A DNA stretch of 64,000 nt from Peronospora farinosa (lineage: Eukaryota > Oomycota > Peronosporomycetes > Peronosporales > Peronosporaceae). This document shows, piece after piece, positions 1 through 64,000 of this stretch (the stretch's first letter is position 1; every line of letters starts with the position of its first letter). Below the pieces are notes generated by a model. The model had not been told where the DNA came from. It saw only the letters and a program-made list of their open reading frames with translations, and did not search any database. The DNA lies in NCBI GenBank assembly GCA_947646735.1, contig CANTFK010000343.1, forward strand, positions 62,001 through 126,000, read 5' to 3'. Both the position numbers and the translations under genes were made by a program.

Positions 1-369
1 AATAATTACGCAGAATGTACGCGGTTTTCTTGCAAATCGCGACCAGTATGGATGGTATCATGGCGTAATGCGCCACTAAAAACGCGACTGGATATATGGT
101 ATATTGAAAAAATATACGTCGCCAATTAGAAGGAAGTAAAAGACTTAGATCATGAATGGAGAATAATTTGGGGACAATTTACAGATGATCCACCGTCACC
201 TCTTTCTAATTGAGGCCTGGGGACGCGCCAAGCGGGTGGAATCGCTTTTCTTTAACAACGGAGATGGCTTGGTCGGCACAGACATGGCCGGGCCTCCTGA
301 CCATTTCTCGGCAAAAATACGTCCATAACAACTTTCTGCTCGTTTACATTAACGCAACTAACGAACGTG
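1..369. other. Unassigned sequence, no gene recognised
   Basis: I see no convincing coding frame or repeat here. The right part may already belong to the decayed LTR that follows, whose left edge is too diverged to place. Confidence 0.3.
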
Positions 370-1386
370 CAGAACGGTAAATATTTTTCGAGGGTTTTAA
401 AGGGTTTCAGCAGTCATCCGCCCAAGGTAAGCGGTGGAAAAAGGGACCTAGGGAGTAAGCGATCGTTGGCGGAGAATGATTTAAAAGACCAGCAGCGAAG
501 AGAGCATGAGCCAAGTTATAACAAAAGGGTACCGAAGGATCTCGACCCGGTTCATTTTTGGAAGACCCGGCCTCGTAACGGTAGACTCCGGTACCTCGTT
601 GGTAGACCTGGTTCCCCATCAGTAGATTCCGGTTCCTCAGTGGTATAACCGGTCCCTCTTCGGTAGACCCGGTTCCTCTTCGGTTGATCTAGGTACCTCG
701 AGGTTCAGCCACTCCTGACCATTCAACACAAGGATCAGACCAGTCGACTTGAAGAATCTCTTTTTGATGCAAAGATAGAGTAAAGGAGTTTAAAGGATAA
801 GACTATGTTTAATACTACTCAATTTGCGATCTACGTGGCACGACTTCGTCGTCCTTAAGAAATCTGCTCTAGCTATTCACCTGTTCCGGTGAGGATATAT
901 TATCTTCCGTTGAAAACAGTCGTGTAGCTAAGTCCAAGTGCGAATAGAGCTCCAGAATATATTTGGTCTGTGAGCTCGTTTGAGTAGCAACCCCCCAATA
1001 CCCGTTATCGAAAGCGGTCTCCCTCACCTCACAATACGGGATCTAAGTAAAGGCCAGGTGATTAATATCCCTGAAACAACAAGGAAAAAGCCAGGGATGA
1101 CAAGCTCCCTGTAAAATTTGGCTCTAAGCCTACTCTCGACAAGGTCGATCGAGTAGCCACCTACCGGCCCACCGAGTGAAGCATATCCACTCGAGGCCCC
1201 CCAGGTTCCTCCCTTAAGGTATTCGTCTACAACGTCTTTTTAAGAGTGCAACCCGCCAGCAGACGGGTACAAACGGTGAAAAGAAGGTCCATACGCGGCA
1301 TCGGGGACCCCCTCCGACAGTCGGCAGTCCGGCAAAGTGAATGATTTGGAGTTTATTCAAAAAATTAAAAAAAATCATTCTCCACA
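370..1386 (+). repeat. Decayed LTR of the Gypsy-1 family
   Basis: This stretch is a diverged reverse-orientation counterpart of the Gypsy-1 LTRs at 14483-15629 and 25556-26704. Shared landmarks, in the order expected when those copies are reverse complemented, are the tandem GGTAGACC-type units at about 540-720, the segment matching the sequence just before those units (about 700-760), the C-run and GATAGCGG-complement region near 1000-1030, and the GTCGATCGAG segment near 1145. It ends in CTCCACA directly before a gag-like ATG at 1387, the same LTR-gag join seen at 25555/25556. Divergence is heavy, so this is an old insertion. The left edge is approximate. Confidence 0.7.
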
Positions 1387-2071
1387 ATGGTGTGCGTGCC
1401 CGAATCTTCGGAAGACGCGGGAATTCACCGCGAGTACCAAAAAGAGATTTAATGTTTAAGTGAATAATGAGCACATGACCGAAGAGCCACCCGGACCTTG
1501 GGAGGGGCCCGGTCAACATTGTCGCGGTTGAGCTTATTGAAGATAAACCTAAATACCCTCCATATGTCCTCGTAGAGGAAACCTTGGGTCATGTTAACTA
1601 TCATCTACTAGAGAAACCCCAGCCCGACGGCTTAATGCCGAGAGGCTAAGGTCCCCGGAACGCACATTCCAAAACGACAAAGTTACGGATAAAGGCGCCA
1701 GGAAACACGAAGTCAATAGGCCCCGCTAAGTCAGGACTGGCATCATGGTCGGATGCCGGCGTCACAAAGGACTATAGCCAACGCAAGCTGGACGCATTCT
1801 TAAAAAGCGAACCCGTCGCGGAGACCCTTGAGATCCGGCTGCTTGTACAGATCACTGGACTGCTTTAACCCTACCACTGCTGCAGACGGTAACAGATGCG
1901 ATCACCGCGCTGGTCACCCTCCTTCGGGAAGCAAACATGATCGCAGGATGATTTGATCCGGTCGACCTGCTTTCCCTAAGGTCTATCAGAATTACAACGA
2001 CGTTAGAAAAAATACACTTACGTCTATCGACCCTCGTCGGTACATAAGCCTCCGTCACGGTCCGGAAAGTG
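1387..2071 (+). pseudogene. Decayed gag 5' fragment, Gypsy-1 family
   Basis: The sequence follows the N-terminal half of the Gypsy-1 gag (23035-25555, minus). Recognisable blocks are MV-V-ESSEDAG at the start, the PGLGRGPVN and KPKYPPYVLVE blocks near 1500-1575, and the REAN-MI...FDP-D-LSL block near 1925-1980. The frame is closed by TAA within about 20 codons and by later shifts, so it cannot make Gag. Similarity stops at about 2060-2072, where an oppositely oriented fragment of another Gypsy family starts. No rest of the element is present. Confidence 0.65.
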
Positions 2072-2685
2072 TCTCAATATTACTATGAGTATCACTCAAC
2101 GGAGTACGTGCAGGTCCACTCAGTGTCACTGAGCTCTGCTCGACACTATTATTGTTGACATTGGAGTTTATCAACTCAGAGACTCCAATGTCCAGCACAC
2201 TAATTGGCTCAGTTAATTGTTCGTGCCAAAAGCTCCTTCTGTTGCTTAGTGATGGTGGGTTAATGACTTACCAAAGATTCGCTAGGAACATTGCGCGTGG
2301 CGCGTAAGGTTTTTAGATCTCAATCGATCCATGGCTTATGGCGTTCCAGCCAGGCCATACCGAGAATGAGATCATATCTCGAGTCCAAATCTAGGACAAG
2401 ACAGCGTTCAACGCTATTGAAGTCTAAAGACTTCACACCTAATTTCAACGGAACTTTAGGAACGGTGACACGTACACCTGTCGCGAGACGATCGGTTATA
2501 CTGTCACCCTCTTGCGCTTCTAGCGCCTCAGCATACAGCTTACTCCCTTCAAGGGAACGACGTCGGAAATAATTACCTGACGCCCCTGAGTCAATTAAAA
2601 TTGACCATGGTTTCTCAAAACCCTTAACGGTTGCCGACACAACCAACAAGCCTGGCTTGTAATCTTGTTCTATGGGAGCATCCAC
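2072..2685 (-). pseudogene. Retropepsin fragment of truncated Gypsy copy
   Basis: The open part (2685-2320) reads as the start of pol. It has the aspartic protease motif [10 protein letters not shown] and the later [11 protein letters not shown] block of Gypsy proteases, both close to the intact copy at 36142-36540. The first codon in the frame is GTG, as in the intact copy, so translation would have to enter from gag. Downstream of 2320 the frame is broken, and the match continues only at DNA level to the edge at 2072. Confidence 0.75.
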
Positions 2686-2771
2686 AGAACCACCTGTGGC
2701 TAAGCCCTGTTTACCTTTACCTCCTTAAGATCCAACAGAACTTAGTTTTTTCCCAGTAGGGCGCCCCGCGC

Positions 2772-3772
2772 CTACTGGGAGTTGACGTTTTCCCCTGTGG
2801 TGCTCGCCTTTTGGCTAGGAGCAGGGTTTCGGCTTTGCCGATTTGAACTTTGCTTTCGCAACGGACAGCTAGGGCGGAGATGCCTAGTGCTTCCGCACAT
2901 ATAACATCTACGGATGTTACCTTGCTGCTCAGCAGCTTGAAGCTCAGCTTCTTCAGCATGGCTGAGATCCATGGGTTCGGCCCTGTTAGAGGTATTTAAT
3001 TGATACCAGGGCAGACCATATCGAGCAGATTTAAAATTAGATTCAGCGTTAAACGCTATTCTCACTGCCTCTTCATAAGTCGAAATCTGGACACGAAAAA
3101 CTTCTGTTTTGGCGACCCCAGTACGAAGTCCTTCAATGAAAAATGGTTACTCGGACTTCCTCTGCCAGAGGATCCTGCTGTATAGCAGCAATGAAGTTCT
3201 CAACGCTTGGACATAGTCCGACAATTATTTCTTACCCTGTCGGATAGCTAAGAAGCGTGAGAGCACACGATAAGCCTGATTATGCGTTGCAAACACAGAA
3301 GTTAGTTGCTTTCTAAGCATTTTTCATGTGAGGAATGCGGAATTTACAGAGACCTTACCCGATAGAGCCCACTCTCTAGCTCTTCCACCGAGCTTAGAAA
3401 TGGCCGAGCCAACTCGTTGCTCATCTGAAACAAGCGTGGCGGCATCATTGCCATTTCAGACTCTCGGACCCAGAGGAGAAGATTTTCTCCCTCCTTCCCC
3501 TCGAAGGTCTTTACATTTAAAACAAGTGGGCGAGCCTTTGGCTCTGCATCGGGCACAGGTACCGGAATGTACTGTGTAGGCGCAGCTGACGCTGCCTGGT
3601 CATGGACCTGCCCGAGAAGCGTTGCCTCATAACGCATAAAGGCCTCAAGGCGAGCATTAAGTACCTCTGGCCTTTGGGACAAAAGGGCATCGATTTGATC
3701 GGGCCCAACGAACGCAGATAATTTATCAAGCGCGAGTCGTTGTACCTCAGAGAGGTGATTTTGATTCTCCAT
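2772..3772 (-). pseudogene. Decayed gag of truncated Gypsy copy
   Basis: The N-terminal frame (start at 3772) has the same opening as the intact gag at 35054, including the [16 protein letters not shown] block. Frameshifts follow near 3420-3480. A second open stretch (3065-2772) keeps the C-terminal half with the zinc knuckle [14 protein letters not shown], a C-X2-C-X4-H-X4-C nucleic-acid-binding motif. Ends and frames agree with the intact copy, but at least two shifts make it non-functional. Confidence 0.8.
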
Positions 3773-3832
3773 CCTCATAGAGGGTCAGTCTTTAAAGACT
3801 CAGGTGTAGGATTGACTACGAGTGCTACCAAG

Positions 3833-4389
3833 TGTAGAGGAACTGCACAGCTCTTTAGCCAGAGGAAGACTTTTGGCTGGAAGCCTCTTAGTTCTAGAAT
3901 ACTAAATAGAGTTAAGGCTAAAAGCCACTTAGTTCTAAGGAACTAATTAAACGACTAAAAGTAACCCTGTTCTAAGGAACTAGGAGAGACTCTTAGTCAG
4001 CAAGCAATAAGCTTAAGGTTCAGAGAACCAACGCACGAAGTGCACAAGAGAACAAGTCAGAACGACTTGCGATCTTAAACTCAAAATGAGAACTGATCTT
4101 ATTTATGCTTTAAGATTTTATGAATAGTCCTACTCTAAGTACACTACACTAGATTAATTACTATAATAGTAATTATTATATGCAGACTTTGCTATTGGAC
4201 GACGTATCGTCTAAACATCTGTGTATGATGTACTTAATACAGCGTTATCGATTTATCGAATCCTAATCGATAGGATACGGTAATACCTTTCTGAAGAGAA
4301 GTATCAAGAATACATTATATGCAATAAAAAAGAAACTTTAACCGTAAACTTTCGGAATGATGTTACAATCGTCGTGTAACCTTATTACA
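3833..4389 (-). repeat. LTR of truncated Gypsy copy (about 557 bp)
   Basis: Reverse complement of the Gypsy-2 LTR. On the minus strand it begins TGTAATAAGGTTACACGACG, close to the TGTAACGGGGTTACACGACG of the intact LTR, and ends ...CTACA beside the CTTGGTAGCAC primer-binding region. It is about 80 bp shorter than the 638-bp intact LTR and clearly diverged. Confidence 0.8.
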
Positions 4390-6900
4390 TCGCCAAGATC
4401 TTTGTAATTACCTTGTGCTCTATTAGGGGCTGCAAGTACAACTAACTTGAGGCCACATTTTGTTTTAAGACGGCTATCCATCAATTTACGTACCAAGGGA
4501 TCGTAGTGAATGCTTTGTCACAACTACAAGGTATCTCGGATTCAAGTGAGGTTAAATAAAGTTGCGTTGCGTAATATTAACTGGTCTTTTTCCGTCAAAA
4601 ATGCACAGCGCCAACTCCTCAATACAACGCGAGTATCAACGATCCTCGATCACCGTGTCCTCATACTCAAAGAGATAGTATTTTCCAGGAGTTTGTTCAC
4701 AACAGCGGTCTTCGAGCCCCCGGCTGCGCGCTAAAACAACTGGACCATCTCTTCATCAAATTTCTAAAAACCGACCAACAAGATTAAAATCGGGATACAC
4801 CAAGTCGCTCCAGTCCTACTTTACACTTCCCAAAAGGCAGTTGGTGTTGGAAACTAAAAACGCATGACAAAATGACTTCACTTACGGACGCGTGCCAGAC
4901 ACGTTTCGGCCCGCCGCCGCGGGCCTCCAGTGGCTTACCGATTGCAAAGTGATCCTACTCATTGCAGCGGCCTTTGACGCTGCCATACAATTTTCCTATG
5001 CATTGAACATTCTAGGACTACCTCAAAATAGACTATTCTAGAACTACCTAGCAGACTTCACCAGCGTACATCTAGTACCCATCTAGATACGAAGTTCCAC
5101 TTTCCAACAGTTGGAATTGGTCTATTAAAACGCAGCGGGTGAAACACGCGCTACTGGCACTTACTCGGCCGGAAGATGTGCATCTCACAGCGTGAGTGTC
5201 CTAGATTACGCATGGCGCACAAAACACGATCGTTAGCCCGCATCGACCGAGCGTAAAACACATCGTATCGCTGTCTTCTGAGCAAAATTCGGATCTACTT
5301 CATTGACTTGGCTGCACATTAGAGACAGAGTTCATGTAAAAGGTAGAAATTGTCGCACGAGTACGGGACCTTGTATTGAAGCTTCGGTCATCATCGATCA
5401 GTTGGTGGGAAGAAACGACTGGATACTGCACCACTCCGTGCCCATACCCTGTCGGCCTCAGGGGGTAAAGTTTTGGCCCCACGAGATTAAAGATTTATGG
5501 CACACTTTTCAGTGGAGTGAAAAGCTTTGGCTTCTCACACCACAGGCGGAGGAGCTGTCCCGATCCAAGTATGACAGAAGAATTGCCCCCCAAGAATACG
5601 TCTTCAGCGTCATTGGCACGGACGTCCACGCCCCCCGCCATTCGCAAGCGAAACTTTTAGAATAGGCGATCATAGCCTTACTTTCGTCGCCGCCACTAGA
5701 CGTGTGAAAAATGTTAGGGTGCTCAATCCCATTGCGGCTACGGTAACAGTCACCATTCACGCAAGCCATCTCGTGGGTGCTGATCAGGCCAGGCAAGGTT
5801 CGAGGCGTTTCACTCTCTGATGAATCTGGTCGCCCTTGGAGTTAGGAGCTCAATCAATGCCACAATGACATAAGTTAAGTTTTCGACGGCGGTCAAGGTG
5901 AAATCGCAGGATCTCACCCAACAAGCGGAGAGCAAGTTCAGCCGACATGGGGTCGCTTTTTTTTAGCTCACAGATCCATTACGATCCATGGTACGCACCG
6001 CCTAGAGTTCCCAATCATCGACTATTCTCTTTCCTAAACAGCAACTTTTTTAGGCGACAAAGCGCTGTCTCGCAGCACCGTTGAAGCAGATTATCGATCG
6101 GCTAGTCACTAAGAGCTAGACTACGCGGTGGAAACACACAGCACAAGATGTCACGCCGTCTCAGATATGGGATTACGGCCACGCGGTAACGGAATATCAG
6201 CTATGGACACGATACCACCACGTTATCGGGCAGCTAAACTTTTAGTTTGAGAACCGGCCTCCGGACGGACCTTGCACGTATCTGGAATTTGTGGTCCAGA
6301 AAGAGACCCAGGAGTGGGGATGTTTCCGTGCTCAAGCAATCCTGGCCCGGCTCATCAGTCGTTGGGAGAGTACACCTCAACATCCTACCCACTTACATGA
6401 TTGGCTTATGAACTGCGCAAACTGTGGCGTACCACGCATCTCGTCGCGAGTCACAACAAAGCTATTAGCCCGGTACCTAAAAGACATAAATTAATTCGCC
6501 ACAGCCTGGAGGACGATATGGGAGGTCGCAATAACCATCATGATCACAATGCTCTGGCAACACCGCGCGGACAGCGAATTTCACAATGCTAATATTCCGA
6601 TGCAAGCCAGTGAAGCTTTGATTTGAGGAAGGATTCAGCGTCGACAGAGGGCGCTCATCAAACGTCTCTATTGCAGGGCGAACACAGCCGTACGTAGCGT
6701 CCAACTATTGCATGTTACGACATATTTATATCAGAACTGAGAGTGCAGACTGGCTTTTATAGACGAGCGGCCAGCCGTAGGCAATGCCTGGACTCTCTAG
6801 CGCTGCTAGTGTGGTTAACTACCTATCAGAGATCTTGCAATAACCAGTAATTAGACACACTGTTCTCTCTTGTCAAGCTAACGACCAGATTGATGAGCGT
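4390..6900. other. Long gene-poor, degenerate stretch
   Basis: I recognise no family here. The longest frame (5303-5665 plus, 120 codons) and scattered open stretches near 5670-5820 and 6290-6600 have an ordinary residue mix but no motif I know and no continuity. They may be remnants of an old gene or element, or chance. No repeats of note. Confidence 0.3.
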
Positions 6901-7604
6901 GAACCCCGATTCACGTGCGTCATTGGACTAAAACTTGGTTTGGGATTCGAACGTCTGGTCTTGGCCATCGACGGATCGAGTATCAAGACATCGCAGATCA
7001 ATAATCTGAAATACTACCCCGTATAGTAGCGTGTTTACCGCATATGCATAAGGTTGTATACGTACCTCCTGCGCATTATCATTATCTCGCATCATTAGCA
7101 GCACAGCATAGCAACTTACTAAAGCTTTACCCTTCATGTAATGGGGCACCCTCCGACTATACTGATTAAAGTATAGCCTACTTTCACTGATGACAGTGAA
7201 AGCAGGTGCCTCGATTACCTCACGTACACGTGAGCAGAGGAAGGCAATCAATCAAACAAACGCTTAATTGAGAAGGAAAAGAAAACTGTATTATATATAG
7301 TTAACTGTCTAATAAAACTAATCTGTTATAACCTATGTTAACTATATTAAACTACAACTATGTAAGTTGACAACTTGCCCTCCACTCATTGCGCGCGTTC
7401 ATCGGTCATTGGTCAACGCGTTGGTTGATATGATGGCCCCTATCAACCAATAATAGGGCATCTCCAACCTTATGGAGGTCTAGGAACAATATTATAAGTA
7501 GAGATAATATTGTCAAAATATTATTAGTTATGATAATATTTTTATTGACACTTCAAATAAGTGTCAATATTATGTAACGGGCTCACCCCGTTACACTTCA
7601 CGAA
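6901..7604 (-). repeat. Probable lone LTR or LTR remnant
   Basis: On the minus strand this begins at 7604 with TGTAACGGGGTGAGCCCGTTACA, an inverted-repeat tip of the same form as the LTR tips of Gypsy-2 (TGTAAC...GTTACA) and Gypsy-3. It is followed by an AT-rich stretch with TATAATATT-like boxes, as expected of an LTR promoter region. No gag or pol could be read next to it. The inner end is not resolved; 6901 is a guess. Confidence 0.4.
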
Positions 7605-9302
7605 TACGCTAGAGAGCACGATAAGCAGGAGAAGGTTTGTTACTTGGTAACAATGCCTTCAGTTGTTGCCAGAGTCGAAGTAGGTTCCTTAGTACTACTC
7701 ATAGCACATTGTTGAGACGTCTTGGTGCTTTGGGCTAATGTCACAAGTCCGTGAGGAGGTAATGTTACCAAAAAGCAAACTAGAAGGTCCGCACGAAAGG
7801 TCTAATGGTGGACTTGAGGCATAGCACCTTGGTGTTCTGCCAGTTTTCTTTGGCAGTGAAGCCAAGAAGTTTGCGGCCAGCCGCGTTTCACCACAATCTG
7901 CTACTCAAAAGAGCCCATGACCAATGGCCACGTTCCGACACATCACCTTCTTTATCTGGACTTGATGGTAGCGTGCACTTGATCCGCCTTCTCCGTGTGC
8001 GAATTGTTCGACATCACGAGTGTCGAAAACTTGCCAGTCTTGTAAAGCCAGGATCTAACAAGGGTGGGATTGGCATGATCAGCGTGCCGGAGGCCAAAAA
8101 GAATCCCGTACTTCTTGGATATTTTCTTGATCATCTTTTGTTCTTGTTGATAATATTCAGGTCGTCCACTGTCATGTACAATAAACCCTTCTTTTTTTCA
8201 GCCATTTCACAGTAAAAGGGGTTGCCAAGCGCATATCTTCACGTGGGACGATATAACCGTCGGAGGCTTGAACGTGCCGCTGAAACGCTGTCATTTTTGC
8301 GGGTCATAGTTCTGGAAAGCGATCTGGTCACGTCAAATCTGTGCTTATTACCTTTTTAGCCCGTTGTCATTGATGACCACAGTCTCACCGGCTGTAAAAG
8401 ACACAATGTCATCCACTGCTTGTGATAGCACTTTACTGTTTAGTTTGCTCATATTTTCCTTCCTTCTGGTCAAGAGATAACAAATCTTTCGGCTGGCTGG
8501 AAGCGAGAGCATCTTAATCGAGATTGACGGTGATGGGACTGACGAAAAGGCTCCAAATCGATTGACAGTCCAGTACATGCTTCGACCAATAATAGTGTTC
8601 CATGCATACTTACGAGGTCTGCGTTATCCAAAAACATTATGCCGGGTCCCATTAATGAGATGACTTAGCAGGTTGCAGCTGATCTACAAGCTATTCCCCA
8701 CATGAGAGCGAATGCCTGTACATGCACTTTTCAGTATGTACGGAAGCACGTCAGTGCATGGTGATCAACGATCCAGTCGGATACAAACGCAACAGTTTTT
8801 ATGGATGCGAGCCCAAGATGGCGCTATGATACAAGAACAAGACATTCTAGTGCAGCGCATTGAGATGCAGATGAGGGCGATCTTAAGGAGATCCATGGTG
8901 GCATCACAATATGTTTAAGTAGCATGGCAGCGCTTCTTATGCTTTAGGGTAAAATCGACAAGGCATCAGCATAGCTTCGAGACCAATTTCTCTGCCTAGT
9001 TGTCAATGTTAAGCAAATCACGCACCGAAACGACAAATTTCACCCAAAAAGCAGGACCACTAAGGGCGAACTATCGAGGCATGCCGGCTGCTCAACTCTT
9101 ACCTAGCATTGTTCTCCGTACTCGTTGGCAATTATGCTGTCTTGGGGTTTATTCCACAGCGAGCGGTTAGAGACAACTCAAATAAGACAAACTTTAAAAG
9201 GCATGGCAATGGCAATTTCTTATTAAAATACAATTGCCAAAAAACCAGCACGACTCTCGTCCCCGCAGCTTTCAGCCACAGGAATCTTTCAGGTGCTTAA
9301 GG
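7605..9302. other. Unassigned stretch with a possible coding remnant on the minus strand
   Basis: Between about 8180 and 7952 on the minus strand there is an open run rich in K and Y with a SWLYKTGKFS segment. It faintly recalls the W/Y helical repeats of RXLR effectors, like the one found 1.3 kb away, but no signal peptide or RXLR motif can be read upstream. Another minus-strand open run (8578-8348) matches nothing I know. Nothing firm. Confidence 0.25.
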
Positions 9303-10132
9303 TTATTCAGATCCCGTTGGTCCGTTAGATGGTGAAGGTCGATCAGGTGGCGTATATGGTTTAAACATTCCCCGGATCTCGTCATCCGTAAACTCCATTT
9401 TATGAAGTTGTTCAACAAAGATTTCTTTTACTTTTGCCACCGTCGACGGGAGATGGAAATTATCATGCATTTTCACACCCTCAAACATCGTTCCAATCGC
9501 TTCATTGGTTTTAAACATTGTCCTTAAAATTTTCATAGTTTGCTCGGGATTTCCATAGTTGACATAGAATGTGTAATCCAGCCAAAACCATACTAGTGGG
9601 CTTTTTAAGGGTGCATCTCCTGTTGGGAGACCCAAAAACTTGTGCATCTCTTCCGCAGACCTCTTCCTATCGAACCACCGGAGAAGGTGTTTATAATGCA
9701 GTTTCTCTGCAATAGGCTTGATATCCTCTTCGCTCTTCACATCTTAGTCAGACGCTTAAACTCGTCATCCTTGATAGAATCCATGTCGAGAGTCTTAAAG
9801 TATTCAACAACTCTTTGTTTCATCTTCCATATATCCACAAGCAATTGTACGGTCTTGCTATTGTCCTTGTTGTACAAAAAGGTATCCTCATTTCCAAGTT
9901 TTGCTACCACTTTGGGAAAGGAATCGTGGTTAACCCTCTCTTCGCCGTTGCCTTCATTGGTCGTTGTCAAGGATTCAATTCACCTCAGGGATCGGCTCGG
10001 CCACACAGGGGCCGCATTGGTCGTATCAACTGCCAAAATATTGAGCATTACTTCGTCATCCGGCGTTGCACTTGAAGTCGGTACTAGCGTCACAAGAGTG
10101 AACACAATGGCTACCTTCACCTTGGAAGCCAT
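9303..10132 (-). pseudogene. RXLR-EER secreted effector pseudogene (WY-like C-terminus)
   Basis: From an ATG at 10132 the minus strand encodes a typical signal peptide of about 22 residues (hydrophobic core AIVFTLVTLV, ending TSSA), then about 24 residues, then RSLR at codons 47-50 (9994-9983). The next codon is TGA (9982-9980), but the same frame continues and gives EER at codons 64-66, the usual spacing for the RXLR-dEER host-targeting module of Peronosporales effectors. A second lesion is a one-base frame change at about 9737-9740, after which the rest (to 9303) carries W/Y/L-spaced helical segments such as LLRWFDRK and the VWFWLDYTFYVNY stretch, like WY-domain repeats. Two independent breaks indicate a dead gene, unless the TGA and shift are sequencing errors. 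Such proteins are secreted and act inside plant cells; the target cannot be inferred. Confidence 0.8.
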
Positions 10133-10156
10133 ACTGTGGTGCTGTCGCACAAATTT

Positions 10157-10164
10157 CAAAGTGA
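10157..10164 (-). promoter_or_regulatory. Possible oomycete initiator in front of the effector pseudogene
   Basis: TCACTTTG on the minus strand, about 25-32 bases before the ATG, fits the loose oomycete initiator core (TCAYTYY). The motif is short and the match could be chance. Confidence 0.25.
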
Positions 10165-11290
10165 GGAGAATTAATGACCTGCCAGTCTATGTTGTAGCCT
10201 GCCTGTCTCCCCCGTTACCGCTTTCTGTTCCAGAGCAATGCCGTGATATCGACAGCGTGCTTCCCGAGGATATCAGGCAAGATTTGGGTGCCAGACTACG
10301 GCGCATTTGTGGACAAGCGCAATGTAGAAGATGACTAGTGTCGAGTGATGCCATCATATACTCGAGCTGCTCTGAGCAATCCGTTCATGTTGACTCGGAC
10401 ATGCCAAGTATTCAAGCTGACGTGAGTCGACTAGATCCACATATTCTGTGTACATAGGTCAGCTGTAGTTCGAGTAGGTTCTCTGATCACATTTTCATCT
10501 AGTGACACTTGCCCTCTGACAAAAAAACAGCCATGTAACGAGTTCAATAAGACTATCCACTTTTTTTATCTGTGCTAGCTCGTCTAATCTGCATATGCTC
10601 TTGCGAAGACTTGTAGTGATGATGATAAACTGAATGTCAGTCTAAGTGCTTGTGACTATAGATCAGTATGCTTTTGCCAAGACTACATCGTTTCCTTATC
10701 ACTGGCTCATTCTGCTGGCTCATTCTGCTGGCTCGAGACGTCGGGCTTCACGCGGGACAATCCGCAAAGAGTACGTGTAATCGGTTCACTATCCCAGGAT
10801 GCATGCATGCATGCAGGGCGGCAAGCGCCGGTTTCTACTTTGAACATCCCCGACTGATCGCCTACGCATCTGAGTGGGCCGATCGCCTCACGTTCTTGGT
10901 ACATGGCTTATAGTGGAAAGCCTAAACTCTACCGATCAGCATTATAGAATTTTTAGAAGGGACGACAGTGTCCCTTCTCAAAGCGCGCCAGCGAACAGAT
11001 ACGGTTCTTCCCGCTGAGCCAGCGAGCCTGCCTTTTTAGACAGTCTTTCAAGGTAAAGAAATGGCCGCGCGCGCTCCGGGATGCAGCGCAGCGTGCAACT
11101 CGGATGGGAGCAGCTTCTAAATATTTTTAAGGGCATTACAGCACTGACAGTTCGCATCATCCTGTACTAAGGTCAGTATACCTTTCACGAGATGTTACGG
11201 GCTAAATGCTCATCTGTTACACGCGCCCGTTAAGTATTGCATACTTCATGGGGCTTTCCAGACCCATCAGTCCATGGACATTTCACTAAG
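10165..11290. other. No gene recognised
   Basis: The stretch contains small frames on both strands with no recognisable motif, a short direct repeat of CTGGCTCATTCTG near 10700-10730 and a GCATGCATGCATGC run near 10800. I see no supported feature. Confidence 0.3.
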
Positions 11291-11991
11291 CAATTATTTA
11301 AAAGCTCATCATGAAACGAAATCTTTTGCCGATCGCCTGCTGCCCATCTCTTTTCATATACCCCCAAAACTCAATATAAATGGATTTAGGGACTCTGCGA
11401 CATGTTTCCGAAAGTTTTGAACGCTTGGCCATAACCGAAGCTATTGAGCTTCTTTTCGGTAATGAGGCAACGAAAGTTAAGTCTAGGTGGAAAACGTAGA
11501 TGCAGATGACCTTAATTTGGCGGATCTCCAACAGCCGACTCGGAACCGTTGGACCCAATGGACAGGATTAAATTGTCTACATCAAAGCCAGAGGAAGGTA
11601 AAAGCAGTAATCGGACGGAGAAGGATTTACTTTATTGATTCTATGAAAAAGGTTACAAACATCACTTCTCTGCTTAAAAGGTGGAACGTCCACCACTTTC
11701 AGAGCCCGACATTACCTCGGATGGGCAGCTATTATCTTGCGATTCCTATTGTTTATTTACTTACAAAGGGTTAACTGTGAACGAGGAAGTCAATGGAAAA
11801 GTATATTACTGTAGCTCTTATAAAAACCCTACAAATATTTTAGCCAATCAATTCATGCTTTGACGAAGCAAACTTCTGTAGACTTTTTATTTCTGAGCCT
11901 TCAACATCTGCCAGTGGTGTCGTCCACTCTAAACAGTGTTGGTCACATCAGCACGCCGCTTTAAGCATCCGCTTAGTTTCCGTCATCAACA
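11291..11991 (-). repeat. Probable 3' LTR of Copia remnant 1
   Basis: On the minus strand a polypurine run CGAGGAGGAG (11992-12001) is followed directly by TGTTGATGACGG, the expected junction of a polypurine tract and an LTR start, at 11991. The Copia RNase H frame ends 18 bases inside it, a common arrangement. The outer LTR edge is not resolved; 11291 is approximate. The part near 11290-11870 holds short frames with no known motif. Confidence 0.45.
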
Positions 11992-13377
11992 CTCCTCCTC
12001 GACGAGAAATTTCCAATGTTTGACTTCGCCACGAGAAATTGAAACTTCATCGTCGAAATTGCCTTGGTTAATAAATCAGCGAGCTGTAGCGTAGTATCTA
12101 TGTATTCCAGCTGAATATCCTTGGCCTTGACTTGATCACGGACAACATGATATCGTATATTGATGTGCTTCGCAAGACTTTGATATCCCTCATTTTTCGC
12201 GATAGCAATTGCACTCTGGTTGTCTTCGAGCACAGTAATTGAATCTTCAATCTTGATCTTCATCTCCAACAATAAATTCTTCGTCCATAGTATTTCTTGA
12301 GCGCACAATGAAAGTGCCACATATTCAGCTTCTGCAGTGCTTATAGATACACTGTTTTGTAATCTTGACTAAAAAATGACTGGAGAATTGTTGATCATCA
12401 CCATCACTCCTGATGTAGAACGTCGATTATCCTTGTTAAACTTCCAGTCAGTATCACTAAATGCACTCAGCTTCAGTTCACCTGACCTGCCTTGATAGAA
12501 TATTCCGTCAGTAGCAGTTGACTTTAGGTAGCGCAGCACGCGAATAGCCGCATTCCAGTGCTTTTCACTTGGTTTCTCCAAATGTCTACTCAATTGACAT
12601 ACTGCAAACGCAATATCCGGTCTTGTTCCAGTTGCCACATATAGAAGTGATCCCACCAGAGATCGATATGGACGATTCTCCATTTTTGGGTCCCTCTCTT
12701 CACATTTGACCATGTTTTGGCCTTCCACACTCGGATTGTATACCGGTTTTGAATTGACTTATTTAAATTTCTCAACCATTCTGGCAATACATGCGCTTTG
12801 ACTTATCTTAAGCTGTTTCGTAGTCATCTAATATTCAACTTCAATGCCGAGAATGAACAGCGCTTTTCCCAAAAATTTTAGTCTAAATTGGCTAGACAAT
12901 TCATTTGTAACCTTCTTAATGGATTTAACAGAAACACCTCCAATAAGCATTTTATCGACATACAAAGTCACGTAAACCCATGAAAAATTGTCAACCTGAC
13001 GAACAAAGACGCACGTATCCGAAACACATGCTACAAAACCCATGTTCTTAAAAACACTCGAAATTGTCTTAACCACGTTGCAACAGATTGTTTTCTTCCG
13101 TACAGGCTTCGATTTAATTTCAGAACTTGATTTGGTTGCATGTCAACCCCTTGAAGCGTGTAAATATACACATCTTCTTCCAAAACACCATTGATGAAAG
13201 CTGTATCAGCATCATATTGTTGTATAGCCATACCATAATGACAACACACTGCCAGAAAAATCCGAATTGAATTCATGTTTGCAACTGGAGAGTACGTATG
13301 GTAATAATAAACCCCATAAATTTGTCGATAACCCAATGCAACAAGTCGAGCCTTGAATCGCTCAATTTCACCATCTT
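11973..13377 (-). pseudogene. Copia reverse transcriptase-RNase H remnant 1
   Basis: Minus-strand fragments in order give the Copia RT and RNase H: a KARLVA-GYRQ block and YDADTAFINGVLEEDVY (13377-13100), then LYVDKML at about 12960, where the catalytic YVDD has become YVDK, then SLVGSLLYVATGTRPDI...VLRYLKST (12660-12530), and finally LEDNQSAIAIAKN with the ADLLTKA tail (12230-12060). Stops and shifts separate the pieces, and the polymerase aspartate is lost. The element is cut at 13377/13378 by the 5' LTR of Gypsy-3, so it predates that insertion. The upstream half is not found on the other side of Gypsy-3. Confidence 0.85.
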
Positions 13378-13978
13378 TGTAACAGGGTATCTAGTTACAC
13401 ATAAACATTAAGTAATATACTTAATGTTTGGTCTAAAAGTATCCATGATTAATTTTGACCAGTCACTTGGGTGCGATACACAAATGTGATCCACCCTCGT
13501 GAATGTGATATCCATTGATGGATTCACATGAGAAGGGATGACGCTAGTTGAAGCTAGGCATCGCGACGTCTCAGAAAGACGTCAGTAGCGATCTTAAATC
13601 TAGATTTAAGTTCATGCGACAGGATACGTTTCTAAAGAGTCGCGTATCCGATCTCTATATATATATATATAGCCAATCAGTAGTTAAGTATATATTTAGT
13701 TATAATTAATTAAACATAGCTCAGTCTTGAATTTGCTTAAACACCGAAGCACCACGCACGAGAAGCTGAAAAGCTTCTACGTGACGTCGGTGCCTTCTTG
13801 TTAAGAAGTTCGTTGCACTCTCGCTTAAGCGAGAGGCAACTGGTGGTACGACTGCTTAAGCAGTCGACCAACCTCCTAACCACCCTCGCACGCGAAGATA
13901 AGACGGTCTAACCGCTTTCTCGCTTCCTCGCTTGTGTGCTAGTAGCACGAGGCAACTTCGTAGAAGTGTCCGTCTAGA
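13378..13978 (+). repeat. Gypsy-3 5' LTR (601 bp)
   Basis: It starts TGTAACAGGG at the break in the Copia remnant and ends CTAGA before the primer-binding site. The second half (13725-13978) is nearly the same as in the 3' LTR and contains a row of perfect inverted repeats, including 18-bp palindromes at 13818-13835 and 13849-13866. The first half is only loosely similar to the 3' LTR. An (AT)n run lies near 13653-13672. Confidence 0.85.
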
Positions 13979-13980
13979 CT

Positions 13981-13998
13981 TGGTAGCACTCGTAGTCC
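13981..13998 (+). other. Primer-binding site of Gypsy-3
   Basis: TGGTAGCACTCGTAGTCC lies two bases inside the 5' LTR. It begins with TGG, complementary to a tRNA CCA end, and nearly the same sequence with the same 2-base spacing follows the Gypsy-2 LTR. The tRNA itself is not identified. Confidence 0.6.
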
Positions 13999-14037
13999 TT
14001 CCCACGACCCGGCTCTCTGAGCGTGCGTGTGGTTGAC

Positions 14038-14482
14038 ATGGTCCTTAATATGGACTGGAGTGACTTCCCTCACCTCTCCCAGCATCATAGGGAGTTGGCA
14101 GAGCATATGGCGCAGGGACTTGGTGAACAAGCCCTGGTCAATCTCTTGCATTGTCCTCCTGAGCAACATGTTGCTCAGTTGGAGCAATTTGAGGCGTTTG
14201 TGCTCGGACAGCGTAGAAACGCGTCCGAGGTAAACAGCCAAGCCACCGCTGAGTCCATCACTAAGACTCAGGATGAGCTTAGGCTTGAGCAGGCACGTAA
14301 TGAGGCGCTCAACAGGACTGTTGAGACGCTCTCTGCCCGGCCTAATCAACCGAGGCCCATTCGGATGGACCCTCCGAAGTTCGATGGAACTAGCCCTCAC
14401 ACGATTGTTCACTGGCTATTATCAGTGGAGCAATGTGGAGTGGCGCAGCTCATCGAAGACGACACCAGAATGGTGTCGTATG
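14038..14482 (+). CDS. Gypsy-3 gag, N-terminal part (interrupted)
   Basis: I start at the first ATG after the primer site (14038); the frame is open slightly further upstream but only from GTG. The product has a helical, glutamine- and glutamate-rich front (HMAQGLGEQALVNLL, QLEQFEAFVLGQ) and the RMDPPKFDGTSP block that precedes the capsid-like domain in Gypsy Gag proteins. The frame is cut at 14482 by Gypsy-1. Removing Gypsy-1 and one copy of its TATG target duplication joins codon for codon with the frame at 26705, so gag was open when the insertion took place. The protein would form virus-like particles around element RNA. Confidence 0.85.
14479..14482 (+). repeat. Target-site duplication TATG, left copy
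   Basis: TATG at 14479-14482 is repeated at 26705-26708 on the far side of Gypsy-1. This 4-bp duplication marks integration by the Gypsy-1 integrase inside Gypsy-3 gag. Confidence 0.85.
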
Positions 14483-15629
14483 TGTGGTGGAGTGGGTTCT
14501 CAAAATTGTATGATGAGACCCCAAACCACTCACTGTGCCGGACTGCCGACTGTCGGAGGGGGTACCCCGATGCCGCGTATGGACCTTCTCTCACCTTGTG
14601 TACCCGTCGGCTGGCGGGTTGCACTCTTCGGAGGACTTGGTGACGATGTAGATGTCTGCCTTGAGGGAGGTAGACCTGGGGGGGCCTCGAGTGGATATGC
14701 TTCACTCGGTGGGCCGGTAGGTGGCCACTCGATCGACCTTGTCGAGAGTGGACTTAGAGCCAAATTCTTCAGGGGCGCTTGTCGTCCCTGACCTTTTCCT
14801 TCTTGTTTCAGGGGTATTAACCATCTGACCTTTACGTTGCTCCCGGACCTTGAGGTGAGGGAGACCGCTTCCGATAGCGGGTCTTGGGGGGGGGGGTGTT
14901 GCTACTCGAACGAGCTCACAGGCCAAATATATCCTGGAGCTCTATTCGCCCTTGAACTTCGCTACACAACTGTCTTCGACGGGGGGCCAAAATATATCCC
15001 TTCCCGGAACAGTGAGTAACTTAGAACAAGTCCTTCTTGGGTGACGGAGTCGTGCCACGTAGATCGCAAATTGAGTAGTATTTAATATAGTCCTATCCTT
15101 TTACCTCCTTTACTCTATCCTTGCCTGAAGCTCTGATTCCTTGCGTCGACTAGTCTGATCCTTGTATTAACTGGTCCGGAGTGGCTGAACCCCGAGGGGC
15201 CGAGGTCGACTGATGAGGGACCCAGGTCTACCAATAAGGGACCGGGTCGACCAAAGAGGGGCCGAGGTCGACCGATGAGGGACCGGGTCGACCAACGAGG
15301 GACCGGGTCTACCAATGAGGGACCCAGGTCTACCAATGAGGGACCCAGGTCGACCGATGAGGGACCGGGTCGACCATTGAGGGACCCGGGTCTACCAACG
15401 AGGGGCCTGGTCGATCAATGAGCGGCCATGATCAACTCCCTTTGGTACCGGTTAACCGGTACCCTGATACTGATTTTTCTTCGGCGGATCCTGCGGATTG
15501 TCCTCCACCAACGGTCGCTCCCCTTCGAGGCCCCTGTCTCTCTGGTCCCCTGTCCCTGACCCACGGCCTATACTCTGAATCCAACTGGAGTCCGGGACCT
15601 TCATATCACAAAATTAGCACTTCACCACA
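14483..15629 (-). repeat. Gypsy-1 3' LTR (1147 bp)
   Basis: The left edge reads TGTGGTGGAGTG and the right edge, reverse complemented, TGTGGTGAAGTG, so the ends form an imperfect inverted repeat of 12 bases. A minisatellite of about 20-bp units based on GGGACC-GGTC(G/T)ACCAATGA fills about 15190-15420. A G-run sits near 14886. The same LTR lies at 25556-26704 and a decayed one at 370-1386. Confidence 0.92.
15190..15420. repeat. Minisatellite inside the Gypsy-1 LTR
   Basis: About eleven tandem copies of a roughly 20-bp unit, each with a variant of the GGTCGACC palindrome followed by AATGAGGGAC. The array is repeated in the other LTR at about 26265-26494. Diverged units occur in the internal region at about 17755-17820 and in the old LTR at about 540-720. 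Confidence 0.85.
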
Positions 15630-17645
15630 GCCGCCCCCGGCACTTGCTCAACCGTGCAACGGATTGAGCACGCGCATGTCTTCACTTCCTTCGTCACGTA
15701 GGTCCTTCATTGTCCCCTTTGTAGCTCCTCCACCTCTAACTCGTATCTGTCCAGCCATGTCTTCCCCTGGTTCTGATCCACCGTCTGCTGACCCACCGTC
15801 CGCTGATCCACCGACTGAAGAGCCGACCTCGGTCGCCCCAGCGCCTTCAATCACCCCTGGTTCTAACCTCTCATCTGCTGACCCACCGTCCGCTGACCCA
15901 CCATCTGAGGAGCCGACTTCAATCGCCGTCGCGCCTTCGGTTGCCTCTCCATGTAGAGAGGCGTCCTTGGCCGACCCTCCCGGGCCGGTGTGTTCGCCTT
16001 TGAGTGCTGCTGAAACTGTTGTCGTTCACAGCTCTCCTGTTTCCACCGCTTTGCCTCCTGTCGAGACAGCCGATGCTCCTGTCACGCCGACCACCATGGT
16101 TGACCGTCCGTCTTCCGTACCCGTTAACGTACGGGCAGCTCTGCGGGAATTGCAAGCTCTCGCGGACGCCCATTCCCGCCGCATCGAAGACTGCGAGGGT
16201 CGGCTAGGTGTCCTTCCCCCTTCGGCCGCCTTGTTGGCCACTCGTTGTGAGCGGTTGGAGGGGGCACTGCGCGACAAGTCCCGGCTGGTGGCCCAACTTC
16301 GCGAAGCTCTCCAGCGCGAGACTGCACTGGTGGACCGTCTGCGATGGAAGGTCGACCACATCCGAAGCCGGTACTCGCTTCTCGCCGCAGAGCTCGACCA
16401 TGCCGACTTCTCTGACGGGCCACCTCTAGGACCAGCTACTCCTTCGGCAGCTTCGCCCCCGGCCGCATGTTCCCCTTCGCGGCCGGCGAAAGCTCTTGGT
16501 AAACGGTCCCGGCGGCCGTCACCCCGGGTAATCGCCAAAACCTCCAGGCTTTCGAAGCCCGACGCCTCTGCGATACCACCGTCTGCGGTCTCTGGTGGCC
16601 GTTCCCCTGTCGTGCTTGAGTCTTCGGACGACGACCTCAGCGACGACAGCGAGACCCTTCGGGCGGCTCTGGCCAAGTCTCGTTCTGCTAGTCGGCGCCC
16701 TGCCAGCGCGAACCCTGTACGTCTTCCGTCGACGTCCACTCCTCCATTGAGGACCACCTCGGCTACCGGCCTCTCGTTGAAACGGGCGATGTTCGGGACA
16801 TCGGACTCGGAGTCCGAGTCGTCTGCGGAGAAAAACAAGAGTGCGCCTCCTGTCGCGGACAACACTTCGCCCCTTCTGGCCGACTCCAGCCTGCTTCCCA
16901 GAGACGCCATGATCCCCGGATACATGCAGGCGAAGACCTTTTCCGCTGCGGAAGTGGCACCTTGGCCGGTCGACCTGGTCAATTCGTGGTGCATTGTTAC
17001 AATGTCTTCCACAGACTTGGTCGACCAGCTGGATCTACCTTGGGGTTGGTTTGGCCCTCCGGACGGAAACCTCGACCGGCCCCCCAAATGGAAGAGGTCG
17101 TTGATGAACCCTCCAATGATCCAGAGATTGCTAGCGGCGGAACCTTGGGTGGAAGCTCGTGTTCCAATGCAGCCCCTGTCCTTCCGACCTGTTGGCTGGT
17201 TCGCCCAGTTGGCAGCGGCCTACATCCAGTTTGAAGAGAGCATAGTCAAGCTCTTTGGGAGGCGACCCATTGCTTGTGGATCTACAAGGACCAAGCGCGA
17301 GCGAACTCTTTCCTCGCGTCCTACTACAACGCGCGGAAGAAGCGTCGGAGTCGGGCAACTCGAGCTTGGCGGGAGGTGGTCGACCTTATCTTCATTGGGA
17401 TGAGCAGGGGCCACTGCGATCTCGACATCTTCCTGGATCCCTTCTTCCGTTATCTTCCTCGAACCCGCCGTGTGGTTTATTGGTTCCCTGGTCGTGAAGA
17501 GGGGTCGGACCCGGTCGACCTGCTTGAGGCCCTTCGAATGTCGGATTCCGCGTGGCCGTGGCTCACCCAGTATCGTTTGTCTTCTGTGCCCCATCCTGGC
17601 TCTCTAGTTCCACGCCTCAAAGGTAAGTTTTTGCCATCCGTTTAG
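15418..17645 (+). CDS. Antisense accessory protein of Gypsy-1 (two overlapping frames)
   Basis: A 661-codon frame (15418-17403) opens inside the 3' LTR and runs opposite to gag-pol. Its coding sense continues in a second frame (about 17265-17645) after a one-base shift near 17262-17275, giving about 740 residues. Seen in order: a proline/serine-rich front with PPSADPPS repeats, a heptad-patterned coiled coil at about residues 235-330, a basic run GKRSRRPSPR near 360, an acidic run ESSDDDLSDDSE near 400, a W/P-rich segment, and a basic KDQARANSFLASYYNARKKR segment. A consensus splice donor CAAAG|GTAAGT follows at 17623, hinting at a spliced transcript. It stops short of pol (17839), so the two are convergent. 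Function is unknown; a chromatin- or RNA-binding role is only a guess from charge. The matching LTR at 26493 carries only the first codons. Confidence 0.6.
15630..15641 (-). other. Polypurine tract of Gypsy-1
   Basis: GCCGGGGGCGGC on the minus strand directly precedes the 3' LTR start at 15629. It is G-rich but interrupted by C, so the assignment rests mainly on position. Confidence 0.4.
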
Positions 17646-17838
17646 GTCTTCCCTTGAACATGAACCTTCTTCTGTTCTGATTGATCTTGGTAATCGCCCT
17701 CCTTTGTTCTCCATTCTCCTATACCCTTAACTCTTGGAAATTCAAGGCCGCCCCGCAGGCGACCCAAGTCTTCCAACGAGGGGCTGGGCCGACCATTGAG
17801 GGAATCGGTCCACCCTCCAAGAAACTTGCTACCGCCGG
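17646..17838. other. Spacer between Gypsy-1 pol and the antisense gene
   Basis: It holds the candidate intron start of the antisense gene and, at about 17755-17820, two or three diverged units of the LTR minisatellite lying outside the LTR. Confidence 0.5.
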
Positions 17839-20800
17839 CTAGTTTTCATGGCTTTGCATTACTTCGAAGCGGTTATGGCTTGTGTTCTTGCGCTCGAAGT
17901 CCCGGAGTAAGGCTCCGCAATTCAGATCCCCTTCGTCCACCCACGAGGGGTCAGAGTGTCCCTTCCATTGCACGAGGAATTCTCGTTGTTGCCTCCCATA
18001 CCGAGTCTTCTTGCCTGTACGACTCTCTAAAATTTCTTCGACTTCATACTCGCCCTCTTCCAATTCCCGCACCCAGCTGTCTTCTGGTAGCAGACATTCA
18101 TCGAAGTCGACTCGATCTGTTCCATCCACTTTCAGCTCGCTGTTCGGTCGATCGGGGAACTCTCTGACGGGCTTGAGCTTGGAGATGTGCACGATTGGGA
18201 ATAGTCTGTATTCTGTACCTCGTAACTCCAGACGTACCGCATGATCTCCAACTAACTCCTGAACTCGGAACGGTCCGTGCCATAGGTGGGCCAATTTTTT
18301 GGCATACCCCTCCTTCACTCGGTCCAAGTATAGCCATACCCGGGTCCCTGGCTGAATTTCGTCCCTTCATTTTGTGCTTGCACCCGAGCCTGACTAGCCG
18401 CCCGTAAATTCTCGTTGACTTGGTCTCTTGCTCGCTGATAGTGACTCTGAATCCGATATCTCCATCTCCGAGGTCCTGAGTCTCGACGTCGAGTGTTCAC
18501 CACTTAAAATAGTCTCAAGAGTGGTCCTAGCATCCCATCCATGTACCAGATAGAACGGTGTTTTCTCACGCACTCTGTCTTGAGCCGTATTTAACGCGAA
18601 CGTTAATCGTTCCGCGTATTCATCCCAGTCTCGCTGTCCCACGTCGGCTACGTACATCTTGAGCGATCTTGTTAGAGTCTGGACCATTCTCTCCGCAGTG
18701 CCGTTCGCTTGAGGTCGGTAGGCCATGGTCGCTCTCTGACGTTGACCTACCATACGACTGAACGCTCGGAAGAAGTCCGACATAAACCCCGGTTCCCGAT
18801 CGTGACGGATCGTCTCGCTGGCACCAAAACGGCGGAAAACGCATTCCTCATATCCCTCAGCCACTGTCTGGGCTGTCCGTGACGCACTCGCTTTAGCCAT
18901 CACATAACCTGTGAACAGGTCGATCCAAATCAGTAGTTCCGTGTTTCCTTTATGTGACTTGGGGAGAGATGGTATGTGGTCCATCGCGATAATTTGGAAG
19001 GGGTACGTCGCTTCAACATTCCCCGGAGACCTCCCTTGTAAAGTGGGTCTCCCTTTACCAGTCTCACAATCTATGCACTGACCCACATATTTCTGAACAC
19101 TCCGGAACAGACCCCTCCAATGACAATATCGTCGGATCCGATGATAAGTACGTCCGATCCCCTGATGGCCGCCTTCCAAACTCGTATGATAATGATGGAG
19201 GATGTCGGCTTGGAGACTCTCAGGTATTACCAATCTGGCAGTTATGTCTTGGTCGTCTCCCTTGATTCTCTGGCCGGGGCAGTACACCAGCAGTCCCTCT
19301 TCACTTATCTCGTAATCCTCCGACATTTTGCTGCAGTTTCTGGCCGCTTCCACCGACAAGTCTTTCCAGTCTCCTTGCAAATATGCCTTCAACTCGCACA
19401 CCCAGCTCTCCTCTTCTTGCGCATCTCGGATTCTATCCATCCGGAGTTGTTGTACCACATCTTCTTGCATAACCTCTCCCGATATTTTGACGGGGAGCCG
19501 TGATCTCGTCACCGCAGATACCTTGACCGACTGACCTCGGTCTCTAGGGACCAGCACCTCTGGCAGCCGATTGATTGTTTCTAGACCTGACCACTCTCCT
19601 CTTGGTATCGACTCGACCCCTTGCTGCTGATGTAAAGCTGTACTAGCCAACTGGTCTGCGCTCTGATTCCAGTCTCGTTTCACATGTAGGACTGCCTGGT
19701 TGGGCCACGACTGGAGTTTACTAAGCGCCTGGGCCCGCAACGGGGATAAACCTGAAGCTTTGCATTCAATCTCTCCACGCATCTGTCTTATAACCAGATT
19801 GGAGTCTCCACAAATAATCAAACGCCGTCGCTCCATTGGCTCCAACAGGTCAAAATCCAGTAACATGCCCTCATATTCAGCTTCATTCACCGTAGACTTG
19901 TCGAGATATTTCGATGCAGCTGCAACTATAGTCCATGCAGGGAGTCTCCACACAATAGCGCTGCAAGCACCTCCCCCTTGTTTCACCCGGGCCGACCCAT
20001 CGAAACTCATCACATACAGCTCTTCATTTAGTTCCACTGTGGGCGTCGGTAGGTCGACCACTTGCCTGGATTGCTTCTTGGGAGCAATTGACGACAGAAT
20101 TGAGTCCACATTCTCTCGAGGCGTGATGCTGGCAGCTAACGCCCCCAGTACCTGGTCCTCGCCTTTCTTGCATTTCACAATCTCCAAAGTCCACTGTGAC
20201 AACAGAGCGGCCCAGTTTCCTAAGCGACCTTGCAACCCCGAAGACTTTACTAGCCAGGCTAGTGTAGAATGCCTCGTCAGAACTTTGAGAGGTCGGGTGA
20301 CCAACATCGTGAAGCAAGTTTCCAATATCCGTAACAACGCCAGCACTTCCTTTTCCACTGTGCTATAGTTCACCTCGTTTGACTTGAGGGTTCGGCTCGT
20401 AAACATTACCGGCATATACAGGCCGTCGTAATTTTGCACCAACGACACCGAAATAGCCCAATCACTTGCGTAGACAATGATGACCGCCTCTCTAGCTGGG
20501 TCGAAATGTCGTAGGATGGGCGCCATAGCAATCTTTTCTTAAGCATGGCAAACGCTACTTGTACCTTCGACCATTTTTCTTCGTCGTCTTCCTGGGCCGC
20601 CACTTCCTCGTTAGCCTTCAATTTGCACCTCCAAGCGTGAAAATCCACCTCTCTCAGTTCGTAAAGGATCGACGCGTATATGGCATAATCTTCGATGTAC
20701 CTGCTGTAGTAATTTAGGCTTCCTAGAAAGGACTGCATAGCCTTCAGTGTTGTCGGTAGGGGTAGGTCGACCAAAGACTGAAGATCTTTTGGGTGGGCCT

Positions 20801-22991
20801 CTAGTCCCCCTTTGGAAACTCGATGTCCAAGATACTCGACCTTCCGACATCCCCACGTACTCTTGACGGCACTGACCGACAAATTCCAATAGTCACACAC
20901 GTCTAGCAGCCGCTCCACTTTCTGGCATAATACGTCCCACGATTCGACCGGCACAAGTATATCGTCAATGTATGATCGTCGACCCAATACAGAGAGAACT
21001 GAGTTTGCATCGGGTTCCCCTGTTGCGAACAAATCCTCTGTTTCCTCTGTGGCCGCCCCTGGCGAAATCCGTAAGAATCCATATAACGCATTATCCAACA
21101 ACCTTTGATATATCTGAGGCGCATTCTTAAGCCCAAAAGGCATCCGAAGCCATTCAAATAATCCCAGTGGAGTAACGAAAGCTGAGATTAATCTCGCCCT
21201 TTCAGTCATACTGACGACCCAAAAACCACTCGCCATATCAAGAGAACAGTACCATAAAGCTCCATCCAAGTCTTCCAGTAATTCGTTAATCAACGGCATC
21301 GGGTATACCATGAGCTGGGTAAGATCATTCACCAACCGATAGTCGATACACAATCGAATATCGACCCCATTCTTCTTCACGATAATTACAATTGGGCTGG
21401 CCCATGGTGAGGTGGAAGGCTGAATGATCTTTGCTGATAACAATCCCTTGATCAGGTCGGCTAGCTTCTCTCTGAATTGAGGGGCCACCTTTCGTACGCG
21501 TTGCGCGATCGGTCTTGCGTTCCCTACATCGATATCGCACATCGCTCCTCGGGCGGCCGGGGGTAAGGCGTTACCTTTGCCCATCAGCAGATGCCATTTC
21601 TTCCATATTATTTGTCGTAGCCGGTCCACCTCTTCAGGAGTGTTCTCATCTGGATCAGGAATCTGTATATCCTCTAACGCAATGCCTTCGAATGAGACAT
21701 CCACTTCCGGTACGACCGCCCACCCTGGCCTTATGTCCTCGGCCCAAAGTTCCCCACTCTCGAAAGAACACACCTGGTCATCTGCCTGTAACAAGTCTAC
21801 CAGTTTGGCTTCCTTCTCATTGGTGGTGGTCACTGCAGATAGGTCTTCCTTAGCTACACTCCGCTTTTGGGCGGTCCCCTCCTGCCAATTCACCCTCTCT
21901 TCGCACGGTTGTTCTTCTCTGTCGGGTACCGATTGGTGCGTTATATTCATCATTGGGGTTGGGGACGCTGGTCGCTGTAAGATGTGTGACGAAGTCTTAT
22001 ACTCTGGTTTCTCCACTAGCGGCCCCTCTTCCTCTTCCGTTGGGTCGACCTGATTGTCGACTTGGTCGGTGGTAGATTCGTAAGCCAGATTTAGCCATTC
22101 CGAATATCTTCGAGAGCCTACCGAGACAAACCCTGGCGTTCTCGGAACTTGATCCCTAGTCAACCACATACCTACCTTGGTATCTTCTTGCAATGTTAAG
22201 GGGAGAGGGCTGACGTTGGTTATCTTTAGAATTTGTCGACGTCCTATCCCTTGTATCATGGTGGTCACCCATCGTTCGCCTCTCGTGACCCACAATTTCC
22301 ACTCTTCTGAGGTCGACCTTTTGAGAGGCACTTCCGTACACCCTCCAACGGATATCTGTGCATACCGACCCAATTTCACATCCGATACTCGAGTATTATA
22401 CAGTGTCCTTCGCCCAGTCAATTGTACTTTAACTTCATCGAGGAGGCAGAGAGTTCCGTCGGCCAAGTCTAACCGAATACCGGCTGGGACCATGAAGTCC
22501 ATCCCCAAAATTGCATCTTGGCCTACCATAGGGCCTAGCCACACCTTAAAGATGTACACCAAGTTCCCATTCAGAGTGACCTTGATGCGAGTGCGTCCCT
22601 CCGTGGTGTATACAGCTTCCCCAATACCAATACATTCTTGTCGTTCACTTTCATCAATTTGGCAGCCTACCTTACGAGCAAAGGCGATATCCAGAATGGA
22701 TATCTCGGCACCAGTATCGAACAACAAATTCGCATGGTCGTTGTTGACCTTTCCAGAGGCTTTCGCTTGCCTGAACCATTTAGTAGGGGCGTGGTATTTC
22801 CAGTACCCCCTAGACTCGCCTGGCAATAAGTCCAACTCCATTACTGAACTTTCTCGAGCAAAACTATTAGGTTCATTCAAAGAAGCAACATGGACCACAG
22901 GGTAATTTCCAATCTTCGATATATTTCCAATCTTAATTGGATTACCCGTCTCCTCCTTGGGCTGTTTTACCCATATGCAAAGATGCAACAA
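17839..22991 (-). pseudogene. Gypsy-1 pol: protease, RT, two RNase H, integrase, chromodomain (frameshifted)
   Basis: First frame 22991-20406: retropepsin LLFDTGAEISIL with GQDAILGMDFM, then RT with ASPIVIIVKKNG, CIDYRLVN and the catalytic YIDDILV. A shift near 20515 leads to the frame 20526-18394. There the RT-linked RNase H has lost two catalytic aspartates (VYASD and TRHST instead of the usual DASD and TDHS), and a second RNase H follows at residues 172-300 of that frame with MSFDGSA, NEAEYEG, CGDSN and NQSADQLA, all catalytic positions present. Integrase follows with H-H-C-C (ending CIDC) and D-D-E (AMDH, RHDRE, NGTAER). Two further shifts (about 18500 and 18340) lead to 18327-17839 with the GPFRVQEL integrase tail and a chromodomain (YEVEEILES...FLVQWKGH). 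The chromodomain should direct insertion to particular chromatin. Confidence 0.88.
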
Positions 22992-23034
22992 TTAGAACGC
23001 TCGGCTCGTACCAGATTCAAACCTGGCGAGCGTC

Positions 23035-25555
23035 CTAATTTGCCATCTTCTCGAGTTTCTCCGGGAACATCCCTGCGTGCTTGGCTGGGTTGTACCATTG
23101 ACGGAAAAAATTATAGAACTCCTCCATCTGGCACTTCCCAATCTCGTGAATCTCTCCACAACCCCGGCATACAAACAGGCAGCGGTCAGACGGGTGATCC
23201 TTCCTTCCACAGCGGTCGCAGGTCAATCTTTTCCAGCAATTCAAATCTCCATGTTTCTTGGACCCGCAATATGCACATCTCGTGTTAGGGGTCGCTGATG
23301 ATTGGCCGGGTCGCTGGTCTACTGCCTGGCGATGTTGGTCGGCCTCCCTAGTCGGTAGATTCTTTGAAAACCTCACACTTGGATCCCTCCCCGCTTCTTT
23401 CTCCATAAGGTAGACTCGTCTTAGATTTCCCTCATTCTCCGAGGAGTCTGGAATGGAATCTTCAGAGCTCGAGTCTTCCAGGGGAGTCCGTACTGCATGT
23501 ATGGAGCGGCGATTTAGATCTCTCGGCCTCTCGGGTAGTGCCGGTGCCTTCTGACGAAACTTGTTTGATCCAAACAGCATCTTGCCTCGTCTTGCCTTCG
23601 TCCGCTGACATGCTGTCAATACTTCCTCCAATTCTTCCACGTCCGCCAGACGCAGCATAGTCAACTTGTCTGCTAGGTCTGGGTCGTCCACCGTCAAAAT
23701 GTAGTGATCGACGTGATCCTTCTGAATCTTGGGCGACCCATCCTTAATCTTCATCTTCGCCCTGAGTCCAAGCATATTCAGGCGGTACAGATAACCCAGC
23801 GGGGTTTCTTCCGACCTTTTCTTCGCATGGTAGTACTGACGGGCGACAGGTACCCCCGTGCCAAAGAACCGAATTATGAACTCTGCATTAGGTCCTTCCA
23901 GTTCCCTCGTACCGAGCGACCCAGTTGATGGTACAATTCTGTGCCGGTCCAGTCAGCAACCCTCCAAAAACGAGACATCGTTCGTCATCTGGTGCTTGGT
24001 CTCTTATAAATGCTGTCTTGACCGTTGATACCCAGCTGCGCGCTCTGTCTTCGTCTTGGTCTCTTCCATGAAATTCTTTAAGGTCCGAGGTCGCCGATAG
24101 TTTGATGCGAGGGACCATATTTGGCATCTGTCCCAGCGCTGCGTTCGCCATCATCGACTGAGGTCCCCTCAAATCCATGTTGTCAGGGTCGAACTCACAG
24201 AAACCGACGGATTCCATATCGACGTCGGTCATCGTGTGGCCTCTTGGCATTTGTATGCCTGGATGCTGGTCGTGGTTAGCGGTCGTCCTTTGCGCCTCTG
24301 GTCTTCCTCCTGCTACACTCCCGTTAGGGTGTGCCCGCGGTACTTGACGTTCATTCAAAAATCTTGCCATCGCCGCGTCGAAGAGGGTCTGCAGATCGCC
24401 TACCGGGTAGGTAGGTCCTTCCCCCCCAGCATCTTCGTCACGGGGCAGAGCAAATTCCATCTTTTTTTCTTGCTGCTTTCCCATTGGCTGAAAATCGGAA
24501 TGATTTTCATTCTTGCCACGCGTCGCCGTTTCAAGACCACTTGGTCCCTGCTCCGCGCTGCGCGCTCGGGCCTGGAGCAGCGCCGCTCCAGTAGGGCCTA
24601 GGGGCATCCTAGTGACCGACCCAGTTGAGGACGATCCTGGGGACCACGGTGCTGCTTCCCTCTGGCCGCTTGGCATCCGGTGTTGAGATGGGTCTTGATT
24701 CGCCCCTGGGTGGTCGGCGGCTCCGTACATGTGGGGACCCACCGTGATGTCCTGAAGCGTCATCTGGCTGTCGTTGGACCGCATGTGTGTAGGTGTCACC
24801 AGAGGTGGGTGTTCCGTTGCTGGTGTGGTACCCACCAGGATCGACAGACGCTTGTGCATGTGCTCTAACGTTGTTGTGATTCTGTTGAACCCCAGGGATA
24901 GCAGGTCGTCCGGGTCGAACCGACCTGCGACCATGTTCGCTTCACGAAGCATGGTGACCAGCGCTGTGATCGCGTCCGTGACGGAGTGCAGCCGTGGCAG
25001 GGTCGACACCGGCCCAGTGAGTTGACCCAGCTGCCGGATATCCAGGATCTTCGCGACGGGGTCGCTCTCCAGGAACGCGTTCAGCTTGCGCTGGTGGTAG
25101 GCCCTCGTGACATCGGCGTCTGTCCATGACGCCAGTCCTTCCTTCTCGGGGCCTATCGACTTTGTGTTTCCGGGTGCCTTCATCCGGAACTTCGTCGGCT
25201 TGGATTGCGCGATCTTGTTTTGTTGTTTTTTTGGGGACCTTAGCCTCTCGGTTTTCACCGTCGGCTGATGGTCCTCTGGATCATGATAGGCGTCATGACC
25301 CAAGGTGTCCTCAACGAGGACATAGGGAGGGTATTTAGGTTTTTCTTCAATGAATTCAACCTCGACCATGTTGACCGGGCCCCTCCCAAGGCCCGGTCGG
25401 TCCTTCGATCCTTTGTTTGTTTCTTCTTGAGTCACTGGCGATCGGTCTTCCCGTGACTCTTCGGTCTTGTGCTCCTTCTTGACATGAACATCTTTATCAT
25501 CTTGGGACTCGCGGTGAAATCCCGCGTCTTCCGAAGATCCGGGCACGCGCACCAT
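23035..25555 (-). pseudogene. Gypsy-1 gag with three zinc knuckles (two frame breaks)
   Basis: I place the start at 25555: this ATG is the first codon after the 5' LTR, and its TGG begins the primer-binding site. The open frame continues upstream into the LTR without a better start. The first part (to 23888) has a charged N-terminus, a long Q/P/R-rich middle and a capsid-like LKEFHGRDQDEDRARSW block. Two single-base losses at about 23941 and 23892 move the frame to 23775-23035. That part contains RAKMKIKDG and three CCHC knuckles: CAYCGSKKHGDLNC, CDRCGRKDHPSDRC and CRGCGEIHEIGKC. Three knuckles are more than the one or two usual in Gypsy Gag. Gag coats the RNA and builds the particle. Confidence 0.82.
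25537..25554 (-). other. Primer-binding site of Gypsy-1, overlapping the gag start
   Basis: TGGTGCGCGTGCCCGGAT begins one base inside the LTR on the minus strand, and its TGG includes the last two bases of the gag ATG. It differs from the site shared by Gypsy-2 and Gypsy-3, so a different tRNA primer is expected. The decayed copy at 1387 keeps the same arrangement. Confidence 0.6.
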
Positions 25556-26704
25556 TGTGGTGGAGTGGGTTCTCAAAATTGTATGATGAGACCCCAAACC
25601 ACTCACTGTGCCGGACTGCCGACTGTCGGAGGGGGTACCCCGATGCCGCGTATGGACCTTCTCTCACCTTGTGTACCCGTCGGCTGGCGGGTTGCACTCT
25701 TCGGAGGACTTGGTGACGATGTAGATGTCTGCCTTGAGGGAGGTAGACCTGGGGGGGCCTCGAGTGGATATGCTTCACTCGGTGGGCCGGTAGGTGGCCA
25801 CTCGATCGACCTTGTCGAGAGTGGACTTAGAGCCAAATTTCTTCAGGGGCGCTTGTCGTCCCTGGCCTTTTCCTTCTTGTTTCAGGGGTATTAACCACCT
25901 GACCTTTACGTTGCTCCCGGACCTTGAGGTGAGGGAGACCGCTTCCGATAGCGGGTCTTGGGGGGGGGGGGAGTTGCTACTCGAACGAGCTCACAGGCCA
26001 AATATATCCTGGAGCTCTATTCGCCCTTGAACTTCGCTACACAACTGTCTTCGACGGGGGGCCAAAATATATCCCTTCCCGGAACAGTGAGTAACTTAGA
26101 ACAAGTCCTTCTTGGGTGACGGAGTCGTGCCACGTAGATCGCAAATTGAGTAGTATTTAATATAGTCCTATCCTTTTACCTCCTTTACTCTATCCTTGCC
26201 TGAAGCTCTGATTCCTTGCGTCGACTAGTCTGATCCTTGTATTAACTGGTCCGGAGTGGCTGAACCCCGAGGGGCCGAGGTCGACTGATGAGGGACCCAG
26301 GTCTACCAATAAGGGACCGGGTCGACCAAAGAGGGGCCGAGGTCGACCGATGAGGGACCGGGTCGACCAACGAGGGACCGGGTCTACCAATGAGGGACCC
26401 AGGTCTACCAATGAGGGACCCAGGTCGACCGATGAGGGACCGGGTCGACCAATGAGAGACCCGGGTCTACCAACGAGGGGCCAGGTCGATCAATGAGCGG
26501 CCATGATCAACTCCCTTTGGTACCGGTTAACCGGTACCCTGATACTGATTTTTCTTCGGCGGATCCTGCGGATTGTCCTCCACCAACGGTCGCTCCCCTT
26601 CGAGGCCCCTGTCTCTCTGGTCCCCTGTCCCTGACCCACGGCCTATACTCTGAATCCAACTGGAGTCCGGGACCTTCATATCACAAAATTAGCACTTCAC
26701 CACA
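25556..26704 (-). repeat. Gypsy-1 5' LTR (1149 bp)
   Basis: Nearly identical to 14483-15629, with a few substitutions and one- or two-base indels (for example in the C/G runs near 25965 and at 25840). It carries the same minisatellite at about 26265-26494. It should hold the promoter for the minus-strand element transcript. Confidence 0.92.
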
Positions 26705-26708
26705 TATG
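26705..26708 (+). repeat. Target-site duplication TATG, right copy
   Basis: Matches 14479-14482. Together the two copies show that Gypsy-1 came in by integrase-mediated insertion. Confidence 0.85.
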
Positions 26709-27346
26709 CCATGTCCAACTTGCGTGGCAAAGCGTCAGAGTGGGCATACTCTGCGCTGATGGATAATGCTGATGCATTTCCATCATGGGCGATCTTTAAG
26801 TCAAAGATTCGCGCCATGTATCAGCCGCCTAACTACGAAGTGTTGCTTATGGCGCGCTTCTTTGGAGCACGACAGGCAAAACGCTCTCTGCAAGAATTTG
26901 TGCAGGAGATGCGTTCGCTGTCGGCGTCCATTAATGGGGAACCGATACCAGAGCGTATCAAGGTAGCCACGTTCATGAATGGACTTAGGCATGGCCCATC
27001 GCGTCAGGACCTTTTTAGAAAGGTGCCAGCGACGATGGAAGAGGCAATTGACATTGCCTTAGTTGAGGAGCAATCCTACAACAGCGCCTCGGCGACAGCC
27101 TATTACAGGCCGTCGTCCGAGAAGTCTGATGCCACTCCTATGGAGTTAGGCAATGCAGATGTGATCTGCTACAAGTACGGCAAGCGAGGCCATATGATGG
27201 CTCGCTGCTATGCCAAGGTAGCTGCTGGTGCTAAGGCATCCAGCAAAAGGTCTCCCAACCCGAAGGGAGGTGCGACAAACCAGCGTGCACGACGCACGGG
27301 TTCAGCACCTGCCCAAGATGGGTCGGGAAATGCGGGAGCGCAGTAG
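26705..27346 (+). CDS. Gypsy-3 gag, C-terminal part
   Basis: Continues the frame cut at 14482. It contains the retrotransposon Gag capsid-like domain (SNLRGKASEWAYSAL, WAIFKSKIRAMYQPPNYEVL, FVQEMRSLSASI, RIKVATFMNGLRHG), matching the intact Gypsy-2 gag in order and spacing. The zinc knuckle reads CYKYGKRGHMMARC: the second cysteine has become tyrosine, so zinc binding is probably lost in this copy. The frame ends with TAG at 27344-27346 inside a predicted hairpin. Confidence 0.88.
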   Translation, partial: YAMSNLRGKASEWAYSALMDNADAFPSWAIFKSKIRAMYQPPNYEVLLMARFFGARQAKRSLQEFVQEMRSLSASINGEPIPERIKVATFMNGLRHGPSRQDLFRKVPATMEEAIDIALVEEQSYNSASATAYYRPSSEKSDATPMELGNADVICYKYGKRGHMMARCYAKVAAGAKASSKRSPNPKGGATNQRARRTGSAPAQDGSGNAGAQ

Positions 27347-27364
27347 GGGCGGGATGCCCTACTG
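27325..27364 (+). promoter_or_regulatory. Gag-pol -1 frameshift signal of Gypsy-3
   Basis: GGGAAAT at 27325-27331 is read in gag as G GGA AAT, the exact X-XXY-YYZ slippery pattern. After a 9-base spacer an 8-bp stem CAGTAGGG / CCCTACTG (27341-27348 with 27357-27364) contains the gag stop. A -1 slip enters the pol frame, which is open across the junction. This is the classical heptamer-spacer-hairpin layout used by retroelements to make Gag-Pol. It is a prediction from sequence only. Confidence 0.65.
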
Positions 27365-30300
27365 TCGCGGACTCTGAAGCTACCCCTAAGTTCAAAGTGA
27401 TCGAACAAATGGGTAGCATAGTCCCTGAGGTTCCGAAAGGTCGGACCTCAATCCTTTTGGTCTATAGCGCTCGAGTACGAGGCTATGACCAAGTGATGAC
27501 CCTTCTCGTGGATTCGGGTGCATCACAAAACTTTGTGAAACTCGCGGCTCTGAATAGGAGACCGGCGAGTTATGAGTCGCTTTGCCAGGATGGCAAGCGA
27601 GAAGAGGCGATCGTTCGTTTAGCAAACGGCGCGCTCGTCAAATCGGAGGGAGTTCAGGTTGAACTCGCCTTCAGTTTCAGTGACTTCTCTTGTAAAGAGA
27701 AGTTCACAGTGCTCGGTATGGAGAGTCCGTATGACCTCATCCTAGGCATGCCTTGGTTGGCTAAACACCAACCATGGATAGACTGGCGTACACGCACAGT
27801 AGCTAGCTCTACGCAAGACACCGGAAAGGATGTGCTCTTGCGAGAGGCTTATGTGACTGATGCTGTGTCCAACACAGTCGAGGGTGCGATGACGGTATGT
27901 CAATCGTCACCAGGAACTACCCAGCTCGAAAGGAGTGGTGCAGTTAGAAGTGCCCTGACAGAAAGTCAGGTGACACAAATTCCTACTCAGCTCGAGGAGA
28001 CTGATGTAGTGAATGGGGCGATGACAGGTAGTCATGCGTCCAATGGTCCTGCACAGAGCCGAGAGCCTGTGGCAGTTGATGGTGGGCTGACAGGAAGTCA
28101 AGCGCCACAAGAAACGGCACAGAGCCTTGATCCTGGTGTGGTTGGAAGGAGTGCGTTGGCTATAACAGCAACGACGCCTTCTTCCAGGTCAAAGTTCGTG
28201 GTGACTCGAAGAACGAGCACCAGACGTATTAAGACGATCAAGGGCACGTCGAAACGAGTGACCCTTGGATCAGTCTCGGTACAAGAGGATGGACCTACGA
28301 ACAAGTTGTTCGAGGTCGTCGAAGACAAGATGCCGGAGGCATCCTTAGTTGAGGTGCTCCAACTTGTCTTGGCATCTGCCGAGGAGATAGTAAATCTCTC
28401 GGAGATGACGTGGGATCTGTTCCTGTCCGAACTAAAGGAAGGAAAGATTCACGAGATAGTCGCACCAGTTCCAGAAGAGAACGTGGTGGACTGTTGCTCG
28501 TCGTCCACAATGGATGAGAGCGTCTTGGAGACCGACAAAAAGAAACGGTTCGCTGCTCAAGGCTGGGAAGCCTTGAAGGACAGCCCGTTCTATGATGTTC
28601 TGTGGAAACACCGTGATGTGTTTCCAGCAGAAGTGCCAAGCCGCCTACCGATCGATAGGGGCATCAGGCACGAAATTGACCTGGAGCCTGGCACCAAGTA
28701 TTGTGTGACCAGGCAATGGCCGTTGCCGAAGGAACAAGTCGATTACATCGATGAGCTCTTCGACAAGCGAGCCAAGGTAGGACATGTACGTGAGAGCAAG
28801 TCGCCTCACTGCAGCCCAACCTTCTGTGTGCGTAAAGCAACAGGTGGATGGAGCGTGGTTCATGCTAATAATTAGCTGAACACGGCCACTATTCCGGCTC
28901 AAACGCCGATCCCGCGGAAAGATGTTTTGTTGAATTCCATGGGAAAGTCAACTATCTTTTCCGCGTTGGATCTGAAGGATGGCTACTATCAGGTTCTGAT
29001 GAGAGATACCGATGTAGCCAAAACGGCAGTAAGCACCCCAAGCGGTATGCTGTGGGAGTGGCTTGTGATGCCACACTGACTAATGCTCCAGCAACATTCA
29101 ACAGAGTGGTGGCACACGTGATGCGTCAGCATCGTGCCTACGCGCCCTATTACGTCGACGATGTATTCGTGCATAGTAGGGAGGAGGACGGTATGAGCGC
29201 GATAGAGTCGCACAAGCGTCATTTAGACGCTGTGTTGCAGACTCTGGGTGACGCCCAATTATACGTGAACTTGCAAAAGTGCGTAATAGGGGTCCCCGAG
29301 ATACCGGTACTGGGCTGCATCGTAGGTGCACATGGTGTACGAGCAGACCCAGAAAAGGTAAAGGCTGTAAAGGAATGGCCAGTCCCACGACATGTGAAGG
29401 ATCTGCGCCAATTCCTTGGGCTCGCTAATTACTTGCATAAGTACAGCAGGAATTATGCGGAGCAGACCAAGCCATTGTCTGACCTTTTGAAAAAGGATAC
29501 AGAATGGACTTGGTCAAAGGCGCAAGAAGATGCGTTCACATCAGTGAAGCAATATCATGTTGAGGCACCGGTCTTGGCATTGCCAGACGCAAATAAGCCC
29601 TTTAGCGTCGTCTGCGATGCAAGCAATTTTGCAGTCGTCAGTGCGCTCATGCAGAAGGATGACAACGGCGTTGACCGTGTTATTTCTTATCAGTCTCGGC
29701 TTTTGAAAGCCGTAGAGCTGAATTACCCTGTGCATGACAAGGAGCTACTTTCAATTAAGTATGCCCTTGGGAAGTTTCGGGTGCACCTCTTGGGCACCGA
29801 GCCTTTTGTGGTTTATACGGATCACGCATCACTGCGGACCGCTATAAATTCACCACACCTCTCGCCGAGAATGGCGAGATGGCTAACATTCTTCTCCGAA
29901 TTTAATTTCAAAGTTGAATATAAGCCGGGTAAGTCGAATGTCTTAGCTGACGCGTTATCGCGCAGACCAGACTTCGAGGCAAGACACCAAGATAGTGTGT
30001 CACGTGCGAAAGCACAAGTTGAGTCGTCAACATTGGCAGCCATGAAGGCCTACCATGTGACGAGCTCAATGGCCTCCGATATAAAGGAGTGCTACAATCA
30101 GGACGAACATTGTCGCCTGCTGTTGGATCATTTTGGTGGACGAAAGGTTACGCTTCCGTCGCACCTCAAAGCGAAGTTATATCGCTTTAGTTACAGTGAT
30201 GGCCTGTTATGGCATCAACTGTCACTCTGTGATCCCTTGAGAATCTATGTCCCTCATCACACAGATCTCAAGCTGATGATACTTCACGAGTGCCATGATG

Positions 30301-32128
30301 CGCCATCTAGTGGGCATCTGGGCCGTGAAAAGACATTCTTACGAGTGTCAGAGGAATTTTGGCGGCCCCACCTATATCGGTGGGTGTCCAACTATATTCG
30401 CTATTGCGAAGCGTGTCAGCGCATAGAGCCTGCACCTTCAAACAGTGCGCCACTGAAGCCACTGACAATTCCAACGGATAGTTGGAAGTCGGTCAGTTTG
30501 GACTTCATGTTTGGCTTACCGCCTGACCATAAAGCAGGGCGGGGCTCGTCGTCTTTGTAGACAGACTGAGCAAGATGGTGCATTTAGCACCATGTAGTAC
30601 CAAGATCGCAGGAAATAAGGCTTCCCTCTTATTCCTGGAGCATGTGTATCGACTACACGGGATGCCCGAGTCCATATTATCGGACCGGGATCCGCGTATT
30701 ACGTCGGGTTTTTGGCGACATGTGTTTGAGTTGCTAGGTAGCAAACTCCACATGTCAGCCGCTGATCATCCCCAGACCGATGGCCAAACAGAACGGGCCA
30801 ATCGAGTCGTGGCAGATGTGTTGCGTACAGTAGAGACTTTCAAAGAATGGAGCAAGCAATTACCATTCGTGGAGCTCGCTATTAATAATAGTGTTCACGC
30901 CAGTACGGGTGAAACACCGTTATATATTAACGGACTGCGTCATCCTCGAACGCCAGTCTCGCTTGTACGCAGCCCGAGTCTTAGTGGGGGAGGGCCCCTC
31001 ACTTCGCTCGGAGCGAATTCCAAAAAGGGCCAAGGTTGCCCTAGTGACACTGCTAATTTAGCAGTGGTCACGTCACCTATAGGTGTCACAGAGGAGGCAC
31101 GGCAAGAAATGCCAGTGCTCCTTGATGATGACACTATAGTGTTGTCAACAGCGTCGACCCATGAACGACCTCTTGGAGGCGTCATAGGCGAGCTGGATGC
31201 TAAAAGCGTGAGCGAAGCTCAGCGCTTTGTGGATGAGCGATTAGCCATCACACGTAAAGTCCGTGACGAGATGGCAAGCGCACAGGACAAGCAAAAAGAA
31301 TATGCAGACCAGCATGGTCGCAAAAACAATGAACACTTTAGTGTGGGGGACAAAGTGCTATTAAGTACTGCTACCCTACCTAAACATGCAATTTCTGTAC
31401 TACCTGGTGGTACTACTAAGCTATTGCCCCGGTTCATTGGGCCCTTTGCAGTGGTTGAAGAAGTTGGAGACCTAAATTATAGGCTCACTCTCCCACCGTA
31501 TATGAAGACGCACCCCGTATTTTACGTGGGTCGTCTGAAACGGTATGTTGATCCAGAAGAGATCACATATCCGCATCGGTCTAACGAGATCGATGGTGAC
31601 GCCGACTGTGAGTCGAGCGTTGCGACCGATCAGGCGACGAGGAAGCCGAGAGGCTCCCCTTGTATGAACGAGGCGATAGAGGACTCGGTGATCGAGGAGG
31701 ACTCCGCGCTTGACGCGGGTCTCTCATCACCAGTCGCTCTAAGATGTCCAAACGGGTCTTCAGGCGGTCATACCCCTGACGGTCCCTCGTCCTCACATCG
31801 CGCAGATCCGAAGTCAGTCGCGAGACTTGACTCTCGAGATCTGACACCTGTCTCTTCAGCGCAGCAGACTCAGCCTGCGACTGAACAACAGCAGGGTAGG
31901 CAGCCGCGATTAGGTGGGCGTAATCGCCACTCCTATCGGGCGCCACCTGTGTTGGTGGACACGGAAGGGAATACGCGTTTCCTTGTTGGAAGGCTGTTGT
32001 CCCACCGGTTTGTGAAGCGAAAGCTCCAAATCCTTGTCCAATGGAAGGGTTACCCAACGAGCATTGACTCATGGGAGCCTGTTGACGCTTTGCGCGTCGA
32101 CGTGCCTGGGCTGGTGGCTGCTCACTAG
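27332..32128 (+). pseudogene. Gypsy-3 pol: protease, RT, RNase H, integrase, chromodomain
   Basis: The -1 frame (to 28875) has the retropepsin motif LLVDSGASQNFV and LILGMPWLAKHQPWIDW, a long linker, then the RT start ([20 protein letters not shown]). It ends at TAG 28873-28875, where the Gypsy-2 homologue has the lysine AAG. A one-base loss near 29075 leads to the frame 29052-30560 with YVDDVF, RNase H ([21 protein letters not shown]) and the integrase zinc finger (SGHLGREK, CEACQR). Another shift near 30540 leads to 30575-32128 with the integrase core (LSDRDPRITS, DGQTERANR), GPFAVVEE tail and an intact chromodomain (FLVGRLL...QILVQWKGYPTSIDSWEPV). Three breaks make it dead in this copy. 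Confidence 0.88.
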
Positions 32129-33027
32129 CAGAATCTCCAGCTACGCTCGCTCTGCTAGGTCCGGATGGACTAGCAGAAGAAGCGTAGCGAGAAATCAATT
32201 GGGGGTCGCTTACCGCCCATAATTTCATGCGCACGCTTCATGGCGAAGCTGATTCGCTGCGACCGCTGTTTCGTTGCATCTTCATGCAAGGTAATACGGC
32301 GCCGAAGTTCAGCTTCATAGTCGTCGGCTGTTTCGTTAAAAAGCAGCACGACTGGAATTGGGAAAGCACGACCAAGTGCTTTGCCCTGTTTTTTTCACAA
32401 AGGAAAGACGCTATAGAATTTATGAGCGTCTATAGTGGCACGCTGCAAAAGCGATGCGCTAGACCCATCTGAGTGCATCCACTCAGATGGAGGTGGCATT
32501 GGTGGCAAGCCACCACTCACGTAGCCGCCCTCGCGACGGCGGGCTAGTGAGGCCGAAGGTGTACTTGGTGGAGCTTTAAGCTCACACTCACCTGAGTCTG
32601 ACTCTCCATTATGGATTGTCAAGACATCAGCTTGAGAAGTTGCATCTGACTGAGTCGCGACTACTCCTTTCGAAGTAGCGTGCTCAGTCTTAGTCGCTGC
32701 GCTCGTAGGCGCAGGCGACGAGGTTTTACCTTCGCTTGCAGGAAGCATAGATGCTCTCTTAAGGAAGGGTGCCTCAAATGATGGGGACATATGTCCCATC
32801 AATGCACTTTGCTCATCGCCACTTTGGGGTGATGGCAATGGCGTAGTCTCATTGTAATCTACAATGAGAGATGGATCTTCATCCACATTATAGTGAGATG
32901 GAAGATCCACCCCAGTGCCTGAATCACTTTGCGACGGCTGCGATAAATCGCGGCGCGTGCGCTTAGTGCTGGACTGCATGGGTGCCTTTGCAGGCGACCC
33001 ATCAGCCTTACCACGTTTCGGTGGCAT
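31581..33027 (-). pseudogene. Antisense accessory gene of Gypsy-3
   Basis: Reads from near the 3' LTR back into pol. The frame 33027-32170 starts MPPKRGK, has a single in-frame TGA at 32394-32392, and continues through PVVLLFNETADDYEAELRRR. A second frame (32234-31581) overlaps its end and gives a basic run ARRRAKRQQ and a C-terminal coiled coil (ALKRQVSDLESQVSRLTSDL) followed by an R/S-rich tail. The LLF-ET-D block, the basic segment after it and the coiled coil occur in the same order in the antisense frame of Gypsy-2 (40463-41751), and both coiled coils lie opposite the linker between integrase and chromodomain. A GGCG|GTAAGC donor-like site lies near the frame change. Function unknown. 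Confidence 0.6.
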
Positions 33028-33119
33028 GAGAATTGAGTAGACAAAGCGGCGCGTTATATTACGGCTCGCAAGTCACTCTGTCTCCTAGGAGATGTTTTAC
33101 AAGATGTAAAAATCGTTTT

Positions 33120-33130
33120 AAAAGGGGGGA
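33120..33130 (+). other. Polypurine tract of Gypsy-3
   Basis: AAAAGGGGGGA immediately precedes the 3' LTR and would prime plus-strand DNA synthesis. Confidence 0.7.
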
Positions 33131-33733
33131 TGGAGTAACGGGCTCAACGTTACACGTACACGTTAAGTATGCGATACTTAACGGGCAGGTCTCAAAAGGT
33201 ACGTAAGTACTTAAGACCTGTTGCTTGGGTGAGACACACCATGTGTCAAACCCTTGCGTATGTGATATACACTAGGTGTATTCACATTGATGGGGATGAC
33301 GCCCAGCTGGGACTAGGCGTCATCAAATGACGTCAGTCAGTTACGTCATTGAGCGAGCTTAAATATATTCAAGCTCGCACGTTGGGATGCGCATCTATAG
33401 AGATGGCACCCATCATTACATATTAACCAATCAGTAGTTAGATTTATATTTAGTTAAAATCTATTAAATATAAATCAGTCTTGAATTTCCTTAAACCGAA
33501 GCACCACGCACGAGAAGCTGAAAAGCTTCTACGTGACGTCGGTGACTTCTTGTTAAGAAGTTCGTTGCACTCTCGCTTAAGCGAGAGGCAACTGGTGGTA
33601 CGACTGCTTAAGCAGTCGACCAACCTCCCAACCACCCTCGCACGCGAAGGTAAGACGGTATAACCGCTTCCTCGCTTGTGCATAAGGTTTGTGCTCGTAG
33701 TACGAGGTAACTTCTTAGAAGTGCCCGTCTACA
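33131..33733 (+). repeat. Gypsy-3 3' LTR (603 bp)
   Basis: Starts TGGAGTAACGGG after the polypurine tract and ends GTCTACA. The second half (from about 33480) is nearly the same as in the 5' LTR, including the palindromes at 33570-33587 and 33601-33618. The first half differs at many positions and by indels. Confidence 0.85.
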
Positions 33734-33762
33734 ACAACCGTCGTGTAACCCCATTACAAGAT
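33734..33762 (-). repeat. Orphan LTR tip, Gypsy-2-like
   Basis: On the minus strand 33758-33734 reads TGTAATGGGGTTACACGACG and then GTTGT, almost the first 25 bases of the Gypsy-2 LTR. The rest of that LTR is missing; Gypsy-3's 3' LTR follows immediately. A similar tip lies at 43252-43231. Confidence 0.6.
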
Positions 33763-34355
33763 TAGCAGGGATAATGGCTCGATCGTCACGTCCACGAACG
33801 GCAAGTCCAGCACAGGTTACGAAGGGGTCGTGTCGTGATCGTGGTTTAGCTGAATACAGTCCAGAGTGGCATCCCATCGCCACTGATGGAGGAGGCGGCA
33901 TAGAAGATGGCATGGACTTGTCTAATCGCGGTATGCCTGCACCTTGTCGTGACACTGGAGATCGGTCTAACCGCCGAGGCTCTGTGCCTTCGACTTGCCC
34001 ACAAGCTCTCAGTGCTGACGATAATTACCTGGACATGAAACATATAAAACGACTCCCACACCTTTTAATGCTGTCACTAACACCTCATTGCCGAATATTT
34101 CTCGCTTGGTGGGGGAAGAAGAAAGACCGGTTGCAGTTGTTAGGCCCGTTGAAGAAAAAACTGGAAATAATCCTGAGGCAGCGTATAGGCGATCTACTTG
34201 AGTACGACGACCAAATGTACGACTGTCGGATCATGAACTGAATTTTTCTGCAACCCTCGTAATTCAAGCAATGAATAACTGCTTAAGCCAATGTCAGTTA
34301 CCGAGGCTTTGAGTGACCCGGATGCAAGCAATGGAGAAAAGCTTTTGAGATTGAG
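33763..34355 (+). pseudogene. Copia remnant 2, integrase-RT linker part
   Basis: Shifted frames give SADDNYLDMKHIKRLPH, then LPNISRLVGEEERPVAVV, then the basic RRST-VRRPNVRLSDHELNFSA segment typical of the Copia linker before RT, ending at QWRKAFEIE. Several frames are used and stops occur, so it is dead. The reading resumes at 42506 on the other side of Gypsy-2 (YHELMRNLYRM..., then ELVDRPYGVKILKNK), proving that Gypsy-2 inserted into this Copia copy. Confidence 0.75.
34351..34355 (+). repeat. Target-site duplication TTGAG, left copy
   Basis: TTGAG here and at 42501-42505 flank the Gypsy-2 LTRs exactly, a perfect 5-bp duplication. Confidence 0.92.
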
Positions 34356-34993
34356 TGTAACGGGGTTACACGACGGTTGTAGCGTCTTTCCGGGAGTTTA
34401 CGGTTAAACTCCCCTTGTATTGCATATAATGCATTATGATACTTCTCTTTAGAGAGGTATTAAGTATAAGCGTTGAGATACGGTATTCGGTAATACCGTA
34501 TCTTATCGATTAGGATTCGATAATCGATAACGCTGTACTAAGTACATCATACACAGATGTTTAGACGATACGTCGTCCAATAGCAAAGTCTGCATATAAT
34601 AATTACTATTATAGTAATTAATCTAGTGTAGTGTACTTAGAGTAGGACTATTCATAAAATCTTAAAGCATAAATAAAATCAGTTCTCCTTTTGAGTTTAA
34701 GATCACAAGTCGTTCTGACTTGTTCTCTTGTGCACTTCGTGCGTTGGTTCTCTGAACCTCTAAGCTTCTAGCTTGTTCTTGCACCCTGTGCGTTGGTTCT
34801 CTGAACCTTAAGCTTATTGCTTGACTGACTAAAGTCTCTCTTTTAGTTTCTTAGAACAGGGTTACTTTCAGTCGTTTACTTAGTTCCTTAGAACTAGGTG
34901 GCTTTTAGCCTTAACTCTATTTAGTTCTCTCGAACTAAGAGGCTTCCAGCCGAAAGTCTTCCTCTGGCTAAAGAGCTGTGCAGCTCCGCTACA
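34356..34993 (+). repeat. Gypsy-2 5' LTR (638 bp)
   Basis: Starts TGTAACGGGGTTACACGACG, itself a TGTAAC/GTTACA inverted repeat, and ends CTCCGCTACA. Inside are many short hairpins (for example around ATCGATAATCGATA near 34520 and AATAATTACTATTATAGTAATTA near 34600) and a duplicated GCGTTGGTTCTCTGAACCT at about 34740 and 34790. Confidence 0.95.
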
Positions 34994-34995
34994 CT

Positions 34996-35012
34996 TGGTA
35001 GCACTTGTAGTC
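34996..35012 (+). other. Primer-binding site of Gypsy-2
   Basis: TGGTAGCACTTGTAGTC begins two bases after the LTR. It differs from the Gypsy-3 site at one base over this length, so both families probably use the same tRNA primer. Confidence 0.6.
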
Positions 35013-35053
35013 AATCCTACACCTGAGTCTTTAAAGACTGACCCTCTGTGAGA

Positions 35054-36055
35054 ATGGAGAATCAAAATCACCTCTCTGAGGCACAACGACTCGCCTTAGA
35101 TAAACTATCTGCGTTCGTCGGGCCTGATCAAATCGAGGCCCTTTTGGCCCAAGGCCCCGAGGTTCTAAATGCTCGTCTTGAGGCCTTTATGCGTTATGAG
35201 GCAACGCTCCTCGGGCAGGTCCATGACCAGGCAGCGTCAGCCGCGCCTATACAGTACATTCCGGTACCTGTGACCGATGCAGAGCCAAAGGCTCGTCCAC
35301 TTGTTTTAAGTGTCAAGACCTTCGAGGGGAAGGAGGGAGAGAACCTTCTCCTCTGGATCCGAGAAGTTGAAATGGCAATGGATGCCGCCATGCTTGCATC
35401 CGATAAGCAACGAGTTGGCTTGGCCATTTCTAAGCTCGGTGGAAGAGCTAGAGAGTGGGCTCTAACGAGCGGTGTCTCTGTAAATGCTGCATTTCCCACA
35501 TGGGAGATGCTTAAAAAGCAATTAACTTGTGTGTTTGCACCGCCTAATCAGGCTTATCGTGTGCGCTCACGCTTCCTAGCTACCCGACAGGGTAAGAAAG
35601 AATTGTCGGACTATGTCCAAGAGTTGAGAACTCTCATTGCTGCTATGCAGCAGGACCCACTGGCAGAGGAAGTCCGAGTAACCATTTTTATGGAGGGACT
35701 TCGCACTGGGGTCGCCAGGACGGAAGTTTATCGTGTCCAGCCTTCGACTTTTGAGGAGGCAGTAAGCGTAGCATTTAACGCTGAATTCAATTTTAAATCT
35801 GCTCGATATGGTCTGCCCTGGTATCAATCAAATACCTCTAATAGGGCGGAACCCATGGACCTCAGCCATGCTGAAGAAGCTGAGCTTCAAGCTGCTGAGC
35901 AGCAAGGTAGCATCCGTAGATGTTACATGTGCGGAAGCACTAGGCATCTCCGCCCTAGCTGTCCGTTGCGAAAGCAACGTTCAAATCGGCAAAGCCGAAG
36001 CCCTGCTCCTAGCCAAAAGGCGAGCACCGCAGGGGAAAATGTCAACTCCCAGTAG
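35054..36055 (+). CDS. gag: Gypsy-2 Gag
   Basis: Open frame of 333 codons from the first ATG (the frame is open two codons further, from GTG only). Residues 1-60 are helical, with [20 protein letters not shown]. The middle is the retrotransposon Gag capsid-like domain ([75 protein letters not shown]). Near the end comes one zinc knuckle [14 protein letters not shown] and a basic tail. It ends with TAG inside a strong hairpin. The frame is intact, so this copy could supply Gag. Gag assembles the cytoplasmic particle in which reverse transcription takes place. Confidence 0.93.
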
Positions 36056-36110
36056 GCGCGGGGCGCCCTACTGGGAAAGAACTAAGTTCTGTTGGATCTT
36101 AAGGAGGTAA
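36032..36110 (+). promoter_or_regulatory. Gag-pol junction of Gypsy-2 with conserved hairpin
   Basis: GGGGAAAAT (36032-36040) is followed after 7 bases by a 12-bp stem with one bulged C (36048-36059 with 36063-36075), whose left arm contains the gag stop. The stem core CAGTAGG/CCTACTG is the same as in Gypsy-3. The -1 frame leads toward pol but meets TAA at 36100-36102; the same TAA is kept in the old copy near 2725. Gag's frame meets a second TAA at 36083, and the third frame is open to 36110. How pol is reached is therefore unclear: slip plus read-through, or splicing. Confidence 0.5.
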
Positions 36111-36740
36111 AGGTAAACAGGGCTTAGCCACAGGTGGTTCTGTGGATGCTCCCATAGAACAAGATTACAAGCCAGGCTTGTTGGTTGTGTCGGCAACCGT
36201 TAAGGGTTTTGAGAAACCCTGGTCAATTTTAATTGACTCAGGGGCGTCAGGGAACTATGTCCGACGTCGCTCCCTTGAGGGGAGTCAGCTGTATGCTGAG
36301 GCGCTGGAAGCGCAAGAGGGTGACAGTATAACCGTACGTCTCGCGACTGGTGTACGTGTCACCGTTCCTAAAGTTCCGTTGAACTTAGGTGTGAAATTTT
36401 TAGATTTCAATAGCGTTGAACGCTGTCTTGTCCTAGATTTGGACTCGAGATATGATCTCATTCTCGGTATGGCCTGGCTGGAACGCCATGAGCCGTGGAT
36501 CGATTGGAGATCCAAAACTTTAGGCTTAACGCGCAATGTTCCTAGCGAAGCTTTGGAGAGTCATGAACCCACCTTCGCTAGAAAACAAAAGTGCTATTGG
36601 CGCGAGCCATTAACTGATTCAGTTAATGTGCTGGGCATTGGAGTGTCTGAGTTGATAAACTCCGATGTCAACAATAATAGTGTCGAGCAGAGCTCAATGA
36701 CACTTAGTGGAACGGCACGTACTCCGTTAAGTGATACTCA

Positions 36741-37265
36741 TAGTAATATTGGCTGTAAATGCGATTTACTGGATGTCGGTAATGACATCGGCTCTCGTAT
36801 AGAGCGAGTGAAGGTCAATGACCTTGTTAGTGATATTGGCTGTAAATGCGATTCACTGGATGTCGGTAATGACATCGGCTCTCGTATAGAGCAAGTTAAG
36901 GTCGATGACCTTGTTAGTGATATTGGCTGTAAATGCGATTCACTGGATGTCGATAATGACATCGGCTCTCGTATAGAGCAAGTTAAGGTCGATGACCTTG
37001 TTAGTGATATTGGCTGGAAATGCGATTCACTGGATGTCGGTAATGACATCGGCTCTCGTATAGAGCGAGTGAAGGTCAATGACCTTGTTAGTGAAGTCAC
37101 TGGTACTAGTGAACCACTGGGTGTCGGTAATGACATCGGCTCTCGTATAGAGCGAGTGAAGGTCAATGACCTTGTTAGTGAAGTCACTAGTACTAGTGAC
37201 TCACTGGATGTCGGTAATGACATCGGCCCTTACATAGGGCAGGTAAACGACAAGGGGTCTGTTGA
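36741..37265 (+). repeat. 87-bp (29-residue) tandem repeats within pol
   Basis: About six units, each encoding a variant of [19 protein letters not shown] followed by -VKV-DLVS, in frame, between protease and RT. The first four are almost identical; the last two replace the CKCD part with EVTGTSE. The frame-preserving unit length suggests the spacer tolerates length change. The old copy near 2072-2170 breaks off at this point. Confidence 0.9.
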
Positions 37266-39594
37266 CCTTGGGGAAGATAACATCCCAAGTACTTTAAAGA
37301 GTACGGTCTCGTCAATGAGACGGCAGCGTCGCCAGATGGCGGCTGCGAGGCGCAAAGCGTCTGTTTTATCGCATAGTAATGTCAATGACCAGTTGTACAC
37401 CCTGGTCAACGGAGTGACAGGTGATGTAGATGGTGAGGTTGACCTTGAGGCCCTCCCATCATTAAATGCTCTTTTAGAGCTAGGCGAAATGTCTGTGGAT
37501 GAATTTCATCAAGCCTTAGAGGCAGGTGCTCTGTCCGATATGGTGGTCATTCGACCTAACCTCGAGCTGAACTCATCCTCGCTTGTCGATGAGACAGTCC
37601 TTGAAGATACCAAAGCGGCACTAAGTGCACGTAGTGGGGCATCTATTCTAAAGGACCCTTCAGATCCCTACTATCCTTTGGTAAAAGAATTCCAGGACGT
37701 GGTGTGTCACGATCCACCGTCGGTTCTACCACCTGATAGGGGCGTACGTCATGAAATTGACTTGGTTCCCGGAACCAAATACTGTGTAACACGGCAGTGG
37801 CCTTTACCCAAAGAACAGTGTGACGTCATTGACGAGTTCTTTCGTGCAAAGCACGCGGCGGGCATGGTGCGTGAAAGTAAATCTCCGCACTCGACACCCA
37901 CTTTCTGTGTTAAGAAACCAAATGGTAAATGGCGTATTGTTCATGCTTATAATAAGCTCAATGCGGCCACTATACCTGCACAGACACCGATACCTAGAAA
38001 GGATGTTCTTCAAAACAATATGGTCGGTTGTACCATGTACAGTGCGCTCGACTTAGTCGATGGTTATTACCAATTGCTCATGCGAGCTAGTGATATTCCG
38101 CTTACTGCTGTTAGTACTCCGAGCGGTATGCTCTGGGAGTGGTTAGTGATGCCCCAAGGGCTATCTAATGCTCCGGCTACGTTTAACCGTTTGGTGACGC
38201 AATTGTTTCGACCCCATCGAAGTTATGCACAGACGTATTTTGATGACATTTTTGTCCATAGCCGAGCTGAACATGGTCGGTCAGATATTGAGAACCATAT
38301 TGTTCATTTACGAGCAGTGCTCGAGTGCATGCGCACTAATAAGTTATATGCTAATGCCTCTAAGTGCATCTTCGGGGCCGAAGAAATTCCCTTTCTAGGG
38401 TGCTTCATTGGGAAGCGAGGACTACGAGCGGATCCCGCCAAAGTCAAAGCCATAGTCGATTGGCCTGTTCCACAGTCTCAGAAGGACTTGCGTAAATGGC
38501 TTGGCCTTGCCAATTACTTACACAAGTATAGCGAAAATTACGCTTATATGGCTCGGCCGTTATCCAATCTCCTTAAAAAGGATGTGGAATGGTGTTGGCA
38601 TGCCGAACACGAAAATGCTTTTCAAGCAGTGAAGGCAAGCCTTCTACATGCTCCTATTTTGGCTTTGCCAGACCCTGACCGACCGTTTAGCGTCGTCTGT
38701 GACGCATCGGATTTTGCCATTGGCAGTGCTCTGTTACAATCAGATGATGAAGGCCGTGAGCGTGTAATCGCTTTTGAATCCCGCCAGCTGAAAGCTGCAG
38801 AAAAGAACTATCCAGTTCACGACAAAGAGCTACTTGCGATGAAGTATGCCCTGGTCAAATTCAGAGTTCATCTGCTGGGCTCAAAGCCTTTTGTGATCTA
38901 TACCGATCATGCGTCGTTACGCACTGCGACTCAGTCGCCGCATCTCTCGCAGAGAATGGCCAGATGGCTGTCATTCTTTGCCGAATATAACTTCGAGGTG
39001 AAATATAAGCCGGGCAAGCAAAATGCTTTGGCTGATGCGTTGTCACGCAGACCTGATTATGAGCTTGCTCATGTGACGATGTTGTCGTCTTCTATCACCG
39101 ATCTCATTCGTACGGCGTATGCTAAAGATGATCACTGTATAGCGTTGCTACATGCTCTTGGCAGTGAGGAGTTTAAAGACTCGGACATTAAATTGTCGGC
39201 ACGATTGCGTGCAAGCCTCCATCGATATTCTATCGATGAGGGGCTGTTGTACTATCGTACAGATGTAGCGGATCCTCCGCGTATTGTAGTTCCTCATGAC
39301 GAGGACCTGAAACATCGTATCCTCTATAAGGTACATGACACCGCCATCGGTGGTCATTTGGGTCGTGAAAAGACCTATGGGGCAGTATGCCAAAGTTATT
39401 GGTGGCCCAAATTATACAAATGGGTGAGCACATATGTGCGTACGTGTGAAATGTGTCAGCGGGTGAAACCCTCGCCCCATTCGGCAGCGCCGCTGGCTAG
39501 TTTGCCTATTCCCACTGGGTGCTGGGAGTCCATTAGTATGGACTTTGTATTTGGCCTACCGAAAGATTCGCATGGCAATACAGGTATTGTGGTC

Positions 39595-39654
39595 TAAGTG
39601 AGCCATCTTGCTCAAACGGTCTTTGTTGACCGTTTGAGCAAGATGGCTCACTTA
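39595..39654 (+). repeat. 27-bp inverted duplication with stop codon in integrase
   Basis: 27 bases starting TAAGTGAGCC are the exact reverse complement of 39628-39654, with a 6-base loop TTTGTT. Comparison with Gypsy-3 (VVFVDRLSKM) shows the left arm is an insertion. Its length is a multiple of three, so the frame is kept, but its first codon is TAA. Confidence 0.9.
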
Positions 39655-40462
39655 GCGGCTGTGCCAGATTCGATCGATGGTGTGGGTACAGCGGAGCTGT
39701 TTATCGATCGGGTGTTTTGCCAACATGGCTTGCCAGTGGCAATTGTTTCTGATCGTGATCCTCGTTTTACGAGTAAATTTTGGAAGTCCGTCTTCCAGGT
39801 GCTGGGCACCCGTTTGGACATGTCCACGGCGGATCATCCGCAGACCGATGGTCAAACCGAACGCGTAAATCGCGTTGTTGAAGATATCCTACGCAGCGTT
39901 TGTGCTGAAACGCCTAAGCGTTGGAGCTCTATGCTCCCTGTAGTTGAGTTTGCACTCAATAATTCCGTGCACGCCTCCACCGGCTACACTCCGTTCTATG
40001 TCAATGGTCTCACACACCCACGCGTTCCGTTAACGCTACCACCGAGTGGTTCAGGGCTTGGTGGGGGAGAGGTTGCCGATCGGCTTGCTGATGTCAGCCC
40101 TAATACTGTTAAGAAACAGGTAAATGCGTTTCTCGCAACGCGACTGAATGTCTTACGACATGTGCAAGATGCAATGGCTGATAGTCAAGATAAACAAAAG
40201 GAATATGCAGATGCGAAAGGCAGAGGTTGTATTAATGATTATGAGGTCGGAGACCAAGTATTATCAAATGCTAAAAATCTACCTACCAATGTAGTATCCG
40301 CTGTCTTTAAGACGAAGTTGCGCCCACGATTTATCGGACCCTTTAAGGTCATTGCCAAGAAAGGCACAGCGTATACGCTTAACTTGCCGTGCAAATTGCG
40401 TACACATCCTGTGTTCTATGTCGCCATGTTGAAACCTTATCGGGATCCGTCCCAAGTAAACA

Positions 40463-41751
40463 TTAAGGCGCTCGCGCCGAGCCCATTGGCATTGTCGCGG
40501 GACGAAGCATCTGCGCCAACATGTCAAGCTGACCCTGCATTCGGGTCCGACTCTCTTCCAGGGACGCAAGCCGGGAGTTCATCGTCTGCCTCTCCTCACG
40601 AAGGGACCGTACCTCCTGAACAAGCTCGGCATGAGCTTGTACCGATACACCGGCCTCCTCCTCCTTTGCTCGATGCTCAGGGGAACCTGCAGTTCCATGT
40701 GGAGCGTCTACTGCAGAAGCGTCGCCGCCATGGTCAAAACCAGTATCTGGTGAAATGGCGGGGTTATCCCGAATCATGGAATTCATAGGAATTTGAGACT
40801 CCCCTTCGGCAGGATTGCCCGTACGCCGTGGACGTTTTTGAGCGTCGTGCGCAGGGTCTGCCTGTTGGCGCTGACGCTTCTCACCAGTAATGGTGAGGGT
40901 AGGCGGGTTAGCGGCCTCGGGCTGTCGTGAACTCGCGGCTACAGGGGTAGCCAAAACATTGGGCTGCTGGGCAGCAGGCGCATAATGCGTTCGTTGGTAT
41001 TTCAATTTTCCCTGGGCCTTCAATTTAGCGTAATCATAACGCATCTTCCGCTCAAGTCGGATATGTGGCAGATATCCATCTGCCACATCGGCGCTTGCCC
41101 GTAGGGCCCACATGCTGCTTAAACGTCGCGCATAATGCGCCCAGCGGCTGAAAGCCGTGTCTTCTTCGTCCTCGGTTTCCCCCGCGAACAGAAGGATGGG
41201 AACACCCTTCATCGGAGGAACTGGCGCACCGCGCACTTGCCTATTAAGGCGTGCCAAGTACTGGCTTTGAGTAGTGATATGGGGCTCCAGATATCGTTGT
41301 CGAAGTGCCGTGCGTGTGGCAACATCCTCAGGCGAAATGGCCTCAGGCCCAATGGTCCAACCAGAAAGGGAATGCCCAGATGCTTCCTTTAGGCGTTCTT
41401 CCACCGTAGGTGGCTTGAACCTGTACTGTCGGTGATCCTTCAGCCGCGTCATGTTCTTCGTTCGGCGCTTGGCGCCTTCCTCTTGGTCGATGGACCGCTG
41501 TTGCTGCTCGTCGAGTGGATTGGTAACCGTTACCGTTGATGATACCTCAGGCGGGTCACGTAACGCTGTTAGCGCATCTGCTGCACCACGTTCAGGGAAC
41601 GGATTCGGTGCATGACGAGTGTCATCTTCACCCGTGAGGGTGACCCATCGGGTCCCACAAAGACGGTGTCACTTTCGTAATCAACCGCTTCTTCAAGGTC
41701 GTCCCCAATGAGGTCCCTAAGAGTCTGTGACTCACTGCCGGGAGGCGTCAT
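40463..41751 (-). CDS. Antisense accessory protein of Gypsy-2 (one frame change)
   Basis: Frame 41668-40463 (named start possible at 41452) overlaps the end of pol and contains, from 41452: GVPILLFAGETEDEED at residues 83-98, a Y/R/K-rich segment, a basic run EKRQRQQ...KRPRR, and a C-terminal coiled coil (ELVQEVRSLREERQTMNSRL). The N-terminus seems to lie in another frame (ATG at 41751, beginning MTPPGSESQTL with VDYESDT) that overlaps by about 100 bases; a one-base change or splice would be needed to join them. The motif block, basic segment and coiled coil match the antisense gene of Gypsy-3. The coiled coil lies opposite the pol tether. Transcription would have to start in or near the 3' LTR. 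Function unknown; I know of antisense frames in plant Gypsy elements, but cannot say whether this one is described. Confidence 0.65.
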
Positions 41752-41850
41752 GTTCTGTGCCGTGAACAAACCGTGAGGTTTTAAGCGTTCGCTAAAGCAC
41801 TACCTCTAAGAGGAAAAATGTCGAGTGACATTCTATGGGAACGTCAGTCT

Positions 41851-41862
41851 GGTGGGGGAGGG
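41851..41862 (+). other. Polypurine tract of Gypsy-2
   Basis: GGTGGGGGAGGG directly precedes the 3' LTR. Confidence 0.75.
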
Positions 41863-42500
41863 TGTAACGGGGTTACACGACGGTTGTAGCGTCTTTCCGG
41901 GAGTTTACGGTTAAACTCCCCTTGTATTGCATATAATGCATTATGATACTTCTCTTTAGAGAGGTATTAAGTATAAGCGTTGAGATACGGTATTCGGTAA
42001 TACCGTATCTTATCGATTAGGATTCGATAATCGATAACGCTGTACTAAGTACATCATACACAGATGTTTAGACGATACGTCGTCCAATAGCAAAGTCTGC
42101 ATATAATAATTACTATTATAGTAATTAATCTAGTGTAGTGTACTTAGAGTAGGACTATTCATAAAATCTTAAAGCATAAATAAAATCAGTTCTCCTTTTG
42201 AGTTTAAGATCACAAGTCGTTCTGACTTGTTCTCTTGTGCACTTCGTGCGTTGGTTCTCTGAACCTCTAAGCTTCTAGCTTGTTCTTGCACCCTGTGCGT
42301 TGGTTCTCTGAACCTTAAGCTTATTGCTTGACTGACTAAAGTCTCTCTTTTAGTTTCTTAGAACAGGGTTACTTTCAGTCGTTTACTTAGTTCCTTAGAA
42401 CTAGGTGGCTTTTAGCCTTAACTCTATTTAGTTCTCTCGAACTAAGAGGCTTCCAGCCGAAAGTCTTCCTCTGGCTAAAGAGCTGTGCAGCTCCGCTACA
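41863..42500 (+). repeat. Gypsy-2 3' LTR (638 bp)
   Basis: Reads the same as 34356-34993 throughout, with the same ends. Confidence 0.95.
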
Positions 42501-42505
42501 TTGAG
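42501..42505 (+). repeat. Target-site duplication TTGAG, right copy
   Basis: Pairs with 34351-34355. Confidence 0.92.
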
Positions 42506-43215
42506 TATCACGAATTGATGCGAAATCTGTATCGTATGGGAGCTAGTGGATCGGCCTTATGGAGTAAAGATTCTAAAGAATAAGTGCATTTTTGTGCGAA
42601 AACGAAATGCGCAAGGTGACGTGTGCCGATATCGCACGCGAATCACGATTAAGAAATGTCAGCAAGAGTTTGGTTTTGTCAGCTTTTGGGAGACCTACGC
42701 TTCCGTAGCGAAGGCTGAGTCGTTGATATTTGTTTTGCTTGTAGCTCTGTTCTTGGGCCTGCATTGTCGCCATATTGATTTTTTGACAGCATATTGAATG
42801 GGCCTCTCGATGATATGGAAGTTTATATGGAACAGTCGATTACTTTGATGATTGTTCTAGTTAAGTTTGTAAGCTGATACAAAGTCAATATGGTTTACGT
42901 ACGACAAGCATCTCGTAGGTGGTACAAAATGCGGATGTGTATCAGAAAAAGCGCGGTTTTCGGCGTACAAAAGTGGATGCAGGTGTATATGTGCGAACAG
43001 TGGGAGGGAACTAATAGTACATTACCGTATATGTGGATAATCTTTTGATCGTTGAAACTGAGTCCGACATTGAGATGGTTTTAGTACAGCTTCAGAGCAA
43101 GGTTGAATCTAAGGACTTAAGTCCTGTAAAGCATTTGCTTGGAATGGAGATATCATGCCAGGGTATAGGATGTCGATTACATAACGCGGCTACATTGAGA
43201 AAATTTAAAGTGTAA
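42506..43215 (+). pseudogene. Copia remnant 2, reverse transcriptase part
   Basis: After a one-base shift near 42540 the frame reads ELVDRPYGVKILKNKCIFVR, CQQEFGFVSFWETYASVAKAES and CRHIDFLTAY, the N-terminal half of Copia RT. It then decays, with MDNLLIVETES (the YVDD region, first residues altered) at about 43033 and KHLLGMEISC near 43130. It belongs with 33763-34355; Gypsy-2 separates the halves. Confidence 0.82.
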
Positions 43216-43516
43216 GCCTGTTTTAACTATCCACCCGTCGTGCCCCGTTACAGCTAGCATCATGCTACCTCAAGCCTTCCTCCGGAAGGGATATGTTGGG
43301 TTGCGTTACCCCAACCAAACATATCTTACGCCCTCGCGGCAATGTTACACATAAAAACGCGTCTTGACATTCCAGTGTTCGAGTTTATTTGCTGCTTTAA
43401 TAGTAGAAACATTTGACGATATCTGTTTCGTCAATTACTGCTAAGTAATTCAAAGCTAACGTTTGCCTTCTCCAAATTCTTATAAAGTTCATTTCCGATT
43501 GTGAATGTGCTTCTCT
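43216..43516. other. Element edge and spacer
   Basis: 43252-43231 on the minus strand reads TGTAACGGGGCACGACGGGT, another degenerate LTR tip of the Gypsy-2 type. The rest up to the next gene has no recognisable content. Confidence 0.45.
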
Positions 43517-44710
43517 TTAGTTGCGAACAATAGCCACGATTGAGAGATATGACGTGCTGACAGAAGCGCAATCACAAGTGATCGTCAACGCATCGCCCTC
43601 CTTCACCAGCGCGACGCAGTCGAGTGGTGTAGACACGAAGTATAGTGCCTGGGAATATCCGCAGTAGCTACGTTGAATGCACTCATCATTCTTCAAGATC
43701 ATGACGGAATGATTGTAATTGCTATGTGAACTGTTGATGACCCCTCTAATGCTGTAAACACCCTGAATTCGTGCCTTAATTACACCATTTTCATTATCCA
43801 CATCAAATTCAGCACTGTCAACCTTATTCCACCGTAATCGATCGTTTTGATCCATGCAGTCTGCTTCGAGCTTAATAAATGGAACCGCTTTAGCAGCATC
43901 TAGCTCACTACGAAGCCGTTGTAGTTCATCATTCTGGTCGCGCATCATCGACTTTACCACATCAATTTGGTCCACCTCCACAGGATCGAGCTCGAAGCTG
44001 TATTTTGCCACCCAAGTGGATTGAAGAAATGAGATCGTCAGCGTCAATTCTAACCGTACTTTGTCCCCCATCAATTTGGTTAAAGTTCTTTGTACAGAGC
44101 AGGAGTTGTTCAGATTGCAGTCAAGACAGTCGTAAAAGCACTAGAATCACAGTGGATTGTGTCAATTTCAATTGTCATCACTAAGCGCTTGCAAATAAAC
44201 TTTACCTTGACATAGTCGGCTGGGCTGGCATTTGGAATTGTATTTGCGGACGTCACGTAGTCTTCCTTTAGCATAGCACCCTTACACCTACGAACAAACG
44301 CGGACATATTGACATTTGTCTCGGAACTAGTACACACAATCACAATACCATTGCTTCTTAGATGAGCAGTCTTCCATCCAAATTTTCAATTTGTTATCTT
44401 TCAGATCGATAACGTAGCGGTAACTCGTAGAAGGAGGCGGAGTGAATACAGTGACACCACTCTTACAAATGTCTTTATTCTCCATACTGCCAAGTAGCCG
44501 AGAAATTCTACAATGTGTCACTGAGATGTTTGAAAGACCTCATGTCCGAATCCATCGATAGTAACTGTAATTGCTGAGAAAAGTTCTTGCGCAAATTCCT
44601 GTTCGAATGTGCGGGTGGCAACAACTGTTGCAAGTTTTCAAGAAATACGCCCGACAAAACCTACCTCCTTCAAGAGTTGGATCGAAAAGGTCGAAGCACT
44701 AATTTCGATA
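43517..44710 (-). pseudogene. Decayed gene with C-terminal C1q/TNF-like domain (tentative)
   Basis: The last exon region (44140-43517) encodes a Cys-rich CLDCNLNNSC segment, a coiled coil after FELDPVEVDQIDVV (MMRDQNDELQRLRSELDAAK), and a beta-sandwich-like tail with GVYSIRGV, HSVMILKNDECI and GDALTITCDCAS. That tail resembles C1q-type domains (GVY near the start, strand spacing), but I cannot be sure. A clean intron joins it in phase to the upstream exon: donor AAG|GTAAAG at 44205, acceptor TTCTAG at 44141 (65 bp). Further upstream, blocks YRYVIDLKDNKLKIW and SSKKQW are in shifted frames and a TAG interrupts HLSDTL near 44512, so at least two lesions are present. I infer a pseudogene of a multigene oomycete family of unknown role. 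Confidence 0.45.
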
Positions 44711-44887
44711 CGAACAAGTGTTATTCTCTTGAATCTCAGGAGGACGACAACAATTGAGCATATTGTTGACGCGTAAGTCCCGTGTAGATGGTGCTTAGCT
44801 GTCTTGCCTTTATACGGAAAGCCGGCTACAATACAGGAGAACTAAGCGGCTTTAGCATTCGCAATGACTCGATCGGCCACTATCAAT

Positions 44888-46230
44888 TTAAAGTAGTACG
44901 TAGTCATCCTCATCATCCGCTCCGGTGTCAGCAGCATTTGTGAACTCGTCCTCGTTCGTATCGTCGCCTGAAAGGCAGTCCGCCATCAGCAAATCCACCC
45001 CACTTGCTGCGTAGTCAGGCCGACGTGCGGCAACTGAGAATGGACACATGCCACCATTTGCCTTTACTTCATCGTGCAGAGTACGTACACGCTGCTCAAA
45101 GTCTTCATAATCGGCACGATTTTGACACAAAAACCCCAGTGCTAACGATGGATCGATAGTAGTCACACTCATAACCAACGGACGCGACGAGTGGACGGTG
45201 CGCAGATGAGTCTGTACATGTCAAATCCACATCAAGAGAATCTCATACATGGTCAGCACGCTATCAGCACAATATACACACTATTCTTGTAGCAAAAACT
45301 TACTGCTGTGGGAAACGCAGCGTTTAGTTCCGGCGTCGGATGCACGTCATGAGGGTCCAACAAATGTAGTTGGTCCTGCTGCGTACCGACAAAGTAAACA
45401 GAATGTCCCTGTTTACCGCCAATAATGCCCACACTTTGCGGGAACGTAAACGTTTTTTTCAACGCCGGCACGTAACGTTCATTCACATGATCAAGACCAA
45501 GTCGAAGCGGAATTAAAATGAGCAACGCCGTGCTCCAATTACAGCTATCTTCCATCGTTGGTGGATGCAATAACGGGTCAAAAAACTCTGGCAGCTTCTT
45601 CTCCTCCTCTGTCTTCTTCTTCTCCTCTTTCTTTTCTTTCAAATGGGAGACACAAAGTTTTGTGACATCATCAGTATATACAACTCCTTCTTGAGGCACA
45701 TACATTGCCATTGGTCCACCAAATTCACATTGATGTAAATTCACTAAATCTCTCAATACTTGAGCAGCTGTTGTTGGTCCGTACCATTCTCCTGGTAACT
45801 TATCATACTGCATCCCAAGTTTGACCATCTGGTGGATTGAGTACCGACAGACCAAATTAGGTGAATCACTAAACCATGTCAATAATTGAATATAAAGCTC
45901 TGGTAATTTGGCACTAAGTTCCGTTTCAAAAAGAGTAGGCAGATGCCAGTCTCGACCCAATAAAAGACGTTGTAAAGCCTGTCCCAATAACATTTGGGCC
46001 GAACGAAGCATACAGCCCCATCCAGCATCACTTGTGTACTCATAAGGTATCATTTGAGGGAAATCCCGACGGTATGTAAACCATAAAATCGATTCAAACG
46101 TCCGTTTATAAGCGTCAAAATCTGCAGCTGCCACGTCATTAAATCGACGTCCCAGTAGCCACACGGGTGCACTAAGAGAAGCTGATGGTGTCACGTCTAG
46201 TGCGGAAATACCGTGAGTAAATTGAGCCAT
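44888..46230 (-). CDS. ATG4: Autophagy cysteine protease ATG4 (two exons)
   Basis: Exon 1 is 46230-45304 and exon 2 is 45211-44888, joined in phase across a 92-bp intron (GTAAGT at 45303, ACAG at 45212), giving 416 residues, normal for ATG4. Motifs: APVWLLG, then SDAGWGCMLRSAQM with the catalytic cysteine at 73, GIIGGKQGHSVYFVG, and LDPHDVHP with catalytic Asp292 and His294. Exon 2 opens THLRTV and has the conserved IDPSLALGFLC block. A lysine/glutamate-rich loop (about 198-212) is an insertion. The acidic C-terminus ends DDYVLL, a good LC3/ATG8-interacting motif candidate. The enzyme processes ATG8 before lipidation and later removes it from membranes, in the cytoplasm. The frame is open about 27 codons upstream without ATG, so a short upstream exon is possible. 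It shares a short intergenic region with the divergent NUP188 gene. Confidence 0.93.
45212..45303 (-). other. Intron of ATG4 (92 bp)
   Basis: GTAAGT at the 5' end and TACAG at the 3' end. Removal restores the ATG4 family sequence between FPTA and THLRTV. Confidence 0.88.
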
Positions 46231-46624
46231 TTGACCGAGAAATCCACCGCTTAATTCCCACGCAGTTTGACCAAGAACGTCCCAAAAGACACGGGAATTT
46301 TGTGACGTCTTCAGGATGAATTACAACGTGAAAATAAGTGCGATCGAAAGAAGAAATACAACACTAGACAATGAGGCTAGTAGAAGTGTCGAAAACAAAG
46401 CAAAAGAGACGAGAACGACCGTCAAAGTGACGCAAGAAATAGAATTTAGCTTTAATCTTGGAAAGAATCGCAGAATGAATTGATGCTTGTGATATACGAT
46501 ATCACACCATGTAATCGGAATAGACAGGTATGATGTGGACCCCAATATAATATGTAGCTATACGTAACCTTACGATGTAGCTCTACACGAGCCATTCCTT
46601 ATAAAGAGAGATCCAAGTCATTTC
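46231..46624. promoter_or_regulatory. Shared intergenic region between ATG4 and NUP188
   Basis: About 390 bp separate the two divergent start codons and should hold both promoters. A small minus-strand frame (46545-46321, 74 codons) with two hydrophobic stretches lies within it and ends just before ATG4. I cannot support it as a gene, but it could be an upstream frame. A TCATTTC initiator-like motif sits directly at the NUP188 start, too close to be convincing. Confidence 0.5.
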
Positions 46625-49600
46625 ATGGCCGAGTCTCCACGTAGCATTTTATCGTGGCTACGGCGCTGTCGTCGCGATGAGTTGTCTGTAGACCGTGTAT
46701 TGGAGTCTATTCACTCCATCTATGGCGTTATTCCTCTTGGTGGATGTATGGATAGCACAGACGGCGTGACTCTGCCTGCGACGTCTAAAAGGTCAGTTCT
46801 GACGCTGTTTTCTGCTTCCAAAAACGCTCTTCTTGAGCATAAATCAGGCACAACCAAGGACGAGACGAATGACTGGACATTATTACTAAGAAGCGTCCAA
46901 TTACCGTCGAAATCGGATCAGCAGGAGCTTCAACAAGCTCTCGAGATGCTTCAAGACGAGGAGAAAAACGAGAAAAAGCCGCTTTCGATTGAAACTTTAC
47001 GACAAAAATTCTTTACAATGAGACGACTTTATTTTGAAGTTCGTATTGAACTTTTGCGCGTCGCTAGAGACGCTCAACATCCCTCTAATCAAGCAGCTCA
47101 AGAGATTGTCCAGGAGCTATTGAAAGAGGGACTACAGGACGTTTTATTGGATGAAATGCATAGTCGACAATTTTATGATTTACCAGTAATAAATGGGGTT
47201 GGACGAGCAGAAAACAAAGCTCTGGAAGCTTGGGAATTGCAATTTCTGGAAGAGGAGACACTATTGCGAGAGTTGTTATTGCTGACTCTTGTGGTGACGA
47301 CAGAGAAAAAGACGACATTATATTGTGCTGTCAAGATTGCCAAGACGGTGCAAAACTGGGAAACTCGGATACGAAATGAAGTTTTTACGGCCAATACACT
47401 GGCGATGCCTAAGGCACAACAATTGATAAGAAAATTGACGCAGATTGGAGTGCTAGTGGCACTGAAATTACTTTATAATATTGAAGATACACTGGATTAT
47501 GAAGATTTACGACAAGTGACAAAGAACTTTTTTTTGACAGAGTCAAGTGGACTTTTAAGTGGTGAATTGGTGACGTCGTCGGTGCCGGGTGTACTGTTGC
47601 TGGCTTGGGCTGCAGTGCTGGGTCGACAATACCGTAAAATGACAGAATGTAACCGGAAGAGTGAAGAAATAAGGGAATTGAAGAGTATGTTGGAGACGAC
47701 ATTGGCGGCAGCAGAGCGACTGCATAGCTTTTATTATTTACACTCACTGTTGTGCTCGTTAATATTTTCCATTGATAAAACGGATTCCAGCAAGATGGAA
47801 CGGAAACCATTTTTGCTGCCAATGAGCGTTCATGCGAAGACGTTGTGGGAATTACCCAATGTTCCTGCCTTTGCGGGCCTATGTGGTGCAAACACGACTT
47901 TGTCGCAGCAGCTGATCGGCTCTAACAGTGCATTTGTCTATCAGGACGTGGTAGCAGAGTTTTTGAATGATATGCTGTCGTCACTAGGTTACATGGACAA
48001 CATTGATGGGGTGCAACAGCTGCACGCGATGGTAAAGTTTGTACTGCCTGCTGTTTCGAACGTTCGTGTAGCCAAACAGATTCTTGGGATTGACATGGAG
48101 GAGAGCAACATGGTGGACATCATGAATAGCGGAGAAATAGCTGCGCTTCGCATCCTACTGACGAAAACTCGGGTTTACTTGCCGCACAGTCTGCTGCCTT
48201 GCGTTCAAATGTTTACGGCGTTATGCTACAACGATCAAAATTATACGTCACCAAGTGTGATTCGGCAGGTACTCAAGTATTTTAGCTCGCCGCGTGCTGG
48301 ACTAGAAGGAGAAACGACCACTGGTGTTTTTTGTCGTCCATTGCCACCGACAGAGTATTTTGCTGAGATTCAGGACGAGCCTGATCAATTGCAATGCACG
48401 CGTGCTTTCGCTTACGACGATGCAGATGGGCGTTTAGTGGTGCCTGTAGGAACTGTCGGTATGATCGTGGGCTCTAGTGACGTTGTACAGGTGAAGTGGC
48501 TACTTTCGGACAGTAATGAAGGGAAGAACGCGTTTTCCTTGTGGGATTTGCTTTTTCTAAACGCGGACAGATTTGTGGCAGGTCTTCAGTCCGGTTCTTT
48601 TGCAGATCTGCATCGCACAAACTCAGAAGATATGCATGTTCTCACGTCATTTTTCGAATTTATCGTGCAGCTAGGTCAGGGCCAGGATGGTGAACAGTTT
48701 GCGGTGAAGGAGATGACTCGCCGTTGGGGCGAGGCGAGACTGCGTCATTGGTGGGTTGCTCATCAACTTCCTTCACCAGAAGTGTACGTATCTCAGCTCT
48801 TGAGGCAAAAAATTGCCCTTCCTACTCTGCTTTTGGCATCAAGGGAAAACTTGGTGTCCTGGAGAATCAGAGATCGTTACATACGGGAACAAATTTTGGT
48901 GCAGATTGGAGACACGAAGAGTCTCGGAAGCGGAAACACTAAGATGGCACTTAATTCGACGAGTACAATGACTTCGTATAGTGTGGATGGAGGCATTCAT
49001 TTGTTGCGTCTATTACTGGGAGTGCTAGACGGATTTTTGCATAAATTTTCAAGGGATACTGACAATGACGCCATGAAAGGTCAAAGCGCTGGTTTTGCGA
49101 TGCATCTGCATCTTGTTGCGGCTTCTTTCATTGCTCTACGGACGATTTTAGCCACCACAAGTGGGGTGGAGCTGTTGATGAATTCTTCACTTGGTGGTGG
49201 GCAAGAAGAGTGCATAAACTTGATTGTTAAAAGCGCTAAGAAATTTTTTGAGGTGCAGGAGCGATTGACAGGAGAGTACCCTGTCGTATTGGCAACGCAA
49301 GACATTTTTATGAGCGTGGTACGGTGGTTTTTATCGAAAGAGGTACAATTGCTTGCAAATCTTTCCAAAAGCGAAGATAAGTTATTTTCTCGTGAATTTG
49401 TTGCAAGTGAAAGACTTTGGTATGTCAGCGCAGCGGAATTTGCGATTGAAGTATTGTCAACCCACGAAGGTTGGAAATTTGTGACCACTACCGATCGATG
49501 TGAGGTCAAGGAACGATGCTTCCGCTTGCTCTACGTGCTGGTGCTTCCTCGCAAATGCACCCAGAAGCGCAATGACATGGTACTAGCATTCAAGTCTGCT

Positions 49601-52600
49601 TTGCGTGGGACACTCGCCACGGACATGCCGTTGCTTATAAAGCTGTTACGTTCATCATGTGCCGTGCTGTCGCCTATGAAAGGCCACAGGGGTCACTGGA
49701 ACAGATATTCGTTAGCTGACAACAATGAAGATAGCGAAGTGTCAAGCATTAACGTTGAAAGTCACAAGGAACGCTTTCCATTGAAGTACAAGAGCGAAAT
49801 TGACAGAGATGGGGATAACATGATGCAGCTTGAATCGCTAGTGACAACGTGTTTGCGATTGGTAGCGTTTCTCATTACGAGCCATAGTAACGTGGTGGAT
49901 GCACCGGCTGCGCGAAAGATTTTGCTGGCGCCAATTTACGGTGGCGGTTCTAAAGAGCGCAATCTGCTAACAATTGTTACACTTTGCGGGGGATATCTAG
50001 AGTATTCATTGGAAAAGGCGCCTGGTATTGTGTACTGGTCCTTGCAGATTTTGCAGCATGCCGCTGTTGCGCTAGACTACCATGAGGAACGAGAGAGTCG
50101 CAACCTTTCTTCGATGCACTCCCTGATTGCACTTTTCCATGGATATCAAGACCTTGATGTTGTTCGTGGGAAATTTGCGCATCTACTACAAGTATCATCG
50201 ACGCACCAGTCGGCATTGCGAAAAGAAGTTATTGAATTCCTGACACTGTGTCTGGAGCACCAGCCAGGCTTTTTGGCGTTGCTACTCTTCGGCGAAGAAA
50301 GGGCAGAAGGCTCCAAGTCAGAAGACACCACGAAAGAAAAGGTGGAGGGAGACCCGTTTTCTTTCGTGACATTATTGGAACGCTTTTTCGAGTCTTCTGA
50401 AAGGCTCCTAGAGCAAGCCTCGGATCTTCTCTGCGCCTTACTGGCGTTCCTTGTGCAGGTATGGAAAGGTGCGATTCAACACCGTCTTGTCATTCATCTT
50501 AAGATTATGACAGCCCTGCGTGCGCGTCCCGCATTCTGGTTAAATGTGACACGTGCCCTGAAGATTCATATGTCATTAAACTCGGTAGAGGAACGTGGGC
50601 TTCTGGATATGGAACTTGCTGCTGCCACTGCTGAAGGAGTGGGGAATTTGCAGAGTCCGTCTAACTTGTCGGAAGTGTACATTGGGCGGTCAAGTGCGTA
50701 CGGATATATGGCTCGTAGTCTAATTCTTCAGTTAGTGTCATACGAGTGGCACGATCAAGTTTCAAAACAAAAAGATCATCCGCTAGTGGATGTGCTGAAA
50801 TCTTTCGGGAAGGAGGGGCTCTTTTCGCATTGGTCACGCACTTTTACTCACTTGGACTATTCGCCGGCACAGTTAGAGCTGTACGCGTCGTCTATCGATT
50901 TGAACATGCTCACAACGAACCTTCTCAGTGATATTTCGGCTCGTGGTATTTCAATGTACATTGAAGGTCTCATATGTAACACTAGCACACTTAAATGGCA
51001 ACTCAGCGCAGGTGGCGATTTCAGGCTGGAAGCTTCTCCAGCGGATGTCCGCATGTTGAAATTAGGTCAGTGGAGTAATTTGCAGGCCGCCTATCTTCAC
51101 GCGCAGCTCTTTCTCTTATCCAAGTGGAAGGTATTTATGATGGAGCTGTGTTGCCTGCAAACGAGTGGAGCTGCTCATAGTACACCTGATGTTGACACGT
51201 CAAGCGAATTGACGACCTTGCGGCAGTCGAAAAGAAAAGATTCGACGATCTTGTCGCCTCCTCGCAACAGCGGAACGGATAGTACGCCGAGTATGGGTGC
51301 TACTTCGAGAGAGCAATTAACTGCATCTGCGTCTTCTACATCTACCTCTGAAAGTACGCCTGCGCTACCATCTTCACTTATTTTTGGTGATCGGACATCA
51401 TTCGAAATGATCCGAGTCGTTGCGGACGTTATCAAGGCAAGAGTGAATCAGCACGAAAATCAGGACCAAGTTCTTGACTACTTCGTGTTGCTACATCTTC
51501 ACGATCTAGTGCAGCTTCTGGTTTCAATGTTGCAGCATCAGTTGTGTCTAGTCGTACGCAAGACACGTGACCCCAAGTTATCTCAGACTCGACAACATCT
51601 TAATGGGTCTAGCGCGGAGCCCAATTTTGCATGTGATGCCGGTGCAACATTTGAGTTATTAGCTGTCGTTGAGAAGGCAATTAGTGCAGTGCACGATTCA
51701 ATGGATCAAATTGTGTGCAAGGTGGATCTCGTGGGGCTTGGCGCCAAGAGTCATCTCATGTCTGCTCCTTCAATTAAGCTTACTTTTATGCCATTAATTT
51801 CTCACCTGGTGACGGACTACACGCAGAGGGTGGAATCAGTAACCGGTGGATTGCTCACGTCACTTTTCACAGCGGCGTTACTGCTGATGCGTCACTTGAG
51901 TAAGATTAACAACCACAAAAATGTCGCGAACAAAAATGTCGAGCTGGAAAGTATTTCGCCACCTAAGTCCCTCTTGCAGATGAAGTTAATTGGACGGTGC
52001 ATGAACGTCATTGCTTCGTGTGATGATAATCAGCCGCAGTTGATGACGTCTTCTCGAACTCTGTTTCAACTAAGCCGGTGTCTGTTTCAGGAAGTTCTCG
52101 ACAGCTTTATCAGTGTCGATGCTTCCGTTTCAAGTATTATAAAGCTACGCACATATAACGTACTGCAGCTGAATCCGTTAGTCAAAAAGCTGGAGCATGA
52201 AGAGCATGGAATAGGTGCTCTCTTTCACCTGTTGGTGCAACGCTTCCGTCTTTCACAATACGACAAGGAAGTGACCGCGAAACAAGAAGAGGCATGCCAG
52301 ACTCTCCGAGGTCTAGTTGCGGTTGTATGGAACCCAACGAACTCTGAATTATGTCAGCGTACTATGCTTAAGGGAAAGAGCAGCTCTTATCCAGCATCTC
52401 GTCTTCGTTTGATATCGATACTTGCGACACAGTTGTTGCCGCTACTGCAGACTCAGATGGAGCGCGAAGAAGCTATTACAAAATTGCGTGGCTACAAGCT
52501 GTCAGTACGTGATAGTAACGAGACGGACCATACTAAAGAAAAGGAAAATTTGGAACGCTCGATTGCGCACCAAATGTGGTGCCTCGTGCTCGACTTTGTG

Positions 52601-53708
52601 GGCGGCTTGGTGCGTCTACAAGCAAATTTAACAGGTATTGCGTCTGATGACGTGGACGTATGGGGTTTTATGTCGAGTGCTGAACCGCTATTGCTCTCGG
52701 CTGTGGAACCTGGCATTTGCCAGCGTCTAACAGCCGCTACTATTGCAGAGCACCAAGCATTGCTGCGGCTGCTGAATGCTTTGAGCGGAACTGCGACACG
52801 ACGAAAGCGTTGGCGCGAAGCGTTTCCGACAAATTGTGTCGTTCTCATGGAGCATAGTCGTCAGCTGCTTTGGCGTGCATGCGTGCTGCTGGGCAGCTCA
52901 TCAGTCGAGAATGGTCGATTACGTGCAGAGAGAATGCAGAAGGAAAAGCGCGACAAATCGGTGAGCCAAGCAATTATGGGCTTTGGTGCAAGTCGCACTT
53001 CCAAATCACCGCAATCACCTCGATCGCCGTCGGCCTTTACGTATGCGCACCAGACGTTACTTTATGATCACTTGCAGGCCGTGGAAGACGATGAGAAACG
53101 GAAGCTTGCAGAATTTCATCGAGAGCTGGAGACTGAGCTAGTGGTCGTTGTGCAATTGGCGAGCTCGCTGCTAATCAAGTGGACCGCTTCATTAGCCGAC
53201 CGTAACGTTGTCCTAGTTGTTGATGGAGTACGACGTGTGGATGAAGAGCAACTTGTGCCCTTGCTCGCGTTGATTCCACCCAGCGAGGCACGATCCATGA
53301 ATAGCAGCCCTGGCGTAGGCCATTTGTGTCTTGCTATGGATTTCGTACTCGACCAATTGTTGGCAGAAGAGGACTCGCTACTAAAGCCACACACAACGGG
53401 AATGAAAACAGTGTTGGTGAACGCAATCAACGCGTGTGCACTGCTGTTCTTAAAGACGTTTCTATTGTATTTTGAGCAGTACGAGCTAGTCAAGCGTGAT
53501 TATGATGAGCTCAACAGATTTTTTCGCCAGTTCAATGCCCGATTATCTAAAGATGACACCGGGTCCAGTGTTGGCGTGGACGTGGAGTTGATTCAGCACA
53601 TTAGCAAGGTATGTTTACGTTGATGAGCCTAGGCAATATGTGAGTCAATAAGCTTTGTTGACATAGTTGCATATCGTTGAGCAGATTTTGCTGGATGAGG
53701 CCCGATAA
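46625..53708 (+). CDS. NUP188: Giant scaffold nucleoporin, NUP188 type (NUP188/NUP205 family)
   Basis: An uninterrupted frame of 2328 codons (46625-53608) followed by a likely 76-bp intron (GTATGT at 53609, GAGCAG ending 53684) and a last exon of seven codons ending TAA at 53706-53708; without splicing it would end at 53623 after four more codons. The protein is almost wholly alpha-helical, with LEE/LL-rich repeats, as in the stacked-helix inner-ring nucleoporins. At about residues 595-650 a beta-rich insert (GRLVVPVGTVGMIVG, VQVKWLL) matches the position and character of the SH3-like domain that distinguishes NUP188 from NUP205. Serine-rich low-complexity segments occur near 1540-1580 and 2115-2140. 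It is longer than animal or yeast NUP188 (about 1650-1750). It would form part of the nuclear pore inner ring. The family assignment rests on architecture more than on motifs. Confidence 0.7.
53609..53684 (+). other. Likely last intron of NUP188 (76 bp)
   Basis: AAG|GTATGT donor after codon 2328 and TTGAGCAG acceptor. Splicing adds ILLDEAR and a stop. The size fits small oomycete introns. Confidence 0.6.
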
Positions 53709-53908
53709 AGCGGAATACATTTACTACCGTAAGTGGTCATTGGAAATGGGTAGTACACTTACTACCTTGATGCTTGAGACCTTTGTGCTGCCGTTTACGT
53801 GGCATTTAGCTTGGATAAAATACCTTGCGGACAAATCATGAGGCTCTTATGAATCAAAATGGCTCGTATATTGAGGAAAAACCCACCGCTATCTTTGTGT
53901 ATAGGCAA
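53709..53908. other. Short 3' region between convergent genes
   Basis: About 200 bp between the end of NUP188 and the end of the glycosyl hydrolase. Nothing recognised beyond a short duplicated TTTACTACC/CTTACTACC motif near 53720-53765. Confidence 0.4.
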
Positions 53909-55707
53909 CTACAGCGAGTATGACGGCATCCTCTCCTTCTGCAATAACGTGAGCGCCTCGCTTACGTCAGGAACCCAAGGACAGTTTAGCATGTCAACAA
54001 TTGATCGTACAGCGAGCCCAATTCCAAAAGATGGAAATCAAACGTAGCGACTTCAACGATCTTGATCATGGCGTTCGCGTCGTCGATAATCGTAATGAAT
54101 GTGGTCGATTCGTTGTATTTGCGATCAAAAAAGTTGTCGCCGCCAGGGCAGAGAACCTTACCATTGAAGAAGTAATGGTGCGTCGACAACTTGTCACCCT
54201 GAAGGTTGGTTTCAATTACCTCAGCAATGTCAAGCTCACCACAGCCACCCTTGGGGCCCATGCCACGGCAGTTACAACCATACTGACCCGAGTGCATAAC
54301 TGAAGCGGGGAGCATCCAAAGAGCAGGTCTGTCAACAGTTGGTCCTTTGAACATTATGACTTCCGTCACAAAAACCATTAGACTGCCTTTCCAACCCGCG
54401 TGGTCGTTATCACCAAAGTAACCTTCGCAGGTCTCTTTAGTGCACTTCTCTCCAGCCAGGATATTAATCTCCGTAGCCGTTGTGATACTAGGTCCACCAC
54501 CAACCGTGGACGGGTCCGAAGCATCGTCAAGTATTCCATTAAACACCGTTGCCATAGTGGTAGCCTTCTTGCCATCGGGTGAAACATACGACTGCGGCCC
54601 GTATTGGCCCTTGCCACTATAGTCGACGCCCACATTGCTCATAAATACCAAATTGTCGGTCGTTTGTTCGGCACTCGAGTAGGAAGATACTCGTTTTAAC
54701 GGATCATAGGCACCATTGCTAGTAAACACAGCAATGTTCAGGACAGACATTGGTCCACGTAAAACCAAGGACACACTGCTGCTTCCCAAAGGCCCAACAC
54801 GCGAATTCACCTCTACTGATTTCTTGGTGCATGTAGGTAGATCAACCACAGCATCGTACGTACCCGGAACGTTTCCGGCACACTCACCAGAGTACGTGTA
54901 CTTTGCCCTGACATCAATAGGTCCCGCCACAATCGAAACATCATCCTGAACAATTGGACTAACATCCCCATTTGTGCTCTGGAGTGGATTCTTTTTCGAA
55001 ACGTTATCCACATTGTCCATTGGCAGCGTCGTATCTCCTCCCTCCTGCTGGATTGGATTTTCCACCAACTTACTTGGCTGCTGGTCTGGGTTTGCACCCG
55101 ACGGTATCGTAGGCAGCTCCTTCTGCTCCTGCTGTTCGTGGTTGCCATGGCCCCCATTGTTGTTGTCGCCATTGACATGGCAAAAGGTCACGTCAAATGA
55201 AGTACCACATGGACAACTGTGTGTCTTGGTGTTGTCCATCGGAAACAAGTACGCATCAGCACACAAAGTCTTGTCATCTCCAGCACAAAAGAGTGACGAG
55301 CACGTGTCCTTGTTTCCATTACTCGTCGGTACGACTGACATGGGGACGTTAAAACCAGGCTTGGTCCCATTTTTTCCCTTGCATACGTCGTAGTCATCAC
55401 AATAGCCCGGATTTGTCACAATGATGCTAATGTCGTAGAAAATCGAGTCGGCAATTGAGATTTCAAACAAAGTTGAGGACGGGTTCGACGTATGGCGAAA
55501 CATGTGCGCGGAACCCGTGACGGTCGAGGAATGTTTGCCGCCAGTAGGAATGTTGGCTTCTAAAGACACGGCCGCGGCCGATTGACTGTGAAACAATTGA
55601 ATCTCGTAATCGCAGAGGTTGAGAAAGTTGACATTTTCAGCTAAAGCTGTTGCAGCGAAGAAGCACGTGGCCAGAATCATCTTTATAGACATTGTGACCT
55701 TGACCAT
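53909..55707 (-). CDS. Secreted TOS1-like glycosyl hydrolase with thaumatin-like N-terminus
   Basis: I choose the ATG at 55707: it and the next Met at 55692 lead into a signal peptide (MILATCFFAATALA), while the open frame upstream to 55752 would bury it. Residues after the signal are a Cys-rich beta domain (NFLNLCDYEIQLFHS, SIFYDISIIVTNPGYCDDYDVC, CPCGTSFDVTFC) resembling thaumatin-like proteins. Then come an N/G/Q-rich linker and the C-terminal domain typical of yeast TOS1-type wall enzymes (TATEINILAGEKC, PALWMLPASVMHSGQYGCNC, GGCGELDIAEVIE with the likely catalytic acid, THHYFFNG). The first frame stops at 53986. A shift near 54028 would instead extend it to 53909 through SIVDMLNCPWVPDVSEAL, which looks like the natural end, so this copy may be mildly damaged. 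Probable beta-1,3-glucan remodelling at the cell wall or secretion to the host. Confidence 0.78.
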
Positions 55708-58700
55708 GGGACTCGAGGTGAGAGAGAGACTAAAGGAAGCGCTTTGATACAAGAAACAGTCGAGAAGATCGAGTCTTTGTCAGTGAGCCGATTGTGTAAT
55801 GATCTCCATTTCCTACCAAGGCAGCGAACGCATAGGATAAGAAAGCTCTCCCCCCCCCCCCCCTCCAAACAAACAAAGAGGCAAACAGGGTATAGGACAG
55901 CCTCGTAACGGTCGAAGTGGACTGACGCCTATAGGGTCAGCGTTAAGATTCGAGCAGATGGCGATGAGACAGTTTAGAGAGGCCGGGTCTCCAAGGACTC
56001 CTTATATTCTATTACATGAAACAAATCGATTTCATGGTTTTTGGTTTCAGACTTGAAATGCTGGAACTGTAACCTTCTTGTTTAGATACCCTGGTTAAGT
56101 CGGTACAACTACGGCTTGCTCTATGAACGACCGCTTGACAACTTTACGATGCAAATTGCCCTCATATCATCAGCTCGTATCGGATGTAATGGCCAGAAAA
56201 GCTATAAAATTTCTATAGAGATCTGCTTGAACGAGATGTTGTGGCGTGCGAGTACGTGCGATACCACTGAACGAAGAAGCATTTACAAGACACTTTGTGG
56301 CGTGCGATACCAGTCAGTCATTAAAAGCTATAGAGTGGACGGTTTAGATAAATGCCACACGCTCCATAATTTTGTCGTTCTGTCATGGAGCCCCTGGATC
56401 TTGTCAGTCTCTACGGCTACACGTTCAAAAGCAGATGTCCACGACTCTGGCAGATTATAGAATAGACCATCTGTGTGCCCCATACCCGAAATACACATGT
56501 CCATGTTCGTTTCTTTCACAGCCGGGGTGGTCCTTATATTATCGTCTGAGCAAGACTGTCCTATGGTCGAAGTCAGCATTGCTTCAATGGAGACTCCACT
56601 CGGATAAATCGTTTCCTCGTCCAAATAATTCCACTCATTCACGAAACGTTCATATCGCTCGCGTATGAAACCCACATTTCAATTTCTTCAAACCTCGAAA
56701 AGTTTCGGCTGTGCTCTCCTTTGATCCCTTTGAGATTCCCTGATCAGGGTCGACTAATGTCTCTAGCAGTAGATGGAAGGCTTAACAGAGACTGATTTGA
56801 ATCACCTTGGCTTACTTTGAGTAGCCACCGAAAGGATCTCGCCGAAATAATGCAGAACATGAGGGTAATTATAGGATTTGTGCCTCCAAGGGGATGAGCC
56901 TAGTGTGAGAAATGCATCACCGTGGCACACTCCACGAATATAGTCGAAGCTGTCGTCACATTGTCTTCGCTCCACGGTTTTTTACGTACATATATGAAAA
57001 TGCTATCCGTGTCTGCGAGGCGTGCGAAAGCTTAGGCACGTCATAGGAAAGGCAAACACTTACAAAATGATCAGAGGTTTAGGATCGGCTTATCAATGCG
57101 CAACTATGACGTAATATTCAAGTGCATGAATAGAATGGCCCTTGTTTCCCATCTGTAACGTGTGTTATCAGACCTTTAGCAGCCGTGACTTCATTCATTG
57201 CAAAACCTCAGCTCTCATTGAGTAATGAGCGCTTTTTACTCCTAAAGTCGCATCTTAGAATCGATCTAGCTAGCAGTCGGCCGTATCATTTATACCGATA
57301 CTGAACTAATGCTAGTACTGATGTTGATGGTCGCTATAAAGATGTGATACGGTTCAGTAGTGATGACTGCTGAAGGCGTTGGCTTGATGCCCACCACTCG
57401 TCTGACTCGCGAAGAGATCGCCTTGTAAAATGGCTCGAGCGCACCACGACATTACTACTTTAACCTTTTGTATGAGACGTTGTTACGTCTGTCGGGGGAC
57501 CTGTTAACTGTTCACGAAACTTTTTCATCTCTACAAAAACAAATTGATTCGGCACGTCGCTGCCAAGTTCAGTCGTCGATTGAGTCGCATATTAACTGTG
57601 CTGGCTCGAGTTTTCTCCGACTATACTTTGCCGTTCTGGTCGATGGAAGCGAGATGAACTTTGTCGAGAAATTTCATCGATTTGTGTTCCAGCGAAACGA
57701 GACAAGGGCTTCATGTGAATCTCTCACTCACGATTACATCTCTTCATTAGCATAAAAATTATTTAGTAAGAGTATCTTCCTTTCGGCTTTTGAATCAATG
57801 AGTTGATGATACAGACTTTTGGAAGAGGTGGCAGATACATGATTTGACTTAATCATTATAATACAAAGAGCCACAATCGCTACTCTTCCAAGAAACTCTT
57901 TCATATATTTTAAAAGAAGACTATTACTTTTTATGACCCTCAATGCGATATATTTACATGACGAACTTATGATCTCTTTGATATTGGGGTAATGGACCAA
58001 ACATAAGCGTAATGAGACTATCAATCAGCTCCATTTATTCCAGATGGAAACTTGTCACTTTTAATCATTGCTTGCTTCAATCGATTCGATTACACACGCG
58101 CCTGCATTGTTGCTGTTCGCATAAACAAAGAGATGCAAAGCTACAGCATTGAGGAGTACGCATAATTAACTAAAAGGAGTACAAGCTTGATGCGTCGCTT
58201 GACTTCATGGTCGTCAAAAACATTCGCTATAATTAATTGTATGTCAACAGCATCTCTTTCAAATATAATAAATGATCTTTCTACAATAATAATAACATTA
58301 TCTATATTTAATTTTACTACGTCAGTCTGATAAAATAAGATATAAAAAATTATATTTAGAAATTGGATGTATATTACAAGATGAGAAAATAAAAAATATG
58401 AAGGCGTATACTATACGGATCGACATGAGTGGCTTTATGGCTTGGGAATTGATCAATAGTATAATGTCGAACGGTTAGCCAGCACATTAAACGGACATCC
58501 CTCCTATTCATGTCGAACAAAAACAATTTCGAATCGTAGCGAGAAAATGAAACACAGCTAGAAAGATTGAGTGTCTTGGTAGGCCAAGTTGCGACTATCA
58601 ATAGGATATTGTAATGTGAGACGAGACGACAAACTTTACTTCGATCTGGTCAGATAGATCCAAGTATGCAGTGCGTATAATATCATTTGTTCAAATTTGC

Positions 58701-59465
58701 ATAGCCCATTTCAGCACTATTGCGTCACCTCATGCCTTCTATGCTCCTTCCTATTCTACGAAATTTCACATGAGCTCCGACGTGGTTATAGCTTATATTT
58801 ACGATTAGTTTCTCCACCGTTGTCGTCATTTTTAATCTAGCCGTCACATTAGTAATTGGATGACGTATTCTATCAGTTATTGTTAAATCCAGCCTCTCTT
58901 TTCAATTGGTCAATTCACAAAATATCTCACGCGATCATTCGCTAAAACCCATACAAATCATTGCTCACGTACGTCCTGACGTGGTGCGAATGAAATGGCT
59001 TTATATTGCACTGTCATGCTTGTCACACGACCAAGCGTATTTATTGGCTGTTTGGCAGATTACACATATCCACACACATTCACTCTGCCGTACATATTCT
59101 ATCACCGTTTCCTTGTTACTTGTTGTTTCTTGTATTAAAATTAAATTGCAGCACTACAGTTTCTTTTTCAGCCATAATATATTTCTCTCCCATTGTCATG
59201 CCATCGGACAGTCGTCTACAATCCTTTAGAGATTATTATTTAGAATAAGTGTTTACGCCCATCTCCATTTAATTTTAGTAGAAGCGACAGAAACGGTCTC
59301 TCCTTGTATACAATTACCAAGTTGTTTTTATTTTGGGTTCATTGCACTGATGGCTACATGATGCATATCACCCGCTACCTACACCTCATAATTCCATTAG
59401 CTCTTACTTGCACAAGGTCGACGTATTTTCGAGCCAATTATCATTTTATATCGATTCTACTACGT
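55708..59465. other. Long intergenic region
   Basis: A run of about fourteen C lies near 55849-55862, in the leader region of the glycosyl hydrolase. Frames at 56328-56675 (minus, 115 codons) and 57468-57755 (plus, 95 codons) have ordinary composition but no motif I know. 57760-58900 is AT-rich with no coding signal. The segment just before 59466 should contain the transporter promoter. Confidence 0.35.
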
Positions 59466-61022
59466 ATGGCACCCGGTCCTTTATCTCGTTCGAGTAATCC
59501 GTTTGTTCAGCCCGTTCTCGCTGTCGTACATACGTGCGGTATCACGTTTTCACCAGTTAAACGTGGTTCACGTGACATTATCGATACTCTCAAGTATCAA
59601 TGCGACTGCGCCCCTCGTTCTGTTTCAATGGGCGAATACGTGGCCAGTCCACGCGTTACATCTGGCAAGATACAGACTTTTGCAAAGGAGTCGGACTATC
59701 TATTGCCTGAGCCATCCTACGCCATTAATGTGCACAAAACGGAAGCAAAGGAGCAACAACAACAGCAACAACAGCAGCAGCAACGCTCTGCTAGTTCACT
59801 CTGGGGGTCCACATTTACATTAACCAATACAATACTAGGCTCCGGGACTCTTGCTGTCCCATTTGCTATTGCATCGAGTGGTTGGCTCTTGGGTAATGTC
59901 ATTATGCTGATTATTGCAATGATTACACGATATTCGGTACATTTGTTGTTATCCGCAAGTGATTGCGCGGGGAAGAATTGTGCCAAGACGTACGAAAGTC
60001 TTGGACACTTTACTATGGGTGCATTTGGTACCAGATTGGCAGAATTTACCTTTATTTTTGGAGGATTCGGGACCCTTGTAAGCTATTTGATCTTTGTCAC
60101 GGACTTGTGTGCGGCTGTCGTGGCCGTTTCAACACATGACAAGTGGATGATTGCGGTAACTCTGGTTGCTACAGTAATATTTCCACTGTCACTGAGCCGC
60201 CGTATTGGCAAATTGTGGCTAGCGTCAATTCTTGCTATTCTTTCGATCGGCTACGTCGTGGCATTTGTTGCTGTTGCATTCCTAGCTGTGTATAATACTG
60301 AAGGACCTGTAGATGCTCCAGGGGTGCAAGCAATTCGGCTGGAGCCGGGAAGTGTTTACACGGTGACACTTTTGGTCTCTGCATTTGCATGCCATAACAC
60401 GGCATTGCCAGTGTATGAAGAGCTCAAGGACCGTACGTTACCAAGAATGAATCGGGCTGTCGGTGGTGCAATTAGTATTGCATTTGTGCTTTACGAAGTC
60501 ATTTCGCTCTGCGGATATCTGCAATTCGGGTCGGACACAAAGGACAACATTTTACTCAACTTTTCTCCAGAGTACGTGAATCAGCACAAGTCAGTGGCAG
60601 TGCCTTTGCTGATTGGACAATTGTGCATGGCACTGGCACTAGTTCTTACCACGCCAATTGCCATGTGGCCCTTCCGTTCATGCGTTTTGAGCGTGTATTT
60701 ACGTGTGAAGAATGGTGTGCAGACCCCCAGCCACAAAGCGACGTACAAAGAGTACGTGGGGGTCACGGTGGTAAGCCTGGCGCTGATCCTGACTTGCAGC
60801 ATCTTTGTGCCTTCTGCCAAGATTCCGCTGAGTATCGTGGGCTCCGTATCAGGGTCTCTGTTGATTTTCATCATGCCAGCGTTGTTTTTCTTGTTGCAGT
60901 CGAGTGGTCCGATGTTAAGTCGTGAGCATGTGGGCCCACTACTCATGCTCGTCGCAGGGATTGTCGTCGGAATTGTCGGTCTCTCCTTGACACTGTTCAA
61001 GTTGTATCGCGAATACTATTAA
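59466..61022 (+). CDS. Amino-acid transporter, AAAP (SLC38/AVT-like) family
   Basis: The frame is open from 59304, but I prefer the ATG at 59466 (518 codons); another candidate is at 59628, because the family core starts only later. After a variable N-terminus with a run of ten glutamines comes the family signature SSLWGSTFTLTNTILGSGTLAVPFAIA, then about ten to eleven hydrophobic segments (for example WLLGNVIMLIIAMIT, FGTLVSYLIFVTDLCAAVV, VYTVTLLVSAFACHNTALPVYEEL, VPLLIGQLCMALALVL, IVGSVSGSLLIFIMPALFFL, LMLVAGIVVGIVGLSLTLF). CHNT followed by the acidic YEEL loop is typical of these transporters. It would move amino acids, likely proton- or sodium-coupled, across the plasma or vacuolar membrane. 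No intron is needed. Substrate cannot be told. Confidence 0.9.
   Translation: MAPGPLSRSSNPFVQPVLAVVHTCGITFSPVKRGSRDIIDTLKYQCDCAPRSVSMGEYVASPRVTSGKIQTFAKESDYLLPEPSYAINVHKTEAKEQQQQQQQQQQRSASSLWGSTFTLTNTILGSGTLAVPFAIASSGWLLGNVIMLIIAMITRYSVHLLLSASDCAGKNCAKTYESLGHFTMGAFGTRLAEFTFIFGGFGTLVSYLIFVTDLCAAVVAVSTHDKWMIAVTLVATVIFPLSLSRRIGKLWLASILAILSIGYVVAFVAVAFLAVYNTEGPVDAPGVQAIRLEPGSVYTVTLLVSAFACHNTALPVYEELKDRTLPRMNRAVGGAISIAFVLYEVISLCGYLQFGSDTKDNILLNFSPEYVNQHKSVAVPLLIGQLCMALALVLTTPIAMWPFRSCVLSVYLRVKNGVQTPSHKATYKEYVGVTVVSLALILTCSIFVPSAKIPLSIVGSVSGSLLIFIMPALFFLLQSSGPMLSREHVGPLLMLVAGIVVGIVGLSLTLFKLYREYY
59752..59784 (+). repeat. CAA/CAG microsatellite coding poly-glutamine
   Basis: Eleven or so CAA/CAG codons in the transporter N-terminus. 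The mixed codons make it less prone to slippage than a pure run. Confidence 0.85.
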
Positions 61023-61831
61023 AATATATATATGAAATGGGTCTCAATCCCATTTCTCTCGTCGTATCTTAGTAATCAAGGACGTCGGTCGAGTCGGTAT
61101 TCCTTCAGCAAGAAATTTACAGAGACACGACTGTGCCGTCTATGAAGTGTCATTAACGTATTGGGATGATGTAGTTCAATGGGATGCTGTATCATTTCTT
61201 TGCTGTGGCCGCTCGGTGATTCCGTGTCCATCGATGTCGGTCATCCTATACAGACCAAGTATGAACAAGCATCCTAGTGACAAACCATTCAGAATTTGGC
61301 TCAATTCCACATAAATACTTGCCTATAAAAGGCGTCAAGTCTTTCACTTGTAAATTCATTCCACGATCGTGTCTGCAGTAAATACTATATCCACATTTCT
61401 GTAAGGAATATAAGCCTCGGTCACGTGAAGATAACGTCGCACTAGTATTCGGAACATACACGTCGAGTAACAGCAGATGCTGGCACACTAAGACCCACCA
61501 CTCTCGATATCGTCGTAAAGTCCCCACACAACTTTTTTTGGTGCCCTTTGAAAAAGCTTTCAATTTTAAGGACCCTCATCACTAGTACGAAGAACTGTTT
61601 GTTGTTGTCAATATGACTCCTCGACCAGCTGCGATACTATCGTCATTCCAGTGATTGGATGCAGTTGAAGTTCGGTGATTGGATGCAGTTGAAGTTTGGA
61701 TCAAGTAGAGTGTATCCAGAGGGTAAACATTAGGCTTAGAGTAGCGTAAGCGAACTAAGGACCAAATGAATCACTTTGCGTTTTGCATTAAAACAATCAA
61801 GCACTTCCAACCTATCCAAGATCTTTAGGTT
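61023..61831. other. Spacer and probable 5' LTR of Copia-3
   Basis: Right after the transporter stop is an AT run. A minus-strand frame (61563-61246, 105 codons) is unrecognised. The stretch before the Copia start should be its LTR and leader: a 24-bp direct repeat GTGATTGGATGCAGTTGAAGTT(C/T)G lies at about 61653-61700. GGTTATGAGCCCAAG at the start codon may be part of a primer-binding site. LTR edges are not resolved. Confidence 0.4.
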
Positions 61832-64000
61832 ATGAGCCCAAGCCCCGCCACCTCAACCTCTGCTGCCGACTACGCGTTCGCTATGGAGCACTCGTCGCTG
61901 AATCGCATCAACAAGTTTGATGGAACCAACTTCCACGCCTGGAAGTTCAAGATGCAGATGGTGCTCGAGGAGCGTGACCTGTGGGAGGTCGTCTCTGGGG
62001 AAGTGAAGATTGGTGACTTGGCGAACACGATGGACCAAGCGTCGTTCAAGAGGAAGTCTCGCAAGGCCATGGCAGCTATCTGCTTGGCTATGGAAGATTC
62101 GCAACTGCCGCTCGTCCGCTCTGCAAGTGATGCGCATAATGCATGGTCAAGACTTGAAGACCACTTCGAGAAGAAGAGCTTGGCGAATAAGCTCTTCCTT
62201 CGTCGTCGTCTCTTCACAGTCACGATGGAAGAAGGGGACGATGTGATGGAACACATCAATAAGGTAAAGACTCTGGCAGAGCAGCTCGAAGCAGTCGGCG
62301 CTCTGGTCAGTGCTGACGACCTGGTAATCACGCTGCTTGGAAGTCTCAGCGAATCGTACCAGTTCCTCATCACTGCGTTGGAATCGAGAGCTGATACGTT
62401 GACGTGGGAGCTAGTGTCGTCTAGGCTTCTTCATGAGGACATGAAACGCAAGGAACAAAGTGGTAGCGTCGACGGAGCTACCCATGGCCAAGCGTTTATG
62501 ACAAGAGACAACAAGCGCAACAAAGGGCGACCGGTGAAGAAGACTGGGGCGTGCCATAATTGCGGCAAAATGGGTCATTGGATCGCGGAGTGTCCTTCGC
62601 GAGGCCAAGACAACACGGAACAATACCGATCGCATCGCGCCAACGTCGCTCAGAACGACAATGACGGCGACTATCTATTTTCGGTTAGCTGGAGTAAAAG
62701 CACCGACAACGCGGATGAAGTGTGGCTGGTCGACTCAGGAGCGACGCAGCACATGACGTGCTCCAAGAAGTTCATGACAAACTACAAGCTCTTCTCTCCA
62801 ATTGACGTACACCTTGCAGACGATGGTGTCGTGCAAGCAATTGGATGTGGTGACATAATGATGTCAATGAAGACCCCGAAGGGTATCAAGAAGGGTGTAC
62901 TGACGAAGGTGTGGCACATTCCCAAGCTATCCCGCAACCTTTTCTCGGTCGGTCGATTTACTAAGGACGTCGGTCCTGTAACATTCGACACGGATGGCTG
63001 TTTTGCCGAAGCGAATAGCATGAAGTGGAAGATCGGAGCTCGTGAGGGTAAAGGTCTCTTCAAGCTTCAAATGACGCCACTTCTGGGAGATGAAGCCAAT
63101 GCAGTCAAGTCGTCGGGATGTTATGGGGACACCAAGTCGTACCTCTGGCACCTTCGACTTGGTCATTTGGGCCACGATGGACTTGATACCATCGTGAAGA
63201 AGAAACTTGGTGTTGGAATCAACATAACGTCTGTCGAAGACTGGGATGTTTGTGATGGGTGTTCGCTTGGTAAGCAAACACGCGTGCGTTTTCAATCGAC
63301 AGCACCAAAACGCTCAACCAAGATTCTGGATGTCATTCACAGCGACGTCTGTGGACCTATGTCAAGATTAACTTTTAGTGGTAAACGATACTTCGTCACG
63401 TTCATTGACGACAAGTCAAGATACTGCGTGGTGTACCTTATGAAGAAGAAGTCCGAAGTGACCACCAAGTTTGCTGAGTTTGTTGCTCTTGCCGAGACTC
63501 AAACTGGTAATCGCGTCAAGACGCTAATTTGTGACAACGGCGGCGAGTACACGGCTGGAGACATGGCGAAGTTTTGTACCAAGAACGGTATTGTTCGAAA
63601 GTACACGCCACCGTACACACCACAGCTGAATGGGGTCGCGGAGCGAATGAACCGGACGCTCGTGGAATGTGCTCGTTGCATGCTGGAGCACGCTGGATTA
63701 CCCAAGAAATATTGGGGCGAAGCTGTGACGACGGCAATGTTTCTGCGAAACCGATGCCCAACAAGAGCCATAAGTGAAGAAAAGTCACCTTATGAGGTCT
63801 GGACGAAGAAGAAGCCTGTACTGACAAACCTCAAGGTATTTGGATGTCATGCGTACGTCCATATTCCGCACGAGAAACGCTCGAAATTAGATGCCAAGGC
63901 TTCACTATGCCGTTTTTTGGGCTACGCGGAGCATCTCAAGTCCTACCGCTTTGAGGACATATCAAGTGGGCGCGTCACCGTAAGTCGTGATGCGCAGTCT
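61832..64000 (+). CDS. Copia-3 polyprotein: Gag, protease, integrase (runs off window)
   Basis: Uninterrupted from ATG 61832 to the end of the window (723 codons). Residues 1-230 are the Copia Gag (NRINKFDGTNFHAWKFKMQM, KAMAAICLAM, DDLVITLLGSL). The zinc knuckle CHNCGKMGHWIAEC starts at 241. The protease has VWLVDSGATQHM, with the catalytic Asp at 301. The pre-integrase LWHLRLGHLGHDGL and CDGC supply the zinc ligands, and the integrase core shows D-D-E: IHSDVCGPM, ICDNGGEY and LNGVAERMNRTL. The GKQTRV and VFGCHAYVHIP blocks are standard for Copia. No lesion is visible, unlike the two Copia remnants upstream, so this may be a young and possibly active copy. RT and RNase H should follow outside the window. 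Confidence 0.93.
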   Translation, partial: MSPSPATSTSAADYAFAMEHSSLNRINKFDGTNFHAWKFKMQMVLEERDLWEVVSGEVKIGDLANTMDQASFKRKSRKAMAAICLAMEDSQLPLVRSASDAHNAWSRLEDHFEKKSLANKLFLRRRLFTVTMEEGDDVMEHINKVKTLAEQLEAVGALVSADDLVITLLGSLSESYQFLITALESRADTLTWELVSSRLLHEDMKRKEQSGSVDGATHGQAFMTRDNKRNKGRPVKKTGACHNCGKMGHWIAECPSRGQDNTEQYRSHRANVAQNDNDGDYLFSVSWSKSTDNADEVWLVDSGATQHMTCSKKFMTNYKLFSPIDVHLADDGVVQAIGCGDIMMSMKTPKGIKKGVLTKVWHIPKLSRNLFSVGRFTKDVGPVTFDTDGCFAEANSMKWKIGAREGKGLFKLQMTPLLGDEANAVKSSGCYGDTKSYLWHLRLGHLGHDGLDTIVKKKLGVGINITSVEDWDVCDGCSLGKQTRVRFQSTAPKRSTKILDVIHSDVCGPMSRLTFSGKRYFVTFIDDKSRYCVVYLMKKKSEVTTKFAEFVALAETQTGNRVKTLICDNGGEYTAGDMAKFCTKNGIVRKYTPPYTPQLNGVAERMNRTLVECARCMLEHAGLPKKYWGEAVTTAMFLRNRCPTRAISEEKSPYEVWTKKKPVLTNLKVFGCHAYVHIPHEKRSKLDAKASLCRFLGYAEHLKSYRFEDISSGRVTVSRDAQS

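Follow-up and report, generated by a model that had tools for sequence, protein, structure and literature searches.

Two Ty3/Gypsy families of the oomycete Peronospora farinosa, Gypsy-2 and Gypsy-3, very probably carry a third gene on the strand opposite gag-pol, which is of common descent in the two families and under purifying selection. Both families are found in the window analysed here, a stretch of 64,000 nucleotides of contig CANTFK010000343.1. An earlier note on this DNA had proposed an old accessory gene, common to both families and kept by selection, and this proposal is supported by homologues as well as by the rarity of shared non-synonymous change. The many copies in one genome permit a codon-level selection test with a built-in neutral control (the variants seen in a single copy), and the gene passes it. 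The features discussed below are the following (window positions).

34355-35004, plus strand: 5' LTR of Gypsy-2, 99.5% identical to 41862-42511.
35042-40788, plus strand: Gypsy-2 gag (35042-36055) and the pol pieces 36103-39597 and 39598-40788 (integrase, SH3, chromodomain).
41862-42511, plus strand: 3' LTR of Gypsy-2, with the antisense ATG 111 bp inside it and a purine-rich run directly before it.
33133-33731, plus strand: 3' LTR of Gypsy-3, delimited at its start by the LTR-end word GTAACGGG (33135) and at its end by the repeat 13662-13976 / 33417-33731.
40463-41751, minus strand: antisense gene of Gypsy-2, a broken copy; intact copies have 427 codons from the ATG.
31581-33027, minus strand: antisense gene of Gypsy-3, a broken copy; intact copies have 481 codons from the ATG.
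40463-40887, minus strand: portion of the Gypsy-2 antisense gene that, in intact copies, lies over the 3' end of pol.
31581-32155, minus strand: portion of the Gypsy-3 antisense gene that, in intact copies, lies over the 3' end of pol.
41003-41518, minus strand: residues 82-248 of the Gypsy-2 antisense protein, predicted to form a folded core and encoded outside pol (pLDDT block means 83-94).
41159-41206, minus strand: block GVPILLFAGETEDEED of Gypsy-2, common with Gypsy-3.
40505-40642, minus strand: predicted C-terminal coiled coil of Gypsy-2, residues 369-414, opposite the integrase-to-chromodomain linker (pLDDT block means 91-96 for 371-410).
32203-32577, minus strand: residues 151-275 of the Gypsy-3 antisense protein, a conserved middle region in which the shared block begins at residue 221 (32367); dN/dS 0.38 and 0.40 for variants in at least three copies.

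The whole Gypsy-2 element spans 34355-42511 and has LTRs of 650 bp. The Gypsy-3 sequence is discontinuous: 13662-13976 holds a part of the 5' LTR, Gypsy-1 is inserted in the gag, and the remainder reaches 33731. Matches above the Pfam cut-off to Retrotrans_gag, SH3_Tf2-1 and Chromo place the elements among the Ty3/Gypsy elements with a chromodomain; the integrase core (rve) stays under its cut-off, with 24.9 and 19.6 against 32.6 bits. Gypsy-2 and Gypsy-3 had been described as differing throughout their other genes and their LTRs. This description holds for the LTRs, which have only short words in common, but not for the genes: identity is 32% and 23% in the gag pieces and 33% in the piece before the reverse transcriptase (RT), and reaches 50-55% from RT on, with 42% in the integrase and 48% in the chromodomain piece. 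The two families are thus close relatives in pol, and joint inheritance with pol therefore suffices to explain a common antisense gene.

Several further observations concern the surroundings of these elements. The LTRs of Gypsy-1 (14483-15629 and 25556-26704, gag-pol on the minus strand) are 99.3% identical, and those of Gypsy-3 are 89.7% identical over the matched 315 bp, the nest with Gypsy-1 spanning 13662-33731. A partial inverted copy of Gypsy-2 at 2075-4381 is 92% identical over 1970 bp to 34788-36751. Between protease and RT, Gypsy-2 pol contains an in-frame tandem repeat of 87-bp units (36654-37247), with five registered copies that are 73-96% identical to the reference unit; the repeat leaves a 163-codon antisense frame. 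A gene for a Peptidase C54 (Atg4-type; 45253-46320, minus strand, E 4.5e-79) lies some 3 kb from Gypsy-2, and an open frame of 2332 codons at 46625-53623 (plus strand) has zero Pfam matches at E 0.001.

The long antisense frames first noticed as starting near the 3' LTR are present in both families, broken in the two window copies and intact elsewhere. In the window, small length changes have left a 401-codon piece in Gypsy-2 (40463-41668, the position equivalent to the intact ATG being 41751) and two pieces in Gypsy-3 (31581-32237 and 32395-33072), and a single unbroken frame is found elsewhere in the genome at L005:1348-2676 for Gypsy-2 (427 codons) and at L017:625-2124 for Gypsy-3 (481 codons). 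The start codon is 111 bp inside the 3' LTR in Gypsy-2 and about 106 bp inside it in Gypsy-3, and the frame ends within the 3' end of pol. The first 285 codons in Gypsy-2 and the first 289 in Gypsy-3, about 60-67% of the frame, are free of pol overlap; the remainder overlaps pol in an identical phase in both families. Across the non-pol part (855 nt in Gypsy-2, 867 nt in Gypsy-3), the reference copies have only the antisense frame open out of six, the remaining five carrying 7 to 30 stops. As in the class known as aORF-3R, the open frame lies between pol and the 3' LTR on the strand opposite gag-pol, here also overlapping the end of pol, and it is retained in many copies of each family. Searches of the 46.9 Mb assembly gave at least 108 matches for the Gypsy-2 antisense gene (103 of 601 candidates scored) and, for the two pieces of Gypsy-3, at least 150 (150 of 782 candidates scored) and at least 151 (150 of 819). 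Frames broken at random in most copies had been named as an outcome that would count against the gene; 31 of the 48 best-ranked Gypsy-2 copies are free of stops and deletions over all 427 codons, insertions being invisible in this count. By the same count, the non-pol part is free of stops and deletions in 37 of 60 Gypsy-2 and 26 of 49 Gypsy-3 copies.

For the selection test outside pol, copies were aligned to a reference copy, which removes insertions, and every variant entered the count a single time per site and was classed by how many copies have it; the dN/dS expectation was built from the observed types of base change. Mutations that arise after insertion should appear as singletons and be neutral, and those passed on by transposition should be shared. 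Both samples were picked and are not random: 48 best-ranked and 12 diverged copies for Gypsy-2 (60), and for Gypsy-3 (49) the 17 copies left after dropping seven overlapping ones from 24 loci of the genome search, together with 12 diverged and 20 further copies. In Gypsy-2, singletons comprise 98 synonymous (S), 255 non-synonymous (N) and 17 stop changes (dN/dS 1.05); the ratio falls to 0.62 for variants in two or three copies and to 0.22 for those in at least four (S 64, N 29, stop 0; p 1e-12). In Gypsy-3 the corresponding series is 0.96 for singletons, 0.88 for two or three copies (p 0.47), 0.55 for four to eight (p 0.09) and 0.42 for nine or more (p 0.006), and all variants in at least four copies give 0.47 (S 35, N 41, stop 1; p 0.0014). 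Shared and singleton variants differ in both families (Fisher, 9e-14 for Gypsy-2 and 9e-4 for Gypsy-3), also after thinning to 40 and 42 copies, respectively (4e-15 and 4e-3). The earlier note had set dN/dS near 1 as the result that would speak against the gene; in this pol-free sequence the shared variants lie well below it, at 0.22 and 0.47, and singletons are neutral. Purifying selection is weaker in the antisense gene of Gypsy-3 than in that of Gypsy-2. By codon position 1, 2 and 3, the shared changes number 19, 7 and 67 in Gypsy-2 and 17, 18 and 42 in Gypsy-3, and the remaining two frames of the same strand have ratios of 2.24 and 3.51 (Gypsy-2) and 1.36 and 1.51 (Gypsy-3) for variants in at least four copies. 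The same kind of count for pol beyond the overlap, made in 48 Gypsy-2 copies, yields 0.90 for singletons against 0.18 for shared variants.

Selection is unevenly spread along the protein. For variants in at least three copies, dN/dS in Gypsy-2 is 0.44 for residues 1-100, 0.06 for 101-175 (S 32, N 4), 0.21 for 176-260 and 1.12 for 261-285; in Gypsy-3 it is 0.71 for residues 1-150, 0.38 for 151-215 and 0.40 for 216-275. A gene on the sense strand of the non-pol part was considered as well, one sense frame being low too (0.31 in Gypsy-2, 0.49 in Gypsy-3). Its ratio is low because its third positions coincide with the antisense third positions, and since all three sense frames carry stops (7 to 16), the sense signal was judged to be an echo of the antisense one.

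Within the pol overlap, constraint appears to be shared out between pol and the antisense gene. Taken as a whole, the Gypsy-2 overlap has a dN/dS of 1.15 in the antisense frame, which is thus unconstrained there, and of 0.55 in the pol frame (variants in at least two copies); in the 17 Gypsy-3 copies the values are 0.77 and 0.90, neither frame being distinguishable from neutral. The two families were then pooled, with variants in at least two copies, and the overlap was divided into a segment opposite the chromodomain (residues 287-364 in Gypsy-2, 291-365 in Gypsy-3) and one opposite the linker (365-427 and 366-481). Opposite the chromodomain, the antisense frame has S 2 and N 29 and the pol frame S 22 and N 11 (0.25, p 1e-4); opposite the linker, which includes the coiled coil, the antisense frame has S 24 and N 28 (0.57, p 0.053) and the pol frame S 13 and N 38 (1.39, p 0.37). 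The contrast between the two stretches is significant in both frames (Fisher, 1.6e-4 for antisense and 2.6e-4 for pol), and as the cuts were chosen after the structure model had been viewed, it is a strong lead and not a proof. Selection across the entire antisense C-terminus is ruled out for the stretch opposite the chromodomain, where the antisense protein is not conserved for its own sake, and on the coiled coil it does not go beyond a trend.

As judged from their sequences, common descent of the two antisense genes depends on a single block of about 60 residues. The two proteins are about 20% identical overall, only these 60 or so residues can be aligned, and BLASTP of one against the other gave nothing significant (best E 0.35). 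The block, GVPILLFAGETEDEED in Gypsy-2 and PIPVVLxxNETxDxYEAE in Gypsy-3, sits in the most conserved part of both families and at an equivalent position before the pol overlap. Comparison of the non-pol parts by hhalign gave a score of 37.5 (E 1.6e-4), with a mean of 14.5 and a maximum of 26.9 in 300 column shuffles, none of which equalled it, and with 13.4 and 15.8 in reversed-profile controls; a comparison using fewer sequences gave E 8.8e-6. The matching block pointed out earlier is thus real and beyond chance, and by itself it scores 35.2 (maximum in 200 shuffles 19.8). The N-terminal VDY stretch, proposed as another common feature, did not hold up: its score alone was reached by 11 of 200 shuffles and is not significant. 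That of the part before the block was reached by 3 of 200. A profile of Gypsy-2 together with Phytophthora proteins scores 46.7 against Gypsy-3 (shuffle maximum 25.8), and Gypsy-3 scores 31.9 against the Phytophthora pair (shuffle maximum 23.8). By BLASTP, the Phytophthora cactorum protein P0126, which is close to Gypsy-2, matches the block of the Gypsy-3-type protein P0081 (E 0.005, calculated for a single comparison); the P. sojae protein P0149 did not match the block of a Gypsy-3-type protein in this way. The simplest reading of these sequences is one ancestral antisense gene that would have changed much faster than pol.

Searching for homologues, as had been suggested, located them in many copies and in species of Peronospora, Hyaloperonospora and Phytophthora. 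The top database matches are from Peronospora effusa (95% for Gypsy-2, 96% for Gypsy-3) and P. farinosa (96% for Gypsy-3). Among about 8000 candidates scored in each case, Gypsy-2-type relatives number at least 67 proteins, the closer ones including P. effusa, and Gypsy-3-type relatives at least 14, the more distant of which are 47-62% identical. Gypsy-2-type proteins of Peronospora matthiolae, P. destructor, Hyaloperonospora arabidopsidis and H. brassicae are 34-54% identical to P0001. A profile search (122 proteins at E ≤10, the best 120 of the 122 listed, about 8000 candidates scored) adds P0126 of Phytophthora cactorum (E 5e-68) and P0149 of P. sojae (E 5e-37). Where named, the relatives are annotated as unnamed, uncharacterized or hypothetical proteins, and these database names suggest that such frames sit in downy mildew catalogues as anonymous proteins.

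An AlphaFold model, made for the Gypsy-2 antisense protein only, contains a confident core and a C-terminal coiled coil. The N-terminus is predicted to be mostly disordered and to be followed by a folded core (about 170 residues), a basic stretch that is also disordered, and the coiled coil, the last of which (residues 369-414) is encoded opposite the integrase-to-chromodomain linker, as had been claimed. No Pfam domain matches the antisense protein family above threshold. TRP28 (PF04195) is absent from the Pfam matches of P0001 and P0002 to E 10 (the HMMER filters drop most matches above 0.1) and, to E 0.01, from those of 49 members of alignment A3. A sub-threshold match of P0002 to the coiled-coil family PF25785 (E 0.0037, 18 of 27 bits) and a match to PF18156 in one of the 49 members of A3 (E 0.0094) are regarded as noise. 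A sequence search of the PDB found only weak coiled-coil matches (best E 0.015), and a fold search of the PDB gave no usable structural relative of the core, so that Pfam, PDB sequences and PDB folds were all unhelpful in assigning a function.

Several other explanations for these frames have to be weighed. That the antisense frame is a meaningless by-product of codon constraint in pol is almost certainly wrong: about two-thirds of it lies outside pol and is constrained there in its own frame, which refutes this explanation for the non-pol part, although opposite the chromodomain pol is indeed constrained and the antisense frame is not. Judged against pol codon usage, an antisense frame open through the overlap could be chance in Gypsy-2 (P 0.07) but is improbable in Gypsy-3 (P 0.008). 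It is very unlikely that the stretch is conserved as a cis element or as a non-coding antisense RNA, with a protein neither made nor needed. Antisense transcripts from retroviral 3' LTRs act both as coding and as non-coding RNAs, according to PMC10186651, and an antisense RNA across pol could silence or shield the sense RNA; however, the shared changes shun positions 1 and 2 of a single frame and the protein is conserved at places where frame and stops count, and non-coding activity could still be an additional role of the transcript. An independent origin of the two genes, with the block shared by chance, would fit the empty BLASTP result, the short alignable part and the low identity, but is unlikely given that the profile scores were reached by none of 300 and none of 200 shuffles, that position and overlap phase are equal and pol related, and that a protein near Gypsy-2 matches the Gypsy-3-type block. 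We also consider it improbable that a host gene was captured once and has been hitch-hiking since. In favour of capture, three protein searches (about 8000 candidates scored each) found no relative beyond oomycetes; against it, selection in two families, in many copies and in several genera, together with a fixed place in the element, argues for a use to the element itself, wherever the gene came from.

An antisense third gene of common descent under purifying selection is thus the preferred reading, and what its protein does can be proposed with less confidence. By analogy with retroviruses that have antisense genes and with maize Grande, the promoter for transcription would lie within or next to the 3' LTR; the basic stretch may allow nuclear entry and the coiled coil may form oligomers, and the protein may then act on the element's own transcription or on a chromatin or integration step. 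That the protein is a nuclear regulator is a reasonable possibility, which we put somewhat short of an even chance. A candidate promoter of the INR/FPR type lies 79 nt before the Gypsy-2 ATG, and at least 45 of 48 copies reach a score of 10 or 11 (out of 14) there; it was rejected as not significant, the best score of the reference copy being attained by 36.7% of 1000 shuffles in Gypsy-2 (score 10) and by 89.7% in Gypsy-3. We regard it as tenable, if rather doubtful, that a real accessory gene works outside transcription control, its product docking on Gag, integrase or the pre-integration complex (for nuclear import or targeting) or countering host silencing. A pol with a chromodomain, the basic stretch and the coiled coil fit a docking protein, and section 7 of the review PMC7264820 considers such roles for plant antisense ORFs; on the other hand, no observation made here sets docking apart from regulation, and the RNA for the antisense protein would not be the packaged one, and a role in its own particle should be less easily selected. 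This raises the question of how the product of a non-packaged RNA remains under selection in a multi-copy family.

Gypsy-1, which is 27.6% identical to Gypsy-2 over 312 RT residues, also has an antisense frame between pol and the 3' LTR, of 680 codons in the window and of 728-794 codons in several of 65 scored copies, with stops in others. It is without a Pfam match and has no clear relation to the Gypsy-2 and Gypsy-3 proteins (BLASTP, best E 2.4, and 0.017 in a 26-residue coiled-coil-like piece). The strand opposite this frame is also open, for 397 codons, and as a third gene the Gypsy-1 frame is only a lead from sequence. A wider picture, which we offer tentatively as one that may well prove wrong, is a standing antisense third gene of Peronosporaceae Gypsy elements that would go back to a single ancestor with relatives in Phytophthora and the downy mildews, be maintained by selection in two families or more, encode a nuclear regulator with an unrecognised fold, share out its overlap with pol (disorder opposite the chromodomain, fold opposite the linker) and have a further, unrelated counterpart frame in a more distant Gypsy lineage of the window.

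Antisense ORFs between pol and the 3' LTR are a known kind in plant and fungal Gypsy elements, which bears out and extends the earlier remark that they occur in some plant elements. Accounts of such accessory genes in retrotransposons come mainly from plants, and no function has been established for them. No earlier report of the present oomycete gene was found in the open-access literature. Chronos and Archon (PMC5348765) are likewise oomycete Ty3/Gypsy elements, and Chronos has a chromodomain; the word 'antisense' occurs zero times in the main text of that paper and zero times in the accessible part of PMC11540230. The retroviral genes HBZ (HTLV-1), APH-2 and ASP (HIV-1) resemble the oomycete gene in lying antisense near the 3' LTR with an expected LTR promoter, and HBZ is a nuclear regulator (PMC10186651). 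No sequence relation to them was seen, and the likeness is one of possible working only: the oomycete gene is known from sequence, and its protein offers a basic stretch and a predicted coiled coil as the only features of an HBZ-like regulator. Closest are the antisense ORFs covered in PMC11963269, which have the same place and strand, many copies and relatives across species, some of them being nuclear. Unlike these, the oomycete protein has no TRP28 or other Pfam domain (TRP28, PF04195, being the mark of the Retand-type antisense protein) and overlaps the chromodomain end of pol, and selection was here measured per codon against singletons of the same copies. New in this comparison are the protein family, the host group, the codon-level evidence with a neutral control, the descent common to two families and the overlap that is apparently shared out with pol. 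If true, a group of oomycete Gypsy elements gains a third gene, comparable to those that retroviruses and plant elements carry in antisense, and provides a case in which the division of constraint between overlapping genes can be measured.
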